From: Acorus gramineus
Taxonomy: Eukaryota; Streptophyta; Magnoliopsida; Acorales; Acoraceae
NCBI GenBank assembly: GCA_030737835.1
Contig: JAUJYN010000018.1
Span: 868,001 to 932,000, forward strand
Length of the DNA stretch: 64,000 nt
Direction of reading: 5' to 3'
Numbering within the stretch: position 1 is the stretch's first letter; each line of letters opens with the position of its first letter. Positions 1-64,000 of this stretch are shown here, piece by piece. Under the pieces are notes generated by a model that saw only the letters and a list, made by a program, of their open reading frames with translations, was not told the DNA's origin and did no database searches. A program made the translations under genes and the position numbers.

Positions 1-2697
1 TACAAGCTCAGTGAGTGGCTAGAAACCAATCACCATACAACAGTTCAATACTAAAGCAATTTTCTTTCAAGGAAAACATGGGTAGAAACCCAATGGATAA
101 CAAGGTCACGCGGCGGCGCGACCAACCTCACCCTCACCCTCACTCCCGGAGGGAGGCTCTTGGGACTTTTGGGGAGTGACCATACCGTTGGTCGAGGAGA
201 CCTGGGATTACTGGTCTACGCAACACTACTGGATCATCTACATCGAGATAACTGCCCAACGATGTCTTTGAACATCGATACTAGACCGGACCCAACAACT
301 ATGGGAACGGACGAACAACAAATGGGTCACGAGGCGACGTGTCTTCACCTCATCCTCACCCTCACTCCCGGAGGGAGACTCTTGGGACTTTTGGAAGAGA
401 CTTAGATTGCTCTACACCCTTGGTCCACTGGTAGCCCTTTCCCTGGGTAGTCACTACCTGGTATACTCCCACGATCAATACGCTTCCGAACGCCTTGGTG
501 GTACCTACTGATGGGAGCCCTCTATCGGGACAGCTTTTCCAACGCCGGGAAGTTCCTACATCGGATCCAACAAAGGGGAGAACGATTCCACGCTCGCAAT
601 ATCATTCGTTAGCCCTCTCCTGGGTAGCCTCTACCTGGTACACTCCCACGATCAGTACGCCCCCGAACGCATCGGTGGTACCTACGGATGGGAGCCCTCT
701 GTCAGGACAGCTACAACCCGGGCCTCTTCAACACGGATGACATTGGGAGTAAACATTCCATGTTCGCAAAGCGAACCCATGGAAATCAACTACTCTCGAT
801 AATCACATATCGAAGAGAGCGAACACTATTGTACTCCCACACGGTTGCGTTGCTCGGACACAAGGGGGTTGCCTCTGCTCTCACGCAGAAATAATCCCAA
901 GGCACATAACTCAACAGGCGGTTCATATACACGCCTAGCACGGGTAGGCCTAGCCTAATGCCCAACTACCGGCTTAACAAAACCGATAAGGTAATGAATT
1001 CTCCTGAATTCCAAACGAGTGCATCGCTCGGATGCACGGGGCGATTACATCGCTAGCGCTCTAACTAATAAGGTACAACCTGACAGCGGGTCATACCCAC
1101 GCCTATTTTAGATAGGCCTAACAGTTTTTTAACATGCGAATATAAATATATCCAGGAGAATTATATCTAGCTATGTGCATGAACCATATGCACAATCATC
1201 TAATAATTATAGGGACACTCCCTAATATGGATTTACATCATAATAAATCATACAACATGCATACATGGTCATTAATCACATAAGCACACAAGGCCTAACT
1301 TAAGCATGTGTTGGATATCACCAACTTAAAAGAAAGGGTCAAACGCGATCTCGCGCACTAACAGGTGCATGCCAATATTCCAAACGAACCTGAGTCGAGT
1401 AAGAAATCGCATCTACTTACTCAGTTCGTTCAGAGGGAGAGGGCGAGAGAGATCATCATCTCATGAAGTTGGTCATAGCTTTGCCCCATTAGCATGGGCG
1501 CAACAACTACACCACGCCCTCGAGTCTTATCGCAAGAGAATATTAGGCAGGCGCCCGTTATTAACCCAGACTCATTCATGCTGGATATTCCAATTATTAT
1601 GGTGGGAGTAGTATTACAATACTACCTAAGGCATGCCATATTTTATACATCCATACACATTACCAAAAATACATGCCCATACTAGAGGGGCTCATGCAAC
1701 ACAATCATTCATACATGAATACAATACATGTATATAAGCCTAGTATGCAAGATATCTACATATTATAGCTTAAGCATGGCCATACTACTTATCTACACAA
1801 GTAGTATAGCTAGGGGGCCCCATCGATGCGCGACGCACGACTACGCGCGTCGAGCGCATCCCGAGAGGGGGGGGGGGATTGGATCGAACCACTCACCGTA
1901 ACCCGGGACCTCGCGCATCCCATCCGACGAGATCTGCAAGGTAAGGGCATCAAATTTGGTGATTAACATCACAATTTAACACTTAGAAATCACTAGAATT
2001 ACCAAAGACTTAGACATGCATGCATACGGGCTCGCACACATACGAGCACGCGCGTACGCACGTATGCCCGAGTGCCCCAGCACCTACTTGATCCCCTGGG
2101 CAGCCCCACGCATGCCCCAGCACGCGCACGCACTGGCACCCAGCCGCGCGCCCAGACACAAGCTCAAGAGCACTGCCCCGCGCACGCGCGCCCCGCTCGC
2201 TACCAGCGTCCGCGCGCACCCGCCCGCCCGCTCTGCGCGCACCTGCACGCCCGCGCGCACGCGCGTGCCTGCGCGCTCGCCTGCGTCTGCCAGTGCCCCT
2301 TTGCGCGCGCACCCGCGCGCAGACAGGCCCCTGCGCGCGTCCAGCACTCCCCAACCCTCTTTTAACCCCTTTTAACCCCTCCCCCACACTTCTCACTCAC
2401 CCTAAACCAATTACCTAACATGCATGACTTCCCTACAACCCCCTAAGCCATGAAAAACCAAGAAAAGAAGGGGAAGAACTCACCTTGGGAGGGGGAATGA
2501 AAGGGGGAGATTCGGGGCCCTCGATGCACCCGCGACCACCTCAACCACCACCACCACTACCACCACCTCCACAGCCCTCCTCAGCCTTCTTTGGCTGCAA
2601 ATCAGGGGGGGGGGGGAACATAAGAGGGAGCTTGAGAGAGGAGAAACCACCACAACAACCACACATGCACAAAACTCACCTTCTTGTGCTTCCTTCA
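1..2697 (-). mobile_element. Truncated family-B LTR, reverse orientation
   Basis: The stretch reads as the reverse complement of the LTR intact at 35454-39078: the TACAAGCTCAGTGAGTGGC block, the (CCCTCA)n block, the GC-rich tract at about 2020-2345 and the purine/pyrimidine-rich leader. The left end is cut by the window. The right end stops at 2697, where the sequence flips abruptly to forward LTR without a terminal CA or target duplication. It is therefore a rearranged fragment, not a clean insertion. No protein is encoded; the Arg/Ala-rich frames come from the GC tract. Confidence 0.85.
1934..2483 (-). other. Candidate LTR intron 1
   Basis: On the minus strand the segment starts with GTGAGT after CCAAG and ends with TTGCAG before ATCTCGTC. 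Length is 550 bp. The GC-rich tract lies inside it. Confidence 0.5.
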
Positions 2698-5142
2698 TAT
2701 GGCATGTCTTAGGTGGTATTGTAATACTACTCCCACCATATTAATGGGAATATACAGTATGATTAAGTCTGGGTTAATAACGGGCACCTGCCTAATATTC
2801 CCTTGCGATAAGACTCAAGGGCGTGGTGTAGCTGTTGCTCCCATGCTAATGGGGCAAAGCTATGACCAGCTTCATGAGATGATGATCTCTCTCGCCCTCT
2901 CCCTCTGAACGAACTGAGTAAGTAGATGCGATTTTCTACTCGACTCAGGTTCGTTTGGAATATTGGCATGCACCTGTTAGTGCGCGAGATCGCGCTTGAC
3001 CCTTTCTTTTAAGTTGGCAATATCCAACGCATGCTTAAGTTAGGCCTTGTGATTAATGACCATGTATGAATGTTGTATGATTATTATGATGTAAATCCAT
3101 GTTAGGGAGTGTCCCTATAATTATTAGATGATTGTGCATATGGTTTATGCACATAGCTGGATATATTTATATGCGCATGTTAAAAACTGATAGGCCTATC
3201 TGAAATAGGCGTGGGTATGACCTGCTGTCGGGTTGTACCTTATTAGTTAGAGCGCTAGCGATGTAATCGCCCCGTGCATCCGAGCGATGCACTCATTCGG
3301 AATTCAAGAGAATTCATTAGCTTATGGGATTATTCCTACGTGAGAGCAGAGGCAACCCCTTTGTGTCTGAGCGACGCAACGGTGTGGGAGTACAGTAGTA
3401 TTCGATATATCGATAAGTGATTATCGAGAGCAGTTGTTTTTCCATTGGGTTCGCTTTGCGAACATGGAATGTTTACTCCCAATGTCGTCCGTGATGAAGA
3501 GGCCCGGGTTGTAGCTGTCCTGACAGAGGGCTCCCATCCATAGGTACCACCGATGCGTTCGGGAGTGTACTGATCGTGGGAGTGTACCAGGTAGAGGCTA
3601 CCCGGGAGAGGGCTAACGAATGATATTGCGAGCGTGGAATCATTCTCCCCTTCGTTGGATCCGATGTAGGAACTCCCCGGCGTTGGGAAAGCTGTCCTTA
3701 CAGAGGGCTCCCATCCATAGGTACCACCGATGCGTTCGGAAAGTACTGATCGTGGGAGTATACCAGGTAGAGGCTACGTGGGGGAAAGGGCTACCGTTGA
3801 CCAAGGGTGTAGAGCAGTCTAAGTCTCTTTCAAAAGTCCCAAGAGTCTCCCTCCGGGAGTGAGGGTGAGGATGAGGTGAAGACCCGTTGCCTCGTGACCC
3901 ATTCGTTGTTCGTCCGTTCCCATAGTTGTTCGTCCGGTCTCGTATCGATGTTCAAAGACATCGTTGGGCAGTTATCTCGATGTAGATGATCTAGTAGTGT
4001 TGCGTACACCAGTAATCCCGGGTCTCCTTGACCAACGGTATGGTCTCTCTCCAAAAGTCCCAAGAGTCTCCCTCCAGGAGTGAGGGTGAGGGTGAGGTTG
4101 GCGATCTAGTAATGCTGTGTGGACCAGTAATCCCGAGTCTCCTCGACCAATGGTATGGTCTCTCCCAAAAAGTCCCAAGAGTCTTCCTCCGGGGGTGAGG
4201 GTGAGGGTGAGGTTGGTTGCACCGCCGCGTGACCCTATTATCCATGGGTTTCCACCCATGTTTACCTTGGAAGGGAATTGTTTATGTATTGAACTGTTGT
4301 ATGGTGATTGGTTTCCAGCCACTCACTGAGCTTGTAGCTCACCCCTCGCATACTGTTTCTTTTCAGGGGCAGTGTTGGGCGTGGAGCGGGAGCTTTCCTG
4401 TGGTGTGGTCTTATGGGCGTGGTGTTATATATGTGTCACTTTTAGCCTTCTGGTCACCATTGGGACATTTCTTGCAGTTTTTCAACTTTTTCTTTTTTCG
4501 ATCGGAACCGCTAAAATTTTGAACTTTTAGAGAACTCCGATTGAAAATCTAACTGCACATTATGTGTCCTGGTGCCATTTCAAACCACTCACAAAAATTT
4601 CATCGAATTCCTGTAACGTTTCAGAATTTTACAATTCCGAATCGTATCCGGGTTTTGACCGAGTGGGAATGTCAAAGGGGGACTTGACCAAGTCAAAGAA
4701 GACTTTGACCAAGTCAAGTTTGACCATTGACTTGGTCAAGTGGTTTTGTTTTTTTGTGTGGTTTGGTTGACTCAAAGTCAGACCCCAAAACCCCTAAGTG
4801 TGTGTGTGTAAGTGTGTGTGTGTGTGTGTGTACCCAAGTGGGCGTCCCCCTTCTTTCCTCTTCTCTTCATCTCTCTCTCTCTCTCACTCACAAATCCATC
4901 ACTCCCTCTTCTTATTTGCTTCCATTAGGGGTAGTAGAAGAAGAAGAAATAGTAAGCCATTGAAGGGAAAAAGAGAGGTAAGGGTGTGATCTATCTTTCT
5001 ATGGTCTTGGTTTTGGCTTCCCCCACCCCTGTTTTCAGCCATTTTTAGGGCTGAGAGTGGCTGAGGAGGTGGTGGTCTTGGTGGTGGCGATTTAGTGTGC
5101 GAAGGGCACCCGAGCTTCCTCCCTTGTTCTTCCTCTCTTTGG

Positions 5143-5495
5143 GTAAGTCTTCCCCCTCCCTTAGCTTCCTTAGATGTTTGTTTAGGGTATATAAATGGTT
5201 ATGCATGCTGTGCATGAGTGTTAGGGGGTGTGGAAGGGCTGAGGAGGGGGTGGAAGGGGCTCGGGTGCAGGGGCGCGTGCGGGAGTGCGCATTTGTGCGT
5301 GCGCGTGCGTGGGGCCATGCGTATGGCTGCCCAAGGGTTCGGGAGGGTGTCAGGGCACTCGGACTCGCGTGCGTACGCGCGTGCTCGCGTGCGTGCGGGC
5401 CCGTATGCATGCTTGTCCGAGTATTGGGTATTTCTAGTAAATTTCTTATGTATTTGTGTAGTTTACTCACCATATTGAATGCCCATGTCTTGCAG
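5143..5495 (+). other. Candidate LTR intron 1
   Basis: GTAAGTC follows CTTTGG at 5143, and CTTGCAG ends at 5495. The segment is 353 bp, the shortest copy here. A 36-nt exon (5496-5531) follows, then GTGAGTGGG. Confidence 0.55.
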
Positions 5496-6511
5496 ATCTT
5501 GATGGACGGTCACGTAACGACCCGGGTTTCGGTGAGTGGGACAATCCAACCCAGTAGAGAGGCGTTCGATGCACGTAGGCGTGCATTGCCCTCCCCTGGG
5601 GCACCATAATTGTGTATTAACTTGTAATAAATGTAAAACTATGCTATGCATGATTAATATGTTGTATCCATGCCACATTAGACTTTGTGTGCTAGGGATA
5701 TTGTTGTGCCTGTGTCATTTGGAGCGCTTTGTTTGAAAATTTGTGTACATAATTTTTTTCTTAGAAGTTATGTATTCCTGATTTGGTATTTGGATTTGAT
5801 TTTGTTAAAATCCAAGATGAAGAGGTTTAAATATGATTTTATTATGAGATGTCCAGTTTTGAGTTAGCTTTCGTACAGAAGTGGAATTAGATCAACTGGA
5901 TTCTTGTAGTAAAAGTTATGGGTATTTTTCCAAGTATACCCCGGGGATGGAAATTCTGGCAGCAGCCCTTCTCTATGTTTAGCTCTAATTTCGGAATAGC
6001 TGGAGGGATTATCTGATCCTGGCATGAACATGAAAGTTGTAGATAATCTTCTTAACTTTCCATCGGACTTCGAATTGTGCAATTTGGAGCTATATTGAGG
6101 AAGTTATGGCTGTTTCAGTGAAGCATGCGCAGAATTTCTAGTCAAAGGGCGACTTAGACATTTCCCTCTTTAGATATTTGTGCATAAATATCTTTCTCTC
6201 TCTCTCTCTTCCCTTCTCACTTCCACGCCTAATTTCTGATCCCTCTTCCTCTTCTTCAAAGGCCCCCCATGTCTTAGAGTAAATGACACAAAGAGAAGAG
6301 ATGGTGGAGGAGGAGGTGCAAGTGAATCTTGGTGTAGGTTTTGTTGTTGTTGATGTTCCCCTCTCTCTCAAGCTCCCTTTCTCATGGATCCCCCCCCCCC
6401 CTGATTTGCAGCCAAAGAGGAGGCTGAGGAGGCCGAAGAGGTGGTGGTGGTTGAGGTGGCCGTGGGCGTGTCGAGAGCCCCGCACCTCCCCCTTTCCGTT
6501 TCCCTCTTTTG

Positions 6512-7247
6512 GTAAGTCCTCTTCCCCTTATTTTTTATTTTTAGGGTTGTTGGGATGCTTAGGGTGTTCATGCATGCCATGCATAGGGGTTAGGGTGTGT
6601 GTGAGAGGTTGGGAAGGGTTAAAAAGGGGTAGGGGTTGGCTGGGCACGCGTTTCGGGTCGTCTGCGCGCGTGCGCGCACAGGCGCTGGCAGGGTTTGTCG
6701 GGCACGCAGACGCGCGCGGGTGCGCGCGGGAGTGCGCGCGGGTGCACGCGGGTGCTGGCGCGAGCGGGGGTGCGCGTGGGAGTGCGCACGAGTGCGCGCG
6801 AGCGTGCGCACGCGTGGAGCAGGGGCCTGGGCATGCGCCTGGGCGCGGGGCTGGGGACCAGTGCGCGCGCACACACGCGCGCGCGCGCGTGTGTGCGCGT
6901 GCTGGGGCGTGCGTGAGGTGCTGCCCGGGGGGCGCAGTGCGCGCGGGCGCGCCCGAGCGTGCGCGTGTGCGCGGCAGCGCGTCTGGGCGCACGGGCAGGC
7001 GTGCGGCAGTGCGCCGATGGTACAAGGGTGCGTGCGTGCGTGCGCATTCGTGCGTGCTCGTGCGGGGGGCCATGCGTGTGGCTGCCCAAGGGTTCGGGTA
7101 GGTGTCGGGGCACTCAGACTAGCGTGCATACGTGCGTGCTCGCATGCGTGTGAGTCCGTATGCATGCTTGTCCGAGTATGGGGTATCTCTAATAATTTCT
7201 GTGTAAATTGTGTTGTTTCTCACCAGTTCGATGCCCCTACCTTGCAG
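6512..7247 (+). other. Candidate LTR intron 1
   Basis: GTAAGTCC follows CTCTTTTG at 6512, and CCTTGCAG ends at 7247 before ATCTCGTC. It encloses about 500 bp of GC-rich alternating sequence. A 39-nt exon and GTGAGTGG follow. Confidence 0.55.
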
Positions 7248-9118
7248 ATCTCGTCAGATGGGATGCGCGAGGTCCCGGGTCATAAGGTGAGTGGTTTGAT
7301 TCCAATTCCCCCCCCCCTCTCTAGGGATGCGCTCGACCCGCGTAGACGCGCGTCGCGCATCGATGGGGCCCCCTAACTAATATGTAGATATTTTGCATGC
7401 TAGGGATATACATCCATGTATCGTGTATAGAGGCCCGTACACGCCTGGACACCATGTCCTGTACTTAAAACCCTTGATCTATGCATGATTAATGCCACCT
7501 TAGACTTTGTATGCTAAGGATATGCTCCCTTATATCATGTATAGCGGACTATGCATGTTTAGGCACCTCGTCCCTTGATTTGAAAGCCTCGACCTATGTA
7601 TGTTCCCATTTAGTTTAACTTATTAAATTAATGGGAGCATATTGTTGTTAGCATGCATTAGATAATATTATAACCTTGTGGTTATAATGTGTCTCCCCGC
7701 ATCTTAGTTATGCGCCCTGGAGGAATTCTTGTGAATTCATGACATTAGAAATGTTAGGAAGCGATGTCGACGGATCCAAGAGGATCATATCCGCGTGAGT
7801 AGGCTGTCTTCTCCTTATTGGTTGGGATCCGAGGTAGGAACTCCCCTGTCACGCCCCAGGGCGGCCGTCCCCGGGACGCGGCAAGTGTATATATGATATC
7901 AACAGTCTAAACAGGAGGTCAATAACATTACTCTAAACAACAGCTAAAATGACAACACAGACAAAAGTAGGGCTGACATATATATATACAAATAGCGGAA
8001 GCTAAAAGACTGAGTCTGTAATTCAAAAACATATCACAGACTCGATACATAATCAACTGTCCTGTGAGAGCCAATATACACAAATACATCCAAATATAAT
8101 ACAAACAGGTGCCCAAGCACGGAAATATAATACATACAATAAAAAAGGGATGCTGATGGCCTCTAATACTCGCGGGACGTGGCGCTGCTCCGCTACTGAT
8201 GAAGTCCCTCGGGGAGCTCCTCCTTCAGATCCGACTCAGTGATAACTAGAGAAAAATATGCGAGGGGTGAGCCACACGCTCAGTGAATAGCACAACCCAT
8301 GCATCACAATTTATATTAACCACAAAATTATTCAAAGCCTCAAGTGGCAGGAAATACACAATCCAGTGGGTCGCAACATCGCCGACCCACCACACCCTCA
8401 CCCTCACCCTCTAAATAGGTGACACGGCTATTGGGACTGACTAGGCTGTTAATCACCCTTGGTCCACCGATAGTCTCTCCTCCACTCCATAGGCCGCCTG
8501 GTCTACTCCCACAATTCAGCACAGTCCGAACCCAAATCAGGAGATGCCTACTGATGGGAGCCCTCTGTCAGGAAGGCCTGTCTAACGCTGGGGCAGTCTC
8601 TATACGGATCCAACGAAGGGAACAGAAACAGCCTATCCACACGTATACGATCCACTTGGATCCGTCGGCAACACATCATCCTAACAATTTAAATGTCATG
8701 AATTCTTCAGAATTCCTTCAGGGCGCATAACTAAGATGCGGGGAACATATATAATAACCACCAGGTTATAATACTTACTAAGGCATGCAAAAATACCATA
8801 AGTTCGCATTTAATTTAATAAATTAAACTAATAGAACACATGCATAGGTCGAGGCTTTCCTAGCATGAAACATGGTGTCAGGATGCATGGCTCTTACACA
8901 TATCCTAAGGGTGCAAGTCCCTAACATACAAGGTCTAGGGTGGCATGCATACTACATACTAATCATGCTTGCATAGATTACATATTATACAAGTTAATAT
9001 TAAACTATGGTGCCCCAGGGGAGGACGGTATACGCCCAAGTGCATATAGCGCCTCCCTACTGGGTTGGATTGTCCCACTCACCAATACCCGGGTCGTCGC
9101 GTGACCGTCCGTCAAGAT

Positions 9119-9845
9119 CTGCAAGACAGGGTATTAAACACGGTGAGTAAAATACACAATACATACAAAAATACACAAAAAAATACCCAACACTCGGACA
9201 AGCGTACATACGGCCCGTACGCACGCGAGCCTGAGTGCCCCGACTTACTCCCGAACCCCCAGGCAGCCATACGCATGGCCACCCGCCCCGGGCGCACAGC
9301 CGTGCCCCAGCCCGCGCGCCCAGACGCACTGCCGAGCCCCCTGCCCGCATGCCCGGACACGCTGCCGAGCCCAGCCCGCGCGCCCAGACACACTGCACGC
9401 TCGGGCGCACGCACGCGCGGGCCCGTGCGCACCGCGCGTCCAGCCCTGGATGCACCCGCGCGCACTGCGCCCCAGCGCAGCGCCCCGCACGCGCACCCGC
9501 ACGCACTGCTCCCCAGCGCAGTACCCGCACGCACTCCCCGCTCGCCCTACGCGCACTGCGCCCCCTGCGCAGCAACCGCACACCGCCCGCTCGCCCCGCG
9601 TACTGCGCCCCCTGTGCAGCACCCGTGCGCACGCCCGCGCGCGTGCCTTGCCAGCTCGCACGACAGCGCGCCTGCCTGCCTGCCTATGCGCGCCGCTGAG
9701 CCCGCATGCACCCGAGCCTACCCTAACACCTCCAACCGCCACCAACAACACCCCAACAACCCCCAAACCACCAAGCTCCCCTAGCACACCCATAAACACC
9801 TCCTACACATGCATCTAAACAAGAAAGGAAGGAGAGAAAACTCAC
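9119..9845 (-). other. Candidate LTR intron 1
   Basis: On the minus strand GTGAG follows CTTGG, and the segment ends TTGCAG before ATCTTGAC. Length is 727 bp, mostly GC-rich tract. Confidence 0.5.
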
Positions 9846-11012
9846 CCAAGGAGAGGAAAGGAAGGGAGGGAACTTCGGGTGCTCTTCGCGCACCGAAATA
9901 CCACCACCAAGGCCACCACTACCAAGCCCTCCTTCAGCCCTTGAAGTGGCTGAAACCTGAGGAGAAAAGAGACCATGAGTGTCACGCCCCAGGGCCGGCC
10001 GTCCCCGGGACGTAGCAAGTGTATATATGATATCAGTAAAAACAGGAGTTCAATAACATACTCACACAACAGCTAAAATGACAACACAGACTACAAAAGC
10101 AGGGCTGACATGATATATACACCAAAAGCGGAAGCTAAAAGACTGAATCTGTAATTCAAAGACATATTACAGACTCGATACATAATCAACTGTCCTGTGA
10201 GAGCCAATATATACAAAGACATCCAAATACAATACAAACGCGTGCCCAAGCACGGAATATAATACATACAAGCAAAAAGGGATGCTGATAGCCTCTGATA
10301 CTCGCGGGACGTGGCGCTACTCCGCTACTGATGAAGTCCCTTGGGGAGCTCCTCCTCTAGATCCGACTCAGATGAATCTGGAGAAAAATATTATGCGAGG
10401 GATGAGCCACACGCTCAAGAAAGGAAGGAGAGAAAACTCACCCAAGGAGAGGAAAGGAAGGGAGGGAACTTCGGGTGCTCTTCGCGCACCGAAACACCAC
10501 CTCCAAGGCCACAACTACCAAGCCCTCCTTCAGCCCTTGAAGTGGCTGAAACCTGAGGAGAAAAGAGACCATGAGTGTCACGCCCCAGGGCCGGCCGACC
10601 CCGGGACGCGGCAAGTGTATATATGATATCAGTAAAAACAGGAGTTCAATAACATACTCACACAACAGCTAAAATGACAACACAGACTACAAAAGCAGGG
10701 CTGACATGATATATACACCAAAAGCGGAAGCTAAAAGACTGAATCTGTAATTCAAAGACATATTACAGACTCGATACATAATCAACTGTCCTGTGAGAGC
10801 CAATATATACAAAGACATCCAAATACAATACAAACGCGTGCCCAAGCACGGAATATAATACATACAAGCAAAAAGGGATGCTGATAGCCTCTGATACTCG
10901 CGGGACGTGGCGCTACTCCGCTACTGATGAAGTCCCTCGGGGAGCTCCTCCTCTGGATCCGACTCAGATGACTCTGGAGAAAAATATTATGCGAGGGGTG
11001 AGCCACACGCTC
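9821..11012. repeat. 596-bp tandem duplication across an LTR junction
   Basis: Units 9821-10416 and 10417-11012 align base for base at an offset of 596, with about ten differences noted by eye. Each unit contains 159 bp of host LTR including ATGAG, then the first 437 bp of an inserted reverse LTR (starting at 9980 and 10576). The breakpoint joins CACACGCTCA to AGAAAGGAAG. The duplication therefore happened after the LTR inserted. Confidence 0.92.
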
Positions 11013-11664
11013 AGTGAACAGCACAACCCATGCATCACAGCTTATATTAACCACAACCAGATGTTATAATCCACAATCTCATTATTGAAAGCCACAAAAT
11101 GGCAACAACTATACAATCCAGTGGGTCGCTATCGCCAACCCACTACACCCTCACCCTCACCATTCAATAGGTGACAAAGGATATTGGGACTTACAATCCA
11201 GTAGGTCGCTACATCGCCGACCCACAACACCCTCACCCTCACCCCTCAATATGGTGACATAGGATATTGGGACTGACTAGGCTGATGGTCACCCTTGGTC
11301 CACCGATAGTCTCTCCCCACTCCGTAGGCCGTTTGGCCACCCCCACATTCAGCACAGTCCGTCCCAAATCAGGAGGTGCCTACTGATGGGAGCCCCTGCA
11401 CGGGACAGCCTTTCCAACGCCAGGGTAGTCTCTACACGGATCCAACGAAGGGAACAGAACAGCCTATCCATCGCATATGATCCACTCGGATCCGCAGACA
11501 ACAACACATCACGACAACTCTAATGCCATGAATTCTTCAGAATTCCTCCAGGGCGCATAACCAAGATGCGGGGAACATATATAACAATAATTATCAACAA
11601 GAGATATAATAATAATTATTAACAAGAGGTATAATAATAATTATTAACAAGAGTTATAATATTA

Positions 11665-11785
11665 TTGGGACAAGAAACCTTGGGAGTGTAGCATGAGGTC
11701 CCGATAGAAGACATTCCAACAACCAAACAAGGAACACGGAGTACCCTAACCCGGGTCTCAATGTTGACCTCGCAAGGCCCCTCCC
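11665..11785. mobile_element. 121-bp MITE-like insert, copy 1
   Basis: A 121-bp segment absent from related LTRs (compare 8745-8790) sits between perfect 10-bp direct repeats TATAATATTA at 11655-11664 and 11786-11795. Its ends are weak inverted repeats (GGGA...CCTTG). A 9-11 bp target duplication suggests a Mutator-like miniature element. The identical arrangement at 54320-54440 shows it was inherited with an LTR subfamily. Confidence 0.6.
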
Positions 11786-12108
11786 TATAATATTATACAA
11801 GGCATGCTAGCATTTAATTTAATAAATCAAACTAATAGGACGTATGCATAGGTCGAGGCTTCCTAGCATGATAACAAGGTGATAGGATGCATGGCTCTTA
11901 CACATATCCTAAGGGTGCAAGTCCCTAACATACAAAGTCTAGGGTAGCATGCATAGATTGCATGGATTACACATTACAACCAATTAATATAAATCCATGG
12001 TGCCCCAGGGGAGGACGGTACACGCCCAAGTGCGTATAGCGCCTCCCTACTAGGTTGGATTGTCCCACTCACAGATAGTTGGGTCGTCTCGCGACCTTCC
12101 GTCAAGAT

Positions 12109-12991
12109 CTGCAAAATAGGGTAATTAATTCGGTGAGTAAAATACCCAAATAAATCCAAAAATACATTAAAATACACAACACTCGGACAAGCGTACATAC
12201 GGCCTGTACGCACGCGAGCCCGAGCACACCGACTCACTCCCGAAACCCCGAGCAGCCGTACGCGCGGCCACCCGACCCAGGCGCACAGCCGCTCCTCAGC
12301 CCGCGTGCCCAGTCGCACGGTCGAGCCCAGCCCGCACGCCCGGATACCCCGTCGAGCCTCTCGGGTGCACCGCGCGCCCACTGCGCCCCAGCGCAGCAAC
12401 CCGCGTGCACACCCGCACGCCCAGCGCCCCAACGCCTCGCCCCACGCGCACCCCGCGCGCACCACCCGCTCGCACCGACTGCTTGCCCTGCGCGCCCTAC
12501 GCCCCCTGTGCAGCGCCCGCACACCACCCGCTCACCTCTCCGCGCACGCCCTTGCTCGCACGGCGCCGAGCGCCCAGCACCCGCTCGATCGCACGCCCGA
12601 CAGCACGCTCCCAGCGCCCAGCACCCGCTCGCTCGCACGCCCGACAGCACATGCCCCCAGCGCGCCTACCAGCACGCCCCCAGCTCGCCTGCCAGCCCGC
12701 CCGTGCACTGCCTGCCTTCCCGAGCCCTGCCTGCCCGCGTGCATAGCCTACCCAAGCCCTACCTTCCCGCGCGCACAGCCTACCCGAGCCCTGCCTGCCC
12801 GCGTGCACAGCCTACCCGAGCCCTGCCTGCCTGCGCGCACAGCCTACCCGAGCCACTCTACCACCACCCAATGGCAACCAATGGCCTCCAACCGCCCCCA
12901 ACCACCACCGACAGCCACCAACCGCCACCACACACCCAAAAACACCCCCTAACATGCATCTAAACATGGAAAAGAAGGAAAGAAACCTTAC
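12109..12991 (-). other. Candidate LTR intron 1
   Basis: On the minus strand GTAAGG follows CTTGG, and the segment ends TTTTGCAG before ATCTTGACGG. At 883 bp it is the longest copy, owing to an expanded GC-rich tract (about 12190-12850). Confidence 0.5.
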
Positions 12992-15900
12992 CCAAGGAAA
13001 AGAGAGGAAGGGAAAGGGACCGGGAGCTCTTCGTGCACCGAAACACCTCCCCAAAGCCCTCCACCACCAAGAACTCTTTTCACCCTCAAAGGGGTTGAAA
13101 TCAGAGGAGAAAAGAGGGTGCTAGAGGGGGTCAAACTCGTCGGAACTCGAATCCGAGACCACCCATAGATAGATCGGGATGAGATCTAACCTTTCTATTC
13201 TTTGTGTTTTTTATTTCAAGCACTCTAGCTAGGTCAAAACCAAGAAAAGAGAGAGGGGGAGAGAGAAAGCTAAATGGAGAAGAAGATGAATAGTGGGGAG
13301 ATATTTTAGCTCACTTAAATATAACCTCTCACTTAGATTAGGGTTAACCTAGGTTTAATTAGGTTTTAAGAGAAGGTTAGGTGAGCTTAAGTGGGTTTTG
13401 ATTTGGGTCAACCCAACCACACAAAAAAACAAAAGGGGTTGACCAAGTCATGGGCCCACTTTGACCGAGTCAACTCTCCCAATGACTTCTCGCTCGATCA
13501 AAACCCGGATACACCCCAGAACTGTGAAATTCTGAAACGTACCGGAATTCGATGAAATTTTCGTGAGCGGCTTGGAATGGCACCAGGACACATAATATGC
13601 AGTTAGATTCTCGATCGGAGTCCTCAAACTCAGGACGATAGCTAACAGTCCAAGATTTTAGCGGTTCCGATCGAAAAACGAAAAAAATCGAAAAACTGCC
13701 AGAATGTCCCAACGGTGACCAGAAGGTTAAAAGTGACACATATATAACAATGAGAGGGGGTCACACATGAGGGAATCCGAATCCAAGACCATAGGAAGGT
13801 AGATCGGGTCCTCACCTATCTTTTCTCTTCTTAGGGTTTTTGATTTCAACCACCTTAGCTAGGTCAAAAGGGGGGATTAAAGAGAGGGAGAGAGAGAGAG
13901 CTTGAGTGGAGAAGAAGATGAATAGGGGAGGCTCTTATTGTTGTCGTGGGATTTATTTATGCTCACACCCACACCACACACACTCACACCCACTTAACTT
14001 AGCCCTAATTAGGTTTAGGCTAGGTTTAGGTGCACTTTGACTTGGGTCAACCCAACCACACTAGAAAACAAAGGAGTTGACCAAGTCATGGGCCCACATT
14101 TGACCAAGTCAAGTCTCCCAATGACTTCTCGCTCGGTCAAAACCCGGATACGCTTCAGAACTGTGAAATTCTGAAACGTTACCGGAATTCGATGAAATTT
14201 TCGTGAGTGGCTTGGAATGGCACCAGGACACATAATGTGCAGTTAGATTTTCAATCGGAGTCCTCAAACTCAGGATGATAGCTAAAAGTCTAAAATTTTA
14301 GCGGTTCCGATCGAAAAACGAAAAAGCTGAAAAACTGCCAGAATGTTCCAATGGTTACCAGAACGTAAAGAAAGTGACACATATATAACATCATTGGCGT
14401 TAGCTGGCCTGACAGAGGGCTCTCATCAGTAGGTACCTCCTAATGTGTTTCGGACTGTGCTAAATCGTGGGAATATACTAGGTGAATGCTACGAGGGTGG
14501 GAGAGGCTACCCGGTGGGGCCAGGGGAGGAGAGCGGTCTAGTCTGTCCCAACAGCCCATGTCACCCCCTTGAGGGTGAGGGTGAGGGTGGGGTGGGTCGG
14601 CGATGTTACGACCCACTAGCTTGTGTAGTTACTCCTGTTTAGGGACTATGACTACTTTGAGGTTAATGTGAGTGTGTTGGTTGTTGTTATGCATGTGTGT
14701 GATATCTCGCTGAGCGAGTATAGAGAGTGGTTGTTTTCCATTGGGTTTCGCTTTGCGAACATGGGATCGTTCTCCCCTTCGTTTGGATCCGATGTAGGGA
14801 CTCCCCGGCATTGGCTATACCTGTCAGAGGACTAGGCGGAGGCCAGGAGGGAGGGAGAGGCTACCGGTGGACCAAGGGTAAGAGCAGTGAGTTGAGGAGA
14901 TCGGGTTGTAGATACTACCCGGGAGAGGGTTATTGAATGATGTCGCGAGCGTGGAATCGTTCTCCCCTTCGTTGGATCCGAGTAGTGACATCCCCGGCGT
15001 TAGACAGGCTGTCCTGACAGAGGGCTCCCATCAGTAGGTACCTCCTGATGTGTTTCAGACTGTGCTGAATCGTGGGAGTATACCAGGTAAGCTACGGAGC
15101 GGGGAGAGGCTACCGGTGGACCAGGGGTGTAGAGCAGTCTAAGTCTCTCCCAAAGTCCCAAGTTTCCTCCTTCCAAGAGTGAGGGTGTGGATGAGGCGAA
15201 GACACGTCGCCTTGTGACCCATTCGTTGTTCGACCGTTCCCATAGTTGTTGGGTCCGGTCTCGTGATGGATGTTGAAGGACATCGATGGGCGATTATCTA
15301 GATGTAGATGATCCAGTAGTGTTGAGTAGACCAGTAAATCCGGGTCTCTTCGACCGACGGCATGGTCTCTAGACCAGTAAATCCGGGTCTCTTCGACCGA
15401 CGGTATGGTCTCTCCCCATAAGTCCCAAAAGACTCCCTCCGGGAGTGAGGGTGGGGGTGAGGTTGGTCGCGCCGCCGCGTGACCCAGTGATCCATTGGGT
15501 TTGTACCCATGTTTTTCCTTGAAGAAGGGAACTGATTATGTATTGAACTGTAGAATGGTGATTGGTTTCCAGCCACTCACTGAGCTTGTAGCTCACCCCT
15601 CGCATACTGTTTCTTTTCAGGGGTAGTGTTGCGCGTGGAGCTGGAGCTTCTTGTGGCGTGGTCTTATGGGCGTGGAGCGTTCTGCCGGCGGGTGGCGAGT
15701 GCGAGGCTGTCAGCATTCCTAGAGTCATTTTATGCTTTGTAAATCGTGCATGTGGCACAGGTTGTATTTTCTTTGGTCTAGACTTGGCTTTCATAGGACA
15801 TTGATTGTGTATTCGGGTCTGTAATAATGTTTTTGATTTACAGACATTGTTATATATTATGCTTTCGCTTTTCAGTCAGTTATCATTATCTTGCTTTGCC

Positions 15901-17401
15901 GCCTTGTGTATTGTTGTTTGTGTCCTTATTGACCTCGGGTATTGATAGCTGATATTATATACTATTTTGTCGCGTCTCAGGGACGCCTGGGGCGTGATAG
16001 ATATGCACCCTTATATCATATATAGAGGCCTATGCATGTCTAGACACCATGTCCCTTAATTGGAAAGCCCCGAACTACGTATGTTCCCATCTAGTTTAAT
16101 CTAATTAAATCAAAATGAGAGAATACAGTTATAAGCATGCCTTAGAGAATATTATAACCTTATTGCTATAATATATGTCTCCCCGCATCTTAGTTATGCG
16201 CCCTGGAGGAATTCTTGAGAATTCATGACATTATTAGCGTTACAAATCGGTGTCGACGGATCCAAGAGGATCGTATCCGTGTGAGTAGGCTGTCTTCTCC
16301 TTTTGGTTGGATCCGATGTAGGGACTCCCCAGCGTTGGAAAGCTGACCTGACAGAGGGCTCCCGTCCGTAGGTACCTCCGATGCGTCGGGCAGTACTGAT
16401 AGTGGAAGTATACCAGGTGGAGGCTACGGAGTGTGGGAGAGGCTATCGGGTGGACCAGGGGTGGAGAGCGGTCTAGTATGCCCCAAGAGGCCCATGTCAG
16501 CCCCAGTAAAGGGTGAGGGTGAGGGGGCGGGGGTTGGTTGGCGATGAAACAACCCACTAGAATGTGTAGTTGCTCCCGTGTTAGGGGCTATAAATTATAT
16601 AAGGTTAATATGAATTGTGATGCATGGGTTGTGCTATTCACTGAGCGTGTGGCTCACCCCTCGCATATTTTTCCTCCAGTTATATCTGAGTCGGATCTGA
16701 AGGAGGAGCTCCCCGAGGCACCACAGCAGTAGCGGAGCAGCGTCACGTTCTACGAGTGAGAGGCCATCAGCATCCCCTTTTTTATTGTATGTATTGTTAT
16801 CCGTGCTTGGGCACATACTTGTATTTGGATGTCATTGTGTATATTGGCTCTCACAGGACAGTTGATTATGTATTCGGGTCTGTAATGTGTCTTTGAATTA
16901 TAGACTCACTCATTTAAGCTTCCGCTATTTGTATATATTATGTCAGCTACCTTATTGTCTGTGTTGTCATTTTCGATGTTGTTTAGAGTATTTTATTGAT
17001 CTCCTGTATAGATTGCTGATATTATATATATTTTCCACGTATCGGGGATGGCCGCCCTAGGGCGTGAGACGTGGAGCGTTCTTCCGGCGGGTGGCGAGTG
17101 CGAGGCTGTCTGCAGTCCTAGAGTCATTGTATGTATTGTAAATCGTGCATGTGGCACAGGTTGTATTTTCTTTGGTCTAGACTTGGCTCTCATAGGACAG
17201 TGATTGTGTATTCGAGTCTGTAATAATATTTTTGGTTTACAGACATTGTTTATATATTATGCTTCCGCTTTTCAGTCAGTTATCATTATCCTTGCTTTGC
17301 CACCTTGTGTGTTGTTGTTGGAGTCTTTATTGACCTCAAGTATTGATAGCTGATATTTTATTATTTCCACGTCTCGGGGACGGCCGCCCTGGGGCGAGAC
17401 A

Positions 17402-18490
17402 TGTAGGTACCACCGATGCGTTCGGGGGCGTACTGATCGTGGGAGTGTACCAGGTAGAGGCTACCCGGGAGAGGGTTAACGAATGATATTGCGAGCGTGG
17501 AATCGTTCTCCCTTCATTGGATCCGATGTAGGAACTCCCCGGCGTTGGAAAAGCTGTCCTGACAGAGGGCTCCCATCCGTAGGTACTACCGATGCGTTCA
17601 GAAGCGTACTGATCGTGGGAGTATACCAGGTAGAGGCTACGTGGGGAAAGGGCTACCGATGGACCAAGGGTGTAGAGCAGTCTAAGTCTCTTCCAAAAGT
17701 CCCAAGAGTCTCCCTCCGGGAGTGAGGGTGAGGATGAGGTGAAGACACATCGCCGCGTGACCCATTCGTTGTTCGTCCGTTCCCATAGTTGTTGGGTCCG
17801 GTTGCGTATCGATGTTCAAAGACATCGTTGGGCAGTTATCCCAATGTAGATGATCCAGTAGTGTTGTGTAGACCAGTAATCCCGGGTCTCCTCGACCAAC
17901 GGTATGGTCTCTCCCTAAAAGTCACAAGAGTCTCCCTCCGGGAGTGAGAGTGAGGTTGGACGCGCCGCCGCGTGACCATGTTATCCATGGGTTTCCACCC
18001 ATGTTTTCCTTGAAAGGAAATTGCTTTAGTATTGAACTGTTATGGTGATTGGTTTCCAGCCACTCACTGAGCTTGTAGCTCACCCCTCGCATACTGTTTC
18101 TTTTCAGGGGTAGTGTTGGGCGTGGAGCTGGAGCTTTCCTGTGGCGTGGTCTTATGGGCGTGGAGAGTTCTTCCGGCGGGTGGCGAGTGCGAGGCTGTCA
18201 GCAGTCCTAGAGTCATTGTATGTATTGTAAATCGTGCATGTGGCACAGGTTATATTTTCTTTGGTCTAGACTTGGCTCTCACAGGACAGTTATTTTGTAT
18301 TCGAGTCTGTAATAATGTTTTTGGTTTACAGACATTGTTTATATATTATGCTTCCGCTTTTCAGTCAGTTATCATTATCCTTGCTTTTCCACCTCGTGTG
18401 TTGTTGTTGGAGTCTTTATTGACCTCAGGTATTGATAGCTGATATTTTATTATTGCCACGTCTCGGGGACGGCCGCCCTGGGGCGTGACA
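17402..18490 (+). mobile_element. Family-B LTR 3' fragment, forward
   Basis: The sequence resumes mid-LTR at the GTAGGTACCACCGATGCG block and runs to GGGGCGTGACA at 18490. Its 5' part must lie left of the LTR that interrupts it, and so outside the window or deleted. TGTAG at 17402-17406 may be the right copy of a target duplication. Confidence 0.8.
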
Positions 18491-19812
18491 TGAACCGCCT
18501 GTTGGGTTATGCCTTGGGCTTATCTCTGTGCGAGAGTAGAGGTAACTCCCTGCGTCTAAGCGACGCATATCTATGGGAGTTCAAGCGTATTTTGATGGCA
18601 TCAGTATGGGATTACCAAGGATAGTTAATTTTTCCATAGAGATTCACATTGCGAATGTGAAGTCTTCATCCCAATATCGTCGTGCACCGAACCTGCCCAG
18701 CGTCGAAGCTGTACTGTGTCGTGCCACCACTTGTAAGTGCGACCGATGCGTACTGTTGTACCCATCTGGCGGATGTACCGATCATGGAAGGCCAATAGCT
18801 AGAGTCTACGGGGGAGAGGGCTACCGGATGATATTGCAAGCGTGGAATCGTTCTCCTCTTCATGGGATCCACGTTGAAGCTGCCCGACGTTGAAGTTGTC
18901 CTGACAGAGGGCTCCCACCTGTAGGTACTACCGATGCGTTTGGCAGATGTACTGATCGTGGGAGTATACCAGATAGAGGCTACTCGGGAGAGGGCTACCG
19001 GATGACAAAGGGTGTAGAGCTAAAGGTTTTCTTCCAATAGTCCCGTGTCAGCCTTAGGGGTGAGGGTGAGGATGAGCTGAAGTCACGTCGTCACGTGACT
19101 CTTATACCCATTGAGTATACTTTGGGTATGCTGCTCCCAACGTTTGAGGTATCAAAGTATATCTCTATCTCGTAGCGAATGGACTCATTGTAACTGTTAT
19201 CCAGTAACACCAAGTGTTATGGTTAACAGTTGTTCCTCCCCGAGTGTCCCAAAAGCCTCCCTACAGGGAGTGAGGGCAAGGGCGAGGTTTGGTCCCGCCG
19301 TCGCGTGACCTTGTTATTCTTTGGGTTTCTACTCATTTTTTCCTTGAAAGGAAATTGCCTTAGTATTGAATTGTTGTGATGATGTTTGGTTTCCAGCCAC
19401 TCACTGAGCTTGTAGCTCACCTCTCGCGTACTGTTTCTTTTCAGGGGTAGTGTTGGGCGTGGATCTAGAGCTTCCTTGTGGCGAGGTTCGAGTGCGTGGA
19501 GTGTCCCGTCTGGTGGTTGGCGAGTGCGAGGATTCATGTATTTGAAATCGTGCGTGTTGCACTCGTTGTACTTTATTTGGACTAGACTTGGCTCTTACAG
19601 GACAGTGATTGTGTATTCGAGTCTGTAATAATATTTTTGGGTTATAGATTTATTGATATTTTTATGCTTCCGCATTTTAGTTGAACTATCAGTTATCATT
19701 GTTTTGCCAGCTTTGTGTGTTATTTATTGGAGTCGTTGTTTACCTCTTGTACTTGATAGCTGATACTTTATATATTGCCACGTCTCGGGGATGGCCGCCC
19801 TGGGGCGTGACA
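18491..19812 (+). mobile_element. Diverged family-B LTR 3' fragment, forward
   Basis: It starts mid-LTR at TGAACCGCCTGTTGGG and ends TGGGGCGTGACA at 19812. It matches the reverse fragment at 31431-33048 better than element B, so it belongs to a second subfamily. It is followed directly by the middle of a Tat-like LTR, so it was probably inserted there. Confidence 0.8.
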
Positions 19813-19888
19813 AATGAGGGTCAAATCAAACACCCTTGTATCCAATTTGATCTATTGTCCAGTGGACACTCCCCGACCCGATTTTTAC

Positions 19889-19896
19889 TATAAATA
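19889..19896 (+). promoter_or_regulatory. TATA box of Tat-like LTR
   Basis: TATAAATA is conserved at the matching place in the reverse Tat-like LTR (24403-24410), so it is the likely core promoter of this LTR. Confidence 0.55.
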
Positions 19897-19992
19897 TGGG
19901 GGTCCAAGCACTTCTTCAAATCATCACTCATTCAATCAACCACTTCAAATCCACACTTGCAATCACACATTCACCAATTCCATACCCAAACC

Positions 19993-19995
<3 letters not shown>

Positions 19996-20026
<31 letters not shown>
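19996..20026. repeat. (GA)n microsatellite
   Basis: About fifteen GA dinucleotides lie in the transcribed leader part of the Tat-like LTR. Confidence 0.9.
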
Positions 20027-20032
<6 letters not shown>

Positions 20033-20733
20033 TCTCATTTTTGAGAGAAGGAAACCCATTTTCCAGAAAATCCACTCTCCTAAAACCTTCTCCAAAACCC
20101 TGGTTAAACCTAGTTTAACTTTAGCCAAAAACCAAACCAAACCCTACCCAGGTTCTGCCCAAATAGAGCCAGGTCCCAAGCGGCTAACCCTAACTAGCTG
20201 TCCCCCTTTAATTGGCTAAATCCCACTAGCCGACCCCCCACTGCCACCTTGTCTTTTAAACCTCTATTTGTCAAGTCCCCAAAGCAGAAAATGATTCTCT
20301 GTTTTCACCTCTGTGTATGGCTGGCCGTGTCTTAGAGCGGAGAATGCACAATCTATCCCCACAAAGGCGATCAGCAGCAACACCAACTTTTCCTGTTTTT
20401 TAAGAAAGCAGGTGGATCACAACCACCCTTGAATCCTCTTAAGGAGCTATCAGGCACCACAACAAGGAACCAAACCAACCACACCCCTCCCCCTTCTGAG
20501 AGACTATCCGACCTAGCCCTCAAGGTGCATTCGGATCCGAATTCCCAGAATACCCCCACACACGCCAATCGGAGGCCCCAAAGCACCCTCAAAAACCAAT
20601 ACCGACAACCTGACGATCACGGTGGGGCCTCCCTCGTAAGAAATGACAAAAGGTAATCCTTTTTCTGCCTCTTCCAAAATCTTGACGAAAGTTCCACAAC
20701 CCCCTCTGGAAAATCACAATTTCCACCCTTTAA

Positions 20734-21010
20734 TCACACCTTTTACTGCTTTAAACTCGCACATAGTTGTGCACCTTTTACTGCTTTATCACACCCTTTA
20801 CTGCTTTAAGTCGCACATAGCTGCGCATCCTTTACTTCTTTACAACACACCCTTTTACTTCTTCAAAGTCGCACACAGCTGCGCACCTTTTACTACTTTA
20901 AGTCGCACACTGCTGCGCATCATTTACTACTTTATCACACCCTTTATTGCTTTAAGTCACACAGTTGCGCATCCTTTACTGCTTTATCACACCCTTTACT
21001 ACTTTATCAC
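20734..21010. repeat. Hairpin-bearing tandem repeats in Tat-like leader
   Basis: The motif CACCCTTTACTGCTTTA alternates with a module of the form TCGCACA-nnG-CTGCGCA, seen five times (about 20757, 20812, 20869, 20902, 20956). Each module is a short inverted repeat. The array lies between the LTR and gag. Confidence 0.7.
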
Positions 21011-21039
21011 ACTCATTCACACTCCGAACTATCACACAT

Positions 21040-22632
21040 CTGTACCCCGTGGAGGACTATACCCCCGATGACGTTGTAGAGGAGGAAGTACACCAGGGAA
21101 ACTAGACTAGACAGATCCTTGGCCTCCTAGAGGAAAAGATGGACACTCTAGGATACCAATCGGTAGAGGACATATTCAATGCCCTAGCCGACCTTCACCA
21201 AGCCAAGGCCAAACAGGAAACCCCTGTCAAGACCCTCAAGGCTTGCCCCACCAACACCCAGCTTCTCGGTTAATCCGAGTACATTTTCTCCCCCCACATT
21301 TTCATTTACTCTGCCTTCCCCAGTTAATCCAACTTTTCCCACAAATCCAATATTCCCGACTGCTTCTACCCCAGGACCCTACCAAGCCACATCTAGCCCG
21401 GGACTACCAAATTGGCCACCCAGAGTAGAAATGTTGGATGAAACCATCAGCAAGATCATCTCTGAGACTGGCACCCTTCTGCTCCCAAACACATGTCTCT
21501 ACATAATTTGCGACAGATCCTATCAGTCAGCTTGCCAGAGGGACTTAAAATCCTAAAATTTCATTGGTATAATAACGGTCATGGGGACCCCGATGTCCAC
21601 CTGACAGTGTTTTACCTAGACTCCTGACCTTCCTAGACAACCATCCCCTCCTAGTCTTCCTATTCCAGAAGTCCCTGAAAGGAGAGACATTACAATGGTT
21701 CTCCACACTCCCTGTAGACAACCTGTCAAACTTCTCAGCTATAAGAGAGAAATTTTTAGGCCGCTAGGTTACTAGCGTTAGAACCCCCTCCATCTTGGAC
21801 CTCATAGTCGAAAGGATGAGGCCTAGAGATGAGTTCAAGCAGTACGTATCCCGGTGGCGTACCCTGGTCCACAAAACTGGTATGTAGTAAACGGAGTGTC
21901 AAGAAATTGACATGATGTTACAGAACCTAAACCCTGACTTCCGCACGAGTCTTTCATACGGAGACTGCACCACCTACCAGCTCTTTATTGACCGCCACAA
22001 AACGATAACCCGTTGTACAGTTCCACCCACGTCCCCACCTATCAACCATAGGGTTGGACAACTGCTGCAAAAAGCGCAAACCCCCACAATAGAGGGGATC
22101 ACACCGCAAGTTTTGGTACTCTACCCAAACGGAGCGTGAGTCCCTGATCGAGGACCACTTCCGAGACAGTACACCTGGTTCATCCGGATATGTGCCACCT
22201 CGGCAAGCTTCTTATAATTTCACTCCTCGACCAGTTCTCTCCCCTGTGCCGACACGATAAAACCCTATAATCCAAAATCCTCCAGTCTAAAACCAAAACC
22301 AGGGCCAGACTAGAACTACCCCTGCCTACTATGCTGCCCCAAGAGCACAAAATGCAGCACCCAGGCAGCCTATACAGAGCCCTCACAATGAGACCTCCCC
22401 TCCACCATCCTATGGTTCGAGGTGGTTAGGCAAGAGAGACTCTTATCCACCACTCCTAGAAACCTTAGCAAACATCTTTAAGGTAATGGTGGAAACCAAT
22501 AGTATCTCTCTACCCATGGCCAGATCTTCACCCCCTAGTGCCACCACTGCCCGTTACTGCATGTACCATCAACATCATGGTCACACAATCGAAAGATGTT
22601 TCTCATTTAGAGACATAGTTTATGATCTTGAT
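21040..22632 (+). pseudogene. Decayed Tat-like gag
   Basis: Scattered frames resemble gag of Tat-lineage plant Ty3/gypsy elements. There is a WPPRVEMLDETISKI stretch near 21415. A capsid-like region follows at about 21540-21900. A zinc-finger-like block CMYHQHHGHTIERC, read as C-x2-H-x4-GH-x4-C, lies at about 22557-22600. Stops and frame changes occur throughout, so no product is expected. Gag would form the particle shell and bind element RNA. It is cut at 22632 by a reverse LTR, and no pol sequence of this element is seen to the right within the window. Confidence 0.6.
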
Positions 22633-23281
22633 TGTCACGCCCCAAGGCGGCTGTCCCCCAGAAGTGGCAAATATATAATATTAGCTATCCACATACGAGA
22701 TCAATAAAGACTCTAACACCACATACAAGGCAACAAAGCAATTAACAAGCGATAGCTGTCATATATATATAACTATATAGTAGAAGCTAAACAACTAAGT
22801 CTATAATTAAAAAACATATTATAGACAGGAATACATAGTCAACTATTCTGTGAGAGCCAATATAAACCAAAAGACATCAATATACATATACTATGCACAA
22901 GCACGAGTATCAAATACAAACAAGAGAAGGGGGGATGCATGTTTCTCATTTAGAGACATCGTTTATGATCGTGATTGTCATGCCCCAAGGCGGCCGTCTC
23001 CCAGAAGTGGCAAATATATAATATTAGCTATCCACATACGAGATCAATAAAGACTCTAACACCACATACAAGGCAACAAAGCAATTAACAAGCTATAGCT
23101 GTTGATAGTGGAAGCTAAACAACTAAGTCTGTAATTAAAAAACATATTACAGCCTGGAATACATAGTCAACTGTCTTGTGAGAGCCAATATAAACGAAAA
23201 GACATCAATATACATATACTATGCACAAGCACGAGTATCAAATGCAAACAAGAGAAGGGGGATGCTGATGACCTCCTCACC
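22596..23281. repeat. 343-bp tandem duplication across an LTR junction
   Basis: Units start at 22596 and 22939 (offset 343). Each holds 37 bp of gag remnant followed by the first 306 bp of the inserted reverse LTR (starts 22633 and 22976). The breakpoint is at GGGGATGC, with ATG microhomology. The second unit has a short internal deletion near 23102. It mirrors the duplication at 9821-11012. Confidence 0.9.
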
Positions 23282-23691
23282 TGCAAAACCCAAAACACGG
23301 ACGCTACACCGTTGCTGATAATGCGCCTAATAGAGCTCCTCCTTTGGATCCGACTTGACGCCAACTGGAGGAAACAACATGCAAGGGGTGAGCCACACGC
23401 TCAGTGAATGGTACAATCCATGCAACACAACTCATACTAAAATTTCAAGTAATTAAGCTCCCAACAAGATGGTAGCTACCACTTAAGCTGGTGGGTCATG
23501 TATCAACCCGAGCGCACCACACCCTCACTCTCACCCTCATAGGGTGACATAGATATATCGGAAGAAATTCGTCTGTTCTACACCATTCATCATCCGGTAG
23601 CCCTCTCCTGGGTAGCCTCTATTTGGTAGCCTCCCATGACCACTACCTCTACCATATGGGTGCACCAATGGGCGTCATGAGTAGTACCTGG
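22633..23691 (-). mobile_element. Reverse Del-like LTR fragment, left end duplicated
   Basis: TGTCACGCCCCAAGGCGGC at 22633 (duplicated at 22976) is the reverse of an LTR 3' end. TTGAT at 22628-22632 is the left target site. The LTR runs to 23691, where a Tat-like LTR begins with TGCCAAG. The remainder is expected beyond that element, outside the window. The 3'-end variant (GTGGCAAATATATAATA) resembles the solo LTR at 56411-59112. Confidence 0.8.
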
Positions 23692-24956
23692 TGCCAAGAT
23701 AATTTTTTCCGGTGGCTGCTCCGTTTGTTGGGGAGTCTGAAAAAAAAGGTCTTCTGGTGTGTGTGGAGGTTTTTTGGGGATTTAGGTCCAAATGGGGTCT
23801 TGCGGGCTCAGCCAGATCATCTCTCGGAAAGGGGGAAGGGGTGTGGTCCCTTGCTGAGGTGCCCGACAGCTTCTCAGAAGGATTCAGGGGTGGTTGTGAT
23901 CACCACCTGCTTTCTCAAAAAGCATGAAAAGTTGGGTGTTGCTATTGATCACCTTTGTGGTGGGGGATTGTGGATTCTCCGCTCTGAGATACGGGCCTGC
24001 TGCACACAAAGGTGAAAACGGGGAATTCTTTTCTGCTTCCGTGACCTTGACAAAGGGAGGTTTTAAAAGACATGGGGTGAGGGAGGGCCAGCTAGTGGGG
24101 TTTAGCCGCCTAAAGAGGGACGGCTAATTGTGATTAGCCGCTTAGGTCCTCGTTTAATTTGGGCAGAACCTAGGTAAGAAAAGGATTAGGGTTTGGGTAG
24201 AGGTTAAGCTAAGTTTAACCTGGGTTTTGGATAGGGTTTTGGAGAGTGGATTTATGTAGGGAATGGGTTTCTCTCTCACTTTCTCTCTCAAGGGTTTTTA
24301 AAGTAGTAGGTGTGGGGGTTTGATTGAGCTAGTGTATGATGGATTGGTATTGATGAGTATTGATTATGAATTGGTTATGTTGAAGAAGAGTTGGGTGCCC
24401 CCTATTTATAGTAAAAATGGGGCAGGAGAGTGTCCACTGGACAATAAATCACATTGGATAATAGGGTGGTACGATTTGACCTCCCATTAGATCTTTGTTT
24501 CAGATAATTGTCCAGGTAAGGGGTGGCTCGTTGTAACTAGCCGCCCAGTGAAGGGTAGCTACTCTCAAGATGTCGCCTCCCATGATGACCTACCAAACGT
24601 CCAATCTCTGACAACCGATGGCTTGGGACGGTTACTAGGTGTAAGCCGCCAGAGAAGGGGTGGCCAAATAGAAGAAACCGTCGCAATCATCAGCATTAAA
24701 AGCTGCTTTATGTCCCATCTCTGTGAAGCGGTTGGGGGACTGTTAGTATAAACTAGCTGCCCAAGGAGGAGCGGCTACTTTGAAGTAGCCGCCCTGTTCC
24801 TGCAAATTAAATTTTTCTAAGTGTTAGGGGCCAGATTTTCTCTTTCTGATTTCTTTTCTAAAGGTGTTTTTCTTTTAGATTCCAAATGTGGTCATTTCTA
24901 AATATTACTTGAAGTATTTTCATTTCTTTGGACGGTCAAAACTGGGGTATCTACAA
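23692..24956 (-). mobile_element. Tat/Ogre-like 3' LTR, reverse
   Basis: On the minus strand it starts TGTAGATACCCCAGTTTTG, a start I associate with Tat/Ogre-type LTRs, and ends CTTGGCA (1265 bp). The TATA region is at 24403-24410. The sequence right of it (rc GATGAGGGACAAT) sits where a polypurine tract should be, so this is the 3' LTR of a minus-strand element extending right. Four AGCCGCC boxes lie within it. CCTGG at 23687-23691 would be its target site. Confidence 0.72.
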
Positions 24957-25576
24957 TTGTCCCTCATCAGACAGAGTCTTTGTGTGAAGCATAAAGACTT
25001 CGATCGATGATATGGAAGGAGACCCCTATTTTGGCCGGCCTGACCTTCAAGAAGTTTAGGGCACGTGACCAATATCATTCAGGGATTTGATTTAGATTAT
25101 CAGAGGCTAGGTTTTTAACTAGAATTTTATCGAAAGACTGATCCATGTGGGGGAGTGAGTAAAAGTAAAAGTTTTGGGCACGGGGTTCCTATCCATTGTG
25201 CACAGAGCAGCCCGGAGTCAGTTTCCTTGCGTAAGGCATGTGTAGCAAGGGGATATCACAGACAAAAAAAAAAGAAAAGTGTAATTTGATTTAGTGAATG
25301 GATCATTCGATAGACAAAGATTCTGAAAAAGAACTAGAACTGAGAAAATTTAGACTGAATGGTACTGGAAATGTTCTAAAACTTCAAAAGAGTCGTGTTT
25401 GATCAAATAGGATTTGGAAATTAACCAAGACATGGCTGTTTGGTTTAGAAAACATGGAAATAAATTTGTTTGAAAAGATGAAAGGGGGAGGGGGCGGGTA
25501 ATGGTGTTTTGCCAGCATAAGGACAGGGGCAGCTAGTCGGGTTTAGCCGTCGGGCCTAGGGCGGTTGCTCGCGGGT

Positions 25577-25606
25577 AGCCGCCGGCCAATTGGGGCCATT
25601 TATAAC
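25577..25606 (+). promoter_or_regulatory. Promoter-like segment of the antisense gene
   Basis: AGCCGCC (25577-25583), CCAAT (25585-25589) and ATTTATAA (about 25598-25605) precede a CT-rich leader and the ATG at 25802. Order and spacing resemble a plant core promoter. It is not shown to be active. Confidence 0.4.
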
Positions 25607-26795
25607 CGAAAATTCGGTCCCTCTCTCCGAACGGTTTCAAAACCAATTTCTCTATCTCCATTACTTCTTCTTCTTCATTTCAAAAGATAAACATTCATTT
25701 TCTTCACCCTCTCTTCCTCAATTTTGACTTAATCCATCTCTTCCTCTTGATTTTGAAACCCTATCTTATTGGGTTCTCCTTTTTCTTTCCAATCCAAAGA
25801 GATGACATGGTCGAAGGTGATTGTTTCATGGGGGAAACGGCCCCGGGTGGCTCGTGGAGAGCGTAGTCCAGACTCTTCCTCGTCGAAGAGCGATAGGGCA
25901 GAGGAGGAGGTCGTGGGAGAGGTGATAGGTGCGGCGGAGGTGCCGTTGGTGGGCACCGGCGCGGGTGAGGTCGAGGATACACCTTCGGGGGCTGTTCTGG
26001 GGGTTCCTATGGGTTCTATGGGTTGGATGATTGGGTACACGCGCAAGAGGAGGCGTGGTGATTGATCAGCGATGGCTGAAGGTGTGGGTTTGGAGGCTGG
26101 AGAATCGGCCGAGGGTGTGGGTTTGGGCGAATGTGTTAGTGAGGTTGGGGCTGAGAGGGTGGCGGGTATTAGTGAGGACCAAGCCCGTATCTTGGGCGAG
26201 GTCTTTGGTGAGGACGAGGGTGGTTTTGGTGAGGGTGAGACCCACGTGAGGAGTGAAGAGGATGTGAGGAGGTCCGTGGGGGATTATGAGGTGTTGGCCT
26301 CCGGTGCGGTGGGCACCGAGGAGGGTGAGGGTGTTGGGGCCACAGAGGCCGAAGGTGTCGGGGCCACGGAGGCTGTGGGTGCTGGTGTGGAGGCCGAGCA
26401 GGCCATGGCTGAGGAGGAGGGAGACGAAGACGGGATGGACGATCTAGATGAGGCCGATGTTCCCGGGGCTACACTAGCCGTGGTATTTCCTCTATTCTCT
26501 TCTGTATAATTTAAATTTCATTGTCATCATTTTTTTTTTTGTATTACGGGTGTCTTTATGAACATATGTTAGTTTAATACACGTTTAGTTATAATGTGAG
26601 TAGTGCACATATTTTTTGTGGTTCTCTAAGGAGAGTGTATTGTAGAAGGGAATAAATTGATCTTGGTGGGATTTGTAAGTATAGCATATGAGTTTAAAAA
26701 GGACAATCTTTATACATATTATTATTATTTTTTTTACTATAGAGTAAGGAACAGTATAGCATGCTTGTATGTGTTATATCATGGTGGGTTTTCAT

Positions 26796-29700
26796 TGTCA
26801 CGCCCCAGGCCTCCCCGAGACGTGACAATAATAAAATATCAGCTATCAATACCTGAGGTCAATAAAGACTCCAACAACAATACACAAGGCGGCAAAGCAA
26901 GATAATGATAACTGACTGAAAAGCGAAAGCATAATATATAAACAATGTCTGTAAATCAAAAACATTATTACAGACTCGAATACACAATCATTGTCCTGTG
27001 AGAGCCAAGTCTAGACCAAAGAAAATACAACCTGTGCCACATGCACGATTTACAAAGCATAAAATGACTCTAGGAATGCTGACAGCCTCGCACTCGCCAC
27101 CCGCCGGCAAAACGCTCCACGCCCATAAGACCACGCCACAGGAAAGCTCCAGCTCCACGCCCAACACTGCCCCTGAAAAGAAACAGTATGCGAGGGGTGA
27201 GCTACAAGCTCAGTTAGTGGGTCACGCGGTGGAAACCAATCACCATACTACAGTTCAATACATAATCAATTTCCTTTCAAGGAAAACATGGGTGGAAACC
27301 CATGGATAACTGGGTCACGCGGCGGCGCGACCAACCTCACCCCCACCCTCACTCCCGGAGGGAGTCTTTTGGGACTTTTGGGGAGAGACCATACCGTCGG
27401 TCGAAGAGACCCGGATTTACTGGTCTACACAACACTACTGGATTATCTACATCTAGAAAATTGCTCAAACGATGCCTTTAAACATCGATACAAGACCGGA
27501 CCCAACAACTATGGGAACGGTCGAACAACGAATGGGTCACGCGGCAATATTCTTCACCTCATCCTTACCCTCACTCCTGGAGGGAAACTCTTGGGACTTA
27601 TGGAAGATATTTAGACTGCTCTACACCCCTGGTCCACCCGGTAGCCTCTCCCACACTCCGTAGCCTCTACCTGGTATACTCCCACGATCAGCACTGTCCG
27701 ATGCATCGGAGGTACCTACAGATGGGAGCCCTCTATCAGGACAGCTTTCCAACGCCGGGGAGTCCCTACTCGGATCCAACCAAAAGGGAGAACGATTCCC
27801 ACTCCCGTAACATCATTCGTTAACCCTCTCCCGGGTAGTATCTACAACCCGATCTCCTCAACTCACTGCTCTACACCCTTGGTCCGCCAGTAGTCCTTTC
27901 CTCGGGTAGCCTCTACCTGGTATACTCCCACGATCAGCACTCTTCCGAATGCATCGGTGGTACCTACGGATAAGAGCCCTCTGTCAGGACAGCTAAACTC
28001 GAGAAGTTCCTACATCGGATCCAACGAAGGGGAGAACGATCCCATGTTCGCAAAGCGAACCCAATGGAAAACAACTACTCTCGATACTCACTTATCGAGA
28101 TATCAAAACACAGGCATAACAACAATCAACACACTCATATTAACCTTAAAGTAGTCATAGTCCCTATACCGGAGTAGCTACACAAGTTAGAGGGTCGTAA
28201 CATCGCCGACCCACCCCACCCTCACCCTTTAGGGGTGACATGGGCCCTTTCAGACTGGACTGCTCTCCTCCCCTGGTCCACCCGGTAGCCTCTCCCACAC
28301 TCCGTAGCCTCTACCTGGTATACTCCCACGATCAGCACAGTCCGACACATCGGAGGTACCTACAGATGGGAGCCCTCTGTCAGGTCAGCTTTCCAATGCC
28401 GGGGAGTCCCTACTCGGATCCAACCAAAAGGAGAAGACAGCCTACTCACGCGTATACGATCCTCTTGGATCCGTCGACAACGATTTCTAACACTACTAAT
28501 GTCATGAATTCTCAAGAATTCCTCCAGGGCGCATAACTAAGATGCGGGGAAACATATATTATAACAACAAGGTTATAATATTCTCAAAGACATGCTTATA
28601 ACAAGATGTTCTCATTTGATATAATTAAATTAAACTAAATGGGAAACATGCATAGATCGGGGCTTCCCAATCAAGGGACATGGTGTCTAGGCATGTATGG
28701 GCCTCTATACATGTATCATGGATGCATATCCCTAGCATACAAGGTCTAATATGGCATTGTTACATCCTATTAATCATGCATTACATAGTATCCACATATT
28801 ATAGCTACGGGGCCCCTTCCATGCGCGACACGCGTCTACGCGCGTCGAGCGCATCCCAAGAGAGGGGGGGAGGGATTGGAATCGAACCACTCACCATACG
28901 ACCCGGGACCTCGCGCATCCCATCTGACGAGATCTGCAAGGTAGGGGCATCGAATTTGGTGAGTAACAACACAATTTACACATAGAAATCATTAGAAATA
29001 CCCAATACTCGGACAAGCATGCATACAGACTCGCACGCATGCGAGCACGCACGTACGCACGCGAGTGTGAGCGCCCCGATACCTACCTGAAACCTCGGGC
29101 AGCCACACGCATGGCCCCCTGCACGCGCACGCACGCCCCCCAGCACCATCGGCGCACTGCCGCGCGCCTGCCCGCGCGCGTCTGCGCACCGCCTGCGCGC
29201 GCAGACAGCCCCAAACGCGCGCCCAGCCAACCCTTACCCCTTTTTAACCCTCCCCAACCCCTCACACACACTCTAACCCCTATGCATAGCATGCATGACC
29301 TCCCCAACCATCCCAACAACCCTAAAAATAAAAAAGAAGGGGAAGAGGACTTACCAAAAGAGGGAAACGGAAAGGGGGAGGTGCGGGGCTCTCGACGCGC
29401 CCACGGCCACCTCAACCACCACCATCAACACCACCACCTTCAGCCTCTCCTCAGCCTCCTTCTTGGCTGCAAATCAGGGGGGGAGGATCATGATGGGGAG
29501 CTTGAGAGAAGAGAAGATCAACAACAACAACACATGAACAACCCTTCTCTTCTTCCTTCACCATCTCCTTCTCTTTGGGGAATTAAAACAAACACCTAGG
29601 GGGGGCTTTGAAAAGAGAGAAGAGAGGGCCAAGAAATGGATGTGGAAGTGAGAGGGAGAGAGAGAGAGAGAGAAGATATTTTGTTGCACAAATAAATATC

Positions 29701-30174
29701 TAAAAAGGGATGGAAATGACCCTTTCATCCCTAACTTAGAAATTCTGCACATGCTTCACTAGAACAGCCATAACATCCTCAATATAGCTCCGAATTGCAC
29801 AATTCAAAATCCGTTGGAAAGCTAAGAAGATTATCTACAACTTTCATGTACATTCCAAGATCACATAATTTCTCCAGCTATTCCTAAATTAGAGCTAAAC
29901 ATAGCGCAGGGCTGCTGTCAGAATTTCCCTCCCCGGGGTATACTTGGTAAAATACCCATAACTTTTACTACATGAATCTAGTTGATCTAATTCCACTTTT
30001 GTACAAAATCTAACTCAAAACTAGACATCTCATCATAAAATCATATTTAAACCTCTTCATCTTGGATTTTAACAAAATCAAATCCAAATACCAAATTGGA
30101 AATACATAACTTTGAGGACAAAATTATGTAGCCGAATTTTCGATCAGAGCGCTCCAAATGACACAAGCACAACA
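26796..30174 (-). mobile_element. Family-B solo LTR, reverse
   Basis: TGTCACGCCCCAGGC at the left and GACACAAGCACAACA at the right mark complete LTR ends (3379 bp). Perfect TTCAT duplications are at 26791-26795 and 30175-30179. It sits in the intron of the antisense gene. The long 5' U3 block TTTAGTTTTGAG...GGTATTTT (reverse, about 29930-30060) matches element B. Confidence 0.93.
28934..29354 (-). other. Candidate LTR intron 1
   Basis: On the minus strand GTAAGTCC follows CTCTTTTG, and the segment ends CCTTGCAG before ATCTCGTC. Length is 421 bp. These exon edges give the clearest comparison with the intronless junction at 61681/61682. Confidence 0.58.
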
Positions 30175-31430
30175 TTCATGTATATGGTGTAGGGGTATAA
30201 TCTTTAATCATGGTGGGGGTAAGAGGGAATAAGTATGCGTTCATTCATTAGTCTATTGGGTTAAAGGTGATCATGGTGGGTTTTGCATATATATGTGTAA
30301 GTATGGCATGTGTGTTTAGGGGAGGGACAATTCTTACAGGTTCTTGTTATGGTGAGATAAATGAGTATGTTTATGAAAGGGGTTTATAAGTATGATAGAT
30401 GATAGGATAGTCATGGCATAAAGGAAGGCATGTAAGCATATGTTAAGGAGGACCACGGTGGGACAAGGGGGGGGGGGGGTGATCATATGAAAAGTTTTGT
30501 AGTAAAGGAGTTCGAATTTTCTTTTTAGGTTTATATATTTCATGCTTTATTAAATTTTGTGTGTGAGAAATTTTTACTAAGCATGGTTTAGAATGAATTT
30601 TAGATTAGAATTCTTACCTTGAATGCCCCTCGTTTAGACTAACCCCTTTTCTTTGTTTTTTTAGCGGCCGAACCGTATTCGAGCCTTGTTGCAAGGGATG
30701 AAAAGATGGTACTCTGCCTTGGGACAGGGGGAGAGAAACTTGGTGGACACAGCAGGCTTCCGTTCCTTTTTCTTGATCGAGCCCTTCCACATTCATCGTC
30801 CTTACCTCGAGGCGTTGGTGGAATGGTGGGATCCGGAGAGTTGCACCTTCATCCTTCCTACGGGCGCGGTGATGCTGACCTTGGAGGATGTCTGGAGAAT
30901 CACCGGTCTTCCGGTCTTGGGAGAGGCGGTGATTTTGGCGACCAGTGCCGACTATAGGGCATTGTTCCGGGAGTCCATTGGGGAGTGGGAGTTCATGGAG
31001 CGTGAGAGGACTCTAAACCGGATCCCACTTGGTCAGTTGTCGAGGCATTATGGCCTTCGCTCCTTTACGCAGTGTTAGAAGGGTGAGGTTGCGGCTTAGG
31101 TTTGAGAGGAGAAGGTTGATCATAGAGGCGAGAGAGGCTGTTGCGTGCCCACAGAGGGCGCGGAGAGAGTTGAGGGCGTTCTTCCTCTATTTCTTTGACC
31201 GAGTCCTTTTCTCAACTGCCTATGACAAGGTTTCCTTCCACTTCCTTCTGTTGATGAGAGAGTTGGAGACGATGGGCCGCTTCGCGTGGGGTGCTGCCAT
31301 GCTTGCCGACTTCTTTGTGGAGTTATCGAAGAAGGTGAAGAGGGCTGGGGGCAAGAACCTTGGCGGCTTTGCGGCTTTTCTGTAGGTATGTGTTAATGAA
31401 AGAGAATAACTTTTCTTTTGTGTCTATTTA

Positions 31431-33048
31431 TGTCACGCTCCACGGCGGCCATTCCCAAGACGTGGCAATATAAATAATATCAGCTATCAATACTTGAGGT
31501 CAACAATAACTCCAACATACAACATAAGAGGTGACAAAGCAAAGATAAGTAATAGCTAACTGAAAAGCAGAAGCATAAAAATATCAATAAGTTTGTAAAC
31601 CAAAACATTATTACAGACTCGAATACATAATCACTGTCCTGTGAGAGCCAAGTCTAGTCCAATAAAATACATCCTGTGCAACACGCACGATTAACAAATA
31701 CATGACTCTAGGAATGCTGACAGCCTCGCACTCGCCAACCGCCGGACGGAACGCTCCACGCACCCAAGACCATGCATGCCATAGGGAAGCTCCAGCTCCA
31801 CGCCCAACACTGCCCCGGTAAAAGCAACAGTACGCTAAAGGTGAGCTACAAGCTCAGTGAGTAGCTGGAAACCAAACACTATTACAACAATTTAATGTTA
31901 AGGCAATTTCCTTTCAAAGAAAACATGGGTGGGAACTTAATGGATAACAAGGTCACGCGGCGGCACGACCAACCTCACCCTCACCCTCACTCCCGGAGGG
32001 AGACTCCTGGGACTCTTGGGGAGAGACCATACCGTTTGTCAAAGAGACGCGAAATTACTGGTCCACACAACACTACTGGATTATCTACATAGAGATAACT
32101 GCACACCAATGTCTCTCAACATCGATACATAACTGGACCCAACAACTATGGGAACGGACGAACAAATGAATTGGTCACGTAGTGACGTGACTTCACCTCA
32201 CCCCCGCCCACCCCGAAGGGAAACTCCTGGGACACTCGAGGAGAAAACAAAGGCTAACCATAACACCTGGTGTTACTGGATAACATAATACAACTAGTCC
32301 CTCCGCTACGAGGTAGAGATGCCACTACGATACCTCAAGAGTTAGGCATAGCTTACCCGGAATATACTCGACGGGTATAAGAGTCATGTAATAACGTGAC
32401 TCCCAACTCATGCTCACCCTAGCCCCCGGAGGGGTGACCCTAGGGACTTTTGGGATAAATCTATTTGCTCTACACCCTTCGTCATCCGGCAGCCCTCTCC
32501 CGAGTAGCCTCTACCCGGTATACTCCCATGATAAGTACATCTGCCGAATGCATCGGGAGTACCTACAGGTGGGAGTCCTCTGTCAAGACAGCTTCAACAC
32601 CGGGCAGCTTCAACGCAGATTCGATGAAGGAGAGAACGATTCCATGTTCACAATGCGAACCACATAGGTCAACTACTCTCGATAGTCATATATCGATGAT
32701 ATAGAATACGCTTGAACTCCCATGCAGATGCGTCGCTTGGACGCGAGGAGTTACCTCTGCTCTCGCGCAGAAATAAGCCAAGGGCATAACCCAGGCGGTT
32801 CATACACACGCCTAGCACGGGTAGGCCTAGCTTTAAGCCATAACCACCAGTTTAACAAAACCGATATAACAATGAATTCTCCTGAATTCCATTGAGTGCA
32901 TCACTTAGATGTAAGGTGGCGATTACATCGCTTTCTCTTTAACTATTAAGGTACAACCTAATAGCGGGTCATACCCACGCCCATTACAGATAGGTCTAAT
33001 TAGTCCAACATGCGCATAATTTTTGTATGAGAATTCTATTGCAGAAGG
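31431..33048 (-). mobile_element. Reverse Del-like LTR fragment
   Basis: It begins TGTCACGCTCCACGGC after ATTTA (31426-31430) and follows LTR order to the AACATGCGCATA block near 33018, then fades by about 33048. It belongs to the same diverged subfamily as 18491-19812. The right part is displaced by the AT-rich sequence that follows, so the other target copy is not in the window. Confidence 0.78.
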
Positions 33049-34826
33049 AATGATTGATTATTAAAGTTGTTATTAATTACCGCAAGTGCACGTCCCACAG
33101 AGAATTTTTCAAATTAAATTATTAATTGATTTAACTAATCGAATTAGACATGAAGATTGATGAAGGTTTATTTTTTTATTATTTTTTTAAAAATGAATAT
33201 TAATATAAAAAGATAACTAGGGTTTTAGAATCCACCATGCAATACCAATTTAGGGGTTATATTCAAATGTGAAACTCCACCATATAACTCAATCAATATT
33301 GACGTTAGTCAAATACCAATCAGAAATTAAATATTTAAAATCATATTAATTATTTCATAAAATGATCTATCTCCCTTCCCTTTATAAAATCTACCAACTC
33401 AATATTCAACTTGTTAAGAAGAGCATAAAATATCAGAGAACCTAATCAAAGCATATTTTATCAAATCAAATACAAGAGATTTTTGAAGAAGGTAATAAAA
33501 AATTCACATGAAAGGTTTCAAAAGAGAATTGAAGGAGAGATTGATATTCAATAAAGAAAACAATATGGAGAATTCAGATCTAAATATAAAATCCTAAACT
33601 AGTATTGCATGGTTTCATCTTCAACCCTAGTTGAAGATTTAGCTACTAGAAAACATGATCAAACTAAATAAAAAATAAAAAATAAAAGACATCATATTAT
33701 TGAAAAATTCTTGAAAATAAAAATACACAAGTAATATTAAATACAGATATAAATATATACAAACATCCAAAGATGTGAGATGAAAAGAAAAACAAAAACA
33801 AAGCAAAAACTCTTGAATCTTTCTTCTCCTTTGGTTGTCACTTTGCCTCCTTCTTTGATTTTTTTTCTTGGCTTCATATGTGTTCCTTTTATAGCCTCCA
33901 GCCTTGAATCTTGACCATTGATTTGCAATGAATTGGATGGTTAAGATTGGCCATCAACCTTCCTCATATGAATATTTGACAATTTTAGCAGGTAAAATCT
34001 TTCATTCCCGTCATTAATTTTCTGCAGAATCTTCAGATGAATTTTTGACCCCTAATAAGGTAGAAATGCAAAATATTCATGAAACATGGATTTGTAGATC
34101 TTGAAAATATCTTTTCAACGCTATACTTTGGGCCAAAATACAATATTTGAGGCAAAAGTTATGGTCAAAATAGTGGGACGGTTTTAACATTGATTTGAAG
34201 AATATTTGATTGGATTTTGATTTTTGATTCTCTCTTCACCAAATCTTTATCTAGCATAATTTTGGATCTTCAAGAATCCTCTTGATTCTCCTTCATATCT
34301 TTAAATGCTTTATAGAATATTTTGCATTGATAATCATCATTTATCTCAATTACTTGCAATAACAAATAAATTCTGAATATTAGTCATTATTACACATAAA
34401 ATTAGGAAATAGAAAACTAAATTAAGGGGATTAAATGTGCAAATGATACACTTATCAAATACCCCCAAACCTAGTTTTGCTAGTCCTCTAGCAACTAAAG
34501 TGATTAAAATCAAGGATAAGGCCACTTTCACTGGCTCTCACGGTTGCATTTAGTGTATGCAACAAGCCCTTAAACCCCTAGGTCACCCTTAGTGGACAAG
34601 TTTGACTCGTGAGGGTTTGTAGCGAATCTACCCACAAAATTCCTTTTTTTTTCTGCCATAATACCATGATAATATCATAGAGCTCAAGATATTAAATTCT
34701 TTTCAGAAAAGTACTTAATGTAATGACATGGTGTGCTCGTGAAAATCTGGACAACACTCAAGAGATTCATACTCCTAAATAAGAATTTTCCTTCTAATTG
34801 CTGTCGAATGGTTGGTTCTCCCTTAG
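33049..34826. other. Unassigned AT-rich sequence
   Basis: About 1.8 kb of strongly AT-rich DNA with no convincing frame. The blocks ATTACCGCAAGTGCACG (about 33079) and ATCAAATACCCCCAAACC (about 34456) remind me of non-coding parts of some plant LTR elements, but I cannot place it. It interrupts the LTR at 31431-33048 and is interrupted by element D's LTR at 34827, so it is probably part of another mobile element continuing beyond the window. Confidence 0.4.
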
Positions 34827-36009
34827 TGTCACGCCCCAGGGCGGCCGTCCCCGAGACGTGGCAATAATGAAGTATCAGCTATCAATACCTGAGGTCAACA
34901 AAGACTCCAACAACAACACACAAGGTGGCAAAGCAAAGATAAATGATAACTGACTGAAAAGCGGAAGCATAAGATATCGACAATGTCAGTAAACCAAAAA
35001 CATTATTACAAACTCGAATACACAATCACTGTCCCGTGAGAGCCAAGTCTAGTCCAAATAAAATACAACCTGTGCCACATGCACGATTTACAATACATAA
35101 TATGACTCTAGGACTGCTGACAGCCTCGCACTCGCCACCCATCGGAAGAACGCTCCACGCCCATAAGACCACGCCACAGGGAAGCTCCAACTCCACATCC
35201 AACACTGCCCCTGAAAAGAAACAGTATACGAGGGGTGAGCTACAAGCTCAGTGAGTGGCTGGAAACCAATCACCATTACAACAGTTCAATGTTAAGGCAA
35301 TTTCTTTTCAAGGAAAACATGGGTAGAAATCCAATGGATAACAAGGTCACGCAGTAGCGCGACCAACCTCACCCTCACCCTCACTCCCGGAGGAAGACTC
35401 TTGGGAATTTTGCGGAGAGACCATACCGTTGGTCGAAGAGATGCGGAATTACTTGTTATGCCTGTGTCCTTTGGAGCCTTATTTTTTTTATCGGATTCGC
35501 TAAAAATTTGGCTTTTAGCCACTTGCAGGAGTTGGAGCGCTCTGATTGAAGATTTGGCTACATAATTTTTCTCCTAGAAGTTATGTATTTCCGATTTAGT
35601 ATTTGGATTTAATTTTGTTAAAATCCAAGATGAAGAGGTTTAAATATGATTTTATTATGAGATGCTCAGTTTTGAGTTAGCTTTCGTATAAAAGTGGAAT
35701 TAGATCAACTGGATTCATGTAGTAAAAGTTATGGGTATTTTTCCAAGTATACTCCGGGGATGAAAAATTCTGGCAGCAGCCCTGTTCTATGTTTAGCTCT
35801 AATTTTGACTAGCTGGAGGGATTATTTGATCTTGGCATAAACATGAAAGTTGTAGATAATCTTCTTGGCTTTCCAGTGGACTTTGAATTGTGCAATTCAA
35901 AGCTATATTGAGGAAGGTATGGCTGTTCTAGTGAAGCATGTACAGAATTTCTAGTCAAGGATGAATTGGTCATTTGTATCTTTCTTTTAGATATTTACTT
36001 GCCCAAAAA

Positions 36010-36017
36010 TATATATA
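36010..36017 (+). promoter_or_regulatory. TATA-like box of family-B LTR
   Basis: TATATATA lies before a CT-rich stretch typical of plant transcription starts. The matching place in the LTR at 5702 has ATAAATAT (6184-6191). This would leave a U3 of about 0.55 kb and an unusually long R-U5 of about 3 kb. Confidence 0.45.
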
Positions 36018-36350
36018 TCTCTCTCTCTCTCCCTCCCACTCCCCACGTCAACATTCTTGGGTCTCTCTTCCTCTCTTTCAAAGCGCCCCCCCCCCCCCAT
36101 GTGTTTGTATTAATTCCTCAAAGAGAAGGGAAGGAGAAGGTGCAAGTGCAAGTCTAGGTTTGTCTAGGTGTTGTTGTTGCTGTTGATCTCCTCTCTCTCA
36201 AGCACCTTTTCATGAACTCCCCCCCCCCTGTTTTTCAGCCAAGAAGACATGTGGAGGGCTGTGGAGGTGGTGGTAGTGGTGGTGGTGGTTGAGGTGGTCA
36301 CAGGTGCATCGAGGGCCCCCGAGTCTCCCCCTTTCATTTCCCCTCCCAAG

Positions 36351-36878
36351 GTGAGCTCTTCCCCTTCTTTTCTTGGTTTTTCATGGCTTAGGGGGCTGTT
36401 AGGGTGTTCATGCATGCTATGCATAGGAGGTAGCGAGTGTGGGAGGGCTGAGGAGGGTGTGGGAGAGGCTGGGCGTGTGCAGGGCCTTGTCTGCGCGCGT
36501 GCGCACGCAGGCGCGCGAGCAGAGGGGTGCTGGCAGGCACAGGCGGGCGCATAGGTGCGCGCGCGCGCTGGTGCGCGCGGAGTGGGCGCAAGCGGGGGTG
36601 CGCGCGGGGCGTGGGCGCAAGCGCGCGCGAGCAAAGCATTGCGCCTGGGCGCGCGGCTGGGCACCAGTGCGCGCGCGCGCGTGCGCGTGCGTGCGTGCGC
36701 GTGCTGGGGCATGCGCGGGGCTGCCCAGGGTCTCGGGTAGGTGCTGGGGCACTCGGGCATGCGTGTGCGCATGCGTGCGAGCCCGTATGCGTGCATGTCT
36801 AAGTCTTTGGTATTTCTAATGATTTCTATGTGCTAAATTGTGATGTTACTCACCAAACTTGATGCCCTTACTTTGCAG
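36351..36878 (+). other. Candidate LTR intron 1 (element B 5' LTR)
   Basis: GTGAGCTC follows CCCAAG, and CTTTGCAG precedes ATCTCGTC; 528 bp. Palindromic CATGCATGC lies before the GC tract and TATGCGTGC after it. The 3' LTR of the same element has a 395-bp version (42510-42904), the difference lying in the GC tract. Confidence 0.58.
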
Positions 36879-36917
36879 ATCTCGTCGAATGGGATGCGCG
36901 AGGTCCCGGGTTGTATG

Positions 36918-38694
36918 GTGAGTGGTTCGATCCAATCCCCCCCCTCTCGGGATGCGCTCGATGGGGCCCCCTAGCTATACTACTTGTGTAGATAAGTAGT
37001 ATGGCCATGCTTAAGCTGTAATATGTAGATATCTTGCATGCTAGGCATGTATTGTATTCATGTATGAATGATTGTGTTGCATGAGCCCCTCTAGTATGGG
37101 CATGTATGTTGTAAATGTGTATGGATGTATAGAATATGGCATGTCTTAGGTGGTATTGTAATACTACTCCCACCATATTAATGGGAATATACAGTATGAT
37201 TAAGTCTGGGTTAATAACGGGCACCTGCCTAATATTCCCTTGCGATAAGACTCGAGGGTGTGGTGTAGCTGTTGCGCCCATGCTAATGGGGCAAAGCTAT
37301 GACCAGCTTCATGAGATGATGATCTCGCTCGCCCTCTCCCTTTGAACGAACTGAGTAAGTAGATGCGATTTCCTACTCGACTTAGGTTCGTTTGGAATAT
37401 TGGCATGCACCTGTTAGTGCGCGAGATCGCGCTTGACCCTTTCTTTTAAGTTGGCGATATCCAACGCATGCTTAAGTTAGGCCTTGTAATTAATGACCAT
37501 GTATGCATGTTGTATGATTTATTATGATGTAAATCCATGTTAGGGATTGTCCCTATAATTATTAGATGATTGTGCATATGGTTCATGCACATAGCTAGAT
37601 ATATTTATATGCGCATGTTAGAAACTGATAGGCCTATCTGAAATAGGTGTGGGTATGACCCGTTGTCGGGTTGTACCTTATTAGTTAGAGCGCTAGCGAT
37701 GTAATCGCCCCGTGCATCCGAGCGATGCACTCGTTTGGAATTCAGGAGAATTCATTAGCTTATGGGATTATTTCTACGTGAGAGCAGAGGCAACCCCCTT
37801 TGTGTCTGAGCGACGCAACGGTGTGGGAGTACAGTAGTATTCGATATATCGATAAGTGATTATCGAGAGTAGTTGTTTTTCCATTGGGTTCGCTTTGCGA
37901 ACATGGAATGTTTACTCCCAATGTCGTCCGTGATGAAGAGGCCCGGGTTGTAGCTATCCTGACAGAGGGCTCCCATCCGTAGGTACCACCGATGCGTTCG
38001 GGAGCGTACTGATCATGGGAGTATACCAGGTAGAGACTACCCGGGAGAGGGCTAACGAATGATATTGCGAGTGTGGAATCGTTCTCCCCTTCATTGGATC
38101 CGATGTAGGAACTCCCCGGCGTTTTGAAAGCTGTCCTGACAGAGGGCTACCATCCGTAGGTACCACTGATGCGTTCAGAAGCGTACTGATGGTGGGAGTA
38201 TACCAGATAGAGGCTACGTGGGGGAAAGGGCTACCGGTGGGCCAAGGGTGTAGAGCAGTCTAAGTCTCTTCCAAAAGTCCTATGTCACCTCTAAGGGGTG
38301 AGGGTGAGGATGAGGTGAAGACACATCGTCGCCTGACCCATTCGTTGTTCGTCCGTTCCCATAGTTGTTGGGTCCGGTTGTGTATCGATGTTCAAAGACA
38401 TCGTTGGGCAGTAATCCCGATGTAGATGTTCCAGTAGTGTTGTGTGGACTAGTAATCCCGGGTCTCCTCGACCAACGGTATGGTCTCTCCCCAAAAGTCC
38501 CAAGAGTCTCCCTCTGGGAGTGAGGGTGAGGGTGAGGTTGGTCGCGCTGCTGTGTGACCCTATTATTATCCATGGGTTTCCACCCATGTTTTCCTTGAAA
38601 GGAAAGTGCTTATGTATTGAACTGTTGTATGGTGATTGGTTTCCAGCCACTCACTGAGCTTGTAGCTCACCCCTCGCATATTGTTTCTTTTCAG
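36918..38694 (+). other. Candidate LTR intron 2 (element B 5' LTR)
   Basis: GTGAGTGG at 36918 ends the 39-nt exon. CTGTTTCTTTTCAG ending at 38694 is a strong acceptor-like sequence. Length is 1777 bp. Both edges recur in almost all LTR copies here. No copy lacking this segment was seen, so support is weaker than for intron 1. Confidence 0.4.
37955..38220. repeat. Internal tandem repeat of the LTR, period about 177 bp
   Basis: The block CAGAGGGCTNCCATCCGTAGG followed by TACTGAT...GGGAGTATACCAG occurs twice, about 177 bp apart. The same pair occurs at 3541/3718 and 17404/17580 in other copies, so it is a family feature. Confidence 0.75.
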
Positions 38695-39083
38695 GAGCAG
38701 TGTTGGGCGTGGAGTTGGAGCTTCCCTGTGGCGTGGTCTTATGGGCGTGGAGCGTTCTTCCAATGGCTGGCGAGTGCGAGGTTGTCAGCAGTCCTAGAGT
38801 CATTGGATGTATTGTAAAATCGTGCGTGTGGCACAGGTTGTATTTTATTTGGTCTAGACTTGGCTCTCACAGGACAATGATTGTGTATTCGAGTCTGTAA
38901 TAATGTTTTTGGTTTACAGACATTGTTTATATATTATGCTTCCGCTTTTCAGTCAGTTATCATTATCCTTGCATTGCCACCTTGTGTGTTGTTGTTGGAG
39001 TCTTTATTGACCTCAGGTATTGATAGCTGATATTTTATTATTGCCACGTCTCGGGGACGGCCGCCCTGGGGCGTGACAAAAGT

Positions 39084-39095
39084 TGGTATCAGAGC
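39084..39095 (+). other. Primer binding site, element B
   Basis: TGGTATCAGAGC, complementary to the 3' end of initiator tRNA-Met, begins five bases after the LTR end. Confidence 0.9.
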
Positions 39096-39192
39096 CTGGT
39101 CCAGTCAGAGCCTAAGTCTAGTCGTATAGATGATGAGTCGTAGGATTGTCATCCGAGTACTCTTGTTTTAGAAGTTATCTTAGGTTGCTGAC

Positions 39193-41533
39193 ATGCCTCC
39201 TGGCATCCGTTGACGTTGATGTGACCCCCTGGACCCACCCTTAAGTTGTCGACTGAGTCGACTGATTAGGGTCAGTTGTTGGATCCCTTGTTTTGGGATT
39301 AAGGCTTGGGTAGGATATTCCAGCCCAGTAGTATGATAGTGATGAATTGGTTGCAATTTCTAAGGTATGGATTGCGTCTCGATAATGGAGCTTCTTTCCC
39401 GTGCATCGGTATCGCTGGTAACCATGGAGTTCGCGTGCGGTGCCAGTTTCAAGTTTTGAGGATGTGACGTATTGCTCATTAAGGGATGATGTCTTCTTCC
39501 AGCCTTCCTACTCAGGATTAAGGGACCTTGCGGGGTCATCGTTGAGACCCAGGCTAGGGTACTCCGTGTTCCTTGTTTGGTTGTCGGGATATCCTATATC
39601 GGGACCTCATGGTGCCCTCCCAAGGTTTCTTTTCCCAGTCAAGGAATACCTTTGAAGCATCAAATTGATGATGGATTTTTCCTCTCACTTGGAAGGTGCT
39701 GTAGCGAGTGGTGATGCGTACGATCGAGATTGGGTGCATCCTATTGCAGCTTGGTGGGCGATTGCTTGTGGACTGGGTTCCACAGTGGCATCTGGAGTCG
39801 CCTCGATATTTCATTGTGCGTTGTAGCTGCCCGGTTGAGACCAGAGCCCTGTGAGGTGCTCCCAGATACTATGCTTGTTGGTGCGCCCATATGGCAGAGA
39901 TAGTAGGCTTGGGAGGCTACCAGGTAGAGGCCACACCGGGAGAGTGCTACTAGATGATGTCGAGAGCGTGGACTCCCCGTGATGAATCTGCCCATGGAGT
40001 GCAGGATGCTGGAGTTCCAATTATTATAGTTGAGCGACCTACCTTTGGTGGCATGTGAGGCACAGTTGTGGATACTGTTGCATTTTGCCCCACATTGGTC
40101 GCAAATAAGAAGGAGCAGAATCTAGATTTAATTGTTCGAGGTGTTGTTTTGATCTCCCCGTGGAGGTTGAAGATCAATTACCTTTGCCGCGAATCGATGA
40201 TCTGTTTGACCAGCTCTGGGAGCCAGTGTCTTCTCTTAGATCGATCTTCACACAAGGGTACCACAAGTCAGAGATCCGGGAGTTAGACATCCCGTAGATG
40301 GCCTTTCGTGACCGTTCAGGCACTACGAGTTTTAAGTACTGCCGTCGGGGTTGACGAATGTGCCGGATGCCTTCATGGATCTCAAAAGTTTTATTGGGCT
40401 TCCGTGGACTACTTTGGGGTAGTCTTCATTGAGATTGCTAGTGGTGCGATGAAAAGGGCGATATGGGTGACCTTGTTTCCCCAGGTTGGCATGCCCTCAG
40501 GCAAAGTTCGAGAATCATCATCGCGTTGGAAACCGTCAGTCCATGGAGATTCCTCAGTGGACGTGGGAGTGGGTTATCAGGGATTGTTGCGGACTCGCTA
40601 ATGTCACATTCGGGTCACGACGCCGTCTAGGTGATCATTGACCGACTGACTAAGTCCGCGCTTCCCTCCCTAATCCGACTGATTGAGTCTCTGGACGCCT
40701 TGACGTGGGTTTTCACCTTCGCGATTGTTCGTCTTCATGGCACTCCAGTCGGCGCTATTTTCGGTTGAGACGCGAGGGTTACTTTGAGGTTGTGGCGCAG
40801 CCTTGGCAGGCTTTGGCACGAGCCTCCATTTAAGTATAGCGTTTCATCGCCGATGATCACCTAGAGGACATGCTAAGTGCCTGCGTGCTCGATGATGAGG
40901 GCAGTTGGGTGAGGCGCCACCCATTTGTTGGGGTATGCCTGCAAGACGACTGCCATTCGAGCATCCAGATGGATCTGTGAAAGGCACTCTACAGGCGTAG
41001 TTTTATACCTCCCTTGTGTTGGGACGGTTGAGGAGCACCAGTTGGAGAGGCCATAAGTTAGTTGTTTGACCTTGCGGTGGCCAGGTTGGTTCGTGTGTGC
41101 ATCTGCACCTCCCAGAACCGACAGAAGGGCTACGCAGGTCATCGTCGCTAGAAGCTTACCTTTGGGTTTGGCGACCATGTTTTTGTGAAGGTGTCCCAGT
41201 TTAAGGGCATCCTCTGTTTCGACGTTCGGGGCAAGCTGAGTTGGCTCTTCAATGGGACTGTTTCTCGTCATTGAGTGGATTGGGGAGGTGGCTTGTCATG
41301 TAGCCTTTCCCCCACAGCTGGCTCATGCCCACGACGTCGTCCTTGTCCAATGGCCGAAGCGTTATGTCCAAGATCCTGCTCATGTCACTCCATTCGACTG
41401 TCTCATTCTCGAGCTAGATTTGTCGTTCATGGAGCTGTGGATCGAGGTCAAGGACCAACATGAGAAGAGGCTCCACGCTAAGACCGTTCCTTTGATTATA
41501 GTGTGTTGGTAGCGCCAGTCCGGTGCAAAGACC
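39193..41533 (+). pseudogene. Gutted gag-pol region of element B
   Basis: The leader matches element C up to the gag start (ATGCCTCCT at 39193), after which gag is gone. Next come unrelated segments: a MITE-like copy (39522-39637) and an LTR-derived block (about 39840-39985). Then pol fragments: a reverse-transcriptase piece near 40185-40390 (LTNVPDAFMDL-like), an integrase piece DRLTKSALPSLIRLIESLDA near 40635, and an integrase C-terminal piece GEVACHVAFPPQLAHAHDVV near 41279. All are broken by stops and frame changes. Element D carries the same arrangement in reverse at 62401-64000. Confidence 0.8.
39522..39637. mobile_element. MITE-like module in element B, inverted copy
   Basis: The reverse complement of the 121-bp module at 11665 and 54320, sharing GGGTACTCCGTGTTCCTTGT or close to it over nearly its whole length (116 bp). 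Flanks TCAGGATTA and TCAAGGAATA are only weakly alike, so a target duplication is uncertain. Confidence 0.55.
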
Positions 41534-41620
41534 ACTTGGGAGCAAAAGGTCTATGCGAGATACTTGCTATATTCGGTCTTCCCTTTTGGGTTTCCTTAAA
41601 TTTCGAGGACTAAATTTCCT

Positions 41621-41633
41621 AAGGGGGGAAGAA
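41621..41633 (+). other. Polypurine tract, element B
   Basis: AAGGGGGGAAGAA directly precedes the 3' LTR start TGTTATGCC. It is the same motif as in element C. Confidence 0.88.
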
Positions 41634-42509
41634 TGTTATGCCTGTGTCATTTGGAGCCTTATTTTTTTATCGGAGTCGCTAAAATTTTGGCTTTTAGCCA
41701 CCTGCAGGAGTTGGAGCGCTCTGATTGAAAATTTGGCTACATAATTTTTCTCCTAGAAGTTATGTATTTCCGATTTAGTATTTGGATTTAATTTTGTTAA
41801 AATCCAAGATGAAGAGGTTTAAATATGATTTTATTATGAGATGCTCAGTTTTGAGTTAGCTTTCATACAAAAGTGGAATTAGATCAACTGGATTCATGTA
41901 GTAAAAGTTATGGGTATTTTTCCAAGTATACCCCGGGGATGAAAAATTCTGGCAGCAGCCCTGTTCTATGTTTAGCTCTAATTTCTGAATCGCTGGAGGG
42001 ATTATTTGATCTTGGCATAAACATGAAAGTTGTAGATAATCTTCTTGGCTTTCCAGTGGACTTTGAATTGTGCAATTCGGAGCTATATTGAGGAAGTTAT
42101 GGCTGTTCTAGTGAAGCATGTACAGAATTTCTAGTCAAGGACGAATTGGTCATTTGTATCCCTCTTTTAGATATTTATTTGCCCAAAAATATCTCTCTCT
42201 CTCTCTCTCTCCCTCCCACTCCCACATCAACATTCTTGGGTCTCTCTTCCTCTCTTTCAAACCCCCCCCCCCCATGTGTTTGTATTAATTCCTCCAAGAG
42301 AAGAGAAGGAGAAGGTGCAAGTGCAAGTCTAGGTTTGTGTAGGTGTTGTTGTTGTTGTTGATCTCCTCTCTCTCAAGCACCTTTTCATGAACTCCCCCCC
42401 CCTGTTTTTCAGCCAAGAAGACATGTGGAGGGCTGTGGAGGTGGTGGTTGAGGTGGTCGCGGGTGCATCGAGGGCCCCCGAGTCTCCCCCTTTCATTCCC
42501 CCTCCCAAG

Positions 42510-42904
42510 GTGAGCTCTTCCCCTTCTTTTCTTTGTTTTTCATGGCTTAGGGGGCTGTTAGGGTGTTCATGCATGCTATGCATAGGAGGTAGGGAGTGTG
42601 GGAGGGCTGAGGAGGGTGTGGGAGAGGCTGGGCGGCGCAGGGCCTTGTGTGCGCGCATGAGCGCGCAGGCACGGGCGCAGAGGGGCGCTGGCAGGCACAG
42701 GCGGGCACGCGGGGCATTGCGCATGGGCGCCCTGCTGCCAAGGGTCTCGGGTAGGTGCTGGGGCACCCGGGCATGCGTGCGTACGCGCGTGCTCGCATGC
42801 GTGCGAGCCCGTATGCGTGCATGTCTAAGTCTTTGGTATTTCTAATGATTTCTAAGTGCTAAATTGTGATGTTACTCACCAAACTTGATGCCCTTACCTT
42901 GCAG
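42510..42904 (+). other. Candidate LTR intron 1 (element B 3' LTR)
   Basis: GTGAGCTC follows CCCAAG, and CCTTGCAG precedes ATCTCGTC; 395 bp, with a GC tract of only about 170 bp. Confidence 0.55.
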
Positions 42905-44491
42905 ATCTCGTCGGATAGGATGCGCGAGGTCCCGGGTTGTATGGTGAGTTGTTTGATCCAATCCCCCCCCTCTTGGGATGCGCTCGACGCGCGTAGACGC
43001 GCGTCGCGCATCGATGGGGCCCCCTAGCTATACTACTTATGTAGATAAGTAGTATGGCCATGCATAAGCTGTAATATGTAGATATCTTGCATGTTAGGCT
43101 TATATACATGTATTGTATTCATGTATGAATGATTGTGTTGCATGAGCCCCTCTAGTATGGGCATGTATGTTGTAAATGTGTATGGATGTATAGAATATGG
43201 CATGTCTTAGGTGGTATTGTAATACTACTCCCCCATATTAATGGGAATATACAGTATGATTAAGTCTGGGTTAATAACGGGCACTGCCTAATATTCCCTT
43301 GCGATAAGACTCGAGGGCGTGGTGTAGCTGTTGCGCCCATGCTAATGGGGCAAAGCTATGACCAGCTTCATGAGATGATGATCTCGCTCGCCCTCTCCCT
43401 CTGAACGAACTGAGTAAGTAGATGCGATTTCCTACTCGACTTAGGTTCGTTTGGAATATTGGCATGCACCTGTTAGTGCGCGAGATCGCGCTTGACCCTT
43501 TCTTTTAAGTTGGCGATATCCAACGCATGCTTAAGTTAGGCCTTGTGATTAATGACCATGTATGCATGTTGTATGATTTATTATGATGTAAATCCATGTT
43601 AGGGATTGTCCCTATAATTATTAGATGATTGTGCATATGGTTCATGCACATAGCTGGATATATTTATATGCGCATGTTAGGAACTGATAGGCCTATCTGA
43701 AATAGGCATGGGTATGACCCGCTGTCGGGTTGTACCTTATTAGTTAGAGCGCTATCGATGTAATCGCCCCGTGCATCTGAGCGATGCACTCGTTTGGAAT
43801 TCAGGAGAATTCATTAGCTTATGGGATTATTTCTATGTGAGAGCAGAGGCAACCCCCTTTCTGTCTGAGCGACGCAACGGTGTGGGAGTACAGTTGTTAT
43901 ATATGTGTCACTTTTTACCTTCTGGTCACCATTGGAGCATTCTGGCAGTTTTTTTACTTTTTTCTTTTTCGATCGAAACCGCGAAAATTTTGGATTTTTT
44001 GGCTATCATCATGAGCTTGAGAACTCTGATTGAAAATCTAGCTACATATTATGTGTCCTGGTGCCATTTCATGCCACTCACGAAAATTTCATCGAATTCC
44101 GGTAACATTTCAGAATTTCACAGTTTTGATTCGTATCCGAGTTTTGACCAAGCAAAAAGTCATTGGGAGACTTGACTTGGTCAAAGTTGACCTTTGACTT
44201 GGTCAATTGGTTTTGGTTTTTAGTGTGGTTGGGTTGACTAGGGTCAAATCTCACCTAAACCTAGCTTCACCTAATTTAATTCTAAGTGTGAGTGAGTGGT
44301 GAGTGTGTGAGTGTGTGTATGGTGTGTGTGTGGTGACTTAAAGAGGACCACGCCCAAGAATAGTTCCCCCTCCCTATTCATCATCTTCTCTCTCAAGCTC
44401 TCTCAAAAGCTCTCACCTCCCTCTCTTTAGATCCCCCATTTGACCTAGTTAGAGTGTTCGAAAGAAGAAGCCATTGAAGGAGAAAAGATAG

Positions 44492-44582
44492 GTGAGGACC
44501 CGATCTATCTTTCTATGGTCTTGTATCTCCATTTCCCCTTGGTTTTCCTCCTCTCTTACCTCCTTTTCTCCACTGTTTTCAG
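44492..44582 (+). other. Possible additional short LTR intron
   Basis: GTGAGGACC after AAAAGATAG and CTGTTTTCAG ending at 44582 bound 91 bp. A 61-bp equivalent lies at 4978-5038 (GTAAGG...TTTTCAG). Sites are less constant among copies than those of intron 1. Confidence 0.3.
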
Positions 44583-44685
44583 CCCTTCTTTGGCTGAGAA
44601 GAAGGCTTTGTGGTGGTGGTCTTGGAGGTGGCGAATCGGTGCGCGAAGAGCACCCGATTTCCTCCCCTTCCCTTCCTCTCCTTGG

Positions 44686-45183
44686 GTGAGCTTTCTTTCC
44701 TTCCTTTTCTTGTGTAGATGCTTGATTAGGATGTGTTTTTGGGTATGCATGGCATGCATGGTGGTTGGGGGTGTTGGAGGGGGGGGGGGGGTTGTTGGGG
44801 GCTGTGGGGGTGGTGGAGTGGCTTGGGTGCGCGTGCGGGATCATCCCTCCGCGTGCGCGTGGGCCTGTGCGCGCAGGCAAGGCAGGCGTGCAGTCGGGCG
44901 AGCTGGCGCGTGCGCGCGGGTGCTGCGCAGGGGCGCAGTGCGCGCGGGGCGAGCGAGCGTGCGCACGGGGGTGCGTGCGTGTGTGCGCACCCGTGCGTGC
45001 GCGTGCGGGTGGCCGTGCGCTTGGCTGCCCGGGGGTACGGGAGTGTGTCGGGGCACTCGGACTCGCGTGCGTACGGGCCCGTATGCATGCTTGTCCGAGT
45101 GTTGGGTATTTCTAGCGTATTTTGTATGTATTTAGTATGTATTTGTGTATTTTACTCACCATGTTGAATGCCCTGTCTTGCAG
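44686..45183 (+). other. Candidate LTR intron 1 (element C 5' LTR)
   Basis: GTGAGC follows CCTTGG and GTCTTGCAG ends at 45183; 498 bp with the GC-rich tract inside. A 36-nt exon (45184-45219) follows. Confidence 0.57.
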
Positions 45184-45219
45184 ATCTTGGCGGACGGTCA
45201 CGCGACGACCCGGGTATTG

Positions 45220-46049
45220 GTGAGTGGGACAATCCAACCCAGTAGGGAGGCGTTCTATACACTTAGGAGTGTATTGCCCTCCCCTGGGACACCATAGTTG
45301 CATATTAACTAGTATAAACTATGCATGCATGATTACTATGTAGTATCCATGCCACCCTAGACCCTGTATGTTAGGGATACTTGCCCCATATGATATGTAT
45401 AAAGGCCCATGCATCCTGATACTATGTTTTCATGCTAGGAAAGCCTCAACCTACGCATGTGTCCTATTTAGTTTAATTTATTTAAATCAAATGCGAGTTA
45501 TTGATAATTAGCATGCTTAGTGAATATTATAACCTTGTGGTTATAATATAGGCTTCCCCGCATCTTAGTTATGCGCCCTGGAGGAATTCTGAAGAATTCA
45601 TGACATTTGTAGAGTTGAGATCGGTGTCGGCGGATCCAAGTGGATCGTATCCGTGTGGGTAGGCTGTTTCTCTTCCCTTCGTTGGATCCGTGTAGGGACT
45701 CCTCAGCGTTAGACAGGCCGTCCTGATAGAGGGCTCCCATCAGTAGGCACCTCCTGATTTGGTTTCGGACTGTGCTGAATCATGGGAGTAGACCAGGCGA
45801 GCTACGGTGTGGAGGAGAGGCTATCGGTGGACCAAGGGCGATTAACAGCCTAGTCAGTCCCAAAAGACCATGTCACCAGTTTGAGGGTGAGGGTGAGGGT
45901 GTAGTGGGTTGGTGCTGAGCAACCCACTGGTTTGTGTAGTTGTTGCCACTTAGAGGCTATGAATGATTTGAGGTTAATATGAATTGTGATGCATGGGTTG
46001 TGCTATTCACTGAGCGTGTGGCTCACCCCTCGCATATATTTTTCTTCAG
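45220..46049 (+). other. Candidate LTR intron 2 (element C 5' LTR)
   Basis: GTGAGTGGG at 45220 to TTTTTCTTCAG at 46049, 830 bp. If spliced together with intron 1, most of the long leader ahead of gag would be removed. Confidence 0.4.
45885..45908 (+). promoter_or_regulatory. G-quadruplex-type motif
   Basis: Four GGG runs with loops TGA, TGA and TGTAGT. The same motif is at 52565-52588. On the sense strand it would be in the transcript. Family-B LTRs have a weaker version (GAGGGTGAGGGTGAGG). Confidence 0.5.
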
Positions 46050-46457
46050 TGATCTCCGAGTCAAATCTGAAGGAGGAGCTCTCTGAGGCACGTCAGCAGT
46101 AGCGGAGCAGCGTCACATTCTGCTTGCGAGAGGCCATCAGCATCCCCCCCTCCCTTTGATTGTATGTATTGTATTCTGTGCTTGGGCACATGTTTGTATT
46201 ATATTTGGATGTCGTTGTATATATTGGCTCTCACAGGACAGTTGATTATGTATCGAGTCTGTAATATGTCTTTGAATTACAGATTCAGTCTTTTAGCTTC
46301 CGCTATTTGTGTATATATCATGTCAGCCTCATTGTTGTCTGTGTTGTCATTTTTGATGTTGTTTAGGGTATGTTATTGACCTCCTGTATAGACTGCTGAT
46401 ATCATATATACCATTTGCCGCGTCCCGGGGACGGCCGCCCTGGGGCGTGACAAAAGT

Positions 46458-46469
46458 TGGTATCAGAGC
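46458..46469 (+). other. Primer binding site, element C
   Basis: TGGTATCAGAGC five bases after the LTR end, matching initiator tRNA-Met as in element B. Confidence 0.92.
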
Positions 46470-46573
46470 CTGGTCCTGTCAGAGCCAATTGTTTTCTTTC
46501 TTCGTAGAGATGAGTCCTAGGATTTCTATATGAGTATTCTGATCCTAGTGTCTGGTTTTCTTAGGTTGCTGAT

Positions 46574-47932
46574 ATGCCTCCTCGCAGAAGAATGCGTGGA
46601 CGTGGTCCCTCTCGACCTTTGGAGGTTCCCGGACCTACCAGAGGTGAGGATGCTACTGGAGAGTCCTCGGCTGTGGGGCCAGGATTGGCGCAGGAGCCTC
46701 CTGCATGGGAGCGTGCTTACGCTCGGATAGCGGATTTGGTGGAGACACAGACCAGAGCATTAGAGGCCCAGACGAGGGCGTTAGCTGAGCAGGCTATAGA
46801 GATTCAGGAGCTGAGGGCGGCCCGTGATGCAGTTCCACAGGTCCCCTTGGTGGCAGATCCGCCTGTGGTACCAGATGTACCTCCTGCTCCCGTGGTGATT
46901 CCAGCGGTAGGAGTTCAGGATCCCCTGGTGAGGGAGGTGGAGCTAGAGGCTGCAGCGCGAGTGCACCAGAGTGGCCTCACTGCCTTTCTGAAGCTCCACC
47001 CTCCCGAGTTCCACGGACAGACGTCGGATCCCCTTGCCCCTGAGAGATGGTTGATGGAGGTGGACAAGATCTTCTCGACCATGCATTGCACCGATCGCCA
47101 GCGAGTCTCCCTGGCCACCTTCATGCTGAGAGGTAGCGCCGCCGACTGGTGGGCTACCCGATCGGTGGACATTCCAGAGGGAGTGGAGCGGCTTTTGTGG
47201 GCGGGGTTCCGGAAGTATTTCCTGGAGGAGTACTTCCCATTTTTGACGCGACAGATCGTGATGCGGGAGTTTGAGCAGCTGACGCAGGGCTCCATGTCAG
47301 TCGCGGACTACTCTACGCGCTTCACGAGGCTTTCCAGGTTCGCCCCAGCCTTGGTGATGGACGAGGAGACGCGGTGTCGTCGATTTGAGATGGGTCTTAT
47401 CAGCACCATTCGGGTACATGTCTCTTTGCAGGCCTTCACGAGGTACTCGGACTTGGTGTCTCGGGCGAAGACAGTCGAGCGAGACCTCGGGGCCTCCATG
47501 GGGGTTCCAACCCCTTCGGTAGAGCAGAGACCTCCCAGGAGCCAGGACCAGGGACAGCGCAGGAGGAAGCGGCCCCGCTTTGATCAGTCAGCGGCTGCCG
47601 CTATTCCAGTTGATGTGGTGCCAGTGCGAGGTCCAGCACCCATTGCAACAGTACCAGTCCAGGCCAGGCGACCGGAGACGCGACGCTGTTATCACTGTCA
47701 GCACATCGGGCATATTCTGTATAATTACCCAGATGCTGGCCGACCTCCCGTGCTGCCTCCACAGCAGCAGCAGCAGCTGTACCAGCAGCAGCAGCCGTAC
47801 CAGCAGCAGCAGCCTCAGCGCCAGCAGCAGCAGCAGCCTCAGCGTCAGCAGCAGCAGCCACAGGGTGGCCGTGTTGACCAGAGGAGGCAGCCAGCGCAGC
47901 CAGCGAGGCGTGCCCCTGCTCCTCAGCCGTAG
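46574..47932 (+). CDS. gag: Ty3/gypsy Gag, element C
   Basis: A 452-residue frame from ATG at 46574. It has an Arg-rich start and a heptad-like region at about residues 55-85 (ETQTRALEAQTRALAEQAIE). The retrotransposon Gag/capsid region spans about 135-290 (FLKLHPPEFHG, WWATRSVD, YSTRFTRLSRFAP). A zinc knuckle begins at Cys372, followed by a Gln-rich tail at about 396-431 from CAG repeats. Gag builds the virus-like particle and packages RNA. The knuckle is C-x2-C-x4-H-x4-Y: its last cysteine is Tyr385. The frame stops at TAG 47930-47932 but stays open in the same frame beyond it, so the stop may be a mutation inside a former gag-pol fusion. The start is supported by the same ATGCCTCCT context in element B. 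Confidence 0.85.
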   Translation: MPPRRRMRGRGPSRPLEVPGPTRGEDATGESSAVGPGLAQEPPAWERAYARIADLVETQTRALEAQTRALAEQAIEIQELRAARDAVPQVPLVADPPVVPDVPPAPVVIPAVGVQDPLVREVELEAAARVHQSGLTAFLKLHPPEFHGQTSDPLAPERWLMEVDKIFSTMHCTDRQRVSLATFMLRGSAADWWATRSVDIPEGVERLLWAGFRKYFLEEYFPFLTRQIVMREFEQLTQGSMSVADYSTRFTRLSRFAPALVMDEETRCRRFEMGLISTIRVHVSLQAFTRYSDLVSRAKTVERDLGASMGVPTPSVEQRPPRSQDQGQRRRKRPRFDQSAAAAIPVDVVPVRGPAPIATVPVQARRPETRRCYHCQHIGHILYNYPDAGRPPVLPPQQQQQLYQQQQPYQQQQPQRQQQQQPQRQQQQPQGGRVDQRRQPAQPARRAPAPQP

Positions 47933-50407
47933 TTTGTTCAGGGCAGAGTTGCAGCACTTTCGGCCGAGGAGGCGCAGGCTTCAGGTAGCGTGGTCCGAGG
48001 TATTGTTCAGATCTCCCAGCTCCCTGCATATGTGTTATTTGATTCCGGAGCCACGCACTCGTTCGTGTCTCCTGCTTTCGCGAGATGGACGGGCGTGGCG
48101 TCCCCCCCTCTTGATGCTATCCTGGAGATATCATTGCCCGTCGAAGACCGTGTTCTCCTCCGTTCTGTGTACCGAGGGTGTACTGTGGTGATTGCGGAGC
48201 ATGAGTTTCCAATGGAGTTGGTAGAGCTTGCCATGACGGACTTCGATGCCATCCTGGGAATTGATTGGCTTTCAGCTAGTCACGCCAGCATCGACTGTTT
48301 TGCCAAGTCGGTGTCTTTCCACCTTCCGGGTCGGAGGTCCTTCCAATTCGTGGGCGATCGTGACGTGGCCCCTTTGGGGTTCGTGTCGTCCATTCAGGCA
48401 TGGAGACTCCTTCAGGGAGGATGCGAGGGTTTTCTGGCGTACATTGCTCAGGAGGACGCACCGCTGCGGGCAGATATCAGTCAGACTCCGGTCGTGGCAG
48501 AGTATCCCGAGGTTTTCCCTGATGATCTTCCGGGATTACCGCCGGATCGCGCGATCGAGTTTGAGATAAATCTGATTCCGGGGACCGAGCCGATTTTGAG
48601 AGCTCCGTACCGGATGGCCCCTGCAGAGCTGAAGGTGCTCAAGGAGCAGTTGGAGGAGTTGCTGGAGAAGGGCTTCGCACGTCCGAGTGTCTCTCCGTGG
48701 GGTGCCCCTGTTCTGTTTGTGTAGAAGAAGGACGGTTCACTGCGGCTTTGTATTGATTACAGGCAGCTGAACAAGCGGACCGTGAAGAACAAGTATCCCT
48801 TGCCACGGATTGACGATCTGTTTGACCAGCTCCAGGGAGCGCGAGTCTTTTCTAAGATCGATCTCCGTTTGGGTTACTATCAGCTGAAGATCCGGGAGTC
48901 AGACATTCTGAAGACGGCCTTTCGTACCCGTTATGGGCACTACGAGTTCAGAGTACTGCCGTTTGGGTTGACGAATGCGCCGGTGGCCTTCATGGATCTG
49001 ATGAACCGGGTGTTTCGGCCCTTCCTCGACTCCTTTGTAGTAGTCTTCATCAATGATATTCTGGTGTACTCGAGGAGTCTTGAGGAGCACGCTGACCATC
49101 TCCGCACTGTCTTGGAGACTTTGGCCCGACATCAGTTGTTTGCCAAGTTCAGCAAGTGCGAGTTTTGGTTGGAGCTATGGCCTTTCTGGGCCATGTGATT
49201 TTCGGCGAGGGCATATCTGTGGACCCGGACAGGACGCTAGCCGTGTCAAATTGGCGTCGACCGTCGAACCCCACAGAGATTCGGAGCTTCCTGGGCTTGG
49301 CGGGTTATTACAGGAGGTTTGTCGAGGGTTTCTCGAAGATAGCTGTACCTCTTACCTGCCTCACTCGGAAGGATGTCCGGTTCGAGTGGTCCCCGTCTTG
49401 CGAGGAGAGCTTCCAGGAGTTGAAGCGAAGGCTCACCTCAGCGCCAGTTCTTACCCTTCCGTCTGGGAGTGGTGGGTTCGCAGTATACTCCGATGCATCG
49501 CGGTTGGGTGTGGGTTGCGTCCTGATGCAGCACGGTAAGGTTGTGGCTTACGCGTCGCGTCAGTTGAAGCCCCATGAGCAGAATTACCCCACCCACGACC
49601 TTGAGTTGGCAGCGATCATCTTTGCGCTGAAGATGTGGAGGCATTACCTCTATGGCGAGGAGTTTGAGCTCTTTACTGATCATAAGAGCTTAACATATTT
49701 GCAGTCCCAGCCGGAGCTCAACATGCGTCAGAGACGTTGGGTCGAGTTCCTGAAGGACTACGATTGTGACATCGCTTACCATCCGGGTAAGGCGAATGTC
49801 GTGGCGGATGCTCTCAGCAGGTAGCCCTTGGGCATGGCCGCCCACATGGCTGTACGTCGTTGGAGGCTTCTGGAGGAGGCCGCTTGCTGGATCAGCGTTC
49901 GAGAGACTCCTGCGGGTGGCTTTTTGGCCAGGCTAGTCATCAGAAGAGCTACGCCGATCATCGTCGCCGTGAGCTCGTTTTCGAGGTTGGTGACCATGTC
50001 TTCCTGAAGGTGTCCCCGATGAAGGGCATCTTCCGTTTCGGCGTGCGGGCAAGCTGAGTCCGCGTTTCATTGGGCCGTTCCTCATCCTTGAGCGAGTTGG
50101 GGAGGTGGCCTATCGCATAGCTCTGCCCCCACAGTTGGCTCAGGCCCATGACGTCTTCCATGTCTCGCAGTTGAGGCGTTATGTCCACGATCCTGCTCAC
50201 GTCATCCCGTTCGAGCCGCTCGTCTTCGAGCCGGACTTGTCATTCGTCGAGCAGCCGATCGAGATCCTGGACTGTCGCGAGAAGAGGCTCCGTACCAAGA
50301 CCGTCCAGTTGGTCAAGGTGCGATGGCAGCACTGTTCCGGTGCCGAGGCCACTTGGGAGCTCGAGGACGCCATGCGTGACGCGTATCCACATCTCTTCCC
50401 TTCCTAG
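47933..50407 (+). pseudogene. pol: Ty3/gypsy Pol remnant, element C
   Basis: Same frame as gag. Protease has DSGATHSF at 48041-48064. The reverse transcriptase region starts at about 48590. A TAG stop at 48722 interrupts it. FSKIDL and LPFGLTNAP are present, but the active-site motif reads FIND (Asn codon 49052-49054) instead of two aspartates. A frameshift near 49175 follows. RNase H (49440-49821) keeps YSDAS, DLELAA, FTDHKSL and VADALSR, and ends at a TAG (49822). Of integrase only the very start (GGFLARL, about 49917) and the C-terminal part remain, joined near 49937, so zinc finger and catalytic core are deleted. Another frameshift lies near 50048. The C-terminus (VRWQHCSGAEATWELEDAM) resembles chromovirus ends. 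Not functional. Confidence 0.9.
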
Positions 50408-50440
50408 ATGTTCTTGTATTTATTTTGGGGACAAAATTTC

Positions 50441-50455
50441 CTAAGGGGGGAAGAA
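50441..50455 (+). other. Polypurine tract, element C
   Basis: CTAAGGGGGGAAGAA directly before the 3' LTR; it primes plus-strand synthesis. Confidence 0.9.
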
Positions 50456-53132
50456 TGTTATATATGTGTCACTTTTTGCCTTCTGGTCACCATTGGAGCA
50501 TTCTGGCAGTTTTTTTCAGCTTTTTCTTTTTCGATCGGAACCGCTAAAATTTTGGATTTTTGGCTATCATCATGAGCTTGAGAACTCTGATTGAAAATCT
50601 AACTGCATATTATGTGTCCTGGTGCCATTCCAAGCCGCTCATGAAAATTTCATCGAATTCTGGTAACGCTTTAGAATTTCGCAGTTTTGAATCGTATCCG
50701 GGTTTTGACCAAGCGAAAAGTCATTGGGAGACTTGACTTGGTCAAAGTTGACCCTTGACTTGGTCAATTGGTTTTGTTTGGTAGTGTGGTTGGGTTGACT
50801 AGGGTCAAAGCTCACCTAAACCTAGCTTAACCTAATTAATTTCTAAGTGTAAGTGAGTGGTGAGTGTGTGAGTGTGTGTGTGGTGTGTGTGTGGTGACTT
50901 AAAGAGGTCCACGCCCAAGAATAGTTCCCCCTCCCTATTCATCATCTTCTCTCTCAAGCTCTCTCAAAAGCTCTCACTCCCTCTCTTTAGATACCCCATT
51001 TGACCTAGTTAGAGTGTTCAAAAGAAGAACCCATTGAAGGAGAAAAGATAGGTGAGGACCCGATCTATCTTTCTATGGTCTTGGATCTCCATTTCCCCTT
51101 GGTTTTCCTCCTCTCTTACCTCCTTTTATCCCCTGTTTTCAGCCCTTCTTTGGCTGAGAAGAAGGATTGGTGGTGGTGGTCTTGGAGGTGGCGAATCGGT
51201 GCGCGAAGAGATGCGGATTAGGATGTGTTTTTGGGTATGCATGGCATGCATGGTGGTTGGGGGTGTTGGAGGGGGGGGGCTGTTGGGGGCTGTGGGGCTG
51301 GTGGAGTGGCTCGGGTGCGCGTAAGGGATCATCCCTGCGCATGCGCACAAGCCTGTGCGCGCAGGCAAGGCAGGCGGGCAGACGGGTGAGCAGGTGCGTG
51401 CGTGCGGGCATGCGTGCGGGTGCTGCGCAGGGGGTGCAGTGCGCGCGGGGCGAGCGAGCGTGCGCACGGGGGTACTGTGCTGGGGCACAGTGCGCGCGGG
51501 TGCACCCAGGGCTGGACGCGCGGTGCGCGCTGGCACGCGCGGGCGTGCGCACGAGCGTGCGGCGTGTCTGGGCGTGCGGGCAGAGGCGCGGCAGCGCGCC
51601 TGGGCGCACGGGCTAGGGTGCGGCAGTGCGCCCGGGGCGCGGGTGTGCGTGCGTGCGTGCGCACCCGTGCGTGCGCGTGCGGGTGGCCGTGCGCATGGCT
51701 GCCCGGGGGTGCGAGAATGTGTCGGGGAACTCGGACTCTCGTGCGTACGGGCCCGTATGCATGCTTGTCCGAGTGTTGGGTATTTCTAGCGTATTTTGTA
51801 TGTATTTAGTATGTATTTGTGTATTTTACTCACCATGTTGAATGCCCTGTCTTGTAGATCTTGACGGACGGTCACGCGACGACCCGGGTATTGGTGAGTG
51901 GGACAATCCATCCCAGTAGGGAGGCGTTCTATACACTTAGGAGTGTATTGCCCTCCGTTGGGGCACCATAGTTGCATATTAACTTTTATTAACTATAACT
52001 ATGCATGCATGATTATTATGTAGTATCCATGCCACCCTAGACCTTGTATGTTAGGGATACTTGCCCTTTATGATATGTATAAATGCCCATGCATCCTGAT
52101 ACTATGTTTTCATGCTAGGAAAGCCTCAACCTACGCATGTGTCCCATTTAGTTTAATTTATTTAAATCAAATGCGAGTTATTGATAATTAGCATGCTTAG
52201 TGAATATTATAACCTTGTGGTTATAATATAGGCTTCCCCGCATCTTAGTTATGCGCCCTGGAGGAATTCTGAAGAATTCATGACATTTGTAGAGTTGAGA
52301 TCGGTGTCGGCGGATCCAAGTGGATCGTATCCGTGTGGGTAGGCTGTTTCTCTTCCCTTCGTTGGATCCGTGTAGGGACTCCTCAGCGTTAGACAGGCCG
52401 TCCTGACAGAGGGCTCCCATCAGTAGGCACCTCCTGATTTGGTTTCGGACTGTGCTGAATCGTGGGAGTAGACCAGGCGAGCTACGGTGTGGAGGAGAGG
52501 CTATCGGTGGACCAAGGGCGATTAACAGCCTAGTCAGTCCCAAAAGACCATGTCACCAGTTTGAGGGTGAGGGTGAGGGTGTAGTGGGTTGGCGATGAGC
52601 GACCCACTGGTTTGTGTAGTTGTTGCCACTTAGAGGCTATGAATGATTTGAGGTTAATATGAATTGTGATGCATGGGTTGTGCTATTCACTGAGCGTGTG
52701 GCTCACCCCTCGCATATATTTTTCTTCAGTGATCTCCGAGTCGGATCTGAAGGAGGAGCTCCCCGAGGCACGTCAGCAGTAGCGGAGCAGCGCCACATTC
52801 TGCTTGCGAGAGGCCATCAGCATCCCCCCCTCCCTTTGATTGTATGTATCGTATTCTGTGCTTGGGCACATGTTTGTATTATATTTGGATGTCGTTGTAT
52901 ATATTGGCTCTCACAGGACAGTTGATTATGTATCGAGTCTGTAATATGTCTTTGAATTACAGATTCAGTCTTTAAGCTTCCGCTATTTGTGTATATATCA
53001 TGTCAGCCTCATTGTTGTCTGTGTTGTTATTTTTGATGTTGTTTAGGGTATGTTATTGACCTCCTGTATAGACTGCTGATATCATATATACCATTTGCCG
53101 CGTCCCGGGGACGGCCGCCCTGGGGCGTGACA
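50456..53132 (+). repeat. Element C 3' LTR
   Basis: 2677 bp, ending GGGGCGTGACA. It has lost about 75 bp near 51210 that contain the intron-1 donor in the 5' LTR, while its GC tract (about 51310-51760) is longer. The acceptor reads CTTGTAG (51857). Confidence 0.94.
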
Positions 53133-54319
53133 ACAGTAGTATTCGATATATCGATAAGTGATTAGCGAGAGTAGTTGTTTTTCCATTGCGTTCGCTTTGC
53201 GAACATGGAATGTTTACTCCCATTGTCGTCCGTGATGAAGAGGCCCGGGTTGTAGCTATCCTGACAAAGGGCTCCTGTCACGCCCCGGGCGTCCCCGGGA
53301 CGCGGCAAGCGTATATATGATATCAGCAGTCAATATAGGAAGTCAATAACATACTCCAACAACATCAACAATTTCAACACAGACAACAAGGGGGTGACAT
53401 GATATATACACAAATAGCGGAAGTTAAAAAGACTGAATTTGTAACTCAAGACATATTACAGACTCGATACATAATCAACTGTCCTGTGAGAGCCAATATA
53501 TACAACGACATCCAAATATAATACAAACGCGTGCCCAAGCACGGAATATAATACATACAATCAAAAGGGATGCTGATAGCCTCTAAAACTCGCGGGACGT
53601 GGCGCTGCTCCGCTACTGATGAAGTCCCTCGGGGAGCTCCTCCTCTAGATCCGACTCAGATAGCACTAGAGAAAAATATTATGCGAGGGGTGAGCCACAC
53701 GCTCAGTGAATAGCACAACCCATGCATCACAATTTATATTAACCACCAGATATTAATAACCACAATTTTATTATTCAAGCCCCAAAGTGGCAACAACTAT
53801 TCAAATCCAGTGGGTCGCTATCGCCAACCCACTACACCCTCACCCTCACCCCTCAATAGGTGACATAGGATATTGGGACTTACTAGGCTAATAATCATCC
53901 TTACACAAATCCAGTGGGTCGCTATCGCCAACCCACTACACCCTCACCCTCACCCCTCAATAGGTGACATAGGATATTGGGACTGACTAGGCTGTTGGTC
54001 ACCCTTGGTCCACCGATAGTCTCTCCTCCACTCCGTAGGCCGCTTGGCCACTCCCACATTCAGCACAGTCCGTCCCAAATCAGGAGGTGCCTACTGATGG
54101 GAGCCCCTCCACGGGACAGCCTTTCTAACGCTGGGGCAGTCTCTACACGGATCCAACAAAGGGAATAGAACATCCTATCCATACGCATATGATCCACTCG
54201 GATCCACTGACAGCACATCTCAACAACTCTAATGACATGAATTCTTCAGAATTCCTCCAGGGCGCATAACCAGGATGCGGGGAACATATATAATAATAAT
54301 AATGAGGGTTATAATATTA

Positions 54320-54440
54320 TTGGGAAAAGAAACCTTGGGAGGGCAGCATGAGGTCCCGATATAGGACATCCTGACAACCAAACAAGGAACACGGAGCACC
54401 CTAGCCCGGGTCTCAATGTTGACCTCGCAAGGCCCCTCCC
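54320..54440. mobile_element. 121-bp MITE-like insert, copy 2
   Basis: Same length and same 10-bp flanks TATAATATTA (54310-54319, 54441-54450) as at 11665-11785. Confidence 0.6.
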
Positions 54441-54765
54441 TATAATATTATCAAGGCATGCTGAAATCATATGCTAGCATTTAATTTAAATAAATTAAAC
54501 TAAATGGGAACATGCATCGGTCGGGGCTTCCTAGCATGCGAACAGGGTGACAGGATGCATGGCTCTTACACATATCCTAAGGGTGCAAGTCCCTAACATA
54601 CAAAGTCTAGGGTAGCATGCATACTACATATTAATCAAGTTAATATTAACCGTGGTGCCCCAGGGGAGGACGGTATACGCCCAAGTGCATATAGCGCCTC
54701 CCAACTGGGTTGGATTGTACCACTCACCAACACACTCGGGTCGTCGCGTGACCGTCCGTCAAGAT

Positions 54766-55455
54766 CTGCAAGACAGGGTAATCAACTCGGTGAGTAAAAT
54801 ACATAAATACCACTACAAATACACTAAAAATACCCAACACTCGGACAAACGTACATACGGTCCGCACGCACGCGAGCTCGAGCACCCCGACTCAATCCTG
54901 AACCCCTGGGCAGCCATTCGCATAGCCACCCGCACGCGCACGCACGAATGCGCACGCACGCACACACCCCGGCACCACCGGCGCATTGCCGCGCGCCTGT
55001 TCGCGCGCCCCAACGCACTGCCGCACGCACGCGCACGCTCGCGCGCGCCCGCCCGCGCCCCACGCGTAGCACCCCGCTCACGCCCCAGCACGTGCACGCA
55101 CGCACGCGCACGCGCGCGCGCACCGGTCCCCAGCTCCGCGCCCAGGCGCCCTGCCTCGCGCCCAGGCGCCCAACCCGCGCGCGCGCCCGCGCGCACCCCC
55201 GCTCGCACCCTCTCTCGCGCTTGCACCCACGCGCAATCCCGCGCGCACCGGCGCGCACGCGCCCGCGCGCGTCTGTGCGCCCGCCTGCGCGCGCACGCGC
55301 GTAGACGACGCCCAGCACGCACCCATCCCATTCTAACAACATTTTCACCCATCCCAACCCCTCACACACACCCTAACACCTCTACCTAGCATGCATGACT
55401 TCCCAACCAACCCCTTAAGCCAAGAAAACCAAGAAAAAGGAGGGGAGGAGCTCAC
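54766..55455 (-). other. Candidate LTR intron 1
   Basis: On the minus strand GTGAGCTC follows CCAAG, ending TTGCAG before ATCTTGACGG; 690 bp. Confidence 0.53.
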
Positions 55456-56410
55456 CTTGGGAGGGAAAAGAAAGGGAGAGGTTCGGGGGGCCTTCGCGCA
55501 CCGAAACGCCGCCACCGGAACCACCACCTCCACTCAGCCTCCTCATGGCAGCAAAACAGGGGGGGGGGGGGGAGAACATGCAAAAAGGAAGCTTGAGAGA
55601 GGGAAGAAAACAAGCAACAACACATGAACCACCATCACTTCCTCCTCCACCATCTCCTTCTCTTTGAAACAAAAACACAAACACTTGGGGGGGCAAAGGA
55701 AAAGAGAAGGAGAGACCAGATGATGTTGTCGTGGGATTTGGGAGGGGAGAGAGAGAGGAGAAGAGATATTTATCAAAATATCTAAGGAGAATTTACTAAG
55801 TCGCCCTTCGACTAGAAATTCTGCACAAGCTTCACTGGAACAGCCATAACTTCCCCGATACAGCTCCGAATTGCTTGATTCCAAGACCGATGGAAAGCTA
55901 AGAAGATTATCTACAACTTTCATGTTCATGGAAAGATCAGATAATCTCTCCAGCTAATCCGAAATTAGAGCTAAACATGGAACAGGGCTGCTGCCAGAAT
56001 TTCCATCCCCGGGGTATACTTGGAAAAATACCCATAACTTTTACTACAAGAATCCAGTTGGTCTAATTCCACTTCTGTGCGAAAGCTAACTCAAAACTGG
56101 ACATCTCATAATAAAATCATAATTAAACCTCTTCATCTTGGATTTTAACAAAATCAAATCCAAAACCCAAATTGGAAATACATAACTTAGGAAAAAAAAA
56201 ATTATGTACCCAAATCTTCAAACAGGGCACTCCAAATGACACAGACACAACAGCTCCCATCCGTAGGTACCACCGATGCGTTCAGGAGCGTACTGATCGT
56301 GGGAGTATACCAGGTAGAGGCTACCCGGGAGAGGGCTAACGAATGATATTGCGAGCGTGGAATCGTTCTCCCCTTCGTTGGATCCGATGTAGGAACTCCC
56401 CGGCTATGTG

Positions 56411-59112
56411 TGTCACGCCCCAAGGCGGCCGTCCCCAATACGTGGCAAATATATATAATATCAGCAGTCAATACAGGAGATCAATAAAAGACTCTAAACA
56501 ACATCGAAAATGACAACATAATCAATAATGTAGCTGACATAATATATATACATATAGCGGAAGCTTAAACGACTGAGTCTATAATTCAAAGACATATTAC
56601 AGACCCGAATACATAATCAACTGTCCTGTGAGAGCCAATATAAACAAAGACATCCATATACAAGTGTTGTGCCCAAGCACGGATAACAATACATACAAGC
56701 AAAGAAGGGGATGCTGATGGCCTCTCACTCGCAGAACCCAAAACGTGAACGCTGCTCCGCTACTGATGTGATGCCTCGGGGAGCTCCTCCTTCAGATCCG
56801 ACTCAGTAACAACTGGAGGAAAAGAATATGTGAGGGGTGAGCCACACGCTCAGTGAATGGCACAATCTATGCAACACAACTCATATTAACCTTATAATAG
56901 TTAAAGTCCCTAAACGGGAGTAACTGTACAAGCTAGTGGGTCGTAACATCGCCGACCCACCCCACCCTCACCCTCACCCTTTAGGGGTGACATGGGCCTT
57001 TTGGGACAGACTAGACTGCTCTCCACCCTTGTCCACCAGTAGCCTCTCCCTCGCGTAGCCTCTACCTGGTATACTCCCACGATCAATACCCTCCGAACGC
57101 ATCGGTGGTACCTACAGATGGGAGCCCTCTGTCAGGACAGCTTTCCCAACGCCGGGGAGTCCCTACTCGGATCCAACGAAGGGAGAAAATAGCCTACTCA
57201 CACGGATACGATCCTCTTGGATCCGTCGACAACGATTTCTAACACTACTAATGTCATGAATTCTCAAGAATTCCTCCAGGGCGCATAACTGAGATGCGGG
57301 GAAACATATATTATAATAACAAGGTTATAATATTTTCTAAGGCATGCTCATACCAACATAATCTCATTTTGATTTAATTAAATTAAACTAAATGGGAAAC
57401 ATGCATAGATCAAGGCATGTATGGGCCTCTATACATGATACATGGATGTATATCCCTAGCATACAATGTCTAATATGGCATGGTTACATCATAGTAAAAC
57501 ATGCATTAACATAGTTTCTCATTGACACAAGTTAATATGCAATTATGGTGCCCCAGGGGAGGGCAATGCACGCCTACGTGCATCGAACGCCTCCCTACTG
57601 GGTTGGATTGACCCACTCACCGCAACCCGGGTCGTTGCATGACCGTTCGCCAAGATCTGCAAGACATGGGCATTCAATATGGTGAGTAAACTACACAAAT
57701 ATACATGAAATTTACTAGAAATACCAAATACTCGGACAAGCATGCATACGGACTCGCACGCATGCGAGCACGCATGTACGCACGCAAGTCTGAGTGCCCC
57801 GACACCTACCCGAACCCTCGGGCAGCCACACGCATGGCCCCCCGCACGCGCATGCACGCATACGCACGCACGCACGCGCCCCAGCACCCTCGGCGCACTG
57901 CCGCGCGCCTGCCCGCGCGCGCGCGCACGCTCGCGTCTAGCCCGCGCGCCCTCGCGCGCACTACGAGCCCGTGCAGAACCCCGCGCATGCCCCAGCACGC
58001 GCACGCACGCGCACTGCCCCCCAGCCCCGTGCCCCGACGCATGCCCGAGCGCACTGCCCCGCGCGCGCGCACGCCTTGCTCGCACCCCCGCTCGCGCCAG
58101 CGCCCGCACGCTTCTGTGCGCCCGCCTGCGCCTGCCAGCACCCTCCTGCGCGCGCCCAGCCTATCTTAACCCCTTTTTAACCATCTCCAACCCCTCACAC
58201 ACACTCTAACTCATATGCATAGCATGCATGAACACCCTAACCATCCGAACAACCCTAAAAATCAAAAAGAAGGGGAAGAGGACTTACCAAAAGAGGGAAA
58301 GGGAAAGGGGGAGATGCGGGGCTCTCGACGCGCCCACGACCACCTCAACCACCACCACCACCATCACCACCTCTTCAGCCTCTCCTCAGCCTCCTTCTTG
58401 GCTGAAAATCAGGGGGGGGGGGGGAAAGGGCATGAGAGGGAGCTTGAGAGAAGAGATCAACAACATCAACAACACCTACACAAACCCTCACCAACACTTC
58501 CTCCTCCACCTTCTCCTTCTCTTTGAGGAAATAACACAAACACCTTGGGGGGGCTTTGAAACAGAGAAAGAGAGACAAGAAGTTGACGTGGGATGTGGGA
58601 GAGAGAGAGGGAGAGATATTTTGGGGCACATAAATATCCTAAAGAGGGATCAAATGACTAAGTCGTCCTTGACCAGAAATTCTGTACATGCTTCACTAGA
58701 ACAGCCATAACTTCCTCAATATAGCTCCGAATTGCACAATTCAAAGTCCGTTGGAAAGCCAAGAAGATTATCTACAACTTTCATGTTTATGCCAAGATCA
58801 AATAATCCCTCTAGCTATTCCGAAATGTGAGCTAAACATTGAACAGGGCTGCTACCAGAATTTCCATCCCCGGGGTATACTTGGAAAAATACCCATAACT
58901 TTTACTACATGAATCCAGTTGATCTAATTCCACTTTTGTATGAAAGCTAACTCGGAACTGAGCATCTCATAATAAACTCATACTTAAACCTCTTCATCTT
59001 GGATTTTAAACAAATCAAATCCAAATACCTAATTGGTAATACATAACTTCTAGGAAAAAAATTATGTAGCCAAATTTTCAATCAGAACGCTCCAAATGAC
59101 ACAGGCATAACA
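56411..59112 (-). mobile_element. Family-B-type solo LTR, reverse
   Basis: From TGTCACGCCCCAAGGC to GACACAGGCATAACA, 2702 bp. Flanks ATGTG (56406-56410) and ACGCG (59113-59117) can both derive from ACGTG, the base order of the uninterrupted LTR, by one change each. The interrupted LTR resumes at GAGGGAAAGGGCTACCGG. Confidence 0.88.
57657..58287 (-). other. Candidate LTR intron 1
   Basis: On the minus strand GTAAGTCC follows CTTTTG, ending TTGCAG before ATCTTGGCG; 631 bp. Confidence 0.55.
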
Positions 59113-61645
59113 ACGCGAGGGAAAGGGCTACCGGTGGACCAAGAGTGTAGAGCAGTCTAAGTCTCTTTCAAAAGTCCTATGTCACCTCTAAGGGGTGAGG
59201 GTGAGGATGAGATGAAGACACATCACCGCGTGACCCATTCGTTGTTCGTCCGTTCCCATAGTTGTTGGGTCCGGTTGTGTATCGATGTTCAAAGACATCG
59301 TTGGGCAGTAATCCCGATGTAGATGTTCCAGTAGTGTTGTGTGGACCAGTAATCCCGGGTCTCCTCGACCAACGGTATGGTCTCTCCCCAAAAGTCCCAA
59401 GAGTCTCCCTCCGGGAGTGAGGGTGAGGGTGAGGTTGGTCGCGCTGCCGCGTGACCCTGTTATCCATGGGTTTCCACCCATGTTTTCCTTGAAAGGAAAG
59501 TGCTTATGTATTGAACTGTTGTATGGTGATTGGTTTCTAGCCACTCATTGAGCTTGTAGCTCACCCCTCGCATACTGTTTCTTTTTAGGGGCAGTGTTGG
59601 GCGTGGAGTTGGAGCTTCCCTGTGGCGTGGTCTTATGGGCGTGGAGCATTCTTCCGGCGGGTGGCGAGTGCGAGGCTGTCAGCAGTCCTAGAGTCATTGT
59701 ATGTATTGTAAATCGTGCATGTGGCACAGGTTGTATTTTCTTTGGTCTAGACTTGGCTCTCACATGACAGTGATTGTGTATTCGAGTCTGTAATAATGTT
59801 TTTGGTTTACAGACATTGTTTATATATTATGCTTCCACTTTTCAGTCAGTTATCATTATCCTTGCTTTGCCACCTTCTGTGCTGTTGTTGGAGTTTTTAT
59901 TGACCTCACGTATTGATAGCTGATATTTCATTATTGCCACATCTCGGGGACGGCCGCCTTGGGGCGTGACATTACTGGTCACACAACACTACTGGATCAC
60001 CAACCTCACCCTCACTCCCGGAGGGAGACTCTTGGGACTCTTGGGGAAAGACCATATCGTTGGTCAAAGAGACCCGGAATTACTGGTCTACACAACACTA
60101 CTGGATCATCTACATCGAGATAACTGCCCAACGATGTCTTTGAACATCAATACGCAACCGGACCCAACAACTATGGGAACGGACGAACAACGAATGGGTC
60201 ACGCGGCGACATGTCTTCACCTCATCCTCACCCTCACCCTTTAGAGGTGACATAAGACTTTCAGAGAGATTAGACTCCTCTACACCCTTGGTCCACCGGT
60301 AGCCCTTTCCCTGGGTAGCCTCTACTTGGTATACTCCCTTGATCAGTAGGCTTCCGAACGGATCAGTGGTACCTACGGATGGGAGCCTCTGTCTGGACAG
60401 CTTTTCCAACGCCGGGAAGTATGTACATCGGATTGAACGAAGGGGAGAACGATTTCACGCTCGCAATATCATTCGTTATCCCTCTCCCGGGTAGCCTCTA
60501 CCTGGTACACTCCCACGATCAGTACGCTTCCGAACGCATCGGTGGTACCTACAGATGGGAGCCCTCTGTCAGGACAGCTTTAACCCGACCCGCTTCAACA
60601 CGGACGACATTGGGAGGAAACACTCCATGTTCGCAAAGCGAACCCATTGGAAAAACTACTCTCGTTAATCGCCTACTTAATGCCCAAGCTACCGGTTTAA
60701 CAAAACCGATACAACAAATGAATTCTCCTGAATTCCATTCAAGTGCATCCCACGGACGCAGGGGCAATTACATTGCTCGCACACTAACTAATGAGGTACA
60801 TCCCAACGACGGGTCGTACCCATGCCTATTTCAGATAGGCCTATTTAGTTTTAACATGTGCGTATATATAACAGGAGAATCATATCATAGCTATGTGCAT
60901 GAACCATATGCACGATCATCTAACATTTGATTATAAGGGTAACCCCTAACATGGATTTACATCATAAACAACATGCATACAAGGTATGGCCATTAATCAT
61001 ATAAGCACACAAGGCATAACTTAAGCATGCGTTGGATATCACCAACTTAAAAAGGAAGGGTCAAGCGTGATCTCGCGCACTAACAGGTTCATGCCAATAT
61101 TCCAAACGAACCTGAGTCGAGTAGGAAATCGCATCTACTTACTCAATTCGTGCAGAGGGAGAGGGCGAGAGAGATCATCATCTCATGAAGTTGGTCATAG
61201 CTTTGCCCCATTAGCATGGGTGCAACAACTACACCATGCCCTCGAGTTTTATCGCAAGGGAATATTAGGCAGGTGCCCGTCATTAACCCAGACTTAATCA
61301 TGCTGGATATTCCAATTAATATGGTGGGAGTAGTATTACAATACTACCTAAGGCATGCTTATTCTATACATTCATGAAAACCCATATCACACATGCCCAT
61401 ACATGAAGGGCGCATGCATACCTAATAGTTCACACATGAACACACATAGGCAAGTATATGGTAGAAAAGGGGGTTTCTACACAATATACAAGCTTTACTA
61501 ACCTAGCATGTAAATACTTAGCATATTATAGTTTAATTGTGGCCATACTACTTATCTTACGCGTATAGCCAAGGTGCCCCATCGATGCGCGATGCACGAC
61601 TACGCGCGTCAAGCGCATCTCGAGGGGTTGGATCAAACCACTCAC

Positions 61646-61735
61646 CTATACCCGGATCGCTGCGCGTCCGGTCTACGAGATCAAAACAGGGGGAGGGAAA
61701 TGGGGAGATGCGGGGTTCTCGACACACCCACGACC
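61646..61735 (-). other. Precise intron-1-less junction in element D LTR
   Basis: On the minus strand the exon before intron 1 (ending CTGTTTTG, cf. CTCTTTTG|GTAAGT elsewhere) is joined directly to the next exon (ATCTCGTAGACC, cf. TTGCAG|ATCTCGTC) at 61682/61681. The following 36-nt exon (61681 down to 61646) and its GTGAG donor are intact. No base of the intron remains. Confidence 0.8.
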
Positions 61736-62386
61736 ACCTCAACCACCACCACCACTACCACCACCTCATCAGCATCTCCTTAAGCTCCTTTCTCACTCTT
61801 TCTTGTGCTTCTTCTTCATCTTTTCCTTCAATTACTTCTTCCTCCTCCTCCTTCACACACAAAGAAGAGAAAAAAAAAGAGACCAATAGAGGGAGAGAAG
61901 GTGTTCCACGAAATGGGAGAGAGGGGGAGAGAGAGGAAGGGCAAAAAGGACATTCTCATGCCCAAATAGTGTCTAGGGGTGACCATAAGGGGGGGTGAGG
62001 TTAGAGTTAGGCTCACCAATTCACATACCAAAAGACCAATGGTTTCTTCATCACTAAGCAAGGTGGGGGTAAGGTTACCAAAGGTCACCCCATCCTCAAA
62101 ATATCTCCCACTATTCGACCAACCAGGAACTCTCAAAACCCGGAGACGGTTCGGAACTGCATATTTTTCAAAACGTTACTAGAATTCGATGAAATTTTTA
62201 TGGGTAGTACTAAGCAGTACCAGGACCCATAATATGCAGTTAGATTTTCAATCAGAGTACTCCAACTCTTGCAGGTAGCTAAAAGCCAAAATTTTAGCGA
62301 CTCCGATCGAAAAAGAAAAAGGCTCTGAATGACCCAGATGAGACCAAGGCTTAACCGAAATGGCTCCAAATGACACAGGCATAACA

Positions 62387-62400
62387 TTCTCCCTCCCTTA
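62387..62400 (-). other. Polypurine tract, element D
   Basis: TTCTCCCTCCCTTA is the complement of a purine tract next to the LTR start, as in B and C. Confidence 0.82.
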
Positions 62401-64000
62401 GGAAATTTAATCCTCGAAATTTAAGGAAACCCAAAGGGAAGACCGAATGTAGCAAGTATCACGCATAGACCTTTTGCTTCCAAGTGGTCTATGCACCAAA
62501 CTAGCGCTACCGACACACTCTAATCAAAGGAACGGTCTTAGCGTGGAGCCTCTTCTCATGATGGTCCTTGACCTCGATCCACTGCTCCACGAACGATAAA
62601 TCTAGCTCGAGGATGAGGCGGTCGAACGGAATGACTGAGCAGGATCGTGGACATAACGCCTCAGCCCTGAGACAAGGACGACGTCGTGGGCATGAGCCAG
62701 CTGTGGGGGAAAGGCTACATGACAAGCCACCTCCCCAATCCACTCAAAGATGAGAACCGGTCCGATGAAGGGCCGACTCAGCTTGCCCTGAACGTCGAAA
62801 CTAAGGTAAGCTCTTGGCGACGATGACCTGCGTAGCCCTTCTATCGGTTCTGGGAGGTGCAGATGCACACATGAACCAACCTGGCCACTGCAAGGTCAAA
62901 TAAATAACTTGTGGCCACTCCAACTGGCGCTCCTCAACCGTCCCAACACAAGGGAGGTATAAAACTGATCCTGTAGAGTGCCTTTTTCAGGTCCATCTGG
63001 ATGCTCGAATGGCAGTCGTCTTGCAGGCATACCCCAACAAATGGGTGGTGCCTCACCAAACATCCATTATCATTGAGCATGCAGGCACTTAGCATGTCCT
63101 CCAAGGTCAGAATCGTCCTTTTGCTTGGCCATTCATCGGCGGTGAAACGCTGCACGTAGATGGAGGCTCGTGCCAAAACCTCAAAGTAACCCTCGCGTCT
63201 CAACCTGAAATAGCGCCGACCGAAGTGCCATGAAGACAAATAATCGCGAAGGTGGAAACCCACGTCAAGGAGTCCAGAGATTCAATCAGTCAGATTAGGG
63301 AGGGAAGTGCGGACTTAGTCTGTCGGTCATTGATCACCTAGATGGCGTCGCGACCTGAACCTGACTTTAGCGAGCCCGCAGCAATCCCTGATAACCCACT
63401 CCCACGTCCACTGAGGAATCTCGATGGACTGATGCTTTCCACTCAATGATGATTCTCAAACTTGCTTGAGGGCATGCCAACCTAGGGAAACAAGGTCACC
63501 CATATCGCCTTTTCATCGCACCACTAGCAATCTCAATGAGGACTACCTCAAAGTAGTCCACGGAGACCCAATAAAACTTTTGAGATCCACGAAGGCATCC
63601 GGTGCATTCGTCAACCCCGACAGCAGTACTTAAAACTCTTAGTGCCTGAAACGGTCACGAAAGGCCATCTACAGGATGTCCAACTCCCGGATCTCTGACT
63701 TGTGGTACCCTTGTGCGAAGATTGATCTAACAGAAGACACTCGCTCCCAGAGCTGGTCAAATAGATCATCAATTCACAGCAAGGGGTACCTGATCTTCAA
63801 CCCTTACCGGAAGATCAAAACAACACCTCGAACAATTAAGTCCAGATTCTGCTCCTCGAGCATGGCTGGCGCTCATGATGACACTTACACGCTTGGTAAG
63901 CCGCTCAACCACACTTAATCCACAAGACACGCAATAAGGGGGTCGTCAAACCTCGACAATGCCTATGCGACATCATCTATCTGATAGGGCGGTTGAGTCC
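62401..64000 (-). pseudogene. Gutted pol region of element D
   Basis: Read on the minus strand, this matches element B's internal region from 41620 back to about 40020. It shows the integrase C-terminal piece GEVACHVAFPPQLAHAHDVV near 62700-62760, an integrase piece RTILTLEDMLSACMLNDNG near 63060-63120, a DRLTKS-like piece near 63325, and reverse-transcriptase fragments near 63580-63780. Stops and frame changes throughout. The element continues beyond the window. The shared layout with B shows both descend from one defective master. Confidence 0.8.

Follow-up and report, generated by a model that had tools for sequence, protein, structure and literature searches.

A marked Ty1 element loses its artificial intron in retrotransposition assays, and host genes lose introns exactly when spliced RNA is reverse-transcribed (retrogenes and mRNA-mediated intron loss). 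Retroviral leaders are spliced from a donor in R or in the leader (as in HTLV-1, foamy viruses and HIV), and spliced and unspliced RNAs are made from one promoter. In the standard replication cycle of LTR elements, strong-stop transfer puts the state of the leader into both new LTRs. For mini-Tnt1 in tobacco, the portion of the published account drawn on here describes a spliced RNA that is reverse-transcribed and integrates, and argues that more than one mRNA serves as template (PMC2923131). The locus described below, from Acorus gramineus, shows exact intron loss in a naturally occurring retrotransposon copy, designated D, and the introns concerned are predicted to lie within the LTR.

The window, that is, the whole stretch of DNA analysed, is 64,000 nt in length (GCA_030737835.1, contig JAUJYN010000018.1, 868,001-932,000 of the forward strand). 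Searches were made in the assembly of the same genome, which comprises 398,581,865 bases in 137 contigs. LTRs of the family start with TGTTATG and end with CGTGACA (terminal sequence ..GGGGCGTGACA), and in the elements the primer binding site (PBS, TGGTATCAGAGC) follows directly after the LTR. Target-site duplications are TTACT (element EF), ACAGT (H), GCTCC (K55) and CTAAG (D). The H element has Pfam matches to Retrotrans_gag, RVP_2, RVT_1 and RT_RNaseH, as well as a candidate chromodomain (PF00385) that scores 23.6 bits, just below the cutoff of 25.1. Because gag, protease, reverse transcriptase and RNase H are accompanied by this sub-threshold candidate, the family belongs to Ty3/gypsy and is probably a chromovirus. 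The portion of D within the window has a single Pfam match, SH3_Tf2-1, and no Rfam match at gathering thresholds was obtained anywhere in the window.

Comparison of the copies resolves the LTR into predicted exons 0, 1, 2 and 3 and introns 0, 1 and 2, all of which are upstream of the PBS. Conserved GT..AG ends, accompanied across diverged copies by signals resembling a branch point and a polypyrimidine tract, mark the three segments as putative introns of the spliceosomal type. A TATA-like sequence, judged by eye, suggests that transcription would start before exon 0. Thirteen LTR copies in the window span the region of intron 1; 12 of these contain the intron (Table 1), with D being the exception. 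As originally predicted, intron 1 is 353-883 bp in length, a range that holds for the 11 window copies with both ends. In these copies the donor is always GT[A/G]AG (11/11), the acceptor is CAG in 11/12 and TAG in 1/12, and a CTCAC element is present approximately 25 nt before the acceptor in 11/12. Alignment columns at the intron 1 splice sites are more conserved than the surrounding columns. Upstream of intron 1 is intron 0, which measures 61-95 bp wherever both of its ends were set (11 copies of the window); its donors, which vary after the GT, were chosen by eye in the window copies, its acceptor AG is present in 10/12 copies, and its splice signals are weaker. Downstream of exon 2 (36-39 nt in the window copies), the intron 2 donor GTGAGT is found in 13/13 copies, and 16 intron 2 acceptors, that of D among them, were identified by pattern in the window, with an intron length of about 0.8-1.9 kb.

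Two further readings of the leader were considered and set aside. In copy B, a long reading frame (6283-7101) covers exon 1 and intron 1, but it has no Pfam match. Splicing might serve to remove upstream AUGs, but the frequency of ATG does not make this a clean case: intron 1 has 20.1 per kb and exon 1 has 4.3 per kb, yet exon 2 has 31.3 per kb.

Table 1. Intron 1 in the LTR copies of the window and features of the 3' LTR of copy D (window coordinates).
Feature	Position	Strand	Remarks
Copy A1 intron 1, 550 bp	1934..2483	-	
Copy B0 intron 1, 353 bp	5143..5495	+	
Copy B intron 1, 736 bp	6512..7247	+	
Copy X9 intron 1, 727 bp	9119..9845	-	
Copy X12 intron 1, 883 bp	12109..12991	-	
Copy C intron 1, 421 bp	28934..29354	-	
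D 3' LTR, second part	34827..35455	-	Ends CGTGACA; flank CTAAG is the D target-site duplication; 94.4% to L009
D intron 2 acceptor TTTCTTTTCAG/GGGCAG	35210..35211	-	Kept
Copy E intron 1, 528 bp	36351..36878	+	
Copy F intron 1, 395 bp	42510..42904	+	
Copy H44 intron 1, 498 bp	44686..45183	+	
Copy H51 intron 1, remainder	51210..51857	+	Left limit approximate; donor lost to ordinary deletion; acceptor TTGTAG
Copy K55 intron 1, 690 bp	54766..55455	-	
Copy G intron 1, 631 bp	57657..58287	-	
D 3' LTR, first part	59972..62386	-	Start TGTTATG at 62386, after polypurine tract; broken at 59972 by EF
D intron 2 donor GTGAGT	61640..61645	-	Kept
D exon 2, 36 nt	61646..61681	-	
D junction 1, exon 1/exon 2	61681..61682	-	Intron 1 absent
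D exon 1, 105 nt	61682..61786	-	112-113 nt in intron-bearing parents
D junction 0, exon 0/exon 1	61786..61787	-	Predicted cryptic acceptor, 8 nt into exon 1; equally good placements 1 nt to either side

The 3' LTR of D is in two parts, as element EF (35456-59971, with its TTACT duplication) sits inside it; EF in turn contains element H together with the LTRs K55 and G. On the minus strand, D reads CTGTTTTG/ATCTCG at junction 1, and the other LTRs have a GTAAGT...TTGCAG segment between the two halves, which agrees with the original prediction. One correction concerns the missing segment: the intron 1 of the family to which D belongs differs from that of its window neighbours, and is 507-522 bp in length in the four intron-bearing D-family copies used here as parents. 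The splicing may have taken place inside U5, as originally proposed. The short upstream intron that had been suspected, intron 0, is present in the window copies and gone from D; its ends in D are ambiguous by at least 12 nt or so from the window alignment alone, and were settled by copies from elsewhere in the genome. When D was aligned to the window references with a free jump, the gap fell exactly on the intron 1 splice sites against 3/11 references (B, C and G), with no other equally good placement than one moved by 1 nt at either end alike. Against A1 and F both ends are shifted equally, by 5-6 nt, with length preserved, and against the other 6/11 references, which are more distant, the gap is not exact.

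The 5' LTR of D lies beyond the window (L009, G000:C56:932801-936300) and has the same intron 1 join. It is 94-95% identical to the 3' LTR, intron 2 included, it is followed by the PBS, and the 5-bp duplication CTAAG is present at both ends of the element. For intron 1, D is an inserted element with exact joins in both LTRs.

Relatives of D that keep the introns are found close to the window. Q' and Q are neighbouring D-family LTR pieces approximately 75 kb to its left: in Q', exon 0, intron 0 and exon 1 are present together with the intron 1 donor; of exon 1, Q keeps no more than the end, followed by the whole of intron 1 (518 bp) and a D-type exon 2. Six further D-family acceptor loci were fetched, of which five (L079-L083) have intron 1 with its donor, four of these also having both ends of intron 0; the sixth, L084, does not have the usual donor. 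Intronless relatives were collected with a 101-nt query across the D junction, which gave 2262 candidates; 40 were scored (89-98% identity over 99-101/101 bases) and fetched as L001-L040. These 40 D-like copies are intronless by design of the query, but the position of their ends is not by design. Compared with the parents, intron 1 is missing exactly in 38/40, and the other two (L021 and L037) are off by one at the acceptor, so that the endpoints originally predicted to be shared by other intronless copies are indeed shared. In L019 intron 1 is lost and intron 0 kept; in D-type copies both are gone.

The strongest test of a splicing origin is intron 0, which offers a natural splice-site mutant. 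The intron 0 acceptor of Q', L019 and L079 is TTTTCTG (AG to TG) and would be dead, and two other parents have a live acceptor (CAG in L081, TAG in L083). Splicing predicts that the join moves to the next AG when the acceptor dies, and DNA deletion has no reason to do so. Eleven of the 40 D-like copies, including both LTRs of D, are joined at the next AG, 8 nt downstream (offsets 0,+8, where moving the join by 1 nt in either direction scores equally well), and for each of them the best-matching parent is one with a dead acceptor; the D 3' LTR (L001) has Q' as its best fit. Exact intron 0 joins are present in 8/40: L011, L012, L018 and L025 against L081, L023 against L083, and L013, L021 and L028, which are exact yet have a dead-acceptor copy as their best, though weak, reference. 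L031 is within a base of the cryptic join (0,7 or 1,8) and L019, as mentioned, keeps the intron, while the remaining 19/40 (L003, L027 and L036 among them) have other intron 0 offsets or are cut off. Joins that are not exact despite a best parent with a live acceptor are found in L015, L020, L030, L033-L035, L037 and L040. Among close parent matches, defined by a score of at least 160 (a cut set afterwards), the copies with live-acceptor parents (L081, L083) are exact in 5/5 cases (L011, L012, L018, L023 and L025), and those with dead-acceptor parents (Q', L079) are joined at +8 in 11/15; the other four are L031, L019, L010 and L014, and the joins of the last two differ from both the exact and the +8 position. 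The D-type lineage as such could also have arrived at its state by another route, in which an exact join was followed by an 8-nt loss.

Intronless joins are not confined to D. Using unbiased exact patterns across the whole genome, we found 26 D-type spliced joins (control 0) and 673 D-type exon 2 sites that are still preceded by an intron acceptor (control 0). For the other classes, the spliced-join pattern gave 82 sites (reversed control 0+1) and the acceptor pattern 8505 (control 0+0). By pattern count, intronless joins make up approximately 1% in most classes and approximately 4% in the D family, with acceptors outnumbering spliced joins by about 100 to 1 and 26 to 1, respectively. A looser pattern applied to the 80 kb left of the window gave 15 matches, of which 11 have an intron acceptor (one with D's exon 2) and four are, by eye, unrelated.

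Thirty of the 82 join sites were read: 23 are real spliced LTRs, four are intron-bearing with altered acceptors and three are unrelated. The spliced loci belong to several LTR classes, each having the exon ends of its own class. For intron 1, 11 of these 23 non-D loci are exact against the best of the 11 window references, and nine show GT..AG at the best breakpoint against wider references; 12/23 pass in at least one of the two comparisons and 11/23 in neither. We think that the remaining loci have no close intron-bearing reference among the sequences compared. Intron 0 could be compared in nine non-D spliced loci, with two exact (L053 and L067, both against A1), two shifted equally at both ends and five showing other outcomes. 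In L073, intron 0 has shrunk to 12 nt, and this is not a splice product. By position in the pattern list, nine neighbouring pairs of joins on the same strand are 5.1-9.6 kb apart, and there are no opposite-strand pairs; such spacing is as expected if both LTRs of one element share the loss. The one pair that was read, L054/L055, is 96.9% identical over 2.1 kb.

Intron state was placed on a tree of 90 rows (63 spliced and 27 intron-bearing) and 154 columns, from which three unrelated loci had been dropped; the tree is midpoint-rooted, without an outgroup, its bootstrap was not settled, and some rows come in pairs from a single element (L001/L009, L054/L055). On this tree, presence and absence of the intron alternate 13 times (12-13 times in bootstraps), at least nine changes being forced by starred branches, and always at the same LTR position. 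Sister pairs with opposite states include B0/L057 and H51/L063. Copy G is placed with B and C on the basis of exon 1 and with B0 on the basis of exon 2, and recombination between LTR classes is evident from this. On the basis of the tree and the genome survey, intron loss is judged to be recurrent across the family rather than the property of a single odd copy, which goes beyond the original prediction.

Intron 2 behaves differently from the other two: it is kept in all 63 intron-1-less rows, eight of which have one donor mismatch, and the exact pattern for an exon 2/exon 3 join, searched genome-wide for one class, gave 0 sites. In these rows, intron loss is partial: introns 0 and/or 1 are affected, and intron 2 is retained. 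A poly(A) site or a packaging signal inside intron 2 may be guessed at as the cause of its retention.

We consider it very probable that RNA whose leader has been spliced within the LTR sometimes serves as template for reverse transcription, and that the resulting intronless copies transpose further. All three introns would be situated downstream of the likely promoter, between short leader exons. The template copied most often would be RNA with the introns still present; occasionally, it would be a leader spliced at introns 0 and/or 1. Primed at the PBS, the spliced leader would be copied into minus-strand strong-stop DNA; transfer of this DNA would bring the shortened exons to the 3' end, so that neither LTR of the new copy would have these introns. 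Intronless copies would then transpose again and found small intronless lineages, of which D would be a member. This is essentially the history given in the original prediction, in which spliced RNA was copied back and the loss entered both LTRs, and it is supported by the 5' LTR of D and by the shared endpoints at splice sites. Intron acceptors far outnumber spliced joins, which implies that the usual template keeps its introns, that intronless lineages fare poorly, or that introns are regained through RNA recombination.

Three other histories were weighed against this one. Ordinary DNA deletions, whether by slippage, microhomology or unequal recombination, might resemble intron loss by chance, and such deletions do occur in the family: the H51 donor was lost in one whose ends are off the splice sites, intron 0 of L073 is shrunken, and there are 11 gaps of at least 25 nt between close copies. 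However, 0/11 of these gaps end at GT..AG, and the chance of finding GTRAG..YAG at random breakpoint pairs within 150 nt is about 0.0002. Deletion also sits poorly with the repetition of the same join in different LTR classes, with the absence of both introns 0 and 1 from many copies and with a shifted intron 0 join that accompanies a dead acceptor, and we regard it as highly improbable. Rather less far-fetched, but still unlikely, is the entry of spliced cDNA into existing LTRs by gene conversion or recombination in place of new insertion. The mosaic structure of copy G (B/C-like exon 1, B0-like exon 2) demonstrates that exchange between classes is a realistic process; nevertheless, D has a target-site duplication and the same joins in both LTRs, and the nine same-strand pairs are spaced like whole elements.

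The remaining possibility, raised as the alternative in the original prediction, is that D represents an ancestral intronless state and that the other copies gained introns. D was inserted earlier than EF, which lies inside it, and the trees have no outgroup; both points leave some room for this view. It is nonetheless contradicted by L019, Q' and L079-L083, and it fails on several further counts. Intron-bearing D-family copies not only exist but are common, as the 673 acceptor sites indicate; D is nested among intron carriers under midpoint rooting; the +8 join of D-type copies could arise only from a previous intron whose acceptor was dead; and the forced state changes on the tree (at least nine) would each have had to occur at the same LTR position. 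We therefore take the intron-bearing form to be ancestral, because carriers exist in the D family, D lies amid carriers in the midpoint-rooted trees and the cryptic-acceptor join presupposes an intron, and a gain of introns by the other copies is hardly credible.

Under the preferred reading, reverse transcription of spliced leader RNA, the family may follow a two-RNA strategy within the LTR, to which we give an even chance. Unspliced leader RNA would be the genome that is copied and spliced RNA the messenger, and introns 0 and 1 would be lost through accidental copying of the messenger. As intronless joins are rare, the introns would be worth keeping or would be regained by recombination, and intron 2 would hold something that the genome cannot lose. 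The intronless copies would amount to cDNA fossils of natural origin, in which splice sites can be read from DNA, and these fossils include a natural splice-site mutant together with its predicted cryptic product. Such a system makes it possible to address how frequently spliced RNA enters reverse transcription in nature, and also why an element retains introns that its own life cycle should remove.

A phrase search of 5.39 million open papers, a collection that leaves most subscription journals outside its scope, found no description of introns wholly inside LTRs; phrase matches for LTR introns were, as far as the matched text goes, to the bacterial ltrB gene and to a lentiviral vector named LTR1, both unrelated. 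Broader searches likewise gave nothing of this kind among the matches listed.

In its outcome, D resembles marked Ty1 and mini-Tnt1, as far as the latter is covered by the portion of its account used here (PMC2923131): in each case, the same exact intron loss is found in a new insertion with a target-site duplication. In those systems, however, the intron was put into a marker gene by the experimenter, whereas here it is natural, lies inside the LTR, is present in thousands of copies by pattern count and would have been lost repeatedly in evolution. The Ogre elements of legumes do have a natural intron, but according to the part of the source considered (PMC6317226) it is in the body of the element, between gag-pro and RT-RH-INT, and not in the LTR. 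What is shared with retroviral leader splicing is a donor site close to the 5' terminus of genomic RNA; retroviral acceptors lie a long way downstream of the primer site, and their use yields a subgenomic mRNA, in contrast to introns 0-2, whose donors and acceptors are all placed inside the LTR and upstream of the primer site. In retrogenes it is a host gene that loses its introns, whereas here a retroelement would lose its own, with both LTRs changed and the loss inherited by later copies. The chemistry is known; what appears to be new is the location in the LTR, together with the scale and the repeated loss in nature.

Element D, a minus-strand Ty3/gypsy element, has an inter-LTR body of approximately 2.7 kb as judged from its coordinates (62387-64000 in the window, continuing to ~65060 past the window end). 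Because a body of this length is too short for gag-pol, D looks non-autonomous. Its 3' LTR is split by element EF, whose own two LTRs, E and F, are 93.6-97.2% identical when compared piecewise. The 3' LTR of EF is interrupted in turn by element H and the LTRs K55 and G, and this nesting of H, K55 and G in EF, and of EF in D, gives the order of insertion.

Insertions nested in the 3' LTR of element D (window positions)
Feature	Position	TSD	Host site
Element EF	35456-59971	TTACT	3' LTR of D
Element H	43895-53132	ACAGT	3' LTR of EF
LTR K55	53276-56252	GCTCC	3' LTR of EF
LTR G	56411-59112	clear TSD absent	3' LTR of EF

At 9820-11013 of the window, LTR ends are joined to an intron 0 acceptor in a tandem duplication of 596 bp (98%); at ~10421 (minus strand), the start of intron 1 directly abuts the end of intron 2, and exon 2 is absent. 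A tandem pair of LTR 3' ends lies at 22596-23265 (repeat of ~343 bp, 90%). Elsewhere in the assembly, five D-type intron 1 acceptors are evenly spaced at ~1.68-1.69 kb (G000:C3:2035579-2042344), perhaps as a tandem array of LTR pieces. At another locus, L041, two oppositely oriented D-family LTR pieces occupy 4662-5950, with matching intron 1 sequences facing each other; this is an inverted rearrangement adjoining the intron-bearing parents.

Two D-like copies lacking intron 1, L033 and L037, share the exon 0 end GATGATTAAG. Automatic join placement against L080, an intron-bearing copy used as parent reference, placed neither exactly. Read by eye, this end meets the canonical intron 0 acceptor in L037 and the next AG, 8 nt further into exon 1, in L033, as if the two joins were two splice products of one intron. 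In L073, a spliced copy that is not D-like, intron 1 is gone and intron 0 is reduced to GTAAGATTTCAG, with its two splice sites retained.
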